A stretch of DNA of 64,000 nt. It comes from Kaistia hirudinis (lineage in GTDB: Bacteria > Pseudomonadota > Alphaproteobacteria > Rhizobiales > Kaistiaceae). Position numbers and translations under genes: made by a program. This document shows positions 1-64,000 of this stretch, piece after piece; the stretch's first letter is position 1, and the number at the start of each line of letters is the position of its first letter. Below the pieces are notes generated by a model that worked only from the letters and a program-made list of their open reading frames with translations, had not been told where the DNA came from and searched no databases. Location: contig NZ_JACIDS010000003.1 in assembly GCF_014196455.1 (NCBI RefSeq), positions 682,001 to 746,000 of the forward strand, read 5' to 3'.

Positions 1-4435
<4,435 letters not shown>

Positions 4436-4444
4436 GGAATTCAC

Positions 4445-5869
4445 ATGGGTAAGGTTACAGGCTTCCTCGAGATCGACCGCCAGGACCAGAAGTACCAGCC
4501 GGCATCCGACCGGATCCGGCACTTCCGGGAGTTCACGCTGCGCCTCTCCGACGAGGAGGTGTCGCGGCAGGCGGCCCGCTGCATGGATTGCGGCATCCCC
4601 TATTGCCATGGCGGCACGGGCTGCCCGGTCCACAACCAGATTCCGGACTGGAACGACCTCGTCTATACGGGCGACTGGCAGGAGGCCTCGCGCAACCTGC
4701 ATTCGACCAACAACTTCCCGGAGTTCACCGGCCGCGTCTGCCCCGCGCCCTGCGAGGAAGCGTGCACGCTGAACCTCGAGAACACGCCGGTCGCGATCAA
4801 GTCGGTCGAGCAGACCATCGCCGACAAGAGCTGGGAGAACGGCTGGATCAAGCCGGAAATCCCGTCGGTGAAGACCGGCCGGAAGGTCGCGGTGGTGGGA
4901 TCGGGTCCTGCGGGCCTCGCGGCGGCGCAGCAGCTGGCGCGGGCCGGCCACGATGTTCACGTCTATGAGCGCGAGCCCAAGGCCGGCGGCCTGCTTCGCT
5001 ATGGCATCCCGGACTTCAAGATGGAGAAGCACTTCATCGATCGGCGCGTCGCGCAGATCGAGGCCGAGGGTGCGACGTTCCATTATGGCGTCAATGTCGG
5101 CGTGACCAAGCCGATCGCCGAGCTGATCGACGCGCATGACGCGGTGCTGCTCACCGGCGGCGCCGAGGCCCCGCGCGATCCGAAGCTGCCGGGCGTGGAG
5201 CTCGAAGGCGTGCATTACGCCATGCCGTTCCTGGTCCAGCAGAACCGCCGCGTCGGCCGCGAGGACGTCAGCAATGAGGAGCCGATCATCGCGACCGGCC
5301 GTCGCGTCGTCGTCATCGGCGGTGGCGATACGGCGTCGGACTGCGTCGGTACGGCCTTCCGCCAGGGCGCGCTCGCCGTCACCCAGCTTGACATCCGCCC
5401 GATGCCGCCGCTGCGCGAGGACAAGCTGACGGTCTGGCCCTATTGGCCGACCAAGTTCCGCACCTCGTCCTCGCAGGCCGAGGGCGCCGAGCGCGAATTC
5501 GCCTGTGCGACGCTGCGCGTCGTCGGCAAGAACGGCAAGGTCGTGGGCGTCGAATGCGCGCGCGTCGACGAGAAGCGTCGTCCGATCGAGGGCACGGAGT
5601 TCATCATCCGCGCCGATCTCGTCTTCGTCGCGATCGGCTTCGCGCATCCGCTGCATGAGGGCATGCTGGCCGAACTCGGCGCGGATCTGGACAAGCGCGG
5701 CAATCTGAAGGCCGATACCGAGCGTTATGCGACCTCGGTCGACAAGGTCTTCGCGGCCGGCGACATGCGCCGCGGCCAGTCGCTGGTCGTCTGGGCGATC
5801 CGCGAGGGACGCCAGGCGGCGCATGCGATCGACAAGCGGCTGATGGGCGAGACAAGTCTGCCCTGGTAG
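4445..5869 (+). CDS. gltD: Glutamate synthase small (NADPH) subunit
   Basis: Beta subunit of glutamate synthase; it oxidises NADPH on FAD and passes electrons through 4Fe-4S clusters to the GltB FMN. It has 474 residues, the normal length. The N-terminal cysteine clusters are visible ([16 protein letters not shown] and CPAPCEEAC). They are followed by an FAD-binding Rossmann motif ([17 protein letters not shown]), a second dinucleotide motif (GGGDTASDC) and a C-terminal FAD contact ([18 protein letters not shown]). It is co-transcribed with gltB and is followed by a strong intrinsic terminator at 5896-5932. Confidence 0.97.
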
Positions 5870-5895
5870 GGCGGGCCACCTACCCCTCAAGACGG

Positions 5896-5932
5896 AAAAG
5901 CCCCGGCATCGGACCCGATGCCGGGGCTTTTT
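5896..5932 (+). terminator. Intrinsic terminator after gltBD
   Basis: A perfect 16-bp inverted repeat (5896-5911 with 5916-5931) has a 4-base loop, a GC-rich core (GCCCCGGCATCG) and a run of five T at its 3' end. The matching A-run on the left arm also lets it act on the opposite strand, where the UPF0303 gene ends at 5964. Confidence 0.93.
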
Positions 5933-5963
5933 GCTTAGTGTCCGCCTCGAAAAGCGGAGAGTT

Positions 5964-6473
5964 TCAGGCCGTCCAGACTTCGGCGCGCGGCTCGCCCGCC
6001 TCGGTTTCGGCGAGGAACTCCTCGATCACGGCGACGGCCAGCCTGTGGTCCTCGGCCTGCGGCAGGCCGGAGACCGTGGCCGTGCCGACGACGCCGACAT
6101 GGCGCACGATGATCGGGAAGGCGCCGCCATGGGCGCGGAACAGCGCGCCGTCGACGAGGCTGCTCGTGGCGAAATCGACGCCCTTCAGCCGTGCGCGCTG
6201 GCCGATATAGAACGAGGAATGGCCGAAGCGGCGCACCACGGCGTTCTTGCCGGCGATCCAGAACTCGTTGTCCGCCGACGTGCCTTCGAGCGCGGCATAG
6301 AACAGCCGCTGCTCGCCGCGCGAGACATCGACCGCAACCGCGAGCTTCTCGGCACGGGCGCGTTCGATGATCTTGAGACCGAGCGCGATCGCCGTGTCAT
6401 TGTCGAAGCGGTCGAAGACGAGCCGCTTCTCCTGGTCCAGCAACTCCTTGAGGAGAGCCTCGTCGTCGCTCAT
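5964..6473 (-). CDS. UPF0303 / heme-degrading-domain family protein
   Basis: This 169-residue protein resembles the UPF0303 (YBR137W-like) family, often labelled heme-degrading domain proteins and related to GlcG/HbpS. The family pattern is seen in the central stretch GTSADNEFWIAGKNAVVRRF and the later GGAFPII and VGTATVSGLPQAEDHRLAV. No signal peptide or membrane segment is visible, so it is probably cytosolic. The molecular role is not established. It lies 37 bases downstream of the DUF3830 gene on the same strand and may be co-transcribed with it. Confidence 0.85.
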   Translation of the reverse strand: MSDDEALLKELLDQEKRLVFDRFDNDTAIALGLKIIERARAEKLAVAVDVSRGEQRLFYAALEGTSADNEFWIAGKNAVVRRFGHSSFYIGQRARLKGVDFATSSLVDGALFRAHGGAFPIIVRHVGVVGTATVSGLPQAEDHRLAVAVIEEFLAETEAGEPRAEVWTA

Positions 6474-6510
6474 CGTCCCGTCTCCCGATCGCGCATGCGA
6501 CAGCCGGCCC

Positions 6511-6924
6511 TCAGGCCCATTCGATCACGATGTCCTGCGCGCCGTGCCACAGCGTCAGCTTGCCAAGCGCCAGCAGGTTCTCGCGGCCCTCGGTGATCGT
6601 GATGAAATGATTGCCGGCGAGCTGGCCGACCTTGGAGGAGAAATCGACGCCGCCATAGGCGAGCAGGATTTCCGTTTCGCTGATGCCGCCGGGATAGAGA
6701 ATGAACTCGCCGGGGGCCGGGTGCGAGGTGTGGTTCTCATAGGAGAGGCCGAGATCGAGGTCGCCGAGCGGAATCCAGCAACCCTCGCCGCTCCAGCGCA
6801 CATGGATGAGCTTTTCCTTGTAGGGCAGCAGCGTCTTGAACTTGGCCACCGTCTTCGGCGCCGCCTCCTCCTCGAACTTGCCATAGAAGGTGTAGGGGCC
6901 GGCGGTGATCTTGAGTTTGCTCAT
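6511..6924 (-). CDS. DUF3830 family protein (cyclophilin-like fold)
   Basis: A 137-residue cytosolic protein of the DUF3830 family, whose known structures have a cyclophilin-like barrel. Supporting stretches are the N-terminal beta strand plus FKTLLPYKEKLIHVRWSGEG and the central PAPGEFILYPGGISETEILL. The start at 6924 (MSKLKITAG) is chosen because it begins the conserved domain and has a purine-rich GAAAGGA about 13 bases upstream; a longer frame from 6972 adds only an unconserved 16-residue extension. In-vivo function unknown. Likely in one transcript with the UPF0303 gene. Confidence 0.85.
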   Translation of the reverse strand: MSKLKITAGPYTFYGKFEEEAAPKTVAKFKTLLPYKEKLIHVRWSGEGCWIPLGDLDLGLSYENHTSHPAPGEFILYPGGISETEILLAYGGVDFSSKVGQLAGNHFITITEGRENLLALGKLTLWHGAQDIVIEWA

Positions 6925-7073
6925 CGGCTTTGCTGTCCTTTCGAAGCGTTGTCGGGCGATCCGCGAGCACATTGTGGATCGCGGCGGGCGCGGTCAAGGC
7001 TCCTCGTGCCGCGGCGCACCATCGGCGCGCCCGGCGGAGGAGTTGCAAGCGTCCGACCGCGGGGGAGGGGGCT

Positions 7074-7808
7074 TCAGGCCCAGATCGCCATGCGGAGCCC
7101 ATGCGCGTCGCGGTCCGGCTCGGCCGGGAAGGGCTCCGCCGCGCCGGCGTGGATGCGCCGGGCGATCAGGGCATTGGCCGCCGCGTCGAGGAGATCGTCC
7201 GCTCCGGCGCCCCGGGGGACAGCGGCGAGGAAATCCGGCGCGAAGCCGAGACGTTCGAGCAGCCGGCGCCGCTCTTCGATGCCCGGGCGCGAGGCTTCGC
7301 TGCGGATCGTCTTCGGCAGCGACATCGCCTGCCCGCCGTTCAGTCGCCAGAAGGCGAGTTCGGGGTGCACCTCATGAACGCGCGACTCGAGCGCCGGCGT
7401 CATCAGCGCGTCGATCTCCCGCATCTTCGGGAACAGATGAAAGCACTGTTTCGAGACCTTCTTCGGCGGTGTCGATGTAGCGACCGCTGCCGCGCAGGCC
7501 GCGCCATAATCGCCCGCATAGACGGCGGCGCGCGACGGCACGGCGAAGACCGACGATTGCCGCGCGCCGAGCAGGCGCCGCACGGACTTTTCCGGGCCTC
7601 TGCCGTTGGGACCGATATGGTCCGGCAGCCCGATCGGCATGTCGACGGCGATGATGGCCGGCCGCGAGGGATGGTCGAGGAGATCGGCAAACCGACCCGT
7701 CACGAGCAGTTGCGGCGCGATCGGGCCGTCCGCCGGGATCAGCACGGCGATCCAGCCGGCCTTGCAGCCGTCGACGCCGGCAAGGAAGGGCTGGCTAGGC
7801 TCGGTCAT
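7074..7808 (-). CDS. DUF429 domain-containing protein
   Basis: This 244-residue protein matches the DUF429 family, an RNase H-like fold often annotated as predicted nuclease. Visible motifs are FLAGVDGCKAGW at the N-terminus, AVDMPIGLPD, and a late Asp-rich DDLLDAAANALIARR. These acidic residues are in the order expected for the fold, but activity has not been shown for the family generally. The start at 7808 overlaps the end of pdxY by 14 bases on the same strand, so translation may be coupled; the longer frame from 7847 adds an arginine-rich, unlikely leader. Confidence 0.85.
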   Translation of the reverse strand: MTEPSQPFLAGVDGCKAGWIAVLIPADGPIAPQLLVTGRFADLLDHPSRPAIIAVDMPIGLPDHIGPNGRGPEKSVRRLLGARQSSVFAVPSRAAVYAGDYGAACAAAVATSTPPKKVSKQCFHLFPKMREIDALMTPALESRVHEVHPELAFWRLNGGQAMSLPKTIRSEASRPGIEERRRLLERLGFAPDFLAAVPRGAGADDLLDAAANALIARRIHAGAAEPFPAEPDRDAHGLRMAIWA

Positions 7809-8649
7809 CGGTGATGGTGACCGGGATCGTCGGCGCGACCAGTGCATCCTGGATGCTGGCGAGGGGAAGCTCGTCCGTGCCGAGGCGGACCGCTCCGTCG
7901 AGCGCCGCCATGACGCCGCCGGCGGTCAGGCGCAGGGCCTCGGCATCGCTGAGGCCGTCCAGCAGGCGGGCCAGCAGCAGCGCGGCGAACAGGTCGCCCG
8001 TGCCATTGGTGACGCGGCCGGTGATCTGCGCATGCCGCGCCGCGATCGTGGCATCGGCGGAAACAAGCAGCGTCTCGGTCCAGTCGGCCTCGACCGCCGC
8101 CGAGGTCACGGCGACGCGGCGGGCCTTGAGCGAGCGGGCCGCCGCGATCAGCCCGTCCCGGCCCTCCGGCGGCGTGCGGGCAAGAAAGGCGAGCTCGGTC
8201 GGGTTGGGGGTCAGCAGATCCGCCCGCGGCGCGAGATGGTCGCGGATCGCTTCGGCCGTCGCCTGCGGGACATAGAGCGTGCCGTGATCGCCCATGACGG
8301 GGTCGCACAGATAGAGCGCATCCGGCCGTGCGGCCTTGACCGCATCGATCAGGCCGGCGATCGCCGCCGCCTGGCCCGGTGCGCCGAGATAGCCGGTCAG
8401 GATGCCGCCGATCTCGCCGAGCTTGGGCGAACGGGCGAGGTCCGAGAGCAGCGTCTCGAAGGCCGCCGCGTCGGGCACGATCCGGTCGGCCCGTCCCTGG
8501 CCGGGATGCCAGGGTAGCGTCACGGTCGCGACCTGCCAGACTGGGAAACCGAGCCGCTCCAGCGCGAAGGTGGCCGCGCGCCCGCCGATCGAGCCGCGGG
8601 CGACGGTGCTGGTGATGACGAGGACAGCGGGCTTCTGGCGGCCGGGCAT
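7795..8649 (-). CDS. pdxY: Pyridoxal kinase (PdxY type)
   Basis: ATP-dependent kinase of pyridoxal/pyridoxine in the vitamin B6 salvage pathway; cytosolic; ribokinase superfamily. The 284-residue length is usual. Key features are the N-terminal GRAATFALERLGFPVW (substrate pocket), CDPVMGDHGTLYVP, TPNPTELAFL, and the anion-hole/catalytic motif GRVTNGTGDLFAALLLA containing the conserved GTGD. It is the first gene of a minus-strand pair with the DUF429 gene. PdxY and PdxK are hard to separate by eye, so the exact symbol is less certain than the activity. Confidence 0.9.
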   Translation of the reverse strand: MPGRQKPAVLVITSTVARGSIGGRAATFALERLGFPVWQVATVTLPWHPGQGRADRIVPDAAAFETLLSDLARSPKLGEIGGILTGYLGAPGQAAAIAGLIDAVKAARPDALYLCDPVMGDHGTLYVPQATAEAIRDHLAPRADLLTPNPTELAFLARTPPEGRDGLIAAARSLKARRVAVTSAAVEADWTETLLVSADATIAARHAQITGRVTNGTGDLFAALLLARLLDGLSDAEALRLTAGGVMAALDGAVRLGTDELPLASIQDALVAPTIPVTITDDRA

Positions 8650-8828
8650 GGCGATCTCCGAGGAAGGCGCGAAATCTAGAGTGTTTTCAGCGCGAGGGGA
8701 AACCCGCCGATGTGAAGAATTGACGACAAATCAGCAATCTAGTCGTGGTCTGGCGGTGCATTCCCTCACCCGCATGGCCTGCGTCCGCCTCGAGCCGCTA
8801 TGATCGCGCGGCAGAAGCGGAGAAGGCC

Positions 8829-9740
8829 ATGTCGTCTGTCGTGCCGCGCCGTACGGCGCTTTATGTTCCCGGGTCGCATGCGCGCGCGGTAGAGAAGGCG
8901 CCGCATCTTGGGGCCGATGTCGTGATCTTCGACCTCGAGGACGCCGTGGCGCCGGACGCGAAAGCCGAGGCACGGCGGCGGGTCGCCGAGGCGCTGGCAG
9001 CCCCGGCCGGACCGGAGCGCGTGATCCGCATCAACGGCCTCGACACGCCCTGGGGCGCCGAGGACCTGGCCGCGGCCGTTGCGGCACGGCCGGACGCGAT
9101 CCTGATTCCGAAAGTGTCGTCCGGCGCAGAGGTCGAGCGCGTCCGCGCCGCGATCCGGGCGATGGATGGTGCTGCCGCCATTTCGCTCTGGGCGATGATC
9201 GAGACGCCGCGCGCCGTCCTGAACCCGCTCGACATCGCGGCTTCACGCGACGAGATGCTGCCGCTCGCGGCCTTCGTGCTCGGGCTCAATGATCTTTCCC
9301 GCGAGACCGGGACACGGCAGGTGCCGGGCCGTGCGCCGATGCTGCCCTGGATGATGAACACGCTCGCTGCCGCGCGGATCGCCGGTCTCGCCGTTCTCGA
9401 CGGTGTCTTCAACGATATTGCCGATACGGCAGGCTTCGCGGCGGAGTGCGCCGTGGCGCGCGATTGCGGCTTCGATGGCAAGACGGTGATCCATCCCGCG
9501 CAGATCGCGCCCTGCAATGCCGCCTTCTCGCCATCGGGCGAGGAATTGGCGGAGGCGGAGCGGATCGTTACGGCCTTCGCGCTGCCCGAAAATGCCGGTC
9601 GCGGCGCGATTGCCCTCGGCGGGCGGATGGTCGAGCGGCTCCATGCCGAGATCGCGGCCCGCCGGATCGCCTTCGCCGCCGCAATCGCGCGGCGTGAGGC
9701 CATGCCGGACGATGGCGCCGCCGGGCGGGAGGCGGTATGA
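8829..9740 (+). CDS. HpcH/HpaI aldolase / CitE-like CoA-ester lyase
   Basis: A 303-residue TIM-barrel protein of the citrate-lyase beta-like family, which usually cleaves CoA esters such as malyl- or citramalyl-CoA. Visible elements are LYVPGSHARAVEKA, the acidic VIFDLEDAVAP, the substrate Arg in RVIRINGLDTPWG, MIETPRAVL, the metal-binding region LGLNDLSRETG, and DGKTVIHPAQIAPCNAAF. The ATG at 8829 is preceded by GGAGAAGG; an upstream frame extension (from 8745) is not conserved in character. No citrate lyase alpha or gamma genes are nearby, so a stand-alone lyase or thioesterase is more likely than citrate lyase itself. Confidence 0.88.
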   Translation: MSSVVPRRTALYVPGSHARAVEKAPHLGADVVIFDLEDAVAPDAKAEARRRVAEALAAPAGPERVIRINGLDTPWGAEDLAAAVAARPDAILIPKVSSGAEVERVRAAIRAMDGAAAISLWAMIETPRAVLNPLDIAASRDEMLPLAAFVLGLNDLSRETGTRQVPGRAPMLPWMMNTLAAARIAGLAVLDGVFNDIADTAGFAAECAVARDCGFDGKTVIHPAQIAPCNAAFSPSGEELAEAERIVTAFALPENAGRGAIALGGRMVERLHAEIAARRIAFAAAIARREAMPDDGAAGREAV

Positions 9741-10070
9741 CCGCCGGAACAGCCCGAAAAAATATATGTAGACTTATGATAAGCAACGCTATTTTGTGAA
9801 CGATCACCGTCGAGATGGTGAACAATAGCGAGCGGTTTCGGTAGATAATTCTACTATAATCGTGATTCTTAGGACGTATCTCTCCAAATTTGGGAAGAGG
9901 CGCAATTACCGATCAGTCACATTTTTCAAGATCGGTGCACATGACAAATCCGTGAATTGAGCCGCGAAGAAGAGGGGCCCATATCAGCGTCACCGAAGAC
10001 GGACACCGAATGCGAACGATCGGTTCGGTACCACCGTCCGGCAGGACAAATGCAGACAAGGAGTTGCATT
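9741..10070. other. AT-rich intergenic gap (330 bp)
   Basis: No convincing gene. Bases about 9760-9950 are clearly richer in A and T than anything nearby (runs such as AAAAAATATATG near 9760 and TTCTACTATAATCG near 9850). Two GTGAAC words flank a GATCACC-N7-GGTGA partial palindrome near 9800. It probably carries the promoter of the first DUF1344 gene, but I could not assign clear -35/-10 boxes. Confidence 0.5.
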
Positions 10071-10346
10071 ATGCGCAAGCTCGTTCTCGCGGCCGCCTCG
10101 CTGGCCTTCCTCGCTTCCGGCGCCTCGGCCTTTGCCGCAGAGCAGATCGAGGGCACCGTCGCCAGCGTCAACCCCGCAACCGGTACGCTGACGCTTGCAT
10201 CCGGGCAGACCTACACCTTCGCCAATGGCTCGGTGCTCTACGGCCTTCTGCCGGGGCAGCCGGTCGGCGTGACCTACAACGGCACGCAGGGCGTGGGCGC
10301 GTTCAACCCGCACCCCGCAAGCGCCGACAACAGCGACGCCAACTAA
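10071..10346 (+). CDS. DUF1344 secreted small protein, copy 1
   Basis: A 91-residue exported protein. An N-terminal Sec signal (MRKLVLAAASLAFLASGASA) ends in an AFAA-like cleavage site near residue 23. It is followed by EQIEGTVASVNPATGTLTLA, the pattern of the DUF1344 family, which resembles a small OB-like/YdeI barrel. Periplasmic location is inferred; function is unknown. The start is fixed by AAGGAG 7 bases upstream of the ATG; the frame open from 9957 is not credible as coding. It is the diverged member of a three-gene tandem array. Confidence 0.88.
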   Translation: MRKLVLAAASLAFLASGASAFAAEQIEGTVASVNPATGTLTLASGQTYTFANGSVLYGLLPGQPVGVTYNGTQGVGAFNPHPASADNSDAN

Positions 10347-10361
10347 GCGATCTCTGATCAA

Positions 10362-10417
10362 CCTGCCCTTCGGCAGGGCCGATGTCGGCAGGATCGAGAT
10401 CAACGGGGCGGGCAGGT
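10362..10417 (+). promoter_or_regulatory. Spacer with competing hairpins, after DUF1344 copy 1
   Basis: Just after the copy 1 stop, CCTGCC (10362-10367) can pair with GGCAGG (10372-10377). The overlapping ACCTGCCC (10361-10368) can instead pair with GGGCAGGT (10410-10417). The same two mutually exclusive pairings occur in the next spacer. There is no T-run, so simple termination is unlikely. Confidence 0.45.
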
Positions 10418-10482
10418 AGGCCTGGACATGCGGTCCGGCGCAGCCCGTCCCTCACAACCAAGAGAATTCAAGGACACATATC

Positions 10483-10758
10483 ATGCGCAAGTTCGCTATC
10501 GCGGCCGCCTCGCTGGCCTTCCTCGCTACCGGTGCTTCGGCCTTCGCCGCTGAGCAGATCGAGGGCACCGTCGCTTCGGTCAATCCGGCTGCCGGCACGC
10601 TCACGCTCGCTTCGGGCCAGAGCTTCACCTTCGCCAATGGCTCGGTGCTTTACGGCCTTCTGCCGGGCCAGGCCGTCGGCGTGACCTACAATGGCACGCA
10701 GGGCGTGGGCGCGTTCAACCCGCATCCGGCGAGCGCCGACAACAGCGACGCCAACTAA
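10483..10758 (+). CDS. DUF1344 secreted small protein, copy 2
   Basis: A 91-residue exported protein with signal peptide MRKFAIAAASLAFLATGASA and the same DUF1344 core as copy 1 (EQIEGTVASVNPAAGTLTLA). Its predicted protein is identical to copy 3 over all 91 residues, while the two genes differ at six third-codon positions. The start has CAAGGA about 9 bases upstream. Copies 2 and 3 share nearly the same upstream spacer, so each may be separately expressed. Periplasmic role unknown. Confidence 0.88.
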   Translation: MRKFAIAAASLAFLATGASAFAAEQIEGTVASVNPAAGTLTLASGQSFTFANGSVLYGLLPGQAVGVTYNGTQGVGAFNPHPASADNSDAN

Positions 10759-10773
10759 GCGATCTCTGATCAA

Positions 10774-10814
10774 CCTGCCCTCCGGCAGGATCGGGATCAA
10801 CGGGGCGGGCAGGT
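10774..10814 (+). promoter_or_regulatory. Spacer with competing hairpins, after DUF1344 copy 2
   Basis: Second copy of the inter-gene element: CCTGCC (10774-10779) pairs with GGCAGG (10784-10789) or, as ACCTGCCC (10773-10780), with GGGCAGGT (10807-10814). Its conservation in both spacers suggests function rather than chance. Confidence 0.45.
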
Positions 10815-10879
10815 AGGCCTGGACATACGGTCCGGCGCGGCCCGTCCCTCACAACCAAGAGAATTCAAGGACACATATC

Positions 10880-11155
10880 ATGCGCAAGTTCGCTATCGCG
10901 GCCGCCTCGCTGGCCTTCCTCGCTACCGGTGCTTCGGCCTTCGCCGCCGAGCAGATCGAAGGCACCGTCGCTTCGGTGAACCCGGCCGCCGGCACGCTCA
11001 CGCTCGCTTCGGGCCAGAGCTTCACCTTCGCCAATGGCTCGGTGCTTTACGGCCTTCTGCCGGGCCAGGCCGTCGGCGTGACCTACAATGGCACGCAGGG
11101 CGTGGGCGCTTTCAACCCGCATCCGGCGAGCGCCGACAACAGCGACGCCAACTAA
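10880..11155 (+). CDS. DUF1344 secreted small protein, copy 3
   Basis: The third tandem DUF1344 gene, 91 residues, protein-identical to copy 2. It has a Sec-type signal peptide and a short all-beta looking mature part ending in PHPASADNSDAN. The distance from copy 2 start to copy 3 start is 397 bases, against 412 between copies 1 and 2, consistent with a later duplication of the 2/3 unit. Two terminator hairpins follow at 11169-11235. Function unknown. Confidence 0.88.
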   Translation: MRKFAIAAASLAFLATGASAFAAEQIEGTVASVNPAAGTLTLASGQSFTFANGSVLYGLLPGQAVGVTYNGTQGVGAFNPHPASADNSDAN

Positions 11156-11168
11156 GCGATTGCTGATC

Positions 11169-11235
11169 GACCGGCCTTTTTTTTGAGGCCGGTCAAATGA
11201 AAACGCCGCCCGGATCCCCCGCCGAGCGGCGTTTT
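11169..11235. terminator. Two hairpins between DUF1344 array and leuD
   Basis: The first hairpin is GACCGGCCT (11169-11177) with AGGCCGGTC (11186-11194) around a T-rich loop. The second is AAAACGCCGC (11200-11209) with GCGGCGTTTT (11226-11235), flanked by A and T runs so that it can end both the DUF1344 transcript and the convergent leuD transcript. Confidence 0.85.
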
Positions 11236-11288
11236 CTCATGTCTGCCGTCCAGTCTGTCCCGCAGCCGACCAAGGCCGCAGGGAAGGC

Positions 11289-11894
11289 TCAGGCCCAGGG
11301 ACGGGTGGTCGCGGTCGTATCCTCATAGCGGGCGATCGCCGGCGCCTTGACCAGCGTCGTGCCGATGTCGTCCAGACCGTTCAGGAGCTTGTGCTTGCGC
11401 TCCGGATCGATGTCGAAATGCACCACGCCGCCATCGGGGCCGCGGATCTCCTGCGCCTCGAGATCGACCGTGATGCGCGAATTCGCGCCGCGGTCGGCAT
11501 CGTCGAACAGCTTGTCGAGATCTTCCTTCGCGACGCGGATCGGCAGGATCCCGTTGTTGAAGCAGTTATTGTAGAAGATGTCGGCGAAGGACGTTGAGAT
11601 CACGCAGCGGATGCCGTGGTCGAGAAGCGCCCAGGGCGCATGCTCGCGCGAGGAGCCGCAGCCGAAATTGTCGCCGGCGACCAGGATCGTCGCGTCGCGA
11701 TAGGCCGGCTTGTTCAGCACGAAATCGGGATTCTCGCTGCCATCCTCGCGGTAGCGCATTTCCGCGAACAGCCCCTTGCCGAGGCCCGTGCGCTTGATCG
11801 TCTTCAGATAGTCCTTCGGGATGATCATGTCGGTGTCGATATTGACCAGCGGCAGCGGCGCCGCGACACCGGTGAGCGTCGTGAACTTGTCCAT
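11289..11894 (-). CDS. leuD: 3-isopropylmalate dehydratase small subunit
   Basis: Small subunit of isopropylmalate isomerase, the second step of leucine biosynthesis; it pairs with LeuC in the cytosol. It has 201 residues, the normal length. Recognisable are [20 protein letters not shown], the swivelling-domain [17 protein letters not shown], and [20 protein letters not shown]. The start at 11894 (MDKFTTL) has AAAGAGG upstream; the frame open from 11963 adds 23 unconserved residues. It is separated from leuC by a metallopeptidase gene and an opposite-strand small gene, so the two subunits may not share a transcript. Confidence 0.95.
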
Positions 11895-11992
11895 GGTTGG
11901 ATGCCTCTTTCTGCTTGCCGGATCGGATCCGGCTTGATGCGTGGAAACCCGCTTCCGGGTCAATCTTCTTTCATGCTGCGGCCGGCCGCGCT

Positions 11993-12406
11993 TCAGTCGG
12001 CCGCGTTCTCGATGGCTTCCATATCGTCGTCGGAAAGCCCGAAGTGATGTCCGATCTCGTGGATCAGCACATGGCTCACCACGGCGCCGAGCGTCTCGTC
12101 ATGCTCCGCCCAATAGTCGAGGATCGGGCGCCGGTAGAGCCAGATCCGGTTGGGCAGCCGGCCCGTGTAGCCGGTGGCCGACGCATGGGCGAGGCCGACG
12201 CCCTGAAACAGTCCGAGCAGGTCGAATTCGCTCTCGAGGCCGAGTTCCTCGAGCGCGTCCTCCGCCGGAAACTCGTCGACGCGGATCTCGATGTCGCCGA
12301 TCAGCGTCTTGAATTCGGCCGGCAGCCCATCCAGCGCCACACGGCCGAGCCGCTCGAAATCCTCGAGCGACGGCGCCTTGAACGCGGCGATATCGATGCT
12401 CGTCAC
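11993..12406 (-). CDS. Small zincin-like metallopeptidase family protein
   Basis: A 137-residue cytosolic protein of the minimal zincin family (PF06262). The active-site helix [14 protein letters not shown] near the C-terminus supplies two His ligands and the catalytic Glu, and the following Asp is the likely third ligand. The N-terminal half ([16 protein letters not shown]) is typical of the family. Peptidase activity is inferred from the motif; natural substrates are unknown. It lies between leuD and leuC on the same strand. Confidence 0.9.
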
Positions 12407-12538
12407 GTGCCGCTCCCGCAGCTTTGATCGGCTGAACGCCAGGTGAACGGGAACCTCAGGCGGGGTTCAGGCGTCGCCTGATCATATGGCTCCAGAACGA
12501 AGCCAGACGGCTTCGCGACGCAAAAGGGAGATGCCATC

Positions 12539-12820
12539 ATGATGAAGCCTGCCTTCCTCGCTCTCGCAGCCTCGCTGGTCCTCGCCGGCGGCTCGCTCGT
12601 CCCCACCGCCGCCTCGGCGCAGCCCTATTATGGCGGCGGGCCGGGCTATGGCGGACCGGGCTGGGGCGCGCCCCATCGTGGTCCCGGCTGGCATGGCGGC
12701 CCTGGCCGCTACTGCAAGCCGATCTTCCGCACCGTCAAGGTCCACGGTCCCTATGGCTGGCGCTGGAAGACTGTTCCCGTCGGCGAGCGCTGCTTCTACA
12801 AGCCGCGCCACAACTGGTAA
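12539..12820 (+). CDS. Small secreted Gly/Pro-rich protein
   Basis: A 93-residue exported protein. A signal peptide (MMKPAFLALAASLVLAGGSL) with an ASA-Q type cleavage site is followed by a glycine/proline/tyrosine-rich stretch (YYGGGPGYGGPGWGAP). It ends in a basic, aromatic domain with two Cys (YCKPIFRTVKVHGPYGWRWK and CFYKPRHNW) that could form a disulfide. AAAGGGAG lies about 10 bases upstream of the double ATG. Such proteins are common in Hyphomicrobiales, but their role is unknown. It is transcribed against its neighbours. GGAAC at about 12451 followed 17 bases later by CGTC resembles an EcfG stress promoter, weakly. Confidence 0.8.
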   Translation: MMKPAFLALAASLVLAGGSLVPTAASAQPYYGGGPGYGGPGWGAPHRGPGWHGGPGRYCKPIFRTVKVHGPYGWRWKTVPVGERCFYKPRHNW

Positions 12821-12827
12821 GCGGATC

Positions 12828-12857
12828 GGATCGGTCCGGCCTTTGCCGGACCGATCC
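12828..12857. terminator. Hairpin between small secreted gene and leuC
   Basis: A 13-bp perfect inverted repeat, GGATCGGTCCGGC (12828-12840) and GCCGGACCGATCC (12845-12857), with a CTTT loop between two convergent stop codons. There is no T-run, so it may stop transcription weakly or protect 3' ends. Confidence 0.65.
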
Positions 12858-12865
12858 GGCCGTTC

Positions 12866-14284
12866 TCAGTGCCAGTCGCGGATGTCGACGAAGTGACCCG
12901 CGATCGCCGCCGCCGCCGCCATTTGCGGCGAGACGAGATGCGTGCGGCCCTTGAAGCCCTGCCGGCCCTCGAAATTGCGGTTCGAGGTCGAGGCGCAGCG
13001 CTCGCCCGGCTTCAGCCGGTCTTCGTTCATCGCGAGGCACATCGAGCAGCCCGGCTCGCGCCATTCGAAGCCCGCGGCGCGGAAGATCGCGTCGAGGCCT
13101 TCGGCTTCGGCCTGCGCCTTCACGAGGCCCGAGCCCGGAACGACCATGGCGTTCACGCCCTCGCGCACCGTCTTGCCGGCGATCATGCCGGCGGCGGCGC
13201 GGAGGTCCTCGATGCGCCCATTGGTGCAGGAGCCGATGAAGACGCGCTCGACCGGGATGTCGACCATGCGCGTGCCCGGCTTCAGGCCCATATAGTCGAG
13301 CGCACGCCACTTGGAGGCGCGCTTGTTCTCGTCGGCGATGTCGTCGGGGTTCGGCACGACGCCGGTGATCGCGATCACGTCCTCGGGCGAGGAGCCCCAG
13401 GTGACGATCGGCGGCAGCGCGGCGGCGTCGAGGCGGATTTCCTTGTCGAAATGCGCGCCGTCATCGGAGCGGAGCGTCTCCCAGTAGCGCAGCGCCGCAT
13501 CCCAGGTCGCGCCCGACGGCGCCTTGGGACGGCCCTTGATATAGGCGAAGGTCTTCTCGTCCGGCGCGATCAGGCCGGCGCGGGCGCCGCCCTCGATCGA
13601 CATGTTGCAGACGGTCATGCGCCCTTCCATGGAAAGGTCGCGGATCGCCTCGCCGGCATATTCCATCACATGGCCGGTGCCGCCGGCCGTGCCGATCTCG
13701 CCGATGATGGCGAGGATGATGTCCTTGGCCGTCACCCCGTCCGGCGCCTTGCCGTCCACGGTGATGCGCATGTTCTTCGCCTTCTGCTGCAGCAGCGTCT
13801 GCGTGGCGAGCACATGCTCGACCTCCGACGTGCCGATGCCATGGGCGAGGGCGCCGAAGGCGCCATGGGTCGAGGTGTGGCTGTCGCCGCACACGATCGT
13901 CATGCCCGGCAGCGTGAAGCCCTGCTCGGGGCCGACGATGTGGACGATGCCCTGGCGATGGTCGCGCTCGGAATAATATTCGACGCCGAACTCGGCGGCG
14001 TTGTCGGCGAGCGTCGCTACCTGCAGCGCCGATTCCGGATTGGAGATGCCCTGCGAACGGTCGGTCGTCGGCACGTTGTGGTCGACGACGGCGAGCGTCT
14101 TGCCAGGCTGGTGCACCTTGCGATGCGCCACGCGCAGACCTTCAAAGGCCTGCGGGCTCGTCACCTCGTGCACGAGATGACGGTCGATATAGAGGATGGC
14201 GGTGCCATCAGGGGTCTGCTCGACGACGTGGTCGTCCCAGATCTTGTCGTAGAGGGTTCGCGGTTTGGCCGGCGACGTGGTCAT
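12866..14284 (-). CDS. leuC: 3-isopropylmalate dehydratase large subunit
   Basis: Aconitase-family large subunit of isopropylmalate isomerase (leucine biosynthesis). Its 472 residues are the usual length. The 4Fe-4S ligands are C353 (GSCTNGR), C413 and C416 (GCSMCLAMN). Substrate-site motifs include [20 protein letters not shown] and [16 protein letters not shown]. The start at 14284 ([16 protein letters not shown]) is the family's usual N-terminus. A promoter and a possible short leader ORF lie at 14346-14520. Confidence 0.96.
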
Positions 14285-14345
14285 GACGTCATTCCTGAAG
14301 AAGGGGAGCGGAGAAAAGGCGGCGTTCGAGGGGCGTCACGCCCCG

Positions 14346-14483
14346 TCAAAGTCGGCCGGAACCACGATCCTCGGTCGCCTGGAGGCGCGAGAAGAACCGC
14401 CAGGGCAGGCGCGCATGGTCGTCCATCGCCGCGAAATTGGCGGTCGTGGGGACGAAGGCGATCCTCTGCACGGTCAGGTTCAT
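14346..14483 (-). CDS. Possible 45-residue leader ORF upstream of leuC
   Basis: An ATG at 14483 opens a 45-residue frame (MNLTVQRIAFVPTTANFAAM...) ending in Leu-stop at 14346. Directly after it, on the same strand, is a GGGGC/GCCCC hairpin (14330-14344) followed by a T-rich stretch, then leuC. The predicted promoter puts the transcript start only about two bases before the ATG, so it would be nearly leaderless; no ribosome site is visible. Only four Leu codons occur, so classical leucine attenuation is not evident. It may be spurious. Confidence 0.3.
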   Translation of the reverse strand: MNLTVQRIAFVPTTANFAAMDDHARLPWRFFSRLQATEDRGSGRL

Positions 14484-14491
14484 AACGTTTC

Positions 14492-14520
14492 TAAATAGCA
14501 GCCTCGCTGCCCACAAACAA
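14492..14520 (-). promoter_or_regulatory. Probable leuC promoter
   Basis: On the minus strand TTGTTT (14515-14520) is separated by exactly 17 bases from TATTTA (14492-14497), a fair sigma-70-type match in an otherwise GC-rich region, pointing toward leuC. Confidence 0.5.
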
Positions 14521-14570
14521 TGCTCTGCGCCCGCCGCGGGGGCAATTGCATTTCCAAACGGCCGTGCCGG

Positions 14571-15386
14571 TCAGACGGTCCGGGTCGCCTGCAGCGACAG
14601 CGCGAGGGGAAGGCGCGGGATGCCGGGAGGAAGCGCGAACATGCGCTGGCCGGCATCGACCATCATCGGGAAATGCCGATAGGGCAGGAGCTCATGCTCG
14701 TGCAGCCAGTCGAGCCGCATGCCGGCCCGCAGCAGCGCGCCGACGACATCGGAGACGCCGCGCATCCACTCATAGGTGCGCGTGGCGGTCAGCTGCGTCG
14801 CGTCGCCGGTATAGGTCGTGGCGCTTTCGAAATGCTCGGGCCGCTCGCGCAGCGAACGCCAGTCATAGCGCGGCTGCAGCGTGCCCTTCTCTTCCTCGAG
14901 CGGGCCGATGCCGGGATGCGTGTCGGCGAAATAGAGCCGTCCGCCCGGCTCAAGCACGCCCGCGACAGCCTCCGCCCAGCTATGGATGTCGTCGAGCCAG
15001 GTGATCGTGCCCCAGCTGGTGAACACCATGTCGAACCCGGTGCCGATCCGCTCCGGCGCATCATAGACCTCGCCTTCGACGAAGCTCGCCGCGAGCCCGG
15101 CGCGCGCCGCGAGGTCACGTGCGTGATCGATGGCACGCGGCGAGAAGTCGAGGCCGGTGACGGCGGCGCCGCGCCGCGCGAGGCAGAGCGTGTCGATCCC
15201 GATATGGCACTGGAAATGGGCGATCCGCAGGCCGTCGACATCGTCGATCTCGCGGCTCTCGATCGGATAGAGGACGTCCTCGCCCGCCAGGAAGCGGTCG
15301 ATGGCATAGAAGCCGGTGCGATCGAGGGCGTGGAGATCGGCCCTCTCGTCCCAGTTCGCCCGGTTGCTGCGTTTGAAATCGTCCAT
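14571..15386 (-). CDS. Class I SAM-dependent methyltransferase
   Basis: A 271-residue protein with a Rossmann SAM-binding core. The region IAHFQCHIGIDTLCLARRGA holds motif I in its variant form (CHIGIDT), followed by VTGLDFSPRAIDHARDLA and the motif IV-like FDMVFTSWGTITWL. This type often acts on small molecules or ubiquinone-like compounds, but the substrate cannot be read from the sequence. The start at 15386 (MDDFKRSNRANWDERA) matches the common N-terminus of this group. It lies downstream of rplS, separated by a terminator. Confidence 0.85.
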   Translation of the reverse strand: MDDFKRSNRANWDERADLHALDRTGFYAIDRFLAGEDVLYPIESREIDDVDGLRIAHFQCHIGIDTLCLARRGAAVTGLDFSPRAIDHARDLAARAGLAASFVEGEVYDAPERIGTGFDMVFTSWGTITWLDDIHSWAEAVAGVLEPGGRLYFADTHPGIGPLEEEKGTLQPRYDWRSLRERPEHFESATTYTGDATQLTATRTYEWMRGVSDVVGALLRAGMRLDWLHEHELLPYRHFPMMVDAGQRMFALPPGIPRLPLALSLQATRTV

Positions 15387-15416
15387 CGCAAGACCCGCAA
15401 CACAAAAGACCCGCAA

Positions 15417-15447
15417 CAGAAAAAAGGCGGATCACATGACCCGCCTT
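15417..15447 (-). terminator. Intrinsic terminator of rplS
   Basis: On the minus strand AAGGCGG (15441-15447) pairs with CCGCCTT (15424-15430) across a 10-base loop and is followed by a T-run (15419-15425 read as A on plus). It sits 37 bases after the rplS stop. Confidence 0.85.
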
Positions 15448-15484
15448 CTGGAAGTCGCATCGGAAAGGCCGGAAGGCCGGGGCC

Positions 15485-15877
15485 TCAGCCCTTCGCCTTC
15501 TCCTTCGGAGCGCGCGGCTCGGTCTTCTCGACGATACGGGCGGCCTTGCCGCGACGATCGCGCAGGTAATAGAGCTTGGCGCGGCGCACCTTGCCGCGAC
15601 GGACCACCTCGATCGAATCGATCAGCGGCGAATAGACCGGGAAGACGCGCTCGACGCCCTCGCCATAGGAAATCTTGCGGACGGTGAAGCTCTCATTGAG
15701 CCCGCCGCCGGAACGGGCAATGACGACGCCCTCATAGGCCTGCACGCGGGTGCGCGAGCCTTCGACAACCTTCACGTTCACCTTCACCGTGTCGCCCGGG
15801 GCGAAAACGGGGACGGCGCGAAGGGCGGCGATCTTCTCGACCTGCTCTTTCTCGAGCTGCTCGATGATGTTGGTCAT
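15485..15877 (-). CDS. rplS: 50S ribosomal protein L19
   Basis: Ribosomal protein of the large subunit, located at the 30S-50S interface. Its 130 residues include the family-typical [63 protein letters not shown] and [15 protein letters not shown], with a basic, lysine-rich tail. The start at 15877 is set by the conserved MTNIIEQ; a longer frame reaching 16603 passes through the neighbouring gene and is not real. The usual upstream partners trmD and rimM are absent here. It has its own terminator. Confidence 0.97.
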
Positions 15878-16032
15878 GACTTGAACTCCTGCCGAGGGGC
15901 GTCCGTCGAGCGGGCGCCAGCGTTTCGGTGCGCTGTTTTCAGTTGGTTTCCGAGCGGCTTGCGCCACGGGATGCGCGCACATAGCGGAAAAGGCGCGGCA
16001 AGTCCACTGGAACCGGCGCGAATCGACAGATT

Positions 16033-16467
16033 TCAGCCATTCGGCGACCAGCCGGGCGGCGCCATCTCGAAGGTTTCGAACAGGAAGCCGGGCGCGACGG
16101 TGCAGCCGACCAGCGTCCAGGCGCCGAGGCTCTCCGCCGCCTGCCACCAATGCCGCGGCACGATGCCCTGCGGCCGCTCGCCGGCCAGGAGGTCGGCGCC
16201 GAGACGGATCGTCTCGACCGGGCCGCCATCCGGCGCGATGTCGAGCAGGAGCGGCGCACCCGCGTGGAAGTGCCAGACCTCGATGGCGTCGATCCGGTGC
16301 CAGTGCGAGCGCGTTCCGGCCGGCAGCAGGAAGTAGATCGCTGTCGAGGCCGACCGCCCGCCATCTGGCGAGCTGTCCGCGAAGGTCTGGCGGTAGAAGC
16401 CGCCCTCGGGGTGCGGCGCGAGATCCAGCAGAGCAATGATCTCCTCGGCCGATACGTCCGCGCTCAT
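16033..16467 (-). CDS. Cupin-domain protein (DUF985 / cupin_5)
   Basis: A 144-residue single-domain cupin. The N-terminal [20 protein letters not shown] and [20 protein letters not shown] are characteristic of the DUF985 family, and [16 protein letters not shown] supplies likely metal-binding His and Glu residues. Function is unknown; proposed roles include sugar or small-molecule binding. Its ATG overlaps the end of gloB by four bases (ATGA arrangement), so translation is likely coupled to gloB. Confidence 0.88.
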
Positions 16468-17237
16468 CCCTTGAAATTGTCCTTGGCCGTGCGGATCGCC
16501 GCGAAGACTTCGGCCGGCGTGCCGTTCGGCAGACCCATCGAGCTGCGCAGTTCCGCCGTGGCGGCGCGCAGATACGGATTGGTCGCCCGCTCGATCGCGA
16601 CATTGGTCGGCACGGTCGGCTTGCCGTCAGCCCGGAGGCTGGCGATCATCTCGCCGCGCGCCGCGAGCGCCGGGTTGGTCGGATCGACGGCCGTCGCGAA
16701 ACGCCAGTTCGACTGCGTATATTCATGGCCGACATAGAGCTTGGTCTCGGCCGGCAGCGCGCCGATCTTCTCGACCGAGCGCCACATCTGCTCGAGCGTG
16801 CCTTCGAACACGCGTCCGCAGCCGAGCGCGAACAGCGTGTCGCCGACAAAGGCGACCTCGTCCTTCGGGAAGTGATAGGCGATATGGCCGAGCGTATGGC
16901 CGGGCGTCTCGATGATGTTCACGGGATGGCCGGCGAAATCGATCGTGTCGCCCTCGCGCACGGTGCGGTCGATGCCGGGGATCTTGTCCGCCTCGCCGGC
17001 GGGGCCGGTGATCGTGCAGCCGGTTGCGGCCTTGACCTCCAGATTGCCCTGGACGTGATCCACATGGTGGTGGGTCGTGAAGATGTCGGTCAGCTTCCAG
17101 CCGCGCTCCTTGAGCGCCGCCAGCACGGCAGCCGCCTCCGGCGCATCGATCGAGGCGGTGCGTCCGCTCACCGGATCATGGACGAGCACGCCGTAATTGT
17201 CCTCAAGGCAGGGAAACTGAAAGATATCGAGGGCCAT
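16464..17237 (-). CDS. gloB: Hydroxyacylglutathione hydrolase (glyoxalase II)
   Basis: Hydrolyses S-lactoylglutathione to lactate and glutathione, the second step of methylglyoxal detoxification; cytosolic metallo-beta-lactamase fold. Its 257 residues are normal. The binuclear metal site is visible in [25 protein letters not shown] and [17 protein letters not shown], and [10 protein letters not shown] supplies a further His and glutathione contacts. The C-terminal helical domain (TNPYLRA) binds glutathione. Divergent from the methyltransferase at 17351, a pairing common in Hyphomicrobiales. Confidence 0.95.
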
Positions 17238-17350
17238 GGCATGCTCCGGGCATTGAAGGGTGTCGCGCGGGGCTGCGTCCGGACGGCTGGCGCTTCCCGC
17301 CCGCGATACCTAACATCGGATGCAGCGGATATCGACAGGAGAGAGCCAGT

Positions 17351-18184
17351 TTGGAAGAGGGGCGGACCATATCTCCCGACGTGGTCGATCTGCGCAGCTT
17401 CTACGCGGAACGGCTCGGCACGATCGCGCAGCGGCTGATCGCGGCGCGGGTGGGCAGCCTCTGGCCGACGCGGACCGGCGATCGGGTCCTCGGTATCGGC
17501 TATGCGACGCCGTTCCTCAGCGCTCTGGCGGGCGGTGCCGAGCGCGTGCTCGCCTTCATGCCGGCGGCGCAGGGCGTGATGAACTGGTCCGACGAGGGCG
17601 GCAATCTCGCCGCGCTCGTCCATGAGGATGTGCTGCCGCTCACCGACGCCTCGATCGATCGCATCCTCGCCGTGCACTGCCTGGAGACGACCGCGAATGC
17701 GCGCGATCTCCTCCGCGAGCTGTGGCGCGTGCTGGTGCCGGGCGGGCGGCTCATCATCGTCGTGCCGAACCGGCGCGGCATCTGGGCCCGCGTCGAGCGG
17801 ACGCCGTTCGGCTATGGCCGTCCGTTCAGCCGCAGCCAGATCTCGAGCCTGCTGCGCGACACGCAATATAGCGAGATCGCCTGGTCGGGCGCGCTGTTCG
17901 CCCCGCCGCTCAAGAACCGTCTCCTGCTGCGCAGCGGGCGCAACTGGGACCGGGTCGGCCGCGCGCTCTGGCCGGCCTTCCCCGGCGTGCTCATCGTCGA
18001 GGCGACCAAGCTCGTCTATCAGGGCCTGCCGGCGCGGCGCACATCGAGCCGCCTCGTGCTGAAGCCAGCCCTGATCCCGGCCGGCAGCGGTGCCGGCCAG
18101 TTGCAGAAGCGGCCGCAGGGCGGCGCGCCGGCGGCGCCGCTCAGCGTCCGGATTGGTCCAGCCGAGCCAGATCCTCTGGGCTGA
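17351..18184 (+). CDS. Methyltransferase-domain protein (divergent from gloB)
   Basis: A 277-residue class I methyltransferase-like protein. A Rossmann region (RVLGIGYATPFLSALAGGA) with a degenerate glycine-rich motif I is followed by DRILAVHCLETTANARDLL and LWRVLVPGGRLIIVVPNRRG, the post-motif common to SAM methyltransferases. The start is a TTG at 17351 with a good AGGAGAG eight bases upstream. The last 44 bases overlap the convergent aldo/keto reductase gene. Substrate unknown. Confidence 0.82.
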   Translation: MEEGRTISPDVVDLRSFYAERLGTIAQRLIAARVGSLWPTRTGDRVLGIGYATPFLSALAGGAERVLAFMPAAQGVMNWSDEGGNLAALVHEDVLPLTDASIDRILAVHCLETTANARDLLRELWRVLVPGGRLIIVVPNRRGIWARVERTPFGYGRPFSRSQISSLLRDTQYSEIAWSGALFAPPLKNRLLLRSGRNWDRVGRALWPAFPGVLIVEATKLVYQGLPARRTSSRLVLKPALIPAGSGAGQLQKRPQGGAPAAPLSVRIGPAEPDPLG

Positions 18185-19094
18185 GTACCAGCTCGGCGGC
18201 GCGGGCGAGGCTCTCGAACTGATCGAGACGCGTGGCGCTCGCGATCGGCGCTGTGACGCCCGGCTGCGCCATCAGCCAGGCGAGAGCGACCGCGGCCGGT
18301 GTGGCGTTGTGGCTCGCTGCGACCGCGTCGAGCGCGGCGAGCACTGCCCGTCCGCGATCGTTGAAATAGTCGCCCATGCCGCCGCCGCGCGGGCTCTTGC
18401 CGAAATCGGCCTCCGACCGGTACTTGCCGGTCAGAAAGCCGGAGGCGAGGCTGAAATAGGTCACGACGCCGATGTCCTCGGCAACACAGAGCTGCTGCAG
18501 CGCGCCCTCGAAGGTGGAGCGGGCATAGAGGTTATATTCGGGCTGCAGCACCTCGTAGCGCGGCAGGCCCTTTTCGGCCGAGATGCGCAGCGCCTCGCCG
18601 AGCTGGTTCGCATCGACATTGGAAACGCCGACCGCGCGCACCTTGCCGGCGGCGATCAGCTTCGCATAGGCGCCGAGCGTCTCCTCCTGGGATACCGCCG
18701 CGTCGGGCCAGTGGGAGAAATAGAGGTCGATCGTCTCGATGCCGAGGCGAGCGAGCGATTCATCGGCCGCCTGCAGGATCCAGCGCTCCGAGAGGCCCTT
18801 CTTGCCGGGCTGACCGAGGTCGGAGCCGACCTTCGTGAAGATCTTCACTTTCTCCCGCACGCCGGGCCGCGCCTTGAGCCAGTTGCCGATGACGCTCTCG
18901 GATTCGCCGCCCTTGTTGCCCGGCACCCAGCTCGAATAGACGTCGGCGGTGTCGATCGCGTCGAAGCCATGGTCGACGAAGGCGTCGAGCAGGCGAAACG
19001 AGGTCGCTTCGTCGGCCGTCCAGCCGAACACATTGCCGCCGAACACCAGCGGCGCGATCGTCATGCCGCTCCGGCCGAGGGGTCGCTTCTGCAT
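18141..19094 (-). CDS. Aldo/keto reductase
   Basis: NADPH-dependent oxidoreductase with a TIM-barrel fold, 317 residues. The catalytic tetrad is intact: D48 and Y53 in DTADVYSSW, K88 in FTKVG, H128 in YFSHWPD. The C-terminal VTAPIASATRLDQFE contains the nucleotide phosphate-binding region. It resembles the YdjG/Tas-like group acting on small aldehydes or ketones, but the substrate is not evident. It overlaps the convergent methyltransferase gene at its 3' end. Confidence 0.92.
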   Translation of the reverse strand: MQKRPLGRSGMTIAPLVFGGNVFGWTADEATSFRLLDAFVDHGFDAIDTADVYSSWVPGNKGGESESVIGNWLKARPGVREKVKIFTKVGSDLGQPGKKGLSERWILQAADESLARLGIETIDLYFSHWPDAAVSQEETLGAYAKLIAAGKVRAVGVSNVDANQLGEALRISAEKGLPRYEVLQPEYNLYARSTFEGALQQLCVAEDIGVVTYFSLASGFLTGKYRSEADFGKSPRGGGMGDYFNDRGRAVLAALDAVAASHNATPAAVALAWLMAQPGVTAPIASATRLDQFESLARAAELVLSPEDLARLDQSGR

Positions 19095-19188
19095 TTCCGG
19101 TCTTCTCCTGGTCTGGCTACGCCCACCGCCGGCAGGCGAAAATGGATCTAGCGTCGGCGCTTGCGATGGCCAGAGCGCGCGGCTCCGC

Positions 19189-19824
19189 TCAGCCGCGCCG
19201 TGAGAGCAGAAACACGGCCTGCTGGCCGAAGAGATTCCAGAACCACCAGGGCGCCTTCAGCGTCATACGCTGTCCGCCCGCATCGAGCGCGACCGCCTTC
19301 TCGATCCGCGCATCGGCGTCGCGGCAGAGCTCGACGAAGTCGCGGATGGTGCAGAAATGGATGTTCGGCGTGTCGTACCAGGAATAGGGCAGGTTTTCCG
19401 TCACCGGCATCCGCCCCTTGAAGCCGAGCGAGGTGCGCACGCTCCAGTGGCCGAAATTGGGGAAGGAGATGATCGCCTTGCGGCCGATGCGCAGCATTTC
19501 CGACAGGACGCGGCGCGGATGCTGCGTCGCCTGGATCGTCTGGCTGAGCACGACGAAATCGAAGGAATCGTCGGGATAGTCGACGAGGTCGGTATCCGCA
19601 TTGCCCTGGATCACCGACAGGCCGCGCGCCAGACACTCATTGACGCCGTCCTGCGAGATCTCGATCCCGCGTCCGTCGACGCCGCGGGTATCGACGAGCA
19701 GCTTCAGGAGTTCGCCGTCGCCGCAGCCGACGTCGAGCACGCGTGCGCCGCGATCCACCAGTTCCGACACAACGAGAAGGTCAACGCGCTGGGAATGGGC
19801 GCGGGAATTGCCGTCGCTCGTCAT
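19189..19824 (-). CDS. metW: Methionine biosynthesis protein MetW
   Basis: Methyltransferase-fold protein that partners MetX in methionine biosynthesis; 211 residues. SAM-fold motif I is clear (ARVLDVGCGDGELLKLLV), as are GIEISQDGVNECLARGLSVI and the MetW signature region TIQATQHPRRVLSEMLRIGR. The start at 19824 lies 5 bases after the metX stop. MetW proteins are reported to activate MetX in some alphaproteobacteria; here that is inferred from gene adjacency. Confidence 0.94.
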   Translation of the reverse strand: MTSDGNSRAHSQRVDLLVVSELVDRGARVLDVGCGDGELLKLLVDTRGVDGRGIEISQDGVNECLARGLSVIQGNADTDLVDYPDDSFDFVVLSQTIQATQHPRRVLSEMLRIGRKAIISFPNFGHWSVRTSLGFKGRMPVTENLPYSWYDTPNIHFCTIRDFVELCRDADARIEKAVALDAGGQRMTLKAPWWFWNLFGQQAVFLLSRRG

Positions 19825-19829
19825 GATGG

Positions 19830-21005
19830 TCAGCGCCCCTCCGACGCGGAAAGGAAGCCGCGCACGCTCGCGAACAGCACCGGCTCGTCGAGCAGGAAGG
19901 CATCGTGGCCGCGATCGGTCTCGACCTCGACGAAGGAGACCTTGGCGCCGGCCGCGTTCAGCGCCCGCACGACCGACTTGCTCTCCTCCGTGGGGAAGAG
20001 CCAATCCGAGGTGAAGGAGACGACGCAGAAGCGCGTCTTGGTCCCGAGAAAGGCATTGGCGAGGCGGCCGCCGAAATCGGCGGCGAGGTCGAAATAGTCC
20101 ATCGCGCGGGTGACGTAGAGATAGGAGTTCGCGTCGAAGCGCTCGACGAAGGAAAGCCCCTGGTGGCGCAGATAGGATTCGATCTGGAAATCGGCGTCGA
20201 AGCCGAAGGCCACCTTGTCGCGATCCTGCAGGTTGCGGCCGAATTTCCGGTGCAGCCCCTCGTCGGACATATAGGTGATGTGCGCGGCCATGCGCGCGAC
20301 CGCGAGGCCCTTGCGCGGGCTGGTGTCCTCGGCGAGGTAGCGTCCGCCGCGCCAGTCCGGATCGGCCATGATCGCCTGCCGGCCGACCTCGTGGAAGGCG
20401 ATGTTCTGCGAGGAATGGCGCGGCCCGGTCGCGATCGGCAGCGCATTGGCGACGCGGTCCGGATAGCTCGCCGCCCATTGCAGAACCTGCATGCCGCCCA
20501 TGGAGCCGCCGGCGACGCAATAGAGGCGGTCGATGCCGAGTGCGTCGACCAGCATGGCCTGTGCGCGCACCATGTCGGGAATGGTGATCAGCGGCAGGTC
20601 GAGCCCATAGGGCTGGCCGGTTTCGGGATTGGTGGAGGCCGGGCCGGTCGTGCCCATGCAGCCGCCGACGACGTTGGAACAGATGACGAAGAAGCGGTCG
20701 GTGTCGATCGGCTTGCCCGGACCGACCATGGTCTCCCACCAGCCTGGCTTGCCGGTCACGGGATTGGTGCTCGCGACATGCTGGTCGCCGGTCAGCGCAT
20801 GGCAGACCAGAATCCCGTTGGACCGGTCCGCATTGAGCGTGCCGTAGGTCTGGTAGCCGATCTGGAGATGGTCGATGCGCCTGCCCGATTCGAGGATCAG
20901 CGGCTTGTCCGGTCCGAAGCGCATGACGAGACTAGACGGATTGTCCGCTTCGCTGCGCGCCTGGCTTGCGCCAAAGCTCGGCGCCGGATGGCTGGTGGTT
21001 GCCAT
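19830..21005 (-). CDS. metX: Homoserine O-acetyltransferase
   Basis: Transfers an acyl group to homoserine, the first committed step of methionine synthesis. It is an alpha/beta hydrolase fold with the triad S168 (AGGSMGGMQ), D334 (TSDWLFP) and H367 (DRGHDAF). The 391-residue length is normal. The acyl donor (acetyl versus succinyl) cannot be decided by eye. It is transcribed with metW from a probable promoter at 21039-21068; no SAM riboswitch pattern was recognised upstream. Confidence 0.95.
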
Positions 21006-21038
21006 GGTTCGGTTCTGGACCGCTAGGTAAGGGGCGAT

Positions 21039-21068
21039 TAGCTACGGGCGCCCTCCGCGGACTGTCAA
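21039..21068 (-). promoter_or_regulatory. Probable metX promoter
   Basis: On the minus strand a perfect TTGACA (21063-21068) is 18 bases before TAGCTA (21039-21044), leading into metX. An 18-bp direct repeat abuts the -35 box. Confidence 0.6.
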
Positions 21069-21069
21069 T

Positions 21070-21105
21070 GTTTTCTTTGCTTTCGACGTTTTCTTTGCTT
21101 TCGAT
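21070..21105. repeat. 18-bp tandem direct repeat upstream of metX
   Basis: Two copies of GTTTTCTTTGCTTTCGA(C/T), 21070-21087 and 21088-21105, differ only in the last base. They are pyrimidine-rich on the plus strand, out of character with the surrounding GC-rich DNA, and lie between metX and the divergent chorismate mutase gene. They may form a paired binding site for a regulator. Confidence 0.7.
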
Positions 21106-21181
21106 CCGGGGCTTGCCTATGAATCGGCCCCCGCCGGTCGCCCCGCGCGATCCCCCTGAACTGCCGGCGAAACGCCGGTGA

Positions 21182-22084
21182 ATGTCCGATCTGACCGACG
21201 AGACCATGTCCTCCAGCGAATCCAGACCTCAGGGCGAGGCCGATTTCCAGAAGCTCGCCGAAATCCGGGCGACGATCGACCGGCTGGACGCCGAGATGCA
21301 TGGCTGCCTGATCGAGCGGAGCACGGCGATTTCGTCGCTCATCCGCGTCAAGGGCACGAGCCGTCCGGGCGCCGCCTTCCGGCCGGGCCGCGAGGCCGAG
21401 ATGATGCGCCGCCTCGTCGACCGCCATGAGGGCACGCTGCCGCTGTGGACCGTCGAGCATATCTGGCGCGAGATCATCACGACCTTCACGCGCATGCAGG
21501 CGTCCTTCGACGTCGCCTATGATGCCGGCGTCAATGCCGACGCGGTGCGCGACGTGGCGCGGTTCCTGTTCGGCTTCACCGTCGCGTTGCACCGCCAGTC
21601 CGACGCGCTCTCCACGATCAACCACATCAAGGAGAGCGGCACGGATCTCGGCGTCGTGTCGCTCAATCAGCCGGCTTCCGCCGGTGCCTGGTGGCGGGCG
21701 CTCGGCCGCCCGTCGGCGCCGCGCATCATGGCGCTCTCGCCTTTCATTCGCGTCGGCGGCCGCCCGGCCGATCATCCCGCGCTGGTGATCTCGCCGGAAC
21801 TCTCCGATCCCGCTCCGCCGGATTTCCTCGTCTTCGCGGCCGCCACGATCGGCGCCGATCCGGCTCCGGTGATCCTTGCAGCGGGTGGCACCGTGCTCGC
21901 CGCATCGGGACGCGAGCGCCTGGTCGTGCTCCCCGCCGGTGCGCCCGTCGCGGCCGTCGCAGCGCGGGCCGGTCTTGAGGATCTCGCCCGTGTCGGCGCG
22001 CTCTTCCGCGGCATCGCGCTCGGTGACGCCGCTGCGGATCCCGTTCTCTATCAGCGCCTCGACGAGGCCGGAGTCTCGCCATGA
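21182..22084 (+). CDS. Chorismate mutase family protein
   Basis: A 300-residue protein with an N-terminal AroQ-like helical chorismate mutase domain ([20 protein letters not shown] then [10 protein letters not shown] and [12 protein letters not shown]). The C-terminal extension shows no clear domain by eye. It converts chorismate to prephenate for Phe/Tyr synthesis. Its stop overlaps the hisC start (ATGA), and hisC overlaps tyrC, giving a tight aromatic amino acid operon. A chorismate mutase-hisC-tyrC order is usual in Hyphomicrobiales. Confidence 0.88.
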
Positions 22085-23214
22085 GCAAGTCCCCCGCGCC
22101 GGAGCGCCCGACCGATCGCCCGACGCCCCGCGCCGGCATCCTCAACATCGCGGCTTATGATGCGGGTCGCGTGGTTGCTACGGGCGGCGGCCGCTCGTTC
22201 AAGCTCGCCGCCAACGAAACGCCGCTCGGACCGAGCCCCGCCGCAATCGCAGCCTTCCGCGAGAGCGCCGAGGGACTGGAGATCTATCCGGATGCCTTCG
22301 CCACGGTTCTGCGTGAGGCGATCGGCGCCGCGCATGGTCTTCTGCCGTCGCGGATCGTTTGCGGTGCCGGTTCGGACGAATTGCTGGCGCTGCTCGCCCG
22401 CGCGTATCTCGCGCCGGGCGATGAAGCGATCCACACGGAATATGGCTTCCTGATCTATTCGATCGCGATCCGCGCCGCGGGCGGCGTCCCCGTCGTCGGG
22501 CCGGAGAAGGATCACACCGCCTATGTCGACGGGATCCTCGACCGGGTGAGCGAGCGGACGCGGATCGTCTTCCTCGCCAATCCCAACAACCCGACCGGCA
22601 CCTATCTGCCGTTCAGCGAGATCCGGCGGCTGCATGCAGGGCTGCCGCGCCGCGTGCTGCTGGTGCTCGATGCGGCCTATGCCGAATATGTCCGCCGCAA
22701 CGACTATGAGAGCGGCGTGTCGCTGGCCGCCGAGGCCGAGAACGTCGTGATGACGCGGACCTTCTCGAAGATCCACGGCCTCGCCTCGCTGCGTATCGGC
22801 TGGCTCTACGGCCCCGAGGCGGTGGTCGACGTGCTCAATCGCATTCGCGGTCCGTTCAACGTCTCCACCCCCGCGCTCCGCGCCGCGACGGCGGCGCTGG
22901 CCGACCGGGCGCATGTCGAAGCTTCGGTGGCTCACAATGAAGAATGGCTGCCGCGTGTCACCAAGGCGGTGGAGGCGATGGGCCTCGAGGTGACGCCGAG
23001 CGTCGGCAATTTCGTGCTGATCCATTTTCCGAAGATGCGCGGCCGCACGGCCGCCGAGGCCGAGGCCTATCTGCTCGACCACGGCATCGTGCTTCGGACC
23101 GTCGGCGGCTACGGTTTGCCGGATGCGCTGCGCATGACGATCGGAAGTGCCGAGGCGAACGAGGCGGCGATCGCCGCGCTCAAGGCGTTCCTGCACCAGG
23201 CGGGCGGCGTCTGA
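22081..23214 (+). CDS. hisC: Histidinol-phosphate / aromatic aminotransferase
   Basis: PLP-dependent class I/II aminotransferase, 377 residues. The PLP lysine is K230 in [20 protein letters not shown]; other motifs are [29 protein letters not shown] and [14 protein letters not shown]. By sequence it belongs to the HisC family, but its place between chorismate mutase and prephenate dehydrogenase suggests it also, or mainly, transaminates aromatic precursors. The ATG overlaps the upstream stop. Confidence 0.92.
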
Positions 23215-24146
23215 TGGAGGCTCCGTTTTATTCGCGGCTCGCCCTGATCGGCATCGGCCTCATCGGTTCCTCGATCGCGCTCGCCGCGCGGGCCTCCGGC
23301 GCGGTCGGGGAGATCGCGATCCATACGCGCTCGCCATCGACGCTGAAGCGGGCCGAGGAACTGGGGCTCGGCGACGCCTATTTCGCTACCGCCGCCGAGG
23401 CGGTGAAGGGTGCCGATTGCGTCATCGTCTGCGTCCCGGTCGGCGCCTGCGCCGCGGTGGCCGCCGAGATCGGGCCGCATCTGGCGCCCGGCGCCGTGGT
23501 CTCCGATGTGGGCTCGGTCAAGGCGGCTGTGGTCAAGGCCATGGCGCCGCATCTGCCGGCCGGCATCCACTTCATCCCCGGCCATCCGATCGCTGGCACG
23601 GAATATTCGGGTCCCGACGCCGGCTTCGCCACGCTGTTCGAGAACCGCTGGTGCGTGCTCACACCCGGCGAGGATGTCGATCCGGCGGCGGTCGCGCGCT
23701 TCGTCGCCTTCTGGCGGACGCTCGGCGCCAATGTCGAGACCATGTCGGCGGAGCATCACGATCTGGTGCTGGCGATCACCAGCCATCTGCCGCATCTGAT
23801 CGCCTACAACATCGTCGGCACGGCCTCCGACCTCGAGGCGGGCATCCGCTCGGAAGTGCTGAAATTCTCCGCCTCGGGTTTCCGCGACTTCACCCGGATC
23901 GCCGCGTCGGACCCGACCATGTGGCGCGACATCTTCCTCGCCAACAAGGATGCCGTGCTGGAGATGCTCGGCCGCTTCAACGAGGATCTCGCCATGCTGA
24001 CGCGCGCGATCCGCACGGGCGACGGCGATACGCTGTTCGAGCTCTTCACCCGCACGCGCGCCATCCGCCGGTCCATCGTCGCGATCGGTCAGGATACTGC
24101 CGCACCTGATTTCGGGCGGCGTGGCACGGAGAAGCCCGAGGGCTGA
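23214..24146 (+). CDS. tyrC: Prephenate/arogenate dehydrogenase
   Basis: NAD(P)-dependent oxidative decarboxylation of prephenate or arogenate in tyrosine synthesis; cytosolic; 310 residues. The dinucleotide fold is at the N-terminus (LALIGIGLIGSSIALAARAS). GSVKAAVVKAM and FIPGHPIAGTEYSGP contain the catalytic His region, and the helical C-terminus carries EHHDLVLAITSHLPHLIAY. The ATG overlaps the last base of the hisC stop. Only three bases separate its stop from the convergent SGNH hydrolase gene, taken here as the left edge of an accessory island. Confidence 0.93.
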   Translation: MEAPFYSRLALIGIGLIGSSIALAARASGAVGEIAIHTRSPSTLKRAEELGLGDAYFATAAEAVKGADCVIVCVPVGACAAVAAEIGPHLAPGAVVSDVGSVKAAVVKAMAPHLPAGIHFIPGHPIAGTEYSGPDAGFATLFENRWCVLTPGEDVDPAAVARFVAFWRTLGANVETMSAEHHDLVLAITSHLPHLIAYNIVGTASDLEAGIRSEVLKFSASGFRDFTRIAASDPTMWRDIFLANKDAVLEMLGRFNEDLAMLTRAIRTGDGDTLFELFTRTRAIRRSIVAIGQDTAAPDFGRRGTEKPEG

Positions 24147-24149
24147 TCG

Positions 24150-24785
24150 CTACCAGCCGGCGCGGCTGATGGCCTCGGTAACGGTGTCCGCCACAAGCTT
24201 GTGGCCGACGCGGTTCAGGTGGATCTGGTCCAGCCGCTGACCCCCGCCGATCTTGCCGTTCGGATCGACGAAGCGGCTGCCGAAGCGCGTGGCGAGCGCG
24301 GCATTGAGCGCCTTGATCTGCGCCCATCCTGCCTCGCCCGGCTGCTCGCCCGGATAGGCACCGGGTGGCACGGCCAGCACCAGGAAGCGCGGGTCCGCTG
24401 CGGCCGCCAGGATCGCGGCGATGTCTTCGATCACGGCCTCGCCATCGGCATAATTGTTGCGCCCGGCCCAGACCACGATCGGCCGGCCGTGATAGCCGGC
24501 CATGCGCAGGAAGCGCTGCCGGATCTCGCCCGACGTCTCGCCCCCGACGCCGAGATTGACGTAGCGCCGGTTGCCGAGGGCCTCCGAGACGAGGGCGGGG
24601 TAGGCGGCTTCGAAGGGCAGGCCTGCGCCCGAGGTCAGGCTATCGCCCAGGAAGACGATCGGCTCGCCGACGCTGCCGGCCGACCGGATCCGGCCATAGA
24701 CCTTCAGGGCGGGGCCATAGGCCGGCCCGGAGGCCGGCAGCGTCTTGATCGCGAGCAAGGGAAGCTTCGACAGGGCCTGACGCAT
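24150..24785 (-). CDS. SGNH/GDSL hydrolase
   Basis: A 211-residue esterase/lipase-type hydrolase. Block I is VFLGDSLTSGAG with the catalytic Ser; block II VNLGVGGETSGEIRQR; block III VWAGRNNYAD; block V GQRLDQIHLNRVGH with the catalytic Asp and His. No signal peptide is evident. The ATG at 24785 has GGAG 9 bases upstream; a TTG further up (24809) is possible. Its promoter region carries an 8-7-8 inverted repeat shared with the next operon, suggesting membership of the same module. It may act on a carbohydrate ester. Confidence 0.85.
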   Translation of the reverse strand: MRQALSKLPLLAIKTLPASGPAYGPALKVYGRIRSAGSVGEPIVFLGDSLTSGAGLPFEAAYPALVSEALGNRRYVNLGVGGETSGEIRQRFLRMAGYHGRPIVVWAGRNNYADGEAVIEDIAAILAAAADPRFLVLAVPPGAYPGEQPGEAGWAQIKALNAALATRFGSRFVDPNGKIGGGQRLDQIHLNRVGHKLVADTVTEAISRAGW

Positions 24786-24830
24786 GGGTTGTGTCTCCGA
24801 AGATAACAACCAATACGAGCTTGAGTGCAG

Positions 24831-24853
24831 AGATACAATCCATGGTTATATCT
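24831..24853. promoter_or_regulatory. 8-7-8 inverted repeat, operator-like (site 2)
   Basis: AGATACAA (24831-24838) and TTATATCT (24846-24853) are separated by 7 bases, 46 bases upstream of the SGNH hydrolase ATG. It has the same design as 27339-27361 and sits in a locally AT-rich gap. Confidence 0.6.
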
Positions 24854-24881
24854 GACTTCGGATACACCATGCTGCGTCCCC

Positions 24882-26342
24882 TCATCGGATATTCGGCAGC
24901 ACGCTCCGCTTGAACGCCGTGGCCCGGCGCTGCGCGTAATAGGCGACGCCGAAGGCGCCGGGGTGCGTCTTGTCGCCGGGGTCGATATTGGTGATCAGCG
25001 CCGAATTCGCCGAGGTCGGTGTCGCCTCGTTGTTCCAGGCGCCGGTCACCCACGGCCCGGCCGGGTCGGTCCGCACCGGCACGAACCAGCACTGCGGATC
25101 CGCGAAGGCCGTGACCGCGTCGGCGACCGCCTGCTCGGCATACGCGATCTTGGCCGCCGCCCCTTCCGCGCTGTCATCGATCGGAACGATGCCGAAGGAG
25201 ACGATGGGACCCGCATAGCCGAGGCCGCGCAGCGTCCGGTAGGTCGAGAGCGCCGCGGCCGTCAGGTCTGCGGCCGTGATCGCCGTTGAGGCGAAGGGCG
25301 TGCCGGCCCTGGTGCCGCGGTCGTTGGACGAGCCGGCGAAGAACACGATGTCCGGCTTCAGCGCCACGGCCTGCGCCAGCCGCTCGGCATAGCTATAGGA
25401 CGCGCCGTCGACATCCTTGGCGATGTAGCCGGTGCCGCCCTTCGCAAGCGACCACATGTCCCGGATACCGACGAGGTCGCCGAACTGTCGGTGCAGCGTC
25501 TGGCCGACCATGTAGGGGCCGTAGTTCGAGCCCGCGCCAATGCTGTCCTCGATGAAGACCGCCCGCACGAGGTCGGTCGCCGGCGGCGCATAGACCTGGC
25601 CGAGCGTCGAGACGCGGACGCCGCGAAAATTCCAGTCGTCGCGCCGGCCGCGCACCTCGACCCGGTGTTCCCGCATCCCGCCCGGCAGCGCGACCTTGAG
25701 CCACTGGCTGGAACTCGGCACGCCGTCATGGTCGAGCGAGACGAAGCGGCCATCGACGATGACGGTCATGCCCTGCGCGAAGGCGACATGGTCGATGGCG
25801 AAGGCGCTGTCGAACACCATGAACTCGATGCCGGAGCTGGCGCCATAGACGGTCGTGCCGCTCTTCGACTGGAACACGGCGGGCTTCCACTGCGTCGTGC
25901 TGTAGACCTCGGGCGTCGCGCCGAGCATGCGGAAGCGGCCGGGATGCGAGACGGGCTGGTAGAGCAAGCCAAGGCTCGGGCTGCCATAGGCCTCGACGCT
26001 GACGGTCGGCGCTGCGCCATCATCGGCCGTCATGCGCGCGGCGCCGATCCAGGACCAGAGCACGCCCGTCGAGCCGGCGCCGTCGAATGCGGGGTTGGCG
26101 ATCGTATGCGTCGGGCCGCTCGCGCCGGCCGTCGTCGCGGTCGAGAGGGCCTCGTACCAGTTTCCGCCGGAGGCGCGGACATTGCCGGTCTTGATCGCCT
26201 CGCCCTGTGCATAGGCGGGCGGCGCCTTCCAGGGCAGGTTCGACGTCGGATTGCCGCGTTCGGCATCGCGCGCCAGGCGGCGGAGCTTCGCGCCGAGCGT
26301 CTCGGCGAGACGGACGGGGGGCGTGATGATCGCGTCGGCCAT
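24882..26342 (-). CDS. Large GDSL-like protein, possible tail-fibre type
   Basis: A 486-residue protein with two parts. The N-terminal half is beta-rich and repetitive in character (WYEALSTATTAGASGPTHTI, SSGIEFMVFDSAFAIDHVAF). The C-terminal half is an SGNH-type hydrolase: FIEDSIGAGSNYGP with the Ser, SLAKGGTGYIA, VFFAGSSNDRG, and GDKTHPGAFG with Asp and His. Such fusions occur in phage tail or receptor-binding proteins and in polysaccharide esterases. No signal peptide. It is last of a three-gene unit, 3 bases after the preceding stop. Confidence 0.75.
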   Translation of the reverse strand: MADAIITPPVRLAETLGAKLRRLARDAERGNPTSNLPWKAPPAYAQGEAIKTGNVRASGGNWYEALSTATTAGASGPTHTIANPAFDGAGSTGVLWSWIGAARMTADDGAAPTVSVEAYGSPSLGLLYQPVSHPGRFRMLGATPEVYSTTQWKPAVFQSKSGTTVYGASSGIEFMVFDSAFAIDHVAFAQGMTVIVDGRFVSLDHDGVPSSSQWLKVALPGGMREHRVEVRGRRDDWNFRGVRVSTLGQVYAPPATDLVRAVFIEDSIGAGSNYGPYMVGQTLHRQFGDLVGIRDMWSLAKGGTGYIAKDVDGASYSYAERLAQAVALKPDIVFFAGSSNDRGTRAGTPFASTAITAADLTAAALSTYRTLRGLGYAGPIVSFGIVPIDDSAEGAAAKIAYAEQAVADAVTAFADPQCWFVPVRTDPAGPWVTGAWNNEATPTSANSALITNIDPGDKTHPGAFGVAYYAQRRATAFKRSVLPNIR

Positions 26343-26345
26343 GGC

Positions 26346-26888
26346 TCAACCCCGGAATTCGATGGCGAGCACCGTGCTCGCCGGCGCGATCAGCTTCAGC
26401 GTCGCAAAATCCGCCATGCGGAGGGGATATTGCGCGCCCTCATAGAGCGCGGTGCCGATGCCGGTCGCATCCGATGCGGTGGTTGGCGTCGCGCCGCCAT
26501 GGGCATAACGGATGCCATCGCCGCGCGGCTGCAGATAGACGAGCTTCGCGCCATTCGGGATCGTGGCCGAGACGGCGGAGAGCAGGGCGGCCAGCGTCTG
26601 CGCTGTCGCGGTGACCGTCACGGTGCGATGCCCGAGCGGGGCGAAGGGCGCGTCGGGCACCGGCAGCGCGGCGAGCGCGCTCTCGATCCGGTCCGCGGCC
26701 GTCTCGACCGCGCTTAAGAGCGCGGCGAACAGGGCCTCGATATCGATCGGCAGGCCGTCTTCCGGCCCGACCAGGGCCTGAACCGGCAGGAAGGGTCCGG
26801 CGCCGGTGCCGGAGACGTCCAGCACGCGCTGGAGGAAGGCGTTGCCGACGCCGTCGCGGATCGGGCGGGTGGAAAGGGCGGTGCTCAT
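26346..26888 (-). CDS. Hypothetical protein of tail-like module
   Basis: A 180-residue protein of unknown function. A long helical N-terminal half (IDIEALFAALLSAVETAADR) is followed by a beta-rich part (HRTVTVTATAQTLAALLSAV, AKLVYLQPRGDGIRYAHGG) that looks like a small beta-sandwich of the kind found in phage structural accessory proteins. The start at 26888 overlaps the upstream stop as ATGA; the frame extends three codons further to 26897. Function is not claimed. Confidence 0.7.
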   Translation of the reverse strand: MSTALSTRPIRDGVGNAFLQRVLDVSGTGAGPFLPVQALVGPEDGLPIDIEALFAALLSAVETAADRIESALAALPVPDAPFAPLGHRTVTVTATAQTLAALLSAVSATIPNGAKLVYLQPRGDGIRYAHGGATPTTASDATGIGTALYEGAQYPLRMADFATLKLIAPASTVLAIEFRG

Positions 26889-27289
26889 GCCAGCCATCCA
26901 AGCAGGAAGAGGGGAATGTTCTCGGGATCGGCCGCGTCGAGCATCGTCGCGCCGGCCGGCGCGCCTGCGTCGGCATTGACGCCGCCGAGGCCCGTCACGT
27001 CGCCGAAGAACAGCGTCGTCTCGACATCATCCACGCGCTGCTCGATCTCGTAGCGGGCGACGCGGCCCTGCGGGATCGCGCGGGATTCGGCGAGGCTCGG
27101 CGACCAGCGCAGCGTGCTGCCGGCGAGAAGCAGCGAGCCGGAGGGCGTGTCGCGCGTGAAGAGCGTGCGGCCGCCGGCTTCGACAGCGAGAAAGAAGGCC
27201 GCACCCTCGGGCGGGGCTTCGGCCAGCGTCCAGGCGATCTCCGGCGCGTTGTTGCCGCGCCAGAGGGAGACATCGGTTCGGATCGGCAT
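26885..27289 (-). CDS. Hypothetical protein, first gene of tail-like module
   Basis: A 134-residue protein rich in beta-strand patterns (VSLWRGNNAPEIAWTLAEAP, LFTRDTPSGSLLLAGSTLRW, GRVARYEIEQRVDDVE). Such short proteins beside tail-fibre genes are common in prophages, but I do not recognise a named family. The start at 27289 (MPIRTDVSLW) is chosen because the longer frame to 27487 runs through the AT-rich promoter and operator region. It forms a coupled operon with the two downstream genes. Confidence 0.7.
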   Translation of the reverse strand: MPIRTDVSLWRGNNAPEIAWTLAEAPPEGAAFFLAVEAGGRTLFTRDTPSGSLLLAGSTLRWSPSLAESRAIPQGRVARYEIEQRVDDVETTLFFGDVTGLGGVNADAGAPAGATMLDAADPENIPLFLLGWLA

Positions 27290-27338
27290 CGTGAACTCGC
27301 TGACAGGGGAGGCGGGCGCCAATTGCGCCAGACATTCG

Positions 27339-27361
27339 ATATACAACTTTAGATTGTATAT
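27339..27361. promoter_or_regulatory. 8-7-8 inverted repeat, operator-like (site 1)
   Basis: A perfect inverted repeat, ATATACAA (27339-27346) and TTGTATAT (27354-27361), with a 7-base spacer, 50 bases upstream of the first tail-like gene. It shares arm sequence and spacing with 24831-24853. Confidence 0.65.
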
Positions 27362-27500
27362 GTCACGCAATTTCGACCATATGCAGGGCGGACTGCGTCT
27401 CTGCGCATCGGCCGTCGCGCGATCGGCCGGCTGTCGGCTCCCCCCATGACCGCCCGAACCGGGAGCCCGCAGGTCGCCAATCCGCACCCCACGCCATCCG

Positions 27501-27529
27501 TTGACAGTGAATTATGGTAACGTTACCAT
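27501..27529 (+). promoter_or_regulatory. Promoter with overlapping LacI-type operator
   Basis: TTGACA (27501-27506) is followed 17 bases later by TACCAT (27524-27529). The perfect 16-bp palindrome ATGGTAACGTTACCAT (27514-27529) covers the -10 box, so a LacI-family repressor bound here would block the SDR-transketolase-dehydratase operon. A 15/16 match lies at 48032-48047. Confidence 0.75.
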
Positions 27530-27553
27530 CGTCACGAAATGGGAGGAACCATC

Positions 27554-28330
27554 GTGTCGTCAGGGGAAATGCGGGCCGTCGTCACCGGTGCCGGTGCGGG
27601 GCTCGGACGGGAGCTTGTCTCGATGTTCGCGGCGCGGGGCGTCGCGGTGGCCATGGTCGATCGCGATGCCGCGGGGCTCGAGGCGACGCGCGGCGGCCTG
27701 CCGCCGGCGGCGCGCACGCTGTCGATCGTGCAGGACCTGACGGCCGAAGGGGCGGGTGAGGCGATCATCGGCCAGGTCGGGGCGGCCTGGGGTGGTCTGG
27801 ACATCCTCGTCAACAATGCCGGCTATGGCGCGATCGAGCCCTTCTTCGAGATGAGCGCCGGGCTCTGGAACCGGACGCTCGCCATCAACGTCGTTGCGCT
27901 CGTCATGCTCAGCCGCGCGGCGGGCGAGGCGATGAAGCGCAGCGGCGGCGGGCGCATCGTCAACATCACCTCGCCGGCCTCGCGCATGGCGCTGCCTAAC
28001 TACGCCGCCTATGCGGCGTCGAAGGCCGCCGTCGATTCGATCACGCGGACCAGCGCCATCGCGCTCGCGCCTTTCGGCATCACGGTCAATTCCGTCTCGC
28101 CGGGCATGATGGACACCGAGATGCAGCGCGTCACCGAGCGCGCGCTCGCGCGGGCCGAGGGCCGCGAGGATTTCGAGGAATTCATCGCCGAACGGACGCG
28201 CCGCGCCCCGCTCGGCCGCCGCGCGGGGATCGACGAAGTCGCCGCCGCGGTCATCTGGCTCGCGCTCGATGCGCCGGCCTATATCACCGCCGAGCGGCTC
28301 AACGCTTCCGGCGGCATGGACAGGGACTGA
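27554..28330 (+). CDS. SDR family oxidoreductase
   Basis: Short-chain dehydrogenase/reductase, 258 residues, with an intact cofactor motif (VVTGAGAGLGRELV), NNAG motif (DILVNNAGYG), the catalytic Ser region (IVNITSPASRMAL) and YxxxK (YAAYAASKAAVDS). It likely oxidises a sugar or polyol hydroxyl. The start is taken as the GTG at 27554, because GGGAGGA lies 6-7 bases before it; the ATG at 27539 would sit on that ribosome site. It is first in an operon with the transketolase pair and the dehydratase. Confidence 0.9.
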   Translation: MSSGEMRAVVTGAGAGLGRELVSMFAARGVAVAMVDRDAAGLEATRGGLPPAARTLSIVQDLTAEGAGEAIIGQVGAAWGGLDILVNNAGYGAIEPFFEMSAGLWNRTLAINVVALVMLSRAAGEAMKRSGGGRIVNITSPASRMALPNYAAYAASKAAVDSITRTSAIALAPFGITVNSVSPGMMDTEMQRVTERALARAEGREDFEEFIAERTRRAPLGRRAGIDEVAAAVIWLALDAPAYITAERLNASGGMDRD

Positions 28331-28333
28331 ACC

Positions 28334-29188
28334 ATGGCGCTTCCAGCCAATCATCCGCCGGAGACGGCGGATCTCGCGGCGCTTCGCGCCCATGCGCATG
28401 CGATGCGCCGGCATATGCTGGTGATGGCGCGCGGTCCGGGCCAGGGCTATGTCGGCCAGGGGCTCGGCATCGCCGATACGCTCGCGGCGCTCTATTTCCA
28501 TGAACTGCGCTGGGACCCGACGGATCTCTCGGCGCCCGACCGCGACCGCTTCCTGCTGTCGACCGGTCACTATTCGATCGCGCTGTGGGCGGCGCTGGCC
28601 GAGGCCGGTGTCTTTCCACCGGAGGAGCTGACCAGCTACGGCGCCGATGACAGCCGCCTGGACATGTCGACGCTCGACACCACGCCGGGTGTCGAGATGA
28701 TCGGCGGCTCGCTCGGCCATGGCCTCGGCCAGGCCGTGGGCATGGCGCTGGGGCTCCGCCTCAAGGGTTCGCCGGCACGGATCTTCTGCGAGCTCTCGGA
28801 CGGCGAGATGCAGGAGGGCTCGACCTGGGAGGCGGCGATGTCCGCAGGCCATTTCGCCCTCGACAACCTCGTCGCGCTGATCGACTGCAACGGCATCCAG
28901 GCCGATGGGCCGGTGGTGCTCAACATGGAGCCGGTCGGCGAGAAATGGCGCGCTTTCGGCTTTGCGACGCAGGAGATCGACGGCAATGATTTGCCGGCCG
29001 TCGTGGATGCGCTCCATGCCGCGCGCGCACGGGACGGCAAGCCGCACGCCATCGTGCTCCGCACCCATCCCGGCTTCGGCCTGCCGACGCTGATGGCGCG
29101 CGAGAAGGCGCATTTCGTCCGCGTCGACAGCGGCGAATGGGACGCGTTGATGTCCGAACTCGACCGGGAGGAGGCCAACCATGGCTGA
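28334..29188 (+). CDS. Transketolase, N-terminal (TPP-binding) subunit
   Basis: The first half of a split transketolase, 284 residues. The TPP pyrophosphate and metal site is visible in IFCELSDGEMQEGSTWEAAM with the later Asn of LIDCNGIQADG; GSLGHGLGQAVGMALGLRLK is typical. It would transfer two-carbon ketol units between sugars together with the next gene product, whose frame overlaps by 8 bases. In catabolic islands such split transketolases often act on unusual ketose phosphates; the substrate here is unknown. Confidence 0.92.
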   Translation: MALPANHPPETADLAALRAHAHAMRRHMLVMARGPGQGYVGQGLGIADTLAALYFHELRWDPTDLSAPDRDRFLLSTGHYSIALWAALAEAGVFPPEELTSYGADDSRLDMSTLDTTPGVEMIGGSLGHGLGQAVGMALGLRLKGSPARIFCELSDGEMQEGSTWEAAMSAGHFALDNLVALIDCNGIQADGPVVLNMEPVGEKWRAFGFATQEIDGNDLPAVVDALHAARARDGKPHAIVLRTHPGFGLPTLMAREKAHFVRVDSGEWDALMSELDREEANHG

Positions 29189-30182
29189 GACGGCGCGCGT
29201 TTTCACGAAGGCCAACTATACCCGAGCCATGGGCCGGGACGAGGTCACGGGAACCCGGCCGACGGTCGATGCGCCCTTCGGCCATGCGCTCGCCGCGCTC
29301 GGCGCGGAGCGCGGCGATATCGTCGGTCTGACCGCGGATCTCGGCAAATACACCGACATCCTCCCCTTCCGCGATGCGTTCCCGAGCCGCTTCTTCAACG
29401 TGGGCATGGCGGAGCAGAACCTGATCGCGGCGGCGGCCGGCCTTGCGCGCACGGGCTTCACGCCCTTCGCGACGACCTATGGCGTCTTCGCCTCGCGCCG
29501 CGCCTATGATTTCATCGCGATCGCTTGCGCCCATTCCGCCGTTCCGGTGAAGATCATCGCCGGCCTGCCCGGCCTCACCACCGGCTATGGCGGCACGCAT
29601 CAGGCGATCGAGGATCTCGGCATCATGCGCCTCGTGCCGGGGCTCGTTGTGATCGATCCCTGCGACGCGACAGAGATCGCGGCGGCGACGCGCGCCGCGG
29701 CCGCCCATGACGGCCCCGTCTATATGCGGCTGCTGCGCGGCAAGGTCCCCGTCGTCTTCGCGCCAGATGGTTTCGACTTCGCCATCGGCAAGGCACGCCT
29801 CGTGCGCGGGGGTAGCGATGTCGGCATCGTCTCGACCGGCTTCATGACCGAGCGGGCGATCGACGCAGCCGATGCCCTCGCCGCCAAGGGCATCGCGGCC
29901 GGCGTCCTGCACATGCCCTGCCTGAAGCCCTTCGACGCGGAGGCCGTCGTCAACTTTGCCGGCAAAGTGAAGCGTCTCGTCACCGCCGAGAACCATGTTG
30001 TCTCGGGCGGTCTCGCGACGCTAGTGGCCGAAACCTTGTTCGAGGCGGGCATCACGCGGCCGCTCACGCGTATCGGCCTGCCGGATCGCTTCATCGAATG
30101 CGGCGCGGTGCCGACCTTGCAGAAACGCTACCGCATCACCGCCGACGACATCGCCGCCGCTGCCACAGGAGGAAACGCGTGA
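29181..30182 (+). CDS. Transketolase, C-terminal subunit
   Basis: The partner subunit, 333 residues, with the pyrimidine-binding domain (VGLTADLGKYTDI, FFNVGMAEQNLIAAAAGLAR with the conserved Glu, GYGGTHQAIEDLGIMR) and the C-terminal transketolase domain (DVGIVSTGFMTERAI). Translation is probably coupled to the N-terminal subunit by overlap and to the next gene through GTGA at 30179-30182. Confidence 0.92.
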   Translation: MAETARVFTKANYTRAMGRDEVTGTRPTVDAPFGHALAALGAERGDIVGLTADLGKYTDILPFRDAFPSRFFNVGMAEQNLIAAAAGLARTGFTPFATTYGVFASRRAYDFIAIACAHSAVPVKIIAGLPGLTTGYGGTHQAIEDLGIMRLVPGLVVIDPCDATEIAAATRAAAAHDGPVYMRLLRGKVPVVFAPDGFDFAIGKARLVRGGSDVGIVSTGFMTERAIDAADALAAKGIAAGVLHMPCLKPFDAEAVVNFAGKVKRLVTAENHVVSGGLATLVAETLFEAGITRPLTRIGLPDRFIECGAVPTLQKRYRITADDIAAAATGGNA

Positions 30183-31345
30183 AGATCACCGGGATCGAGA
30201 CCTTCACCGTCAGCGCCGGCTGGAAGAACTGGCTCTTCGTGCGCGTCCAGACCGATGCCGGCATCACCGGCCTCGGCGAGGGCACGCTGAACGGCTTCAT
30301 CCGCACGACCGAGGCCGCCGTGCGCGAACTCGAGCATCTCGTGATCGGCGCCGATCCGCGCCGCATCACGGCGCTCGCGACCAGGATGCTCGACAGCGTC
30401 TCGCTGGATGGCGGTCATATCCATCGCACGGCAATCGCGGCCGTCGAGGTCGCCTGCTGGGATATTCTCGGCAAGTCGCTCGGCGTCCCGATCCACCAGC
30501 TTCTGGGCGGGCGGGTGCGCGACAGCGTGCTCGGCTATGCCAATGGTTGGTATCGGACCGAGCGCACGCCGGACGCGTTCTTGAAGGCGGCGGAGAATGT
30601 GATCGCCAAGGGCTTCCACGCGCTGAAGCTCGATCCGTTCGGCACCGCCAAGGGCTTCATATCGCAGCGCGATCTCGATATCGCGCACGACATCCTGAAG
30701 ACGCTGCGCGACAATCTCCCCGCCGATACGCGCATCCTGATCGACGTGCATGCACGCTTCACCGAGATCGAGGCGATCCGTGCCGCCGAGCGTCTCGCGC
30801 CGCTCGATCTCTATTGGTGGGAGGAGCCGACCAGCCGCGACCGGCAGGAAACCGTGCATGCTGTCGGCCGACGCAGCCCGATCCCGGTCGCCACGGGCGA
30901 GATGTACGATACGGTTGGACAGTTCTTCACGCTCGCCGAGCGCGGCGGCGTCAACATCTTCCAGCCCGAGCCGATGTCGCTCGGCGGCATCGGCAACACC
31001 ATGGCCGTCGCCAATCTGGCGCTCGCCCATGGTAGCTATATCGCGCCGCATCAAAGCGGCGGTCCCGTCGCCACCGCGGTCTGCCTGCAGCTTGCCGCCT
31101 GCGTGCCGAATTTCCTGATCCAGGAGCATTTCGACGCCTTCAACGAGCCGTGGACGCACGACCTCGTGAGCTGGCATCCCACCATCGACGCCGAGACCGG
31201 CCATCTCTCGCTGCCCGATGCGCCGGGACTCGGGATCGAGCTCGACGAGGCAGTGGCGCTCGCCCATCCCTATGACCCGCAGGCCTATCTCAACGTGCAT
31301 GAGGAGGGATGGGAGCGCCGACTCGGCGCCAAGGGCCGTTCCTGA
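30179..31345 (+). CDS. Enolase-superfamily sugar-acid dehydratase (galactonate dehydratase-like)
   Basis: Mandelate racemase/muconate lactonizing family protein, 388 residues. The enolase N-terminal cap (KNWLFVRVQTDAGITGLGEG) precedes a barrel with KLDPFG, metal ligands in LIDVHARF, WWEEPT and ATGE, and a His in IAPHQSGGP, like the galactonate dehydratase group. It probably dehydrates an aldonic acid to a 2-keto-3-deoxy acid. The start is the GTG at 30179, with AGGAGG just upstream; upstream residues in frame are arginine-rich and unconserved. Confidence 0.88.
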   Translation: MKITGIETFTVSAGWKNWLFVRVQTDAGITGLGEGTLNGFIRTTEAAVRELEHLVIGADPRRITALATRMLDSVSLDGGHIHRTAIAAVEVACWDILGKSLGVPIHQLLGGRVRDSVLGYANGWYRTERTPDAFLKAAENVIAKGFHALKLDPFGTAKGFISQRDLDIAHDILKTLRDNLPADTRILIDVHARFTEIEAIRAAERLAPLDLYWWEEPTSRDRQETVHAVGRRSPIPVATGEMYDTVGQFFTLAERGGVNIFQPEPMSLGGIGNTMAVANLALAHGSYIAPHQSGGPVATAVCLQLAACVPNFLIQEHFDAFNEPWTHDLVSWHPTIDAETGHLSLPDAPGLGIELDEAVALAHPYDPQAYLNVHEEGWERRLGAKGRS

Positions 31346-31375
31346 TCCGCGCGGCGCGTTGGTCTTGTAATTCTT

Positions 31376-31393
31376 ATAATAGTATGTTCGTCT
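31376..31393 (+). promoter_or_regulatory. Island 18-bp motif, site A (weak match)
   Basis: ATAATAGTATGTTCGTCT matches 13 of 18 bases of the motif ATAATAGCATGATGTTAT and includes a perfect TATAAT just upstream (31375-31380). It lies 136 bases before the amino-acid-type binding protein gene; the left half is conserved, the right half is not. Confidence 0.5.
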
Positions 31394-31487
31394 GGTTGCC
31401 GTGAGCGGGGCCTACCCGCCCGACAAGAAGAGAGGCCCGGCATCCGTCGCCGGAGCATCCGCCAGAATTCCAGGAGAGGAACACCGG

Positions 31488-31511
31488 GGCCGGCGCGCTT
31501 TCGCGCCGGCC
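31488..31511. other. 10-bp stem hairpin in the 5' leader of the amino-acid ABC operon
   Basis: GGCCGGCGCG (31488-31497) pairs perfectly with CGCGCCGGCC (31502-31511) over a CTTT loop, 17 bases before the start codon at 31529. It may influence translation or mRNA stability. Confidence 0.55.
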
Positions 31512-31528
31512 GATGAGGGAGGATTGCC

Positions 31529-32347
31529 ATGACCGATACCCGTCGGAGCCTGTTCCGCCGTGCCGCCGGCGCGCTGGTCGGCCTCGTTGCGCTGGCGGCG
31601 CTGCCGGCCGCAGCGCGCGCCGAGACGACGATCGACGACATCATCTCGCGCGGCAAGCTGGTGGTCGCCATCGACACCACGACGCCGCCCTATGGCATGC
31701 TGGACAGCCAGATGCAGCCGACCGGCTTCGATGTCGAGCTCGCCCAGATGATCGCCAAGACCATCGGCGTCCCGGTCGAGTTCGTCACCGTGACCTCGCC
31801 CGGCCGTATTCCGGCCCTGTTGACCGACCGCGCCGACATGGTCGTGTCGATCTTCTCGATCACGGCGCCGCGGGCGCTCCAGGTCGCGTTCTCGATCCCC
31901 TATGCCTCGCAATCCTCGGTCGTGCTGGCGCCGAAGAGCGTCAACATCAAGTCGGCCAAGGATCTCGTCGGCCTCAAGGTCGGCGTCACGCGCGGCACAG
32001 GCGAGGACGGGCTGCTCACCGCCCAGGCCGAGGCCAATCCCGGCATCGAGATCCTGCGCTTCGACGACTATGCCTCGATCTCGCAGGCCATGCTGTCCGG
32101 CCAGATCGATGCCATGGGCGGCGGCGACTATGGTGACATCTATCTGAAGAAGAGCGCCAAGGGCGACGATTTCGAGCTCAAATATGTGCTGAAGACGTTC
32201 TATTTCGGCATCGGCGTGCGGAAGGACAATCTTCAGCTGCTGCAATGGCTGAACACCTTCATCTTCACCGTGCGCCAGGACGGCACGCTCGACGCCCTCT
32301 CGCAGAAATATCGCAAGACGCCGCTGCCGACCCTGCCGACCTTCTGA
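31529..32347 (+). CDS. Amino-acid-type ABC transporter substrate-binding protein
   Basis: A 272-residue periplasmic binding protein (SBP_bac_3 family). A Tat-like start (TRRSLFRRAAGAL) with signal cleavage after ARA is followed by IISRGKLVVAIDTTTPPYGM, GFDVELAQMIAKTIGV and DMVVSIFSITAPRALQVAFS. These are features of PAAT-family receptors for polar amino acids or opine-like compounds. GAGGGAGG precedes the ATG. Two permease genes follow directly, but no ATPase gene. Confidence 0.92.
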   Translation: MTDTRRSLFRRAAGALVGLVALAALPAAARAETTIDDIISRGKLVVAIDTTTPPYGMLDSQMQPTGFDVELAQMIAKTIGVPVEFVTVTSPGRIPALLTDRADMVVSIFSITAPRALQVAFSIPYASQSSVVLAPKSVNIKSAKDLVGLKVGVTRGTGEDGLLTAQAEANPGIEILRFDDYASISQAMLSGQIDAMGGGDYGDIYLKKSAKGDDFELKYVLKTFYFGIGVRKDNLQLLQWLNTFIFTVRQDGTLDALSQKYRKTPLPTLPTF

Positions 32348-32414
32348 CGGCGGTTGCCAAGCATGCGATACGGCTTTTCGCCGTATCGCCTCCCCCGTTC
32401 GGAGCGGCGACGGC

Positions 32415-33080
32415 ATGCAATACGTCTTCCAGTTCGGACCCATCCTCGACCGCTGGCCGGAGTTTCTTTACGGCGCGGCGCGGACGATGGAACTGACCGC
32501 GTCCTCGGCCGCGATCGGCTTCGTCATCGGCATTGCCGGCGCGCTCGGCCGCTCCTTCGGGCCGCCGCCGGTCCGCAAGGCCATCGGCGTCTATGTGGAG
32601 ATCATCCGAAACACGCCGCTGTTGGTTCAGCTCTATTTCGTGTTCTTCTCGCTGCCGCTGCTCGGGCTGCGCCTCTCGAGCGACCAGGCCGCCATCCTCG
32701 CGCTCTCGATCCATCTCGGCGCCTATGCGACTGAGATCCTGCGCGCCGGCGTCGAATCGATCCCGTCCGGCCAGATCGAGGCGGCGAAGTCGCTCGGCCT
32801 CAAGCGCGGGCAGATCATCCGCCATGTCATCGTCGTGCCGGCGGTGCGCGCGGTCTATCCCTCGCTCACCAGCCAGTTCATCCTGCAATTGCTGGGCACG
32901 TCGATCGTCTCCGCCATCGCGGCCGAGGAACTGACGGCCATCGCCAACAACATGGCGATGCAGACCTTCCGAAATTTCGAAATCTATATCGTCATCGCGG
33001 TGATCTATTTCGTGCTGGTCCGGCTCTGCGACCTCCTCTTCCGCCTGTTCTCCCACGTCCTGTTCCGGTGGAAGACATGA
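32415..33080 (+). CDS. Amino-acid ABC transporter permease (first)
   Basis: Inner-membrane permease of the HisM/GlnP type, 221 residues, with several hydrophobic helices. The EAA loop is at GQIEAAKSLGLKRGQIIRHV, typical of the contact to the ATPase. It pairs with the next permease, whose ATG overlaps its stop (ATGA). It probably transports the ligand of the preceding binding protein. Confidence 0.92.
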   Translation: MQYVFQFGPILDRWPEFLYGAARTMELTASSAAIGFVIGIAGALGRSFGPPPVRKAIGVYVEIIRNTPLLVQLYFVFFSLPLLGLRLSSDQAAILALSIHLGAYATEILRAGVESIPSGQIEAAKSLGLKRGQIIRHVIVVPAVRAVYPSLTSQFILQLLGTSIVSAIAAEELTAIANNMAMQTFRNFEIYIVIAVIYFVLVRLCDLLFRLFSHVLFRWKT

Positions 33081-33748
33081 GCCTGCGCGAGTTCGGCCTT
33101 CCCGAGTTCTATTTCCTGCTGCTGTCGGCGCGCTGGACGCTGCTGCTGGCCATCGTCGCCTTCGTCGGCGGCGGCGCGCTCGGTCTCGTCATCGCGGCGC
33201 TCCGCGTTGCGCCCGCCGCCTGGCTGCGGCATCTGGCGGGCGGCTACATCTCGTTCGTGCAGTCGACGCCGATCCTGATCCAGCTCTTCATGGTCTATTA
33301 CGGCTCGGCCTTCATCGGCCTCAGGCCCGATCCCTGGCCGGCCGCGGCGATCACCTTCTGCCTCAACAGCGGCGCCTTCTTCGGCGAGATCTTTCGCGGC
33401 GCGATCGAGAGCGTTTCCAAGGGACAGTGGGAAGCCGCGAAGTCGCTCGGCCTGCGCTATCTCGCGACGCTGCGACTGGTGATCGTGCCGCAGGCGATGA
33501 AGCTGAGCCTGCCGCCGACGGTCGGCTTCATGGTGCAGATCGTCAAGACGACATCCGTCGCCTCGCTGATCGGCCTCTCCGAGCTGTCGCGGACCGCGAC
33601 GGCGATCAACACCATGACCTTCGAGCCGATCCTCGTCTTCGGCACGGTCTCGGCGATCTATTTCGCCATGTGCTGGCCGCTCTCCGTGCTCGGCCGTCAC
33701 CTGGAGCGGCGCGTCGGCGACGGTCGCCAACGCCCCGTGGAACTCTGA
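33077..33748 (+). CDS. Amino-acid ABC transporter permease (second)
   Basis: Second inner-membrane subunit, 223 residues, with the HisQ/GlnP pattern: FVQSTPILIQLFMVYYGSAF in the membrane part and the EAA loop SKGQWEAAKSLGLRYLATLR. The start at 33077 is coupled to the preceding gene; the frame from 33068 adds only three residues. It ends 23 bases before the convergent LacI regulator stop. No ATP-binding subunit is encoded with it. Confidence 0.92.
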   Translation: MSLREFGLPEFYFLLLSARWTLLLAIVAFVGGGALGLVIAALRVAPAAWLRHLAGGYISFVQSTPILIQLFMVYYGSAFIGLRPDPWPAAAITFCLNSGAFFGEIFRGAIESVSKGQWEAAKSLGLRYLATLRLVIVPQAMKLSLPPTVGFMVQIVKTTSVASLIGLSELSRTATAINTMTFEPILVFGTVSAIYFAMCWPLSVLGRHLERRVGDGRQRPVEL

Positions 33749-33771
33749 TCGTGACCGCGTGGCGGCGTGCC

Positions 33772-34806
33772 TCACGCGCTCTCCCGGTCGACGATCTCGA
33801 AGCCGATCGGCACCACGGCTGGAAGGTCCGCCTCGCCGGCGAGGCGGCGCAGCAATTGCTCCACCGCGCGGCGCCCCATCTCGTAGCGCGGCACGCGGAC
33901 CGTGGTGAGGCGCGGGAAGAGCTGCGCGGCGAGATCCATGTCGCCATAGCCGGCAATGGCGAGACGCTTGGGAATCGCCCATCCGCGGCGGTGGCACTCC
34001 TGCACCGCGCCGATCGCCAGCGTATCGGAGGAGCAGAAGATCACGTCCAGCGCGCTGTCGCGCTCGACCAGCATGGCAAGCGCATCGGCGCCGCCGAGCG
34101 GGGTGATCGGCACCTCGACCTCGAGGCTCTCCGGATAGGCATGGCCGCGGTCGAGCAGCGCCTGGCGATAACCGATGCGGCGCTGCTGCAATCGGTCATT
34201 GCCATGCGCCGGTGTCGAGACGAAGCCGATCCGGCGGTAACCCTTGTCGATGAGATGCGCCGTCATGGCATAGGCGGTGTCGAAATTGGAGACGCCGACG
34301 GCCATGTCGATCGGGTCGCGGCCGCGAATCTCGCTGATCTCGACGACGGCATAGTCGCCGTCGGAAAGAAGCTGGCGCGCGGCCGGCGATTGCACGAAGG
34401 CTTGCAGGATCAACCCGGCGGGCTGCCAGCCGAGCAGCGAGCGGATCGCCTGCTCCTCGGCTTCGGTGTCGAAATTGCCCTGGATGAGCAGCAGCTGGTA
34501 GCCGGCGGCATGGCAGGCGTCGGTCATGCCTTGCACCTGCTCGGCGATGCCGGAATTGATCAGCGGCGGCACCATGGTGCCGACGATGCGGCGGCGGCTG
34601 CGCATCGAGGATGCCAGCTGGTTGCGGATGAATCCCTCGCGCTCGATCACCTCCATGATCCGTGCGCGCGTCTGCGGCGAGACCTTGTCCGGATCGGCGA
34701 GGGCGCGCGAGACCGTCATCGGCGCGACGCCCGCGCGCCGCGCAATCTCCTTCATGCCGAGCCGCGGCCGTCCGTTCCCCGTCTTGCCGCCAGGCGGCTT
34801 GGTCAT
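33772..34806 (-). CDS. LacI-family transcriptional regulator
   Basis: A 344-residue DNA-binding regulator. The N-terminal HTH is MKEIARRAGVAPMTVSRALA, with the hinge near SRRRIVGTMVPPL, followed by a periplasmic-binding-like effector domain (GFVSTPAHGNDRLQQRRIGY, FCSSDTLAIGAVQEC). Its natural target is probably the palindrome with the AACGTT core at 27514 and 48032, since LacI proteins favour such sites; the effector is likely a sugar or derivative from this cluster. It is divergent from the ribose-type permease at 35025. Confidence 0.92.
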   Translation of the reverse strand: MTKPPGGKTGNGRPRLGMKEIARRAGVAPMTVSRALADPDKVSPQTRARIMEVIEREGFIRNQLASSMRSRRRIVGTMVPPLINSGIAEQVQGMTDACHAAGYQLLLIQGNFDTEAEEQAIRSLLGWQPAGLILQAFVQSPAARQLLSDGDYAVVEISEIRGRDPIDMAVGVSNFDTAYAMTAHLIDKGYRRIGFVSTPAHGNDRLQQRRIGYRQALLDRGHAYPESLEVEVPITPLGGADALAMLVERDSALDVIFCSSDTLAIGAVQECHRRGWAIPKRLAIAGYGDMDLAAQLFPRLTTVRVPRYEMGRRAVEQLLRRLAGEADLPAVVPIGFEIVDRESA

Positions 34807-34931
34807 CGCGTGTTATCCTCGGCCCGCAAATCGGTGCGAGCCATTGTATCGCGCCGGTGCACCCGGCGTCAGCAGCGTCGCGACAGGCCGCCGCATGGCG
34901 GCATGTCGGTCGGTTCTCTGTTGATAAAAAT

Positions 34932-34949
34932 ATAATAGCATGATGTTAT
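34932..34949 (+). promoter_or_regulatory. Island 18-bp motif, site B
   Basis: ATAATAGCATGATGTTAT, preceded by T to form a perfect TATAAT (34931-34936), lies between the LacI gene and the first ribose-type transporter. It is identical on the opposite strand at 41198-41215. It is a near palindrome (14 of 18 positions symmetric). Confidence 0.7.
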
Positions 34950-35024
34950 GTGAATAGGCCCGCGATAGAAGAGGCCACCGGGTTCTGCTCGAGGAGGAGC
35001 GGCTCCCGGTCGAGGGAGGAAAGA

Positions 35025-36077
35025 ATGGATAGAGCTGCCCAGCGTTCAACCGCGCCGGAGGCATCGGGACGTGCGCTCCGGGATCGTCTGACGCGCCTGG
35101 TCGCCGTCGGCGAGGTCGGCGTGCTTCTGGCGCTCGTCGTGATCGTCGTGTTCTTCTATGTACTGGAACCGGCCTTCCTTTCGGAGCGCAACATCCGCGC
35201 GATCCTCCGTGTCGTGTCCTTCGTCGGCATCATCGCGATCGGCCAGACGATCCTTCTGGTCAGCGGCGAGTTCGATCTTTCGGTCGGCGCGGTGGCGGGG
35301 CTTTCTGCCGTGGTCAGCGCCAAGCTGATGACGGCGCTGGCGCTGCCGGTGCCTGTCGCTCTGGTGGGCGGCGTGCTCGTCGGCGGCTGCGTCGGCCTCG
35401 TCAACGGCCTCGCCGTGGTGAAGCTCAAGATTCCCGCCTTCATCCAGACGCTCGGCATGCTGTTCATCGGCCAGGGGCTGATCCAGCTCGTCACCAATGG
35501 CTATCCGGTCTATCCGCTGCCCAAGGTCGTCGGGGCCATCGGCATGGCCGATTTCGTGTTCGGCCTCGGCTGGAGCTTCGTCTTCTTCGTGATCGCCGCG
35601 GTCTCGGCCGATTTCGTGCTCCGCCGCACCGTGCTCGGGCGCAACATGTATGCGACCGGCGGCAATCCCGAGGTCGCGCGCCTCGTCGGCATCGACACCA
35701 ACCGCTACAAGATCGGCGCCTTCATGGTCACCGGCATGCTCGCGGCCGTCGCCGGCATGTTCGTCATGGCCGATCTTTCCTCCGGCACGACGTCGATCGG
35801 CTCCGGTTGGGAGCTTACCGTGATCGCCGGTGTCGTCGTCGGCGGCGTCAGCCTGTTCGGCGGCTCCGGCACCATGGCCGGCGGCCTGATCGGCATCCTT
35901 TTGCTGCAGGTGGTGACCTCGGGCCTCGTCGTCATCGGCGTCAATGCCAACTGGCAGCAGATCGCCGTCGGCCTGATCATGGTCATCGCGGTCGGTCTCG
36001 ACGTGCTCCGCCGCCGCACCTTCATCGCCGGCTCCAGTGCGCAGCCGGTGAGCGAGCCGGGTAACAGCCCGGGCTGA
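35025..36077 (+). CDS. Sugar ABC transporter permease, ribose type (system 1)
   Basis: A 350-residue inner-membrane permease of the CUT2/RbsC family, with about ten hydrophobic segments and the family motifs IGQTILLVSGEFDLSVGAVA, GLVNGLAVVKLKIPAFIQTL, RNMYATGGNPEVARLVGID and VVGGVSLFGGSGTMAG. The start at 35025 follows GAGGGAGG; the 25-residue frame extension upstream is not plausible. It is followed by its binding protein and ATPase. Confidence 0.93.
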   Translation: MDRAAQRSTAPEASGRALRDRLTRLVAVGEVGVLLALVVIVVFFYVLEPAFLSERNIRAILRVVSFVGIIAIGQTILLVSGEFDLSVGAVAGLSAVVSAKLMTALALPVPVALVGGVLVGGCVGLVNGLAVVKLKIPAFIQTLGMLFIGQGLIQLVTNGYPVYPLPKVVGAIGMADFVFGLGWSFVFFVIAAVSADFVLRRTVLGRNMYATGGNPEVARLVGIDTNRYKIGAFMVTGMLAAVAGMFVMADLSSGTTSIGSGWELTVIAGVVVGGVSLFGGSGTMAGGLIGILLLQVVTSGLVVIGVNANWQQIAVGLIMVIAVGLDVLRRRTFIAGSSAQPVSEPGNSPG

Positions 36078-36157
36078 AAGGCGGCCGTTCCGCCGGGTCG
36101 GCGGGCGGCCGAACAAGATCCGGCGGGGGGCCGGTCAATCAAGAGGGAGGACTAACC

Positions 36158-37135
36158 ATGCTCAACAGAAGAACCGCGCTCGGCAAGGCGCTGCTCGTCG
36201 CACTCACTGCGACGGCGGCCCTGATGGGCGGCACGGCGCTCGGCAACGCCGCCGGCAAGAACATCCTCTGGGTCCAGCCGATGCGCGACCATCCGGTTCA
36301 TCGCCTGATGCAGGCCGGCTTCCTCGCGAAGTGCAAGGAACTCGGCAATACCTGCGAGGTCGTCGGCAATCCGAGCGCGACCAATTACGACGTCTCGGCC
36401 TCGATCCCGCTGGCCGAAGCCGCCATGGCGCGCACCAAGTTCGACGCCATCGCCGTCTATGGCCCCGGCCCGGAGATCTATCCCTTCATCGGCAAGCTCG
36501 GCCAGGAAGGCTTCCCGGTCGTGACCTGGCACGTGCTGCCGCCCGAGGGCAGCGTTCCCGGCCTCAAGGCCGCCACCGGCGAGGACATTCCGAGCGCCGG
36601 CAATGCGGCCGCGATCTCGATGGGCGAGAAGCTCGGCGGCAAGGGCACGATCGCCCTGACGCAGGGCTCGTCCAACGACACCGAGAACGTCATGTCGGAT
36701 TCGTTCCGCAAGACGATGGCGGAGAAGTTCCCGGACATCAAAATCCTTGAGACGCAGATGGAGGGCTTCGAGCCGTCGGCTGCCGAGGGCAAGGCCGTCG
36801 CGATCCTGCAGGGCAATCCCGACGTCGTGGCCGCCTTCTCGACGACCGGCAACGGCATCCAGACCTGGTCGGGCGCCGCCCGCAAGGCCGGCCGCGAAGG
36901 TCTCGTGATCATCGGCATGGACTATATCCGCCAGAACCTCGACATCGTGAAGGCCGGCCAGGCCTTCGGCGTGGTCGCCCAGCCGCTCTATGAAGAGAGC
37001 GCCAAGACGGCCGAGCTCGCCAATGATCTCGCCGAGGGCAAGACGGTGCCGTATCTCAATCCGCTGCCGGCCTCGGTGCTCACCGCCGCCGACCTCGAGC
37101 CCTATTACAAGATGCTCGACAGCGCCGGCCAGTAA
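36158..37135 (+). CDS. Sugar ABC transporter substrate-binding protein (system 1)
   Basis: A 325-residue periplasmic protein of the ribose/xylose-binding type (Peripla_BP_4). The signal sequence has a twin-arginine near the start (MLNRRTALGKALLVALTATA) and mature sequence begins near AAGKNILW. Later motifs are DAIAVYGPGPEIYPFIGKLG, GKGTIALTQGSSNDTENVMS and AFSTTGNGIQTWSGAA. AGAGGGAGG lies before the ATG. A stable hairpin follows before the ATPase gene, consistent with higher expression of the binding protein. Confidence 0.92.
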   Translation: MLNRRTALGKALLVALTATAALMGGTALGNAAGKNILWVQPMRDHPVHRLMQAGFLAKCKELGNTCEVVGNPSATNYDVSASIPLAEAAMARTKFDAIAVYGPGPEIYPFIGKLGQEGFPVVTWHVLPPEGSVPGLKAATGEDIPSAGNAAAISMGEKLGGKGTIALTQGSSNDTENVMSDSFRKTMAEKFPDIKILETQMEGFEPSAAEGKAVAILQGNPDVVAAFSTTGNGIQTWSGAARKAGREGLVIIGMDYIRQNLDIVKAGQAFGVVAQPLYEESAKTAELANDLAEGKTVPYLNPLPASVLTAADLEPYYKMLDSAGQ

Positions 37136-37160
37136 GGCAAGGCGAGCAACCGCTCCGTCT

Positions 37161-37182
37161 CTCCCGGGGAAGTTCCCGGGGG
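37161..37182 (+). other. Hairpin between binding protein and ATPase (system 1)
   Basis: CTCCCGGG (37161-37168) and CCCGGGGG (37175-37182) form an 8-pair stem (one T-G) with a 6-base loop in the 125-bp gap after the binding protein gene. It has no T-run; it may protect the upstream message or reduce read-through. Confidence 0.5.
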
Positions 37183-37260
37183 AGACATCTCCTCGACCCG
37201 CCTTTACCGTCCCGATGATGGCGAAGGCCGATAGCGCGACGCAGGCGAAAGCAGACGACC

Positions 37261-38844
37261 ATGACCGACACCAGGGCGCCGCAGTCCGTCATCGAATGCC
37301 GCGGCATCGTGAAGAGCTTTTCCGGCGTCCAGGCGCTCCGCGGTGTCGACATCGCGGTGCATGCGGGCGAGATCCACGCGCTGCTCGGACAGAACGGCGC
37401 CGGCAAATCGACGCTGGTCAAGATCCTGAACGGCGTCCATGCGGACGGCTCCTATAGCGGCGAGATCCTGATCGACGGCAAGCCCGTCCGCTTCGGCTCG
37501 ACCTCGGACGCCCGCGGGCATGGCGTCGGCTATGTGCCGCAGGAAATCGAGGTGCTGGAGAACCTGACCGTCGCGGAGAACGTCTTCGCCGGCCAGACCG
37601 GCCTCGGCGGCCTCCTCGTCAGCCAGAGGGCCTTGCAGGCGCGCACGCGCGCGCTCTTCCGCGATCTCGGCCTCACCATCGATCCGGGCGCGCTCGTCGC
37701 CAGCCTCACCTCGGCGCAGCGCCATCTCGTCATGATCGCCCGCGCCCTCTCGTTTTCGCCGCGCGTCCTGATGCTGGACGAACCCACCGCATCGCTCTCC
37801 GGTGCCGAGGTCGACAGCCTCTTCGCTGTCCTCAGGCGCCTCCGCGAGCAGGGCCGCACCATGATCTTCATCACCCATCGCCTGCCGGAGGTGCTGGCGC
37901 TGTGCGACCGCGCCACGGTGCTGCGCGACGGGCGCGTCGCCGCCGAGATCGGGCGCGAGGATTTCGACGCCGACCGCTTCATCTTCGCCATGTCGGGCCA
38001 GCGGCTGCAGCGTCTCTATCCGCATCACGACGCACCGGCGGACGCGCCGCCACTGCTCTCGGTCAGCAACCTCTCGGTCCAGGGGCGCTTCGGCGTCAAT
38101 CGCGGCGTCACGGGCGTCTCGTTTGACGTGAAGCCGGGCGAGATCCTCGGCCTCGCCGGCCTGCTCGGCTCCGGCCGCACGGAGATCCTGCACGCCATCT
38201 ATGGCCGCATTCCCTATTCCGGCGAGATCCGTCTCGGCGGGCAGCCGGTCGCGATCCGCAAGGCGAGCGACGCGCTGCGCGCCGGCATCGCGCTCCTCAC
38301 CGAAGACCGCAAGCATGACGGGCTCTTGTTCAATCTGCCAGTCGGCGCCAACATCACGATCGGCAATCTCGGGCCGCTCTCGGCGAACGGCATCGTGCGC
38401 GGCGACAAGGAGAAGAGCGCCGTGCTCGCGGCGATGCGGGCGCTGAACGTCAAGGCGCGCTCGCCGCAGGCTTCCGTCGCGCATCTCTCCGGCGGCAACC
38501 AGCAGAAGCTGCTCTTTGCCCGCGTGCTGATGAGCGCGCCGCGCGTTCTCCTGCTCGACGAGCCGACCAAGGGCGTCGACGCCGGCACGCGGCACGAGAT
38601 CTACCGCCTCATCGTCGACCTCGCCAATCAGGGCGTCGCGCTGATCGTGGTCGCCTCCGAGCTCGAGGAGGTGATCGGCCTCGCCGATCGCTGCCTCGTC
38701 GTGGCCGATGGCCGCGTCGTCGACGCGTTCTCGCGCGAAGCGGGCAGTGAGGATCGCGTGCTCCGCGCGGTCGCGGCGGCGCAGGCGGCGGCCAGCGCGG
38801 CGACGGCGGGCGTGGCGGCGCGGACGGGGAATTCCAAGGCATGA
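37261..38844 (+). CDS. Sugar ABC transporter ATP-binding protein, two NBDs (system 1)
   Basis: A 527-residue double ATPase of the RbsA/XylG type. NBD1 has Walker A GQNGAGKST, a weak signature (LTSAQRHLVMIARAL) and Walker B LMLDEPTASLS. NBD2 has the usual degenerate Walker A (GLLGSGRTE), signature LSGGNQQKLLFARVL and Walker B LLLDEPTKGVDAGT. It ends in an Ala-rich tail. It powers the permease at 35025. Its stop overlaps the SDR start at 38841. Confidence 0.93.
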   Translation: MTDTRAPQSVIECRGIVKSFSGVQALRGVDIAVHAGEIHALLGQNGAGKSTLVKILNGVHADGSYSGEILIDGKPVRFGSTSDARGHGVGYVPQEIEVLENLTVAENVFAGQTGLGGLLVSQRALQARTRALFRDLGLTIDPGALVASLTSAQRHLVMIARALSFSPRVLMLDEPTASLSGAEVDSLFAVLRRLREQGRTMIFITHRLPEVLALCDRATVLRDGRVAAEIGREDFDADRFIFAMSGQRLQRLYPHHDAPADAPPLLSVSNLSVQGRFGVNRGVTGVSFDVKPGEILGLAGLLGSGRTEILHAIYGRIPYSGEIRLGGQPVAIRKASDALRAGIALLTEDRKHDGLLFNLPVGANITIGNLGPLSANGIVRGDKEKSAVLAAMRALNVKARSPQASVAHLSGGNQQKLLFARVLMSAPRVLLLDEPTKGVDAGTRHEIYRLIVDLANQGVALIVVASELEEVIGLADRCLVVADGRVVDAFSREAGSEDRVLRAVAAAQAAASAATAGVAARTGNSKA

Positions 38845-39635
38845 GCGGCGCGTTGGCTGGCAAGTTTGCCGGCAAGAGCATCTTCATCACCGGCGCCGCG
38901 ACCGGCATCGGCTGCGCCAGCGCCGAATATCTGGCGGGCGAGGGCGCCTCCGTCTTTGGCTTCGGCATGGACGGCGCCGAGGGCCGGGCGCTCGAAAGCC
39001 AGCTGTCCGCCGCCGGTCACCGCTTCGTCTTCCGGGAAGGCGATGTCACGGAAGACGCGGCGGTGCGCGCCGCAGTCGCGGCGGCCGTCGCGGCGTTCGG
39101 CCGGCTCGATGCCGTCGTCAACTGCGCCGGCATCTATGCGACCGGGAAGCGGCTCGAGGATCTCTCCGACGCCGAATGGGACAAGACGATCGCCGTCAAT
39201 CTAACGGCCGTCTTCCGCACCTGCCGCGCTGCGCTGCCGCATATCCGCGCGAGCGGCGGCGGTTCGGTCGTCAACCTCGCTTCGGTCCATGCGCTGGCGA
39301 CGGTTCCCGGCGTTCCGGCCTATGCCGCCACCAAGGCGGCCGTGCTCGGCCTCTCGCGCCAGATGGCGCTCGACTATGCCGTCGACCGCATCCGTGTGAA
39401 CGCCGTCATCGTCGGCTCGGTGGCGACGCGCATGACGCTCGGCGGCGCGGATGGGCCCGAGGCTCGCGCCAAGGTCGAGGCGGCCGGGCTCTATTTCGAC
39501 GAATGCCGCGTGCCGCGCGTCGCCGATCCGGCGGAACTCGCCAAGGCCATCGGCTTCCTGATCTCCGACGACGCCTCCTTCGTCACCGGCTCCGGCTTCG
39601 TCGTCGACGGCGGCCTGACGGCGCTGCTGCTCTGA
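38841..39635 (+). CDS. SDR family oxidoreductase
   Basis: A 264-residue short-chain dehydrogenase with the complete motif set: cofactor FITGAATGIGCASAEYLA, NCAG (DAVVNCAGIYATG), Ser in VVNLASVHALAT, YxxxK in AYAATKAAVLG, and a C-terminal GSGFVVDGGLTALLL. Translation is coupled to the upstream ATPase by ATGA. It probably oxidises the sugar imported by system 1. Coenzyme preference was not judged. Confidence 0.9.
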   Translation: MSGALAGKFAGKSIFITGAATGIGCASAEYLAGEGASVFGFGMDGAEGRALESQLSAAGHRFVFREGDVTEDAAVRAAVAAAVAAFGRLDAVVNCAGIYATGKRLEDLSDAEWDKTIAVNLTAVFRTCRAALPHIRASGGGSVVNLASVHALATVPGVPAYAATKAAVLGLSRQMALDYAVDRIRVNAVIVGSVATRMTLGGADGPEARAKVEAAGLYFDECRVPRVADPAELAKAIGFLISDDASFVTGSGFVVDGGLTALLL

Positions 39636-39641
39636 CGGCCC

Positions 39642-40541
39642 TTACACCGCGAACGGTGTGAAACAGATCGTGCCGCCGATGCGGTCACCGGGTTCCAGAA
39701 CGATGATGCCGAGGTCGCGCTCGCCGCGCTCGGCCTTGTTGAAGGCGCAGGGCACGTTGGTCTGCGGTTCCAGGCAGAAGAAGTCCTTGGCCGGATCGGC
39801 ATAGAGCATCAGATTGCCGAAGATCGGGTCCGCGGCCATGCGGAGGCCCGCGCCGCGCCTCGGCCAGCTTATCTCGGCGATGCCGTCCCAGCCGCCGTAA
39901 TTATTGTTGCGCCAACCCGGCGGCAGCGGCGCGCCGGCGGTGAAATCGAGCTCCGGCGGCAGGCTGATCCGGTCTCCCGCGACGCCGTCCGGCGCTTCGA
40001 GCCAGAAGGCGCTGGCCGTGAAGGCGAGCGTCACGCCCTCTTCGCGCTCGAACCAGGGATGATGGCCGAAGCCGAACGGCATGGCCTCAGCGCCGGTGTT
40101 CTCGATCGTCGTCTCCAGCACGAGCCCTTCGGGCGCCAGGCGAAAGATCTGCGTCGCGCGATAATCATAGGGATCGTCGCCGCCATGGTGGTCGAGCGTG
40201 AGCTCGGCGAGGCCCCCGTCCTGCGCGGCGAGCGTCCAGGCTGATTTCCAGCCGGTTCCATGCACATTGAAGCGCTCGGGGCTGTTATTGGTCTGGACGA
40301 CATAGTCGCGTCCGGCAAAGGCGAAGCGGTTGCCGTCGATCCGGTTGGCGTAGGGCACCATTGGAAAGGACGCGACGGCGAGCACGTCGCGCCGCGCGGC
40401 GGCGCCCGGCGAGAGCGGGCGCATCAGGTCGATGCCGCGCCAGCGGAAATGGGCGATCGAGCCGCCGATCTCCGGCACGAGCCCGAGCGACAATTCGCCA
40501 GCCTTCAGCGTGACGAGGTTGGGTTCAGAAGTCACGGCCAT
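39642..40541 (-). CDS. Aldose 1-epimerase family protein
   Basis: A 299-residue galactose mutarotase-like protein (GalM superfamily). Visible are FPMVPYANRIDGNRFAFAGR (including the substrate Arg), NVHGTGWKSAW with a catalytic His region, MPFGFGHHPWFE with another His, and CLEPQTNVPCAFN with the general base Glu. It would interconvert anomers of an imported sugar, or act on a modified sugar. It overlaps the degenerate SDR gene by 17 bases, so both are probably in one minus-strand transcript. Confidence 0.9.
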   Translation of the reverse strand: MAVTSEPNLVTLKAGELSLGLVPEIGGSIAHFRWRGIDLMRPLSPGAAARRDVLAVASFPMVPYANRIDGNRFAFAGRDYVVQTNNSPERFNVHGTGWKSAWTLAAQDGGLAELTLDHHGGDDPYDYRATQIFRLAPEGLVLETTIENTGAEAMPFGFGHHPWFEREEGVTLAFTASAFWLEAPDGVAGDRISLPPELDFTAGAPLPPGWRNNNYGGWDGIAEISWPRRGAGLRMAADPIFGNLMLYADPAKDFFCLEPQTNVPCAFNKAERGERDLGIIVLEPGDRIGGTICFTPFAV

Positions 40542-41109
40542 AGCCCGCCGCCCAGCCGCCGTCGACGGCCAGCACCTGGCCGACCGTGTAACTGTTCATC
40601 GGATCGCAGAGGAACAGCACGGCGTTCACGACCTCGTCCGCCGCCCCGCCCCGGGCGAGCGGCACATGGCTCAGCATCGCCGGATCGGCAGCACCGTTTT
40701 CCGTGTCGATGAAGCCGGCGGCGACGCCATTGACCAGAACCTTCGGCGCCGCCTGCATGGCGAGCACGCGCAGGCTCGCGATCGCCGCGGCCATGGCCGC
40801 CGAGGCCGCCTCATGCCGCCGCATCGGCACGAGGCCGATCGCCGACAGGATATGCACGATCCGCCCCGCGCCGCGCGCCGCCATCGCCGCCGCCGCCTGC
40901 CGTGCCGTCTCGGTGAGGGCTGGCGAGAGATCGGCGCTGAGATCGAGTGGATGGGAGAGAACGAGCAGGTCCGGCGTCGGCCCGGTCGGGATCTTCTCCG
41001 CCGGCAGCAGGCTGGCCCCATTCCGCTTGAGCGCCGCGGCGACGCCGTCCGATACGGCATTGCGCGCGCCGGCCAGCACCGCGGTCTGGCCCGCGAGATC
41101 GATCTTCAT
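40525..41109 (-). CDS. Degenerate SDR-like protein, catalytic motifs missing
   Basis: A 194-residue protein, shorter than usual SDRs (about 250). The C-terminus (VNAVLFLCDPMNSYTVGQVL then VDGGW) is clearly SDR-like. However, the N-terminal glycine motif is replaced by AGARNAVSDG, the NNAG region is gone, and the YxxxK motif is replaced by HEAASAAM. It is unlikely to be an active dehydrogenase but keeps an open frame, so it may be a binding partner or an eroding gene. It is first in the minus-strand pair with the epimerase, divergent from the E1 fusion across a shared 18-bp motif. Confidence 0.8.
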   Translation of the reverse strand: MKIDLAGQTAVLAGARNAVSDGVAAALKRNGASLLPAEKIPTGPTPDLLVLSHPLDLSADLSPALTETARQAAAAMAARGAGRIVHILSAIGLVPMRRHEAASAAMAAAIASLRVLAMQAAPKVLVNGVAAGFIDTENGAADPAMLSHVPLARGGAADEVVNAVLFLCDPMNSYTVGQVLAVDGGWAAGYGRDF

Positions 41110-41197
41110 GCGTCCTCCCCCTCGACCGGATCATTTTTGGTCTGAGCTTGCCGATCCTCGCGTGCGATTCCCGCTTGGCAAGCCTGCGGTCGATAAC

Positions 41198-41215
41198 ATA
41201 ACATCATGCTATTAT
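41198..41215 (-). promoter_or_regulatory. Island 18-bp motif, site C (inverted)
   Basis: On the minus strand this is exactly ATAATAGCATGATGTTAT, identical to site B. TATAAT is present on both strands here (41211-41216 minus, 41213-41218 plus), between the degenerate SDR gene and the E1 fusion, so it may serve both directions. Confidence 0.7.
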
Positions 41216-41289
41216 AATCATTGAGCGCCTGTCCATGGTCTTGGACCCAAGCAGGCGCCGCCGCCTCGCCGCGGAGAATGGGAGGAATG

Positions 41290-43731
41290 ATGAGCGCAGC
41301 CGCATCGGGCCGCAAGGTCCGCGCCGTGAAGTCCGCAGGCCTGCCGGCGGAACTGTCGCGAGCCGCCCTGCTCGATCTCTATGAGCGCATGGTCCTGCTG
41401 CGGCGCTTCGAAAGCGTGGCGCAGACGGCGTGCCGCAAGGGCGAGACGCCCGGCTTCCTGCATCTCTATATCGGCGAGGAGGCGACGGCCGTCGGCATCT
41501 GCGCGCATCTGAAGCCGACCGACTGGATCACCTCCACCCATCGCGGTCATGGCCACGCGCTCGCCAAGGGCATGAGCCCCAACAGCCTGATGGCGGAACT
41601 CTTCGGCAAGCGCGACGGCTGCTGCGGCGGCCGCGGCGGCACCATGCATCTCTATGACCGCTCGGTCGGCCTGTTCGGCACCAACGGGATCGTCGCGGCC
41701 GGCATCAGCCACGCGGTCGGCGTCGGACTCTCGGGGCGTGCACGCGGGCGGGAGGATATCGGCGTCGCCTTCTTTGGCGATGGCGCGACCAATCATGGCG
41801 GCTTCCATGAATCGCTGAACTTTGCCGGCATACAGAAGGCGCCGGCGATCCTCGTCTGCGAGAACAATCTCTATGCGACGGCGACGCCGCTCGCCTCGGC
41901 GACGCTCAACACCGAGATCGCCTCGAAGGCGGCGTCCTATGGCATTCCCGGTATTGCCGTGGACGGCAATGACGTGATCGCCGTCTGGGAGGTTATGCGC
42001 GAGGCGACGCGCCGCGCCCGTTCCGGCGAGGGCCCGACCCTCATCGAGGCGAAGACCTATCGCACGGTCGGCCATCACGAGGGCGATCCGGTCACCGGCA
42101 CCTATCGCACGCAGGCCGAGGTCGATGAATGGCTCAAGCGCGATCCGGTGAAGCTGTTCCGCGCCCGGCTGACCGACGATTTCTCCGTGGCTTCGACGGA
42201 TGAGCTCGACGCCATCGATGCGCGCATCGACGCGATCGTGCAGACCTCGCTTGAATTCGCGCGCAATTCGCCCGAGCCGGATCCAGCGACGAGCGGGCTG
42301 CACGTCTTCGCCGAGCCGCTCAATCCGCCGGAAGCGCTGGTCCAGCCCGTCCCGGGCGCGACGCAGACGCAGAGCTGGCTGGATGCGGTCCGCGACGGCA
42401 TTGCCGAGGAGATGCGCCGCAATCCGCACCTCCTCTATTTCGGCGAGGGCACGGGCGAGCGCGGCGGCACCTTCGCCCATACCAAGAACCTCTATGCCGA
42501 GTTCGGCCCGCAGCGCATGGTCGACACGCCGATCTCGGAGCAGGGCTTCACGGGCGCGGCGATCGGCGCCTCGGCCACGGGAACGCGGACCATCGCCGAC
42601 CTGATGTTCGCCGATTTCATGTTCGAGGCCGCCGGGCAGATCGTGCTGCAGGCCTCGAAGCTGCGCTACATGTCGAACGGGCAGATGAATGCGCCCGTCG
42701 TGATCCGTGTCGGCTCCGGCGCCGTGCGCTCGGCCGGCCCGCATCACAGCGGCATCTACCACACCTCCTGGGCGCATGTGCCGGGCCTCGTGGTCTGCAT
42801 GCCGGCGACGCCGGCCGATGCCAAGGGGCTGATGAAGACGGCGCTGCGCGCTTCCGACCCCGTCATCATGCTGGAGCCGAAGGCGCTGTTCGCGACCAAG
42901 GGCGAGGTGCCTGCGGCCGAGCATTTCGTGCCCTTCGGCCTGGCGCGCATCGCGCGCGAAGGTCGCGACATCACGATCGTCTCCGCCGGCCAGCTCGTGC
43001 ACCGCTCCTTGGAAGCAGCCGAAAAGCTCGCTGCCGAAGGCATCGAGGCCGAGGTGATCGACCTCCGCACCATCATGCCGCTCGACGTCGGCACCGTCGC
43101 CGCGAGCGTCACCAAGACGCATCGCCTGCTCGTGGTTGACGAGGGCTGGGGCGCGTTCGGCGTCGGCGCGGAACTCGCGCAGGCCATGAACGAGCTCGCC
43201 TTCGACGAACTCGACGCGCCGGTGGGCCGCCTGCATTCCGAGGCGCAGCCGCATCCGCTCGCCCCCGCGCTGGAGCGGGCGATGCTGGTCGATACCGACA
43301 AGATCCTGGCCGCCGTCCGGAGCGTTCTCTCCGGGACGGCGCCGACCCCCAAGCACTGGCGGCATCTCGGCGGCCGCACGGCGGCGCCGGTCGCATCATC
43401 TCCTCCCGTCCCGGTTCCGTCTGCCCCGTCGCAAGCCGCCAGTGCTTCCCCGCCGCCACCTGCCGCCGCGGCGCCCGGCGGCCCGGGCGAGCCGATCACC
43501 ATGCCGTTCGGTGACTTGACCGTTTCGGAGGGCACCATCGTCGGCTGGCTGAAGGCCGAGGGCGACAAGGTCAAGGCCGGCGAGATCGTCGCCGAGATCG
43601 AGACCGACAAAGCCGTGGTCGAGATCGAGGCGCCGATCGACGGCGTGCTCGGCCCGATCGAGCAGGCGAAGGGCGCCGTCGTCCCGATGGGCGGGCGCAT
43701 CGGCAGCGTCGTTCCGGGAGGGGCGGCATGA
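41290..43731 (+). CDS. 2-oxo acid dehydrogenase E1 alpha-beta fusion with C-terminal lipoyl domain
   Basis: An 813-residue protein joining three parts normally on separate chains. Residues about 20-330 are E1 alpha, with the TPP/Mg motif FFGDGATNHGGFHESLN and the matching CENNLY, plus RGHGHALAKG. Residues about 358-690 are E1 beta (FGEGTGERGGTFAHT, DLMFADFMFEAAGQIVLQAS). A Pro/Ala-rich linker leads to a lipoyl domain at about 735-813 whose lipoyl lysine is K774 in ETDKAVVEIEAP. It would decarboxylate a 2-oxo acid and acylate its own tethered lipoyl arm. The start at 41290 is chosen over 41287 and 41278 by spacing from GGAGG (41281-41285). The E2 gene overlaps its stop; no E3 gene is nearby. 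Confidence 0.9.
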   Translation: MSAAASGRKVRAVKSAGLPAELSRAALLDLYERMVLLRRFESVAQTACRKGETPGFLHLYIGEEATAVGICAHLKPTDWITSTHRGHGHALAKGMSPNSLMAELFGKRDGCCGGRGGTMHLYDRSVGLFGTNGIVAAGISHAVGVGLSGRARGREDIGVAFFGDGATNHGGFHESLNFAGIQKAPAILVCENNLYATATPLASATLNTEIASKAASYGIPGIAVDGNDVIAVWEVMREATRRARSGEGPTLIEAKTYRTVGHHEGDPVTGTYRTQAEVDEWLKRDPVKLFRARLTDDFSVASTDELDAIDARIDAIVQTSLEFARNSPEPDPATSGLHVFAEPLNPPEALVQPVPGATQTQSWLDAVRDGIAEEMRRNPHLLYFGEGTGERGGTFAHTKNLYAEFGPQRMVDTPISEQGFTGAAIGASATGTRTIADLMFADFMFEAAGQIVLQASKLRYMSNGQMNAPVVIRVGSGAVRSAGPHHSGIYHTSWAHVPGLVVCMPATPADAKGLMKTALRASDPVIMLEPKALFATKGEVPAAEHFVPFGLARIAREGRDITIVSAGQLVHRSLEAAEKLAAEGIEAEVIDLRTIMPLDVGTVAASVTKTHRLLVVDEGWGAFGVGAELAQAMNELAFDELDAPVGRLHSEAQPHPLAPALERAMLVDTDKILAAVRSVLSGTAPTPKHWRHLGGRTAAPVASSPPVPVPSAPSQAASASPPPPAAAAPGGPGEPITMPFGDLTVSEGTIVGWLKAEGDKVKAGEIVAEIETDKAVVEIEAPIDGVLGPIEQAKGAVVPMGGRIGSVVPGGAA

Positions 43732-44429
43732 GCGCCGCCGCCAGCCGTCGCGCCGCCTCTCCCTATGCGCGGCGCCTCGCCCGCGAGCGCGGCATTGCGC
43801 TCGCCGAACTGGCGGGCACCGGCCCGCGCGGGCGCATCGTCGCGGCCGATATCCCGCTGCAACTGGTTGCCGCGCCCGAGCCCGCGGCCGCCGTGCCAGC
43901 GCCGGCGCCTGTCGCCACCGCGCCTTCTGCCCCGGCTCCGGTCGCCGTCGCGGCACGGGCGTTCGGCGCCTTCGCGACAAACCTCGCCCTCGGACCGCTG
44001 CGCGAGCTTATTGCCGCGGCTGGTGTCGATGTGCCGCTGCACGCCTTCCTCGCCCGCGCCGCGGCGCAGGCGACGGGGCGCTATGCCGAGGCGATCCGCC
44101 TCGTCGCCGCGGATGGCCGTTCGGTAGCGGTCGCGGGACCGGCGCGCCTCGCCCCGTCCGAGATCGCGTGCCGCTTCGAGGCAGGGGAGGGCGCATCGGC
44201 CGAACGGCCGCTCGTGCTCACCCATCTCGCCGTCTCGGGCATCCGCCCGGTCGCCGGCAGCCTCGCGCCGGACTGCGACCTGCGCATCCTCGTCGTGGCC
44301 GCGCCCGGTACTGAGACGGGCGAGGCCTTGCTGGTGCATGACAGCGACGCGGTGAGCGAAGCCGAGGCCGCCACCATGCTCGCGGCCTTCCGCGACGCGC
44401 TCGAAAACCCGCTGCGGCTGCTGGTGTAG
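43728..44429 (+). CDS. Reduced E2-like protein: PSBD plus eroded acyltransferase domain
   Basis: A 233-residue protein lacking the N-terminal lipoyl domain. It begins with a peripheral-subunit-binding domain (ASPYARRLARERGIALAELA then GTGPRGRIVAADI), a Pro/Ala linker, and a short E2-like catalytic region. The terminal segment, where E2 proteins carry the DHRxxDG active-site motif, reads VHDSDAVSEAEAATM, so the catalytic His-Asp arrangement is lost. It probably acts as a scaffold or a partner binding E1 or E3 rather than as an acyltransferase. The ATG overlaps the E1 fusion stop. Confidence 0.85.
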   Translation: MSAAASRRAASPYARRLARERGIALAELAGTGPRGRIVAADIPLQLVAAPEPAAAVPAPAPVATAPSAPAPVAVAARAFGAFATNLALGPLRELIAAAGVDVPLHAFLARAAAQATGRYAEAIRLVAADGRSVAVAGPARLAPSEIACRFEAGEGASAERPLVLTHLAVSGIRPVAGSLAPDCDLRILVVAAPGTETGEALLVHDSDAVSEAEAATMLAAFRDALENPLRLLV

Positions 44430-44784
44430 ACGCAGCGGCATGCCGGCAAAGCGCCGACGTTGTTCCGGCACGCGTGTGTTGTGGCCGCTGGCGGGGCTTC
44501 CTCTTTCGCCAAGGCGGGGAGGAAAGCCTGTCCTTGCCGATTCGGCGGCTTTTCTCCGCCGGCTCCTCATCCGCCGCCGTCGCCCCGGCGAAAGCCGGGG
44601 CCCATTCAGCCGAAGCGGCAAACCAGCATAGGTCTCAGGCTGTATGGATTCCGGCTTTCGCCGGAATGACGGAGCTTGATGCAGCTGGACTGGTGACCGT
44701 CATCGACAGTGTGGCCGTCAGCCCCTCATCGGGCGCGGCGCGCTCCCTGCGCGCCCACGCCTCCGCGCGGCGGGCGATCTCGCC
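44430..44784. other. 355-bp gap between E2-like gene and convergent SDR
   Basis: No gene was found. It contains two short palindromic elements (44583-44600 and 44648-44667), described separately, and otherwise noncoding GC-rich sequence between two convergent stop codons. Confidence 0.7.
44583..44667. repeat. Pair of REP-like palindromic elements
   Basis: CCCCGGC-GAAA-GCCGGGG (44583-44600) and ATTCCGGC-TTTC-GCCGGAAT (44648-44667) share the CCGGC/GCCGG core, the second with an inverted tetraloop. They lie in a gap between convergent genes, a typical position for extragenic palindromes, and may stop transcription or be remnants of a dispersed repeat family. Confidence 0.55.
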
Positions 44785-45564
44785 CTACATCATGTAGCCG
44801 GCGGTCCAGCCGCCATCGACGGTGAGGATCTGGCCGTTGACGTAGCTGGAGGCCGGGGAGGCGAGGAAGAGGACCGCCTCGGCAATCTCCTCCGGCGTGC
44901 CCGGACGTCCGAGCGGGACATGGCGCATGAAGGCGGCGGCCTTTTCGTGGAACTTGCCGCTCTCGCCATAGAACAGCTTCTTCGTTCCCTCGGTCATCAC
45001 GGAGCCCGGCGCGACGCAATTGGTCAACACGCCCTTGGCGCCGAGTTCGAGCGCCATCGAGCGCGTCAAATGGATGATGCCGGCCTTGGCGGCGACGAAG
45101 GGGCTTTGCAGCCGCATCGCCGCGAGGCCGACCACCGAACCGATATTGACGATCCGTCCGCCCCGCCCGGCGGCCAGCATCGGCTTCAAGGCCGAGCGGC
45201 TCATCAGGAAGAGCCCGTCGAGATCGATGCCGACGATGCGATGCCATTCCTCGGTCGGGAAGGCATCGATGTCGACGCGGTGGGCGAGCGTATTGACGCC
45301 GGCATTGTTGACGAGGATATCGAGGCGGCCGAAGCGCTGGATCGTGCGTTCGACGGCGCGGTCGATCGCCGCCTCGTCGCGGATGTCGACGATCGCGGGC
45401 ATCGCGTCCGGCAGCGCGGCGGCGACGGCCTCGGCGCCTTCGGCATTGATGTCGGCGACGACGATCGAGGCGCCGTTCGCCGCCAGGCGGTCGACGATCG
45501 CGCGCCCGATGCCGCCCGCCGCCCCCGTCACGAAGGCGACGCGGCCCGAGAGATCGCACTGCAT
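44785..45564 (-). CDS. SDR-family protein with catalytic Tyr replaced by Phe
   Basis: A 259-residue short-chain dehydrogenase with an intact cofactor site (FVTGAAGGIGRAIVDRLAAN), NNAG (ILVNNAGVNTLAH) and catalytic Ser region (IVNIGSVVGLAAM). The position of the YxxxK tyrosine is Phe: SPFVAAKAG, with codon TTC. The C-terminus (VDGGWTAGYMM) resembles that of the degenerate SDR at 40525. The start at 45564 has GGAGGAGG upstream. Reduced or altered activity is inferred. It is divergent from the GntR gene across an 18-bp motif. Confidence 0.88.
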   Translation of the reverse strand: MQCDLSGRVAFVTGAAGGIGRAIVDRLAANGASIVVADINAEGAEAVAAALPDAMPAIVDIRDEAAIDRAVERTIQRFGRLDILVNNAGVNTLAHRVDIDAFPTEEWHRIVGIDLDGLFLMSRSALKPMLAAGRGGRIVNIGSVVGLAAMRLQSPFVAAKAGIIHLTRSMALELGAKGVLTNCVAPGSVMTEGTKKLFYGESGKFHEKAAAFMRHVPLGRPGTPEEIAEAVLFLASPASSYVNGQILTVDGGWTAGYMM

Positions 45565-45608
45565 GGAAGCCTCCTCCCGCCCCACATCCCGCAGGGTCGA
45601 TTTCTTAT

Positions 45609-45626
45609 CTATTATGATACTATAAT
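45609..45626 (-). promoter_or_regulatory. Island 18-bp motif, site D (variant)
   Basis: On the minus strand this reads ATTATAGTATCATAATAG, matching 12 of 18 bases of the island motif and keeping its twofold symmetry around CAT/ATG. It lies between the SDR and GntR genes, a natural position for autoregulation. Confidence 0.5.
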
Positions 45627-45733
45627 CAAGGCGAGCGCGGATCGACAATGCCGCACCGTCATAACCGGCGATTGGTCGCGGCGGAGAATTCCGCTAGCCT
45701 TCGCCTTTATCGGACGATTCTGGGACTTCAGCT

Positions 45734-46549
45734 TTGCGAGCGAGTGGTCGAAGGCGGGCAGAGGCGGTGGCGGAAGAGGCGGGCGAGGCGCCCGATCTTT
45801 CGGACGTCTTCGCGATGCGCGTGCTGTCGCGGGACGACGGGCCGCTCTATCGGCAGCTGCTCGCCATCCTGCGGGCGCCGATCACGGATGGCCGTCTCTC
45901 GCCGGGCACCTCGCTGCCGCGCGAGGCCGATCTGGCGGAGCGCTTCGGCGTCAGCTTGATCACGGTGCGCCAGGCGTTGCGCGATCTCGAGAGCGAGGGG
46001 CTGATCAAGAAGCGCGCGGCCAAGCCCGCCGTCGTCGCGGAGCCCGAGGCACGCGGCAGCAGCAGCTTCGCCTTCAAGAGCTTCACCGAGATTGCCGCCT
46101 CCACCCGCGAGCGCCGCCTCGTCATCCACTCCTATCGCAAGGAGCGCTCGACCACGGCCGCCAAGGCGTTCGGCCTGCCGGCGGACGAGCCGATGCCGTG
46201 CCTTCGCGCGACGCTTTACCTCAAGGACGTGCCGACGGGGCAGACGACGTTCTATTTCCCGCCCGCCATCGGCGCGCAGCTGAAGCGCTCGGATTTCGAC
46301 GACGTCGTCATCTTCCGCTCCGTCCAGCGCCATCTCGGCATCAAGCTGTCCGGCGCCGGGATCACCGTGCGGGCCGATGTCGCCGACCAGAAACTCGCCG
46401 AGGCGCTGGACTATGAGGTCGGCGGCCCGATCCTCGTCATCGAGATGCTCTATCGCTCGGCGGATGGCGAGCCGGTCGAACTGACGATCAACCGCAATCG
46501 CGCCGATCTCTTTTCGCTGAGCTACGAAGCGCCGAACGACCTCGTCTGA
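45734..46549 (+). CDS. GntR-family regulator (HutC/UTRA type)
   Basis: An N-terminal winged helix (PLYRQLLAILRAPITDGRLS, LPREADLAERFGVSLITVRQ with the recognition helix) is joined to a UTRA-like effector domain (LYLKDVPTGQTTFYFPPAIG, LAEALDYEVGGPILVIEMLY). Length is 271 residues from the TTG at 45734; the start is uncertain, and the GTG at 45767 or ATG at 45815 could be the true one. It is the best candidate to bind the 18-bp motif found beside it and at four other island promoters. Its end overlaps the convergent LtrA gene by 28 bases. Confidence 0.88.
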   Translation: MRASGRRRAEAVAEEAGEAPDLSDVFAMRVLSRDDGPLYRQLLAILRAPITDGRLSPGTSLPREADLAERFGVSLITVRQALRDLESEGLIKKRAAKPAVVAEPEARGSSSFAFKSFTEIAASTRERRLVIHSYRKERSTTAAKAFGLPADEPMPCLRATLYLKDVPTGQTTFYFPPAIGAQLKRSDFDDVVIFRSVQRHLGIKLSGAGITVRADVADQKLAEALDYEVGGPILVIEMLYRSADGEPVELTINRNRADLFSLSYEAPNDLV

Positions 46550-47718
46550 GTCCCGGCCCTGCGGATCTGCGCCTCGCGAAAGCCGACGGCGAGCAGCACG
46601 AGCGTCGTCAGCCAGCCCATGGTGAGCAGGTCGACGAAGAAGGCGACCGGAATCAGCAGTGCCAGCACCACGACGCCAGTGACATGAGAGGCTGGCACGG
46701 CGCCGTAGACCACCTTCTTGTAGACGGCGCTGCCGAGCAGGTAGATCGCCGGGCCGCAGCTCAGCACCAGGGCGTAGGTGGTCTTCAGCGCGTCGTGCGG
46801 ATGCGCCATCACGAGATCATTGCCGACGGCGGTGGCGATGATGCCCGCGACCAGGATCGCGTGGACATAGTGGAAATAGGCGCCGATCCGGCCCGGGTCG
46901 TCGGAGCCGGCGATCCGCGCCGTCGCATCACGGCTCCACGTGCCGAAATAGAGCCACCACATGGCCAGCGTGCCCAGGAAGGTGGCGAGCATCGCCGAGA
47001 GCGTCGCCGGATCCCAGCTCTCCGCCGCCGCCAGCGTCGCGCCCGTCGCGAGCAGCGTCTCGCCGAGCGCGACGATGACGAAGAGCTGGCAGCGTTCGGC
47101 AAGGTGCCCGCCATCGATCGTCCAGTCCCTCGTCGTCGACCTCCCGAGACCGGGCAGGGCGAAGCCGAACATCGGCGAGGCATATTCGCAGGCGACCGCC
47201 ACCGTCCAGAGCGCCATGCGGGCCTCGTGCTCGACGAGGCCGCCCGCGATCCAGAAGACGGCGGCGATCAGCAGCCAGCCCAGCATGCGCCGGTAATTGG
47301 CCGCGAGAGGGTGATCCGGACCGAGCTGCCACACGATATAGGCCGTCCGCCCGACCTGCATGGCGGCATAGGCGCCGGCAAAGACCAGGCCCTTGTCCGC
47401 GAAGGCGCCGGGGATGGCCGAGGCCATCACCAAAGCGGCGAGCATGGTCGTGAACAGCAGCGTGCGGATACGCGGCGTCTCGGGATCGAACCAGTTGGTG
47501 ACCCAGCACGTATATTGCCAGCCGAGCCAGACGGCGAACCACAGGATCAGCGTTTCGACCACGCCGGTGAGGTTGAGATTGTGCAGCAGCTCGTGGCTGA
47601 GCTGCGTGATCGCGAAGACATAGACGAGGTCGAAGAACAGTTCCTCGAACGTCACACGGGCATGATGACCGTCGCGTCGGCGAAGGAGCGGGTGATGCGT
47701 GGGGGAAGCAGCGGTCAT
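46522..47718 (-). CDS. LtrA-like low-temperature requirement family membrane protein
   Basis: A 398-residue integral membrane protein of the bacterial LtrA family. The N-terminal signature VTFEELFFDLVYVFAITQLS is typical, followed by about ten hydrophobic segments (WFAVWLGWQYTCWVTNWFDP, FLGTLAMWWLYFGTW, VGNDLVMAHPHDALK). Function is unknown beyond a Listeria cold phenotype. The start at 47718 (MTAASPTHH) is chosen because the upstream part of the frame, from 47850, is arginine-rich and unconserved. Confidence 0.85.
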   Translation of the reverse strand: MTAASPTHHPLLRRRDGHHARVTFEELFFDLVYVFAITQLSHELLHNLNLTGVVETLILWFAVWLGWQYTCWVTNWFDPETPRIRTLLFTTMLAALVMASAIPGAFADKGLVFAGAYAAMQVGRTAYIVWQLGPDHPLAANYRRMLGWLLIAAVFWIAGGLVEHEARMALWTVAVACEYASPMFGFALPGLGRSTTRDWTIDGGHLAERCQLFVIVALGETLLATGATLAAAESWDPATLSAMLATFLGTLAMWWLYFGTWSRDATARIAGSDDPGRIGAYFHYVHAILVAGIIATAVGNDLVMAHPHDALKTTYALVLSCGPAIYLLGSAVYKKVVYGAVPASHVTGVVVLALLIPVAFFVDLLTMGWLTTLVLLAVGFREAQIRRAGTQTRSFGAS

Positions 47719-47947
47719 GCGGGAGGGCTTTCGCAATTCCTGGGCGGGTCGGCTCCGCCATCTTGGCGTGGGTCGGTGCCGATGGAAAGCCGCCGCGGCA
47801 ACTGAGCGGGCCGGCGCTCCCGCGCCCGGCGACGCTGAACCGCTCGACACCGCAGATCATCTCTATCGCTTTGTTCTGACAGGACTTATCGCCGCGTTCC
47901 GGCATCCGTTCCGCGCGAAAACGCTCTATCGACAGCCTGATAAGATT

Positions 47948-47965
47948 ATAATAGCATGATGTTGG
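47948..47965 (+). promoter_or_regulatory. Island 18-bp motif, site E
   Basis: ATAATAGCATGATGTTGG matches 16 of 18 bases of the motif at sites B and C. TATAAT (47947-47952) is again included. It lies about 142 bases upstream of the binding protein start and 67 bases before the LacI-type site. Confidence 0.65.
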
Positions 47966-48031
47966 AGGACGGGCTGGCGGGCTGATCGCGGAGGAGCATC
48001 ACCATAATGCCGTAGCAGGTCCCCAAGAGGC

Positions 48032-48047
48032 ATGATAACGTTACCAT
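48032..48047 (+). promoter_or_regulatory. LacI-type operator, second site
   Basis: ATGATAACGTTACCAT differs at one position from the palindrome at 27514-27529 and keeps the AACGTT centre. It lies 60 bases before the transporter start, after the 18-bp motif, so this operon may be under two regulators. Confidence 0.7.
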
Positions 48048-48106
48048 AACCGTCGCCGCAGATGAGCGCCGGATCTTGGGAAGTAACGGTTTCAAGGGAG
48101 GACAAT

Positions 48107-49165
48107 GTGAAGCGGACAGTCATTCTATCCGCCGTGGCGGCAACCGCCATGGCGCTCGCGGTTACGCCGCAGGCGTTCGCCGAGGGCAAGCCCTACAAGA
48201 TCTATCTCTCCAACAATTTCGTCGGCAACGACTGGCGCCAGCAGATGGAGCGCGTCGCCGAGGTGTCGGTGAAGAAGGGACCGTTGGCCGGGCGCGTCGA
48301 TTTGAAGATCGAGAACGCGGAAGGCACGGTCCAGGCGCAGATCAATTCGCTCAACAACATCATCCGCTCGAAGCCCGATGCGATCCTGATCGACGCGGCC
48401 TCGGCCGAGGCGCTGAACCCGACCATCAAGAAGGCCTGCGACGCCGGCATCGTCGTCATCTCCTTCGACCAGGTCGTGAGCGAGAAATGCGCCTATGCGC
48501 TCGAATCCGACTGGACCCGCATTCCGGCCGTGATGGCGGAATGGATGGCCAAGCAGCTGAACGGAAAGGGCAAGGTCTTCGTCGACCGCGGCCTCGCCGG
48601 CGCACCGATCTCGGCCCAGCTCGAGAACGGCTATCTCGAGGTGCTGAAGAAATATCCGGGCATCGAGGTGATCGGCACCTATAACGGCGAATATGCGCTC
48701 GGCCCGGAGCAGGCCGGCGTCGCCAGCCTTCTCGCCGCCCATCCCGAAGTGGATGGCATCCTGACGCAGGGCTATGGCTCGGGTGCGATCAAGGCGCTGC
48801 AGGATGCCGGCCGCAAGGTCGTCCCGGTCACCGCCTTCTCCTACAATGTCGCGGCGACCACCTGCGCCCAGACGGAAGGGGCCGCCTGCATCCTCGGATC
48901 GAACCCGGCCTATCTCTCCTCCGAGGCGATCAAGCTCGCGGTCGACATCCTCGACGGCAAGCCCAAGCCCGCCGATCGCCATATCCTCGTGAATGGCGAC
49001 TTCCTGGCGACGAATGGCGGCGCGTGGACGTCGGAGCTCTATCCCAAGGCGGTGATCCAGAAGATCGAGATCGGCAAGAACGCCTTCCCCGATCGTCCGC
49101 CGGGCCTCACCCTGCCGATCACGCCTGACTGGGTCGAGATTACGGCTGAGGAAGCCGCCGGCTGA
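48107..49165 (+). CDS. Sugar ABC transporter substrate-binding protein (system 2)
   Basis: A 352-residue periplasmic binding protein, Peripla_BP_4 type. The signal peptide (KRTVILSAVAATAMALAV) cleaves near AFA-E, followed by KPYKIYLSNNFVGNDWRQQM, KPDAILIDAASAEALNPTIK and VDGILTQGYGSGAIKALQDA. The start is the GTG at 48107, with GGGAGGAC (48097-48104) just upstream; the ATG at 48062 is less likely. Four downstream genes form the operon. Ligand unknown. Confidence 0.92.
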   Translation: MKRTVILSAVAATAMALAVTPQAFAEGKPYKIYLSNNFVGNDWRQQMERVAEVSVKKGPLAGRVDLKIENAEGTVQAQINSLNNIIRSKPDAILIDAASAEALNPTIKKACDAGIVVISFDQVVSEKCAYALESDWTRIPAVMAEWMAKQLNGKGKVFVDRGLAGAPISAQLENGYLEVLKKYPGIEVIGTYNGEYALGPEQAGVASLLAAHPEVDGILTQGYGSGAIKALQDAGRKVVPVTAFSYNVAATTCAQTEGAACILGSNPAYLSSEAIKLAVDILDGKPKPADRHILVNGDFLATNGGAWTSELYPKAVIQKIEIGKNAFPDRPPGLTLPITPDWVEITAEEAAG

Positions 49166-49177
49166 GCGGCGACCCTT

Positions 49178-49225
49178 CCGGCAGCCTGTCTGCCGGCACT
49201 CTGCGGGGCGGCCGTGCCGCCCCGC
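49178..49225 (+). other. Two hairpins between binding protein and ATPase (system 2)
   Basis: CCGGCAG (49178-49184) pairs with CTGCCGG (49190-49196), and GCGGGGCGG (49203-49211) pairs with CCGCCCCGC (49217-49225), the latter followed by TTCTT. Position after the binding protein matches that in system 1, consistent with expression tuning. Confidence 0.5.
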
Positions 49226-49257
49226 TTCTTCCAGCGTTTCCCTGACGAGCGGACTCC

Positions 49258-50763
49258 ATGCCCGATTTTCTCGAGGCGCTCTCCGTTGCCAAGCGCTATG
49301 GCGGCATCGTCGCCCTGTCCGATGCGACGCTGAAGGCCCGCTCCGGCGAGGTGCATGCGCTCCTCGGCGAGAATGGCGCCGGAAAGTCCACCTTCATCCA
49401 GATCCTCGCCGGCGCCGTGCGCGCCGACAGCGGCAGCATCACGCTCGGCGGCGAACGCTTCGCGGTCCGCAATCCCGAGGAAGCGCAACGCCTCGGCGTC
49501 GCGGCCGTTTTCCAGGAACTCTCGCTCATTCCCGACCTGACCGTCGCGGAGAACATCTTCTTCCGCCGTGAGCCGCTTTCGCCCCTGCGCACCGCGCGGG
49601 CCGGCGCCATGCGCGAGGCGACGGCCGAACTCTTCGCCCGCTACCGCTTTCCCGCGATCCGGCCGGACCAGGAACTCCGCCGACTCACGCTGGCGGAGCG
49701 GCAGGTGGTCGAGATCGCCAAGGCGCTCGCCCGCGATCCGAGGGTGCTGATCCTCGACGAGGCGACATCGGCCCTCGCCCCGCGTGAGACGGAATGGCTG
49801 CTCGGCCTTTCCCGCGATCTCGCCGCCGAGGGCAAGCTCGTCATCTACATCTCGCATCGCCTCGGCGAGGTCCGCCGGATCGCCGACCGCGTCACCGTCT
49901 TCCGCAATGGCGCGACGGTTGCGGCCTATGACACCGCGTCGGTCGATGACGACACGATCATCGCCGATATGCTCGGCCGCCAGATGGAGCGGCTCTACCC
50001 CGAGCGGCGCAACACCACGACGGGTCGGATTGCGCTCAGCGTGAAGGGCCTCAGCGTCGAGAACCGTCTCGCCGACCTCGATCTGGACCTGCGCGAAGGC
50101 GAAGTGCTCGGCGTCGCCGGATTGCAGGGCCACGGCCAGCGCGAACTGTTCCAGGCGCTGTTTGGCGCCGCCCGCGCCTCCGGGGCGATCGAGGTCTGGG
50201 GCAAGCCGCGCACCATCCGCAGCCCGCGCGATGCGCTCTCCGGCCGCGACGGCCTGGCGCTCGTGCCGGAGGACCGGCGCAATCACGGCCTGCTTCTGGC
50301 CAAGAGCGTGCGCGAGAACCTGACCCTCTCCGTCGTCAAGCGCTTCACCAGGTTCGGCCTGACCGATCCGAAGCGCGAGGCGAAGCTGGTCGACGACATG
50401 ATCGCGCAACTGCGCATCAAGGCCGGCTCGCCGGAGCAGGCGGCCGGCACGCTGTCGGGCGGTAACCAGCAGAAGGTGATCTTCGGCAAGATGCTGCTCA
50501 CCGATGCGCGCATCCTGCTGCTCTATGATCCGACCCGCGGCATCGATGTCGGCACCAAGGGCGAGATCTTCACGCTGATGCGCGACCTCGCCGCGCGGGG
50601 CTATGCGATCCTGTTCTATTCGAGCGACCTCGCCGAACTCGTCCATGTCGCCGATCGCGTCGCCGTGCTGCGCTATGGCCGTCTCGCCGCGATCCTCGAA
50701 GGCGCGGAGAATTCCGAGCACCAGATCCTCCGCGCCGCCATGATCGATACGAGGGCTGCATGA
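49258..50763 (+). CDS. Sugar ABC transporter ATP-binding protein, two NBDs (system 2)
   Basis: A 501-residue RbsA-type ATPase. NBD1 has Walker A GENGAGKST, signature LTLAERQVVEIAKAL and Walker B LILDEATSALA. NBD2 has the degenerate Walker A region (GLQGHGQRE) and a good signature (LSGGNQQKVIFGKML). Its Walker B is LLYDPTRGIDVG, so the usual DE pair is YD and the catalytic Glu is missing. One competent site is expected, as in related importers. The ATG overlap with the next gene at 50760 suggests coupling. Confidence 0.92.
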   Translation: MPDFLEALSVAKRYGGIVALSDATLKARSGEVHALLGENGAGKSTFIQILAGAVRADSGSITLGGERFAVRNPEEAQRLGVAAVFQELSLIPDLTVAENIFFRREPLSPLRTARAGAMREATAELFARYRFPAIRPDQELRRLTLAERQVVEIAKALARDPRVLILDEATSALAPRETEWLLGLSRDLAAEGKLVIYISHRLGEVRRIADRVTVFRNGATVAAYDTASVDDDTIIADMLGRQMERLYPERRNTTTGRIALSVKGLSVENRLADLDLDLREGEVLGVAGLQGHGQRELFQALFGAARASGAIEVWGKPRTIRSPRDALSGRDGLALVPEDRRNHGLLLAKSVRENLTLSVVKRFTRFGLTDPKREAKLVDDMIAQLRIKAGSPEQAAGTLSGGNQQKVIFGKMLLTDARILLLYDPTRGIDVGTKGEIFTLMRDLAARGYAILFYSSDLAELVHVADRVAVLRYGRLAAILEGAENSEHQILRAAMIDTRAA

Positions 50764-51773
50764 CGATGATAGCGAGCGAACCCGGCGAGCATGCTGCCCG
50801 GCCGCCCAGCGCGCCCGCACGCTGGCGGGGATGGCTGCTGGACCGCGCCTCGCTGCTCATTCCCTGCCTGATGCTGCTGGCGCTGCTCGCCGTCTATGGC
50901 TCGATGCGTGAGGGGGTCTTCACGCTCGACGAGCTCAATCTCGATACGGCGGCGGCGATGACGCTGATGCTGGCCGCAACCGGGCAGACCATCGTGCTGC
51001 TGCGCGGCGGCATCGACCTGTCGATCGGCGGCATGATCAGCCTCGGCACGGTGATCGCCGCCACGCAATTCGGTGATGGCGGCGCGACGACGCTGCTCTG
51101 GAGCGTCCTGATCGTCCTGCTCGGCGCCGTGGTCGGCATGCTGAACGGAGCGCTGATCACGGTCCTGCGCCTCCAGCCCTTCCTGGTCACGCTCGCCACC
51201 TGGTCGATCCTCGCCGGCACCGCGCTCATCATCCTGCCGATCGACGGTGGCAGCCTTCCCTCGGGCTGGATGGCCTTCGGCTCCGGTTCGTGGCTCGGCC
51301 TTGCCAGCCCGGTCTGGCTGCTGATCCTGCTGCTCGCCTTCTGGTTCTGGTTCAAGCGCACGCGCACGGGCATCGCGATCAAGGCGACGGGGTCGAACGA
51401 GCGCTCCGCCTTCCTCTCCGGCGTCTCGCCGCTCGCCATCAACCTGTGGACCTACGGCCTGTCCGGCGTCTTCGCCGCGCTGGCGGCGCTCTATCTCACC
51501 ACTCAGACCGGTGCCGGCTCGCCGACCATCGGCAAGGACTACATCCTGCCCTCGGTTGCCGCGGCCGTCATCGGCGGCATCAGCCTGTTCGGCGGGCGCG
51601 GCGGCTTGGTCGGCACGATCATCGGCGCCTACATCCTGACGATCATCGGCAATCTCGTCTTCGTGCTGTCGATCTCCAGCTATTGGCAGCCGATCGCCTC
51701 CGGCGTCATCCTGCTCATCGCGGTCCTTGCGAGCTCGCTCGCCGAGAAGTCATCGCGGCGGAACCTCTCATGA
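50760..51773 (+). CDS. Sugar ABC transporter permease (system 2, first)
   Basis: A 337-residue CUT2 permease with multiple membrane segments and family motifs LAATGQTIVLLRGGIDLSIG, VVGMLNGALITVLRLQPFLV, TRTGIAIKATGSNERSAFLS and VIGGISLFGGRGGLVG. It overlaps both neighbours (ATGA at each end) and pairs with the permease at 51770. Confidence 0.93.
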   Translation: MTMIASEPGEHAARPPSAPARWRGWLLDRASLLIPCLMLLALLAVYGSMREGVFTLDELNLDTAAAMTLMLAATGQTIVLLRGGIDLSIGGMISLGTVIAATQFGDGGATTLLWSVLIVLLGAVVGMLNGALITVLRLQPFLVTLATWSILAGTALIILPIDGGSLPSGWMAFGSGSWLGLASPVWLLILLLAFWFWFKRTRTGIAIKATGSNERSAFLSGVSPLAINLWTYGLSGVFAALAALYLTTQTGAGSPTIGKDYILPSVAAAVIGGISLFGGRGGLVGTIIGAYILTIIGNLVFVLSISSYWQPIASGVILLIAVLASSLAEKSSRRNLS

Positions 51774-52735
51774 ATCTCGCGCGCCACCGCTCGATCCTGT
51801 TCGCCTATCTCGGGCTGATCCTGCTCCTGGTCGTGACCGGCCTGGTCGCGCCGGGCTTCCTGTCGCCGACGCATTTCCGCAGCCTCGCTGTGCTCGCCGC
51901 CTTCATCGGCATCGTCGCGCTCGGCCAGACCTTCGTCGTCATCGGCGGCGGCATCGACCTCTCCGTGCCCTGGGTGCTGAATGCGGCGGCGGTGCTCATG
52001 ACGCTGTTCGCCCATGGCCAGGATGCGCCGCTCGTCTGGATCGTGCCGCTGCTGCTCGCCGCCGGCACGCTGGTCGGCGTCGTCAACGGCCTCGGGGTGG
52101 GTCTCTTCGGCGTCCCGCCGATCATCATGACGCTGGCGGTCAACGTCATCCTGCAGGGTGGTATCCTCGTCTATACCGGCGGCGCCCCGCCGGCGACGGC
52201 GCCGGCTGCGATCCAGTTTCTCGCGGTGGGACGGATCGCCGGCTTCCCCGTGATCGTCCTGCTATGGATCGTGCTCGCCATCGTCGCGACGCTGCTGCTC
52301 TCCAAGACCGCCTTCGGCCGCTACCTCTATGCGGTCGGGTCGAGCGCGACGGTCGCCGAGTTCTCGGGCGTCCCGACCTTGCGCACCTCGGTCGCCGCCT
52401 ATGCGCTTTCGGGCTTCACCGCCGCGCTCGCCGGCATGCTGCTCACCGGCTATTCGGGCCAGGCCTATCTCGGCATGGGCGATCCCTATCTCTTCACCTC
52501 GATCGCGGCGGTGGCGATCGGCGGGGCCTCGATCCTCGGCGGAAGCGGGCATTATGTCGGCACCATCGCCGGCGCGCTGGTGTTGACCGTGCTCACCGGC
52601 CTCCTGCCGGCGCTCAACCTGTCGAATGGCGCATTGCTCGTCGTCTATGGCGCGGTCATCCTGGTGACCGTTGCGCTCGCCAGCGAGGCGCTCACCGATC
52701 TCCTGCCGCGCCGCCGCGCGCGCCGCATTTCCTGA
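51770..52735 (+). CDS. Sugar ABC transporter permease (system 2, second)
   Basis: A 321-residue CUT2 permease, with motifs VALGQTFVVIGGGIDLSVPW, VGVVNGLGVGLFGVPPIIMT, RYLYAVGSSATVAEFSGVPT and AIGGASILGGSGHYVG. Two different permeases in one system imply a heterodimeric channel, unlike system 1, which has one. The stop is 11 bases before the lactonase gene. Confidence 0.93.
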   Translation: MNLARHRSILFAYLGLILLLVVTGLVAPGFLSPTHFRSLAVLAAFIGIVALGQTFVVIGGGIDLSVPWVLNAAAVLMTLFAHGQDAPLVWIVPLLLAAGTLVGVVNGLGVGLFGVPPIIMTLAVNVILQGGILVYTGGAPPATAPAAIQFLAVGRIAGFPVIVLLWIVLAIVATLLLSKTAFGRYLYAVGSSATVAEFSGVPTLRTSVAAYALSGFTAALAGMLLTGYSGQAYLGMGDPYLFTSIAAVAIGGASILGGSGHYVGTIAGALVLTVLTGLLPALNLSNGALLVVYGAVILVTVALASEALTDLLPRRRARRIS

Positions 52736-52746
52736 AGGACGAGGAC

Positions 52747-53628
52747 ATGACCGATATCGAATGCGTCGTCGACGCCAAGGCTCTGCTCGGCGAGAGCACC
52801 TATTGGGACCCCGAGGACCAGGTGCTGTGGTGGATCGACATCTATGGCAAGACGGTCCACTGCTTCGATCCCGATACCCGCATCGACCAGACGATCACGC
52901 TGCCGGAATATCCGGGCTGCCTTGCCGTGCGCGAGATCGGCGGGCTGGTCATCTCCGACGTGAACGGCTTCCATTTCCTCGACACCGCCACTGGCGCGCT
53001 GCAGGCGATCGTCGACCCGGAGGCCGACCTCGCCGATACGCGCTTCAATGATGGCAAGACCGATCGGCAGGGCCGCTTCTGGTCCGGCTCGATGTGGGAG
53101 GCGCCGCCCAAGGCGCCGGAAAAGATCGGTTCGCTCTATCGTCTCGACACGGACCTGACCTGCCACAAGATCGTCGAGGGCGTCGGCTGCTCGAACGGGC
53201 TCGCCTGGAGCCCCGACAGCCGCACGATGTATTACACCGACAGCCATACGCCGATCGTCTGGGCCTTCGACTTCGATCCGGTCTCCGGCGAGGCGGAGAA
53301 CCGCCGCACCTTCGTCGACCTCTCCTTCATGAACGGCATCGTTGACGGCGCCACCGTGGACGAGGAGGGCTGCTACTGGCTGACTGTGCCATTCAAGGGC
53401 AAGGTCATGCGCTATGACCCGTCCGGCAAGCTCATGCGCACGATCGACCTGCCGACCGATTTGCCGACCTGCTGCGAATTCGGCGGCCCGAACCTCGACA
53501 TCCTCTATGTGACGACGGCGACGCTGCGCCGCTCGCCGGAGGAGCTCAGGGACCAGCCGCTCGCCGGCGGGCTGTTCGCCCTCCATGTCGGCGTGAAGGG
53601 CCTGCCGCTGGTGCCGTTCCGCGGCTGA
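52747..53628 (+). CDS. SMP-30/gluconolactonase-like lactonase
   Basis: A 293-residue six-bladed beta-propeller protein. The metal-site residues fall in LLGESTYWDP (Glu), RFNDGKTDRQGRFWSGSM (Asn, Asp), GCSNGLAWSPDSRTMYYTD (Asn) and IVDGATVDEEGCYW (Asp). It would hydrolyse a sugar lactone to the free acid, a substrate for the enolase-superfamily dehydratase. ATG at 52747 follows GAAGGACGAGG. It is last in the system 2 operon, and its stop abuts the convergent DUF2125 stop with no gap. Confidence 0.92.
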   Translation: MTDIECVVDAKALLGESTYWDPEDQVLWWIDIYGKTVHCFDPDTRIDQTITLPEYPGCLAVREIGGLVISDVNGFHFLDTATGALQAIVDPEADLADTRFNDGKTDRQGRFWSGSMWEAPPKAPEKIGSLYRLDTDLTCHKIVEGVGCSNGLAWSPDSRTMYYTDSHTPIVWAFDFDPVSGEAENRRTFVDLSFMNGIVDGATVDEEGCYWLTVPFKGKVMRYDPSGKLMRTIDLPTDLPTCCEFGGPNLDILYVTTATLRRSPEELRDQPLAGGLFALHVGVKGLPLVPFRG

Positions 53629-54915
53629 TCAACCGCGCGCGCAGCGGCCGGGGTGCTTCAGCGTGGTCGCGAGATCGCGGATCGCCTCGGCGGCGCCCGT
53701 TGCCGCCGGCAACGGCGTGAGCGGCGCGGCGGCGGGCGTCTCCGGGGTAGCCGCTGCCGTCGCGGGCGCGCCGAGGTCCTGCGGCGCCGCCGGTTCGCTG
53801 TTCGCGGCCGGGGTGAGCGTCTGATCCGGCAGGGCGGGGGCCGGTGCGAGCGCGATGCCGCCCGCGCCGCGCAGCAGCGACGGGATCTGGCCGAGCGGGA
53901 TGAAGCCGAGCACGGCGCGGCCGCGCTGCACGGTGATCTTCGCCTCGCGCCACGTCTTGCCGTCGGCATCGACCGGCCGCAGGAAGGCGGAGATCGGGCC
54001 GATCAGGCGCGCGACCTTTTCCCCGCTGCCCGGCCGGAAGCGGTCGACGAGCGCCGGCAGCGCGTCGAGCGCCGAGAGGCGGACGGTGAAATTGCCGGAG
54101 ATCAGGCCGGCCGCGTCGATCGTGGCGTCGCCGGCGAGCGCGAGCGAAAGGCCCGCGACGTCGATCTCGGCGCGATGGATGCGCACCGGCTGGCCGGAGG
54201 CGATCCAGGCGGCGACGGGATCGTTCCGCTGCTTCAGCACCGCCTCGGGCACGCCGATCGCGACATTCGAGGTCGCGGGCGGCACGGCCGGCCGGCCGGG
54301 CAGGGTGGTGACGCCGTTGTCGACCGTCGTGAAGATGTCGATCATGCCGGCCGTGTCGGGATCGGGCACGAGATGCAGCTCGGCATGATCCGCCTTGAAG
54401 GCGACGGGCCCGGCGAGGCGGCCGGGCGCCGAAAGGCTCGCGTCGAGGCCGTCGGAGACGATCGAATAGCGCTTGAGGCCCGAAAAGCCGATCCGCAGGC
54501 TCGACTGCAGCGCGCTCCAATTGGCGCTTGCCGAGGTCCCGTCCGGCCCGCTGAGCGTGAGCGGCCCCTTGGCGTCGAAGAGCAGGTGGCCGGGATTGTA
54601 GACGAGGCCCATTGCCTCGACGCCCGCGAGCGAGAGGCTCGCATCCTCGGCCGGGCAGGCGGCCTCGAGCGGCGTGCAGGTGATGCCGAGGCGGAAGGGG
54701 AAGCCGGAAAGGCTCTCGGCCCCGCAGGAAAGGCTCGCGCCCTCCGCTTCGGCCCGGGCGACGACGGTGTCGATCTTGCCGGCGACATAGTGGCGGACCG
54801 CGAACCAGCCGCCGGTCCACAGCAGGGCGAGGGCGATCGCGACGCCGATCAGGATCTTGAAGCCGCGGCCGCCCCGTCGCCGTTTCGTCGGACCGCCCGT
54901 TGCCGAAACTGTCAT
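53629..54915 (-). CDS. DUF2125 domain-containing envelope protein
   Basis: A 428-residue protein with a single N-terminal membrane anchor (FKILIGVAIALALLWTGGWF) after a short basic cytoplasmic tail, then a large periplasmic DUF2125 region (SLSCGAESLSGFPFRLGITC) and an Ala/Pro-rich C-terminal stretch. DUF2125 proteins of alphaproteobacteria resemble AsmA-like or lipid-transfer proteins, but the function is unknown. The start at 54915 has GGAG 6 bases upstream; the frame extends 8 codons to 54939. It is divergent from the ChaC gene. Confidence 0.85.
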   Translation of the reverse strand: MTVSATGGPTKRRRGGRGFKILIGVAIALALLWTGGWFAVRHYVAGKIDTVVARAEAEGASLSCGAESLSGFPFRLGITCTPLEAACPAEDASLSLAGVEAMGLVYNPGHLLFDAKGPLTLSGPDGTSASANWSALQSSLRIGFSGLKRYSIVSDGLDASLSAPGRLAGPVAFKADHAELHLVPDPDTAGMIDIFTTVDNGVTTLPGRPAVPPATSNVAIGVPEAVLKQRNDPVAAWIASGQPVRIHRAEIDVAGLSLALAGDATIDAAGLISGNFTVRLSALDALPALVDRFRPGSGEKVARLIGPISAFLRPVDADGKTWREAKITVQRGRAVLGFIPLGQIPSLLRGAGGIALAPAPALPDQTLTPAANSEPAAPQDLGAPATAAATPETPAAAPLTPLPAATGAAEAIRDLATTLKHPGRCARG

Positions 54916-54978
54916 CGCCTGCTCCGTTGAACTCCGCATCTGGCCCTGCTAGGCAGCGGCAGGTGCGGGACGTCACTC

Positions 54979-55521
54979 ATGTCCGATTTGTGGATCTTTG
55001 GCTATGGCTCGCTGATGTGGCGGCCGGGCTTTTCCTATGTCGAGGCGCAGCCTGCGCGTCTCTATGGCGAGCACCGCGCGCTCTGCATCTATTCCTTCGT
55101 CCATCGCGGAACGCCGGAAAAGCCTGGCCTCGTATTGGGGCTGGACCAAGGCGGTTCGTGCCGCGGCGTCGCCTTCCGCGTGGACCCGTCGGAGCAACAG
55201 GCGACCATCGCCTATCTGCGCGAGCGGGAGCTCGTCACGCATGTCTATCGCGAGGTCGAACGGCCGCTGCGGCTGGAGGACGGCACGGGCCGCGGGGTGC
55301 GCGGCCTCGCCTATGTCGTCGATCGCGCGCATCAGCAATATGCCGGCCGGCTCGACCCGGAGACGGTGCTCTCCCATATCCGCGATTCCGAGGGCGTGTC
55401 GGGCCGGAACCGCGATTATGTGATCGCCACCAGCCGCCATCTGGAGCAGGTCGGCGTGCATGATCCGCTGCTCGCCTGGCTCGCGCGCACCCTCGAGGCC
55501 GAGACGCTCACGCCGTCCTGA
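54979..55521 (+). CDS. ChaC-like gamma-glutamylcyclotransferase
   Basis: A 180-residue protein that degrades glutathione to 5-oxoproline and Cys-Gly in this family. The substrate-loop motif is at the start (DLWIFGYGSLMWRPGF), and later residues include RGVAFRVDPSEQQATIAYLR (with the following Glu) and VSGRNRDYVIATSRHLEQVG. Cytosolic. It overlaps the convergent acyltransferase gene by 14 bases at its 3' end. Confidence 0.93.
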   Translation: MSDLWIFGYGSLMWRPGFSYVEAQPARLYGEHRALCIYSFVHRGTPEKPGLVLGLDQGGSCRGVAFRVDPSEQQATIAYLRERELVTHVYREVERPLRLEDGTGRGVRGLAYVVDRAHQQYAGRLDPETVLSHIRDSEGVSGRNRDYVIATSRHLEQVGVHDPLLAWLARTLEAETLTPS

Positions 55522-56290
55522 GCGCCGAAAGCTTCGCCTCGGCCTCCGCCGGCAGCGGCGGATGGCCCGGCGTCTTCACCGCCTCTTCCAGCAGGCGGTC
55601 GCTCGCCGGCTCGATTGTGTCGATCAGGCGGTGCAGGAAGGTCTTGGAATCGAGGCCCGGCGGGATCGGATCGAGCACTTCGATGATGATCGTGCCCGGA
55701 TAGCGCAGGAAGGACCGGCGCGGCCAGTAGAGCCCGGCATTGAGCGCGATCGGATAGACCGGGACCTTGAGCTCCCGGTAGAGGTGGATGATGCCGAACT
55801 TGTAATCCGGCGGGGCGCCGACCGGCCGGCGCGTGCCTTCCGGAAACAGGATGATCTGCCGCCCCTCGGCCACCGCCGCGCGCGAATCCGCCGCGAGCTT
55901 GCGCAGCGCCTTGGAGCCGCCGGCGCGGTCGACGGCGATCATGCCGGCCTTCCACGTGTACCAGCCGAACAGCGGGATGAACATCAGCTGCCGCTTCATG
56001 ACGTAGGTCGGGTCGGCGAGCAGCGGGAAGAGCGCCATCGTCTCGAAGGCCGACTGGTGCTTGGGCGCCAGCAGCGCGCCGCCCTTGGGCAGCTTGTCCA
56101 GCCCGCGCACCTCGATCTTCGTGCCGGCGAAGACGCGCAGCGCCCACATGGACGCGCCGGTCCAGAACTTGACTACGGCGATCGCGGCCTTGTGCGGCAG
56201 GAAGAAGAAGAACGGCAGCGTGACGAGCAGGATCGCCGCCATGATGACGTAGAACGCGATCTGGAAGAGGATCGAGCGGAGGATCAGCAT
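55508..56290 (-). CDS. plsC: 1-acyl-sn-glycerol-3-phosphate acyltransferase
   Basis: A 260-residue membrane-associated acyltransferase of phospholipid synthesis. The N-terminal hydrophobic segments (ILFQIAFYVIMAAILLVTLP) anchor it. Motif I is KHQSAFE, with Glu in the place of the usual Asp of HxxxxD; motif III is LFPEGTRRPVG. This His-x4-Glu variant occurs in related alphaproteobacterial proteins as far as I recall. It is downstream of the YdcF gene and may be co-transcribed. Confidence 0.9.
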   Translation of the reverse strand: MLILRSILFQIAFYVIMAAILLVTLPFFFFLPHKAAIAVVKFWTGASMWALRVFAGTKIEVRGLDKLPKGGALLAPKHQSAFETMALFPLLADPTYVMKRQLMFIPLFGWYTWKAGMIAVDRAGGSKALRKLAADSRAAVAEGRQIILFPEGTRRPVGAPPDYKFGIIHLYRELKVPVYPIALNAGLYWPRRSFLRYPGTIIIEVLDPIPPGLDSKTFLHRLIDTIEPASDRLLEEAVKTPGHPPLPAEAEAKLSALRTA

Positions 56291-56324
56291 GGTCCGGCTC
56301 TGCGGTGGCGTCGAGGAATCGGCG

Positions 56325-57086
56325 TCAGCGCAAAACCTCAGGCGCCACGCCGGCCGCGCTCGCCGTCGCCGACGGCTCGGTCTCGTGCAGCTCCTTCGGC
56401 GACTCGAACACGAGCCGCGCTCTGGCGAGCGTATACTTCAGGTACTCTGCCAAGAGAAGGCGGGCGGAGCTCGCATGGCGCCACCAGCGTTCCATTTCCA
56501 GCTGAGGGTTGCGGATTGGATACGCTATCAGTTCCACATCCGGCATCGCGCTCGCCAGTTCCACCATGCTGCGCGGCATGTGGTAGTCGCTCGTGACCAC
56601 GATCAGCGAGCGGTATTTGTGGTCCTCGGCCCAGGCGCGTGCCTCGTCGGCATTGCCGATCGTGTCGCGGGCCGCATGGCCGAGATCGACCCGCGTATCC
56701 AGCGAGCCGCGCGCATCCGGGTCCAGCGTCGAGGCGATCTCGCGCCGGCCGACCGAGGGATTGACGCCCGAGATCAGCAGCCGTCCGGCGCGGTTGGCGG
56801 AGAGCAGGTTGAGCGCGCCATCGATGCGCGCCGCGCCGCCGGTGAGCGCCACAATGCCCTCGGCGCGCGGATCGGACGGCCGCTCGCTGGTTCCCACGAG
56901 CAGGGCGAAGCGGGCGAAATCGGCGGCGACGACCAGCAGGACGACGAGGATCACCAGCAGCAACGACGAGACGAAACGCCGGAACGGCGAGCGCCGCCGC
57001 ACGGCGCGACGCGGCATCTGGGCGACCGTTCCCGTACGGAATGCCGGCCGCGCCATCTCGATCCGGGATGGAATCGCATCGCTCAT
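56325..57086 (-). CDS. YdcF-family (DUF218) protein
   Basis: A 253-residue protein with one N-terminal membrane segment (SSLLLVILVVLLVVAADFAR) and a periplasmic DUF218 domain: GIVALTGGAARIDGALNLLS, RLLISGVNPSVG, TIGNADEARAWAEDHKYRSL, and VVTSDYHMPRSMVELASAMP. The family is linked to cell-wall or vancomycin-related phenotypes (SanA/ElyC-like) but its reaction is unknown. It stands between plsC and ftsX on the same strand, in a conserved envelope gene group. Confidence 0.88.
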   Translation of the reverse strand: MSDAIPSRIEMARPAFRTGTVAQMPRRAVRRRSPFRRFVSSLLLVILVVLLVVAADFARFALLVGTSERPSDPRAEGIVALTGGAARIDGALNLLSANRAGRLLISGVNPSVGRREIASTLDPDARGSLDTRVDLGHAARDTIGNADEARAWAEDHKYRSLIVVTSDYHMPRSMVELASAMPDVELIAYPIRNPQLEMERWWRHASSARLLLAEYLKYTLARARLVFESPKELHETEPSATASAAGVAPEVLR

Positions 57087-57143
57087 CGGGTCAGGATCGT
57101 AGCAGATTGGGGCAGGGGATGGGCAAGACGGTACGGAGCCGGC

Positions 57144-58142
57144 TCACTCGAGTGCGGCGAGATGGCGATAGACGGTCAGGCGCGACGTCACCGCGGTCAT
57201 GAGCGCGATCAGCACGGCGATCACCAGCGCGCCGATATAGCCCTGCGGCCCGATCGCGAATCGCCCGAAAAGCGCCGACACTTGGTCGCCTTCCGGCGTC
57301 GCGAGCGAGCGGGTCAGGAAGAAGGAGAGCAAGGCGAACAGGAACGACGCTGCGGCGGCGCCCCAGAGCCCGCCCTTGAGGCCGAGCAGCAGGAAATGAC
57401 GCTGGAACTCGCGCGCGATGAAGCCGGCCTCCGCGCCGACATAATGCAGCACCGAAACGATGTCGCGGTTAGAGGACATGGCGCCGCGCGTCGCGAACAC
57501 GACGGAAAGCACGGTCGCGACGAAGACGAGCGCGAGGATCGAGAAGCCGATTATGACGGTGGCATTGGCCATCGCCTTCAGCCTCTCCGTCCAGCTGCGA
57601 TGATCGTCGAGGCTGGCGCCCTTGACCTCCTGCGTCAGCCGCTCGGCCAGCGCCGGCAGGTTCACCGCCTCGGGATCGGACAGTTCCACCACGATCAGGC
57701 GCGGGATCGGCAGATCGCTCATGTCGAGCCCGCTGCCGAGCCAGGGCTCCAGCAGCTTGGCGTTCTCCCAGTCCGCGAGCGCGCGCGCCGAGGCGACGCC
57801 CTTGGCGGAAAGGGCGATCGCCGTCGCCTTCTGCGCCTCCTGGTCGAGATCGACGCCCTCGGTCGGGCGAACCTGGATCGTGATCTCGCGGGTGATGTCG
57901 GACTGCCAGTCGAGCGAGGCGTCGCGAACGAGCGTCACCGCGCCGAGCGTGAGGCAGGCGAGGAAGCTCATGATCGCGATGACGATGGTCAGCGAGCGGC
58001 CGGCGATCGAGCCCGCCGGCACGATCGGGCCGGGCTTCTGCGCGCCGCCGCTGCGGCGACGCGGGCCGAGGAAGCGCGTGAAGAGGCCCTCGCGCGGCGC
58101 GGCTGCGAAGGCGTCGGCTCGTGCGGGGCGGGTTTCATTCAT
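57144..58142 (-). CDS. ftsX: Cell-division ABC transporter permease FtsX
   Basis: A 332-residue integral membrane protein of the FtsEX divisome complex, which couples ATP hydrolysis to activation of peptidoglycan hydrolases. The first membrane segment is near LTIVIAIMSFLACLTLGAVT, followed by a periplasmic loop (DASLDWQSDITREITIQVRP) and three C-terminal helices (TVIIGFSILALVFVATVLSV, LKGGLWGAAAASFLFALLSF). The start at 58142 overlaps the ftsE end by 8 bases, a typical coupling. Confidence 0.93.
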   Translation of the reverse strand: MNETRPARADAFAAAPREGLFTRFLGPRRRSGGAQKPGPIVPAGSIAGRSLTIVIAIMSFLACLTLGAVTLVRDASLDWQSDITREITIQVRPTEGVDLDQEAQKATAIALSAKGVASARALADWENAKLLEPWLGSGLDMSDLPIPRLIVVELSDPEAVNLPALAERLTQEVKGASLDDHRSWTERLKAMANATVIIGFSILALVFVATVLSVVFATRGAMSSNRDIVSVLHYVGAEAGFIAREFQRHFLLLGLKGGLWGAAAASFLFALLSFFLTRSLATPEGDQVSALFGRFAIGPQGYIGALVIAVLIALMTAVTSRLTVYRHLAALE

Positions 58143-58794
58143 AGATCGAAAGCCGCCCCTCATGCAGCACCATGCGGCGCGCATCGAACTGGTTCATGAG
58201 GCCGATATCGTGCGTGGCGATCACCACGGACGTTCCGAGCCGGTTCAGCTCCACGAACAGACGCAGAAGGCGCTTGGCGAGCGGCGGGTCGACGTTTCCG
58301 GTCGGCTCGTCGGCAAGCAGGATCTCCGGCTGGCCGATCAGCGCGCGCGCGATGGCCGCGCGCTGCTTCTCGCCGCCCGAGAGGATCGGCGGCAGCGCAT
58401 GCACCCGGTCGCCGAGGCCGACCCATTTCAGGAGCTCGATCACGTCGGCGCGATAGGAGATCTCCTCGCGGCCGAGCACGCGCAGCGGCATCGCGACATT
58501 CTCGAACGTCGTCAGATGGTCAAGCAGGCGGAATTCCTGGAACACGACGCCGATCCGGCGGCGGAGCGCCGGAAGCTCGGCCTTGCGGATGGTGCCGACG
58601 TCCCGATCGAACACGGTAATCAGGCCGCGCGTCGGCTTCAGCGACATGAAAAGCAGCTTGAGCAGCGTGGATTTGCCCGCGCCCGAGGGGCCGGTCAGGA
58701 ACTGGAACGATTTCGGCGCGATCTGAAACGAGAGGTCGCGCAGGACCTCGGCGCCCATTCCATATCGCAGGCCGACATTTTCAAATCGGATCAA
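58135..58794 (-). CDS. ftsE: Cell-division ATP-binding protein FtsE
   Basis: A 219-residue ATPase partner of FtsX. Walker A is GPSGAGKST, signature LSGGEKQRAAIARAL and Walker B ILLADEPTGNVD. The start is taken as TTG at 58794 (read as M-IRFENVGLRYGMG), because the domain begins there and the length fits the family. The upstream frame to 58956 is poor in conserved residues. It is divergent from the membrane protein gene that begins near 58893. Confidence 0.93.
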   Translation of the reverse strand: MIRFENVGLRYGMGAEVLRDLSFQIAPKSFQFLTGPSGAGKSTLLKLLFMSLKPTRGLITVFDRDVGTIRKAELPALRRRIGVVFQEFRLLDHLTTFENVAMPLRVLGREEISYRADVIELLKWVGLGDRVHALPPILSGGEKQRAAIARALIGQPEILLADEPTGNVDPPLAKRLLRLFVELNRLGTSVVIATHDIGLMNQFDARRMVLHEGRLSIYE

Positions 58795-58892
58795 TAGAAA
58801 ATCCCCGTTCGGCCTCCGGCCCTCAGGCTGCGGACCCGCCGTCGCGCCGCGCCAGCATGTCCGCGGCAGCGTTAACGACTTTCCAATTCCCC

Positions 58893-59534
58893 ATGGTTCA
58901 TGACGTGGAAATGCCACTCGATCAAGGCAAAGCCGCGGCGCTCTTCCGGGCGACATGCGGCGGCGGCTTCACGAGGGGCCCGAATCGGGTTGAAATCGAC
59001 GAATCGGCGCCGCTTTGCGCCAACACAAGGATCGCACGGGTCTTGCTCGGCGGGAACAACGCGGTGAAGACGAGGGGAGCGACGCCGGGCCGGTCCGCGC
59101 AGGACTGGCGCGACGGCGCGTCGCTTCTGCTGCTCGCCGTCCTCGTGGCCGCCTTCCTGCTCGGCCGCGCGCCGCTCGTCGCCGCCGCGCCGGGGCTCGC
59201 CAGCCTCTATGCGCGGCTCGGCCTGCCCGTGAACCTCCGCGGGCTCGATTTCGGCACTGTCTCGATGGTGCGAGACGTAGAGGGCGGCGCGTCCGGCCTG
59301 GTCGTCTCCGGCGAGATCGTCAATCCGGGCGGCGCGCCACGAGGGCTTCCTGCGCTTCGCTTCACGCTGTACGACGGGCACGGCCGAGAGGTCGGCGGCT
59401 GGTCGGCTGACATCGATCACGCCCCGCTTTCGGCCGGCGAGGCCGCGCCGTTCCGGTCAAGACTGGCCAACCCGCCGGAAGCGGCGCGCCAGCTAGCGCT
59501 GCGCTTCGAAGACGCGGCAGAAGGAAAGCCCTGA
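58893..59534 (+). CDS. DUF3426-like membrane protein lacking zinc ribbon
   Basis: A protein of about 213 residues with one membrane segment (ASLLLLAVLVAAFLLGRAPL) and a C-terminal beta domain (SGEIVNPGGAPRGLPALRFT, ALRFEDAAEGKP) like the DUF3426/FxLYD parts of alphaproteobacterial proteins found beside ftsE. Such proteins usually begin with an MJ0042-type zinc ribbon, which is absent here. The start is uncertain: ATG at 58893 or 58911, or GTG at 59064. The N-terminal 60 residues look unconserved. It is the first gene of an operon with hpt and cpdR. Confidence 0.65.
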   Translation: MVHDVEMPLDQGKAAALFRATCGGGFTRGPNRVEIDESAPLCANTRIARVLLGGNNAVKTRGATPGRSAQDWRDGASLLLLAVLVAAFLLGRAPLVAAAPGLASLYARLGLPVNLRGLDFGTVSMVRDVEGGASGLVVSGEIVNPGGAPRGLPALRFTLYDGHGREVGGWSADIDHAPLSAGEAAPFRSRLANPPEAARQLALRFEDAAEGKP

Positions 59535-59535
59535 T

Positions 59536-60075
59536 ATGCCCATCGTCCGCGGCCGCAGCATTCGCGTCCTCTATGACATCGATACGATCGACGCGCGCAA
59601 CCGCGAGCTGGCGGCCGAGATCGCAGCGTCCGGCTATCGCGACCTGCTGGTGATTTCGATCCTCAAGGGCAGTTTCGTCTTTGCCGCGGATCTGATTCGC
59701 GCCCTGCATGAGTCCGGGCTCGCGCCCGAGGTCGAGTTCATCTCGCTGTCGAGCTATGGCGCCGGCACGGAATCGAGCGGCAATGTCCGCGTGGTCAAGG
59801 ACATCGAGAGCGATGTGAAGGGCCGCGACGTGCTCCTCATCGACGACATTCTCGAATCGGGCCGCACGATCTCCTTCGCGCGCAAGCTCATGGAGGAGCG
59901 CGGCGCGAACCGGGTCGGCGTCGCCGTGCTGCTGGAGAAGCCGGGCAAGCGCGCCGTTCCGATCGAGGCGGAGCATGTCGGCTTCGTCTGTCCGGACCTC
60001 TTCGTGGTCGGATACGGCATGGATGCGGGTCACGCCTTCCGCGAGCTTCCGTTCGTGGGCGTGGTCGAGGACTGA
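59536..60075 (+). CDS. hpt: Hypoxanthine phosphoribosyltransferase
   Basis: Purine salvage enzyme converting hypoxanthine or guanine with PRPP to IMP or GMP; cytosolic; 179 residues. The PRPP-binding motif is VLLIDDILESGRTISFARKL. SILKGSFVFAADLIRAL and SLSSYGAGTESSGNVRVVKD form the loop regions, and FVVGYGMDAGHAFRELPFVG is the conserved C-terminus. One base separates it from the preceding stop, so it is probably co-transcribed. Confidence 0.94.
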   Translation: MPIVRGRSIRVLYDIDTIDARNRELAAEIAASGYRDLLVISILKGSFVFAADLIRALHESGLAPEVEFISLSSYGAGTESSGNVRVVKDIESDVKGRDVLLIDDILESGRTISFARKLMEERGANRVGVAVLLEKPGKRAVPIEAEHVGFVCPDLFVVGYGMDAGHAFRELPFVGVVED

Positions 60076-60106
60076 TTTTCGGGCAGGGTTTTGGGGAAGG
60101 ACGGGC

Positions 60107-60505
60107 ATGGCGCGCATTTTGGTGACGGAAGACGACGACGCGGTCCGCAGCTTCGTGGCGCGGGCGCTGACGCTCGACGGCCACCGGATCGAGACGGCGG
60201 AGGATGGCGCCGACGCGCTGGAAACGCTGCGTCGCGAGGAGGGCGCGTTCGATCTGCTGCTCTCCGACATCAAGATGCCGATGATGGACGGCATCGCGCT
60301 CGCCAAGGAGGCGAAGCCCGAATTTCCCGGCCTGACGATCCTGCTGATGACCGGCTTCGCCGACCAGCGTGAACGCGCCGACGATCTCGCGCGCATCATT
60401 CACGACGTGGTGCAGAAGCCGTTCTCGCTCGCCGAGATCCGTTCGGCCGTCGGCGCCGCGCTCGAGGCGGCGTTCCCCGTATCGCCGCGGCAGGCCTGCG
60501 CCTGA
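60107..60505 (+). CDS. cpdR: CpdR-type response regulator
   Basis: A 132-residue single-domain receiver. The acidic pocket is EDDD at residues 8-11, the phospho-acceptor Asp is D54 in LLLSDIKMPMMDG, the Thr is in LMTGFADQRERA, and the Lys is in VVQKPFSLAEIR. These stretches match CpdR, which directs ClpXP to degrade CtrA in cell-cycle control of alphaproteobacteria. The start at 60107 has GGGGAAGGA upstream. It ends 7 bases from the convergent DUF4175 gene. Confidence 0.9.
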   Translation: MARILVTEDDDAVRSFVARALTLDGHRIETAEDGADALETLRREEGAFDLLLSDIKMPMMDGIALAKEAKPEFPGLTILLMTGFADQRERADDLARIIHDVVQKPFSLAEIRSAVGAALEAAFPVSPRQACA

Positions 60506-60512
60506 ACGCGCG

Positions 60513-63059
60513 TCAGTAGCGCTGCAGCAGCCGCTCGAGATAGTCCTTCTCGAGCAGCGGCCTGGCCGCGTCGCCGAGGCGGCGGCGTATGTCGTCGAGG
60601 ATCTCGCGGGCGCGCTGCGTGTCGATCGCGTCCGGAACCTTGACCGAGGAGCCGAGATCATTGCCGCGCCCGGCCTGCTGGCGGCCGAGCGGGTCCTGGC
60701 CCGGCGCGGTTCCGCCGCCCTGCCGCACGCCGGTGCCGTTCTGCTGCTGGCGCGCCATGCGGTCCGCGAGGCTGCGGGCGCCTTCGCGCAGCGCCTGCAA
60801 CGCCTGGCCCTGCGGCCCCACGGCCTGATTGGGCTGGCCCTGGCCGAGCTGATCCGTCGCCTCGCCCATGGCGCGACCCGCCTGGCCGAGCCGGCCGTCG
60901 GGCTGCAGACCCTGCGCCTGCATATCCTTCTGCAACTGGTCGAGCTTGCGCTGGAGCTCCTGCTGGCCCTGGCGCAGCGCGTCGAGCGCCTGCTGCCGCT
61001 CCTGCGGCGTCATCGAAGGCAGGTCGGCACCGCTGCCGTCCGTGTCGGGATCGAGCTTGAAGGTGCGGTCCATCAATTGCTGCTGGCGGCGGATCATGTC
61101 GCCCAGCTTGTCGAGCGCCTCGTTCATCGGCCCGCCCTCGCCCTGCTGCGTTTGCTGGCTGCGGCCGGATTCCATGTTCTCCATCATCTGCTGCAATTCG
61201 CTGAGCAGTTGCTGCGCGGCCTCGCGCGATCCGGTCTTGGCCAGATTCTCGATCTGGTCGAGCATCTTCTGGAGATCCTGCTGGCTCATCACCCGCGCGT
61301 TCTGATCCATCGGCGCACGGGACTGCTCGGGATTGCGCTGTGCATTCTCGGCGAGCGCCTGCAGATATTTGTCCATGGCGGCGCGGAGGTCGCGCATCGC
61401 CTTGTCGATCTCCTCGTCGCTCGCGCCGCGGTCGAGCGCCTGCTTGAGCTGCTCCTGCGCGGCGCGGAGGTCCTGCGCCGCGAGGGAGAGGTCGCCGTCC
61501 TCGATGCCGAGCGCGATCTCCCACAGGAAATCGACGACCGAGCGCAGATCATCATCGCCGCGCGCGCCGGTCAGGCGGTGATAGGCGGCGCGGAGCGACA
61601 GATAGACGCCGTCGCTGTCATATTTCGACGGATCCATGGTGATCGCGTCGAGTGCGGCGGCGACGGCACCGGCCTTGCCGGCGTCGAGCGCGAGCGTGCG
61701 CCGCTGCTCGACGACGGCCCGCGCGATCGGATTGGTGAACTGGCGCATCGGCAGCACGAATTCGGTCGGCGCGCTCCTTCCGGTCTGGCCCGCCTCGTCG
61801 GTCGCCTCGAGGCTCATGCGCACCTTGGCGCCGGCCCAGGGATGCGCCGAGAGATCGCGGATCGTCTCGCCCGCCCCCTCGCGCATGCGCAGGCGCGGCA
61901 GGCCGAGCGGCATTTCCGGCGGGCCGACGAGCGGCCGTGCGGCTTCGCTTCCCGCGGGCGCGGCGCTTTCCAGGATCGCGCGCGCGGCGATGACGCCATA
62001 ATCGTCCGAGACGGAATAATTGAGCTGCAGCGCCCCCGACAGCGTCGCGCCGGGATCGCGCGTCAGCTCGATCTTGGGCGGCTGGTCGGGCGTCACGAGG
62101 AAATTCCAGGCCATCAGCGCGCTGCCGCCGCGATCGATCGCCACGCTGCCATCCTTGCGCAGCACGACGCGCCGCTCGCCGAGCGCCGGCGCCTGCGGCC
62201 CCTGCGCCGTGCCCGCAGCCGGGGTCTCCGCCGCTTCGAAGGGCACGTCGGCGCCATCCACCGTCTTCGCCACGACGGCGAGCGCATCATCCTGCGGCAC
62301 GCGCACGGTGACCACCGAGCCGAAGGGGATGCGCACGGGCTGCTCGCCGCCCGTCACGCGGGCCGATTCGCCGGTCAGGAAGATCGGCGGGATGCCCGTA
62401 TAGGCGGGCGGCGTCACCCAGGCATCGATCCGCGCCGCGATCTCGGCGGCGGGCAAGGTCGGTCGCACCGCGTCACCGATCAATTGCCGGCGATCCGCGC
62501 CCGCGGCAAAGAAGGCGACGAAGAGGAGCAGCGGCACGAGGAAGCGCAACGCATAGGGATCGCGCGCATTCATGCCCGGCGACGGCCAGCCGGCCCGGAC
62601 GGCACCGAGGCTTTCCACGAGACGCCGCCGGTGCGCGCGCCAGAGCGCGAGCGTCAGCGGATCGTCGGTGTCCTTCAGGCTGTCGTTGAGCGCAACGGCG
62701 GGCCGGTGCGGCGCCTGGCTGTGCTCCGCCACGCGGGCGAGGGCCTCGTCGGCGGTCGGTCCGCGGATGCCGCCGAGCCGCAGGACGAGGAACAGCAGGA
62801 TGGTACCGAGGAGGCCGAGCAGGGCGAAGCGCGCGAGATCGGGTACGCGCGACCAGAGGCCGAGCCAGGAGAGGATGAGGAAGACGCCGCCCAGCGCGAG
62901 GATCGGCACGAGGCGCGGCCAGACGCGCTCGAAGACGAGGGCCAGCCGGGCGCGCTCGATCGCGCGGGCGATCCGTTGCCGCGCCGCGGCTTCGCCGTCC
63001 GACGACACAAGTCGCTGGTCGGCCTCCCGCTTCGCCGCTCCGCCGGCAGGCTCGCTCAT
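60513..63059 (-). CDS. DUF4175 / TIGR02302 large membrane protein
   Basis: An 848-residue protein of the TIGR02302 (DUF4175) family restricted mostly to alphaproteobacteria. Membrane segments occur at residues about 50-67 (ILALGGVFLILSWLGLW), 75-93 (FALLGLLGTILLFLVLRL) and near 180 (FLVPLLLFVAFFAAG). A long extracytoplasmic region follows, with a Gln/Met-rich coiled-coil part (QDLQKMLDQIENLAKTGSRE, LLSELQQMMENMESGR) toward the C-terminus. Function unknown. It is downstream of lysA and convergent with cpdR. Confidence 0.88.
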   Translation of the reverse strand: MSEPAGGAAKREADQRLVSSDGEAAARQRIARAIERARLALVFERVWPRLVPILALGGVFLILSWLGLWSRVPDLARFALLGLLGTILLFLVLRLGGIRGPTADEALARVAEHSQAPHRPAVALNDSLKDTDDPLTLALWRAHRRRLVESLGAVRAGWPSPGMNARDPYALRFLVPLLLFVAFFAAGADRRQLIGDAVRPTLPAAEIAARIDAWVTPPAYTGIPPIFLTGESARVTGGEQPVRIPFGSVVTVRVPQDDALAVVAKTVDGADVPFEAAETPAAGTAQGPQAPALGERRVVLRKDGSVAIDRGGSALMAWNFLVTPDQPPKIELTRDPGATLSGALQLNYSVSDDYGVIAARAILESAAPAGSEAARPLVGPPEMPLGLPRLRMREGAGETIRDLSAHPWAGAKVRMSLEATDEAGQTGRSAPTEFVLPMRQFTNPIARAVVEQRRTLALDAGKAGAVAAALDAITMDPSKYDSDGVYLSLRAAYHRLTGARGDDDLRSVVDFLWEIALGIEDGDLSLAAQDLRAAQEQLKQALDRGASDEEIDKAMRDLRAAMDKYLQALAENAQRNPEQSRAPMDQNARVMSQQDLQKMLDQIENLAKTGSREAAQQLLSELQQMMENMESGRSQQTQQGEGGPMNEALDKLGDMIRRQQQLMDRTFKLDPDTDGSGADLPSMTPQERQQALDALRQGQQELQRKLDQLQKDMQAQGLQPDGRLGQAGRAMGEATDQLGQGQPNQAVGPQGQALQALREGARSLADRMARQQQNGTGVRQGGGTAPGQDPLGRQQAGRGNDLGSSVKVPDAIDTQRAREILDDIRRRLGDAARPLLEKDYLERLLQRY

Positions 63060-63166
63060 CCGCGCTCCGTTCGTCCCTCTCGCCGCCCAGCCGATCGGAT
63101 GAACAGTCTACCAACATAGCTGGGTCGGGGCGAGCCCTTCGGCAAGGCGCGCCCCGTCAACCGCCG

Positions 63167-64000
63167 TCAGTCGAGCCAGGGCGCGATCCGGTCCATGCCG
63201 ATGAGATCGTCATAGCTCTGGCGCGGACGCACCACCGCGAAGCGGTCGCCGTCGACCAGCACTTCGGCGGCGAGCGGGCGCGTATTGTAGGTCGAGCCCT
63301 GCACGGCGCCATAGGCGCCGGCGGTCATCACCGCGATCAATTCGCCCGCCTCCAGCCGCGGCATGCCGCGCCCGAGCGCCAGATAGTCGCCCGTCTCGCA
63401 GACGCCGCCGACGACATCGGCCTTGATCCAGGGCGTGTCCTCGGCGGGCAGGCGCACGGGGCGGATGTCGTGATGCGCCTCGTAGAGCGTCGGCCGGATC
63501 AGATCGTTCATGCCGGCATCGACGATCAGGAACGTCTTGGACGTGCCTTCCTTGCGATAGACCACCTCGGAAACGAGGATGCCGGCATTGCCGACGATGG
63601 CCCGGCCAGGCTCGAAGAAGATGCGCGCGCCGAGATTGCCGAGACGCCGCTTGACGATCGCCGCGAAGGCAGCCGGATCGGGCGGCGGCGGATCGTCGAG
63701 GCGATAGGGAATGCCGAGCCCGCCGCCGCAATCGACATGGTCGATTGCGTGTCCGTCCTCACGCAGCGTCGTGACCAGTTCGGCGAGCAGGCCATAGGCC
63801 GTGTCGAACGGCTCCATCTCGGTGATCTGGCTGCCGATATGCATGTCAACGCCGGCAACCCGCAGGCCCGGCAGGCCGGCGGCGCGGGCATAGACGGCGC
63901 GGGCGTCCTGGAACGGAATGCCGAACTTGTTCTCGGCCTTGCCGGTCGTGATCTTGGCGTGCGTCTTGGCGTCGACGTCGGGATTGATGCGGAGCGAGAT
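63167..64000 (-). CDS. lysA: Diaminopimelate decarboxylase, 5' part outside window
   Basis: PLP-dependent decarboxylase giving lysine from meso-diaminopimelate. The reading frame is open to base 64000, so the N-terminus with the PLP lysine is missing and 277 residues are visible. Seen are ISLRINPDVDAKTHAKITTG, KFGIPF, MHIGSQITEMEPF, HVDCGGGLGIPY (phosphate binding), FEPGRAIVGNAG, and GVCETGDYLA with the active-site Cys and Glu. The ATG at 63844 is internal. It lies upstream of the DUF4175 gene on the same strand. Confidence 0.94.
   Translation of the reverse strand: MSLRINPDVDAKTHAKITTGKAENKFGIPFQDARAVYARAAGLPGLRVAGVDMHIGSQITEMEPFDTAYGLLAELVTTLREDGHAIDHVDCGGGLGIPYRLDDPPPPDPAAFAAIVKRRLGNLGARIFFEPGRAIVGNAGILVSEVVYRKEGTSKTFLIVDAGMNDLIRPTLYEAHHDIRPVRLPAEDTPWIKADVVGGVCETGDYLALGRGMPRLEAGELIAVMTAGAYGAVQGSTYNTRPLAAEVLVDGDRFAVVRPRQSYDDLIGMDRIAPWLD

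Follow-up and report, generated by a model that had tools for sequence, protein, structure and literature searches.

Organization of the locus

The window, a stretch of 64,000 nucleotides of Kaistia hirudinis DNA (C3:682001-746000), carries on its forward strand two open reading frames that share four bases, the first of which (41290..43731, +) encodes from its ATG a protein of 813 residues and the second (43728..44429, +) a relative of E2, the acyltransferase of 2-oxo acid dehydrogenases, of 233 residues. A first-pass annotation, made from the sequence alone, had placed E1 alpha, E1 beta and a lipoyl domain in the single 813-residue chain, and this is borne out by the open reading frame, its Pfam domains and its identity to seven homologues (75-83%). 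The E1-alpha part (E1_dh, residues 32-332; 41383..42285, +; Pfam and homologue alignment) is followed by an E1-beta part (Transket_pyr, residues 361-534, and Transketolase_C, residues 551-672; 42370..43305, +; Pfam) and, near the C-terminus, by a lipoyl domain (Biotin_lipoyl, residues 743-803; 43516..43698, +), recognised by Pfam and the conservation of its lysine motif. Together with a GDG...ENN stretch at residues 163-193, the TPP motif, read in the homologue alignment, these domains make the E1 signature complete. The predicted lipoylated lysine, K774 (codon at 43609..43611, +), had been numbered correctly, since ETDKA occupies residues 771-775; ETDK is invariant in all eight fusion homologues, and EIETDK, with the lipoyl lysine, recurs in 43 of 43 loci. 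Relocation of the lipoyl arm to an E1-alpha-beta fusion is thus a supported conclusion.

The neighbouring genes include a sugar-type ABC importer (permease, binding protein and ATPase; 34950..38844, +; domain scan and synteny), SDRa, an SDR with an intact YxxxK (38841..39635, +), a member of the aldose 1-epimerase family (39642..40541, -; Pfam) and SDRb, a short SDR-like protein without YxxxK (40525..41109, -), and, beyond the pair, SDRc, in which the catalytic Tyr is replaced by Phe (44785..45648, -), all three SDR assignments being made by Pfam and motif reading. Further on lie a GntR/UTRA regulator (45734..46549, +; Pfam), a second sugar-type ABC importer (binding protein, ATPase and permease; 48062..51773, +; domain scan and synteny) and an SMP-30/gluconolactonase-like protein (52762..53628, +; domain scan), with 65-79% identity in L036-L041. 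A 2-hydroxyacid dehydrogenase occurs in 28 of 43 clusters (tblastn, four representatives), which makes a 2-oxo acid the probable substrate; in 24 of these 28 the dehydrogenase gene comes after the fusion, or after both members of the pair, and in L066, L068, L080 and L082 it lies upstream, and none was found in the searched stretch of the window or of the Kaistia-type loci L043-L049. The host genome yields ten matches to a lipoamide dehydrogenase model, three of them over the cut-off (E3 genes), and none of the ten falls in the window, in agreement with the earlier statement that no E3 gene is present there. The same genome holds lipA, four ordinary, intact E2 genes, and another E1-alpha-beta fusion (746 aa) with a complete E2.

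The E2-like protein

The E2-like protein, delineated by its open reading frame, Pfam and family alignment, has as its sole Pfam match a peripheral subunit-binding domain (PSBD; E3_binding, residues 10-42; 43755..43853, +), which is found in 22 of 22 members of its family. Pfam detects no lipoyl domain in this protein or in the family members, and no match to PF00198, the E2 catalytic domain, in the window's protein; six of the 22 members do match PF00198 (hmmscan, best E 0.012), and fragments of it in the Prosthecomicrobium and Oricola genomes exceed the cut-off only if summed. The first-pass annotation had described the protein as a PSBD with merely a short domain besides; the PSBD stands, and the short domain (residues 79-231; 43962..44420, +), to judge from sequence and structure model, is a reduced E2 core and its bearer a degenerate E2.

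Profile and fold comparisons agree on this relationship. In searches run without the PSBD, the core profile retrieved human PDHX (E3BP) first from the PDB, with an E value of 5.8e-8 against 1.8e-4 for the next match, a catalytic E2 core, and aligned with intact E2s at 96.1% (hhalign, E 2.8e-9). The structure model has a pLDDT of 88.6, mostly above 90 in residues 79-231, and among the best 50 Foldseek matches listed all are E2 proteins or cores, with moderate TM-scores of 0.47-0.56 by query length and with PDHX at rank 16. Because catalytic E2 cores outrank PDHX in the fold search, and because PDHX comes only twelfth in the profile search once the PSBD is included, its particular nearness is a property of the core profile only. 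A C-terminal domain unrelated to E2 is rejected by the PDB profile search, hhalign and Foldseek alike. The core is shrunken, with about 155 residues compared with about 230 in E2, and its alignment begins some 30 residues into the E2 core.

The motif HDSDAVSE (44337..44360, +), previously proposed to replace DHRxxDG, does occupy that site, and the catalytic His is indeed lost, but H204 of the motif itself is not at the catalytic position: in the profile alignments D205 corresponds to the Asp of DHR, S206 to the catalytic His and S210 to the Asp of DG. When conservation is mapped across the 22 E2-like proteins, the catalytic-His position is occupied by Ala (13), Pro (5), Glu (3) or Ser (1) and never by His, which eliminates an intact His at the aligned site, whereas the adjacent Asp is kept in all 22; at the position of the second Asp, Ser occurs in 10, Pro in five, Thr in three, Asp in two, and His and Gly in one each.

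Distribution, conservation and selection

A fusion-type lipoyl domain was found at 42 loci, at 36 of which the fusion is complete in one open frame, and a complete E2-like gene adjoins the fusion, or comes one gene after it, in 21 further records. A frameshift or pseudogene in the assembly, a possibility raised beforehand for the altered C-terminus, is rejected since the same kind of protein occurs at these 21 other loci, and by the core-domain omega of 0.11-0.31 in 10 of 10 pairs; PSBD and core domain are both shown to be under purifying selection. The E2-like proteins share 33-55% identity with that of the window and so diverge much faster than the fusion. In a tree whose root is unsure because the outgroup branches are very long, the 20 rows whose E2-like gene is complete all fall in one clade of 27 rows (97/99), and no plasmid homologue of the E2-like protein was found at E 1e-5.

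Across 28 genomes of the family, 14 have both genes, two only the fusion, one only the E2-like gene and 11 neither (Fisher p 5e-5), the calls having been made at wide gaps in E value (for the fusion 2.5e-41 or better versus 4.5e-18 or worse, for the E2-like gene 1.5e-35 or better versus 7.1e-6 or worse) and a G333 match with one in-frame TGA being counted as a fusion. The E2-like protein does not appear indispensable, given its faster divergence and the two family genomes (G261, G323) that keep the fusion and in which the E2-like gene was not found. Nor are the loss of the lipoyl domain and that of E2 catalysis strictly paired, as had been supposed: L071, one of the 42 fusion loci, has, together with the fusion, an E2 that is intact though lipoyl-less, and at 17 of the 42 no E2-like gene was seen in the stretch around the fusion (up to 6 kb on each side, often less). 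The latter count also draws on genome searches for PSBD and PF00198 (18 genomes each), of which the PSBD search covered 15 of the 17 loci, several of them in metagenome bins, and both searches 11.

Proposed mechanism and alternatives

We favour, with moderate confidence, the reading that the gene pair is a catabolic 2-oxo acid dehydrogenase whose E1 bears its own lipoyl arm and whose E2 relative is a non-catalytic, E3BP-like scaffold. From the computed domains, losses, homology, conservation, selection and genomic coupling we infer lipoylation, E3 binding and assembly as follows. Decarboxylation of the 2-oxo acid by E1 would place the acyl group on that chain's own lipoyl-lysine, K774. The housekeeping dihydrolipoamide dehydrogenase (E3), bound by the PSBD of the E2-like protein, would return the lipoyl group to its oxidised form, and the reduced core would keep the scaffold in one piece or attached to E1. 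The role of scaffold, already suggested by the first-pass annotation, is the best reading, and recruitment of E3 is suggested by the PSBD together with the resemblance to E3BP/PDHX; as bacterial PSBDs can bind either E1 or E3, according to PMC10156792, docking of E3 is a prediction.

The statement that acyl transfer to CoA by this protein is impossible proved too strong, since any of the four ordinary E2 genes could act in trans and since, in the E. coli E2o data excerpted from PMC5986005, complexes in which the corresponding His375 has been replaced retain 0.5-60% of their activity; the same source reports some transfer, in the reverse direction, without the catalytic domain. The acceptor of the acyl group from the fusion might be a housekeeping E2, for instance that of the PDH core, which the E2-like protein would join as E3BP does in mammals, and the product would be an ordinary acyl-CoA. 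This we regard as a tentative alternative, with which the four intact host E2 genes accord, as do the PF00198 genes of eight fusion-bearing Rhodospirillales/Acetobacteraceae-type genomes (L072, L076-L078, L080, L082-L084; one or two in seven, three in one), and L071 shows a lipoyl domain on E1 to be compatible with a catalytic E2. It fits less well with the L074 genome, possibly incomplete, which has no PF00198 gene, with the representative cluster proteins scanned, among which no acyl-CoA-using enzyme was recognised, and with a conserved, dedicated non-catalytic partner, which would be odd if the PDH core sufficed.

It is doubtful, though conceivable, that the pair forms a 2-oxo acid dehydrogenase that works free of CoA. 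In such an enzyme E1 would acylate its own lipoyl arm, which E3, docked on the bacterial counterpart of E3BP, would reoxidise, and the acyl group would depart with no E2 involved, by hydrolysis or, if it is a polyhydroxy acyl group from a sugar acid, by closure to a lactone that the SMP-30 lactonase of the cluster would open; the net result would be an NAD-linked shortening of sugar acids by one carbon without CoA.

That the E2-like protein is instead a slow or altered acyltransferase, working through D205 and other residues, is improbable: the invariant Asp and the residual activity of the E2o His375 variants (PMC5986005) speak for it, but the core is reduced and begins late in the alignment, and the second Asp survives in just two members. 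A decaying, functionless relic, to which fast divergence, a frame-broken gene in L068 and two loci (L055, L062) where none was found next to the fusion might point, is more improbable still in view of the open frame and conserved C-terminus of 22 members, a core-domain omega below 0.35 in every one of 10 pairs, and the co-occurrence with the fusion across family genomes.

The pair is a natural rearrangement of one of the best-known machines of biochemistry, several steps of which can be seen in present-day genomes: the fusion accompanied by an E2 that is intact but lipoyl-less, by a degenerate E2, or by no dedicated E2 that was found. The gene pair makes an uncoupling of 2-oxo acid oxidation from CoA acylation testable. 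The open-access literature searched, mostly at listing level, yielded no account of an inactive E2 paired with an E1-alpha-beta-lipoyl fusion.

Comparison with known systems

Individual features of the pair have parallels elsewhere. The 746-aa fusion of the same genome likewise joins E1-alpha and E1-beta in a single chain, but has no lipoyl match on E1 and is accompanied by a complete E2 with the DHR motif. The PDH E1-beta of L086 (Saccharibacter) also bears a lipoyl domain, at its N-terminus, whereas its E2 retains lipoyl domain, PSBD and catalytic core. QncL/QncN and SclQ2-4, which transfer a glycolicacyl group to an acyl carrier protein, are described in PMC6335953 as having a lipoyl domain on a chain with E1-beta-like domains; as far as that account goes, QncL differs in being biosynthetic, with a separate E1-alpha part and with the acyltransferase domain that the window's pair has lost. 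In actinobacterial OdhA, a two-in-one E1-E2, the E1, E2 and lipoyl parts are also redistributed between chains according to PMC10415282, but there E2 catalysis is joined to E1 and the lipoyl domains of E2p are used, whereas the present pair has its lipoyl domain on E1 and lacks E2 catalysis.

E3BP (protein X, PDHX) of animal and fungal pyruvate dehydrogenase resembles the E2-like protein as an E2 homologue with a PSBD and an inactive core without the His, and is the top PDB match of the core profile. Mammalian E3BP has a lipoyl domain, whereas the E2-like protein is bacterial and without one, the lipoyl arm being on the partner E1. In PMC10156792, as excerpted, the features that define E3BP include an E3-specific PSBD, an M3-like motif and a catalytically inactive, acetyltransferase-homologous core-binding domain; the E2-like protein has a PSBD, which may or may not be specific for E3, and fits the description of the core-binding domain by sequence and model. 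The core-binding domain of the fungal protein is likewise a reduced E2 fold. Because the same source finds the E3BP gene to be eukaryotic, the origin of the E2-like protein is likely independent, which would make it a bacterial analogue of E3BP.

The E1 fusion and its degenerate E2 partner

The E1-alpha/E1-beta/lipoyl fusion (813 amino acids; 41290-43731, + strand) and the E2-like protein (233 amino acids; 43728-44429, + strand) are encoded by open reading frames that overlap by 4 bases, and ORF and Pfam analyses bear out the first-pass annotation of the pair in its coordinates, its predicted lipoylated lysine (K774) and its altered HDSDAVSE motif. The only Pfam match in the E2-like protein is a peripheral subunit-binding domain (PSBD) at residues 10-42. 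The histidine of HDSDAVSE is not the counterpart of the catalytic His: in profile alignments S206 pairs with that residue, and D205 with the Asp of DHR.

This second protein is a degenerate form of E2. Across 22 such proteins (that of the window and those of 21 loci), all with a PSBD, the catalytic-His position is occupied by Ala (13), Pro (5), Glu (3) or Ser (1), the preceding Asp is invariant, and the second Asp position, that of DG, holds Ser (10), Pro (5), Thr (3), Asp (2), His (1) or Gly (1). The core, taken without the PSBD, retrieved human PDHX, an inactive E2 relative, as top match in a PDB profile search (6h60_A, 5.8e-8), catalytic E2 cores following from 1.8e-4; with the PSBD included, catalytic E2s came top (2.6e-19) and PDHX twelfth (4.9e-10). 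Aligned to intact E2s with hhalign, the core matched over 158 columns (96.1%, 2.8e-9). For the AlphaFold2 model (mean pLDDT 88.6; core mostly >90) the Foldseek matches listed are E2 proteins and cores, such as E. coli E2o (1scz, 2.6e-11), with PDHX at rank 16 (1.4e-9). The core spans about 155 residues versus about 230 in E2, the alignment beginning some 30 residues into the E2 core. Both domains are under purifying selection, with omega in ten pairs of 0.11-0.31 for the core and 0.00-0.68 for the PSBD, the latter noisy because the domain is short.

Distribution of the pair

The fusion/E2-like pair is real and conserved. Scanning genome contigs with the fusion's lipoyl domain confirmed 291 stretches; the top 80, which were kept, include 42 loci that we class as fusion-type (L043-L084), all of which, like the window, retain EIETDK. 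The three domains lie in a single open frame, uncut by a contig end, in 36; L084 has all three, E1-alpha being truncated where its contig stops, while the fusion is cut further in L065, L073, L075 and L079 and frame-broken in L060. A complete E2-like gene lies immediately 3' of the fusion, or one gene beyond, in 21 of the 42. It is cut by the contig end in L066 and broken across several frames in L068; L071 has a 305-residue PSBD-E2 core with DHRVVDG intact and no lipoyl domain; and the L053 sequence stops about 400 bases past the fusion. In the remaining 17 (L055, L062, L067, L069, L072-L084) no E2-like gene was found within the stretch examined. L067 carries, at the fusion's end and on the strand opposite to it, a partial match to an intact-type E2 core (5059-6570, - strand; profile 161-230), possibly a misassembly. 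L060 and L068, whose records bear the names Burkholderiales 68-10 and Exiguobacterium profundum SSD5, hold alphaproteobacterial-type fusion clusters, that of L060 close to Devosia, and are probably misnamed or mis-binned metagenome bins.

Among 28 genomes of the window's family, 14 have both genes, two the fusion only, one (a 720-contig genome) the E2-like gene only, and 11 neither (Fisher p 5e-5). A full-length E2-like match (E 2e-19 or better) occurs in 8 of 297 genomes of the order sample, adjoined by an E1-lipoyl gene in all eight. A tree built from 37 fusions plus three outgroup rows places all 20 rows that have a complete E2-like gene within one 27-row clade (97/99), outside which lie L071, L074 and the Rhodospirillales/Acetobacteraceae rows.

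Cluster content and likely substrate

A 2-hydroxyacid dehydrogenase, belonging to PF02826 or to the unrelated family Ldh_2, is present in 28 of 43 clusters (the window counted), in 24 of these within the gene run after the fusion; the substrate is therefore likely to be a 2-oxo acid derived from a 2-hydroxy acid. Representatives that were scanned include, in some clusters, a sugar-acid-dehydratase-like enolase-family protein, HpcH aldolases, an FAA hydrolase, and sugar or TRAP importers. In the Kaistia cluster no 2-hydroxyacid dehydrogenase was found within the stretch searched; two sugar ABC importers, short-chain dehydrogenases (SDRs), an aldose epimerase and an SMP-30 lactonase are conserved there and in six relatives. 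The Bauldia locus L042 shares with the window only the fusion, the E2-like gene and two SDRs.

One SDR (SDRc; 44785-45648, - strand) carries Phe in place of the catalytic Tyr in its YxxxK motif, an unusual replacement conserved in 20 of 20 rows of at least 61% identity to SDRc, itself counted; more distant homologues (L071, L074 and one L072 copy) keep the Tyr. The short SDR-like SDRb (40525-41109, - strand), often near SDRc among the loci, looks like a second pseudoenzyme of the same cluster: in 15 aligned rows the catalytic Lys is never kept, and the Tyr only once (L070).

Proposed working and fate of the acyl group

The E1 part of the fusion would acylate its own lipoyl arm, and the PSBD of the E2-like protein would bring E3. 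In the Kaistia genome, three matches to E3 exceed the cut-off, and lipA and four intact E2 genes are present. The genome also encodes a second E1-alpha-beta fusion of 746 amino acids, with no lipoyl match, paired with a complete E2 (L130, 5196-8693; about 889-893 kb on contig G000:C3), and the oddity is therefore specific to the window's pair. That complete E2 ends in PLRLLA, as do proteins of the E2-like family.

Acyl transfer to CoA had at first looked impossible, which does not follow from the residues alone: according to PMC5986005, E. coli E2o variants keep part of the complex activity (His375Ala 2.1%, His375Asn 0.5%, His375Trp 59%, Asp379Ala 9.5%). The shortening of the core is the stronger argument against transfer. 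The acyl group may be accepted by a housekeeping E2 or by water, or a sugar-acid acyl may close on its own hydroxyl to form a lactone, a closure that we propose ourselves; a CoA-free reaction seems possible, if rather unlikely.

Comparison with known systems

Two plasmid loci also provide precedents. Thermus thermophilus pAA2-2b (L124, 5992-8179) encodes E1-alpha, E1-beta, a free 82-residue lipoyl protein and TRAP transporter genes, with no E2 or E3 within the 14 kb examined. A Phaeobacter inhibens plasmid (L123, 5971-12973) has in a row E1-alpha, E1-beta, a 428-residue lipoyl-containing protein separate from the E1 chains, an aldehyde dehydrogenase, a 292-residue short E2 and lpdA, the lengths being taken from annotated coordinates. 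L086 carries a lipoyl domain on its E1-beta chain, and QncL (PMC6335953) on an E1-type chain; OdhA (PMC10415282) exemplifies part swapping like that of the fusion/E2-like pair.

The E3-binding protein (E3BP), called a eukaryotic gene in PMC10156792, is defined there by E2-like topology, an E3-specific PSBD, and an inactive core-binding domain and/or M3-like motif. The Kaistia protein, judged by its sequence, shares the topology and the inactive core-binding domain, carries a PSBD that may bind E3, and has no lipoyl domain; we therefore call it E3BP-like, not E3BP. It looks like, and may work like, an E3BP without being claimed as one, and such a role is the best reading of the E2-like protein, one that we consider reasonably probable.
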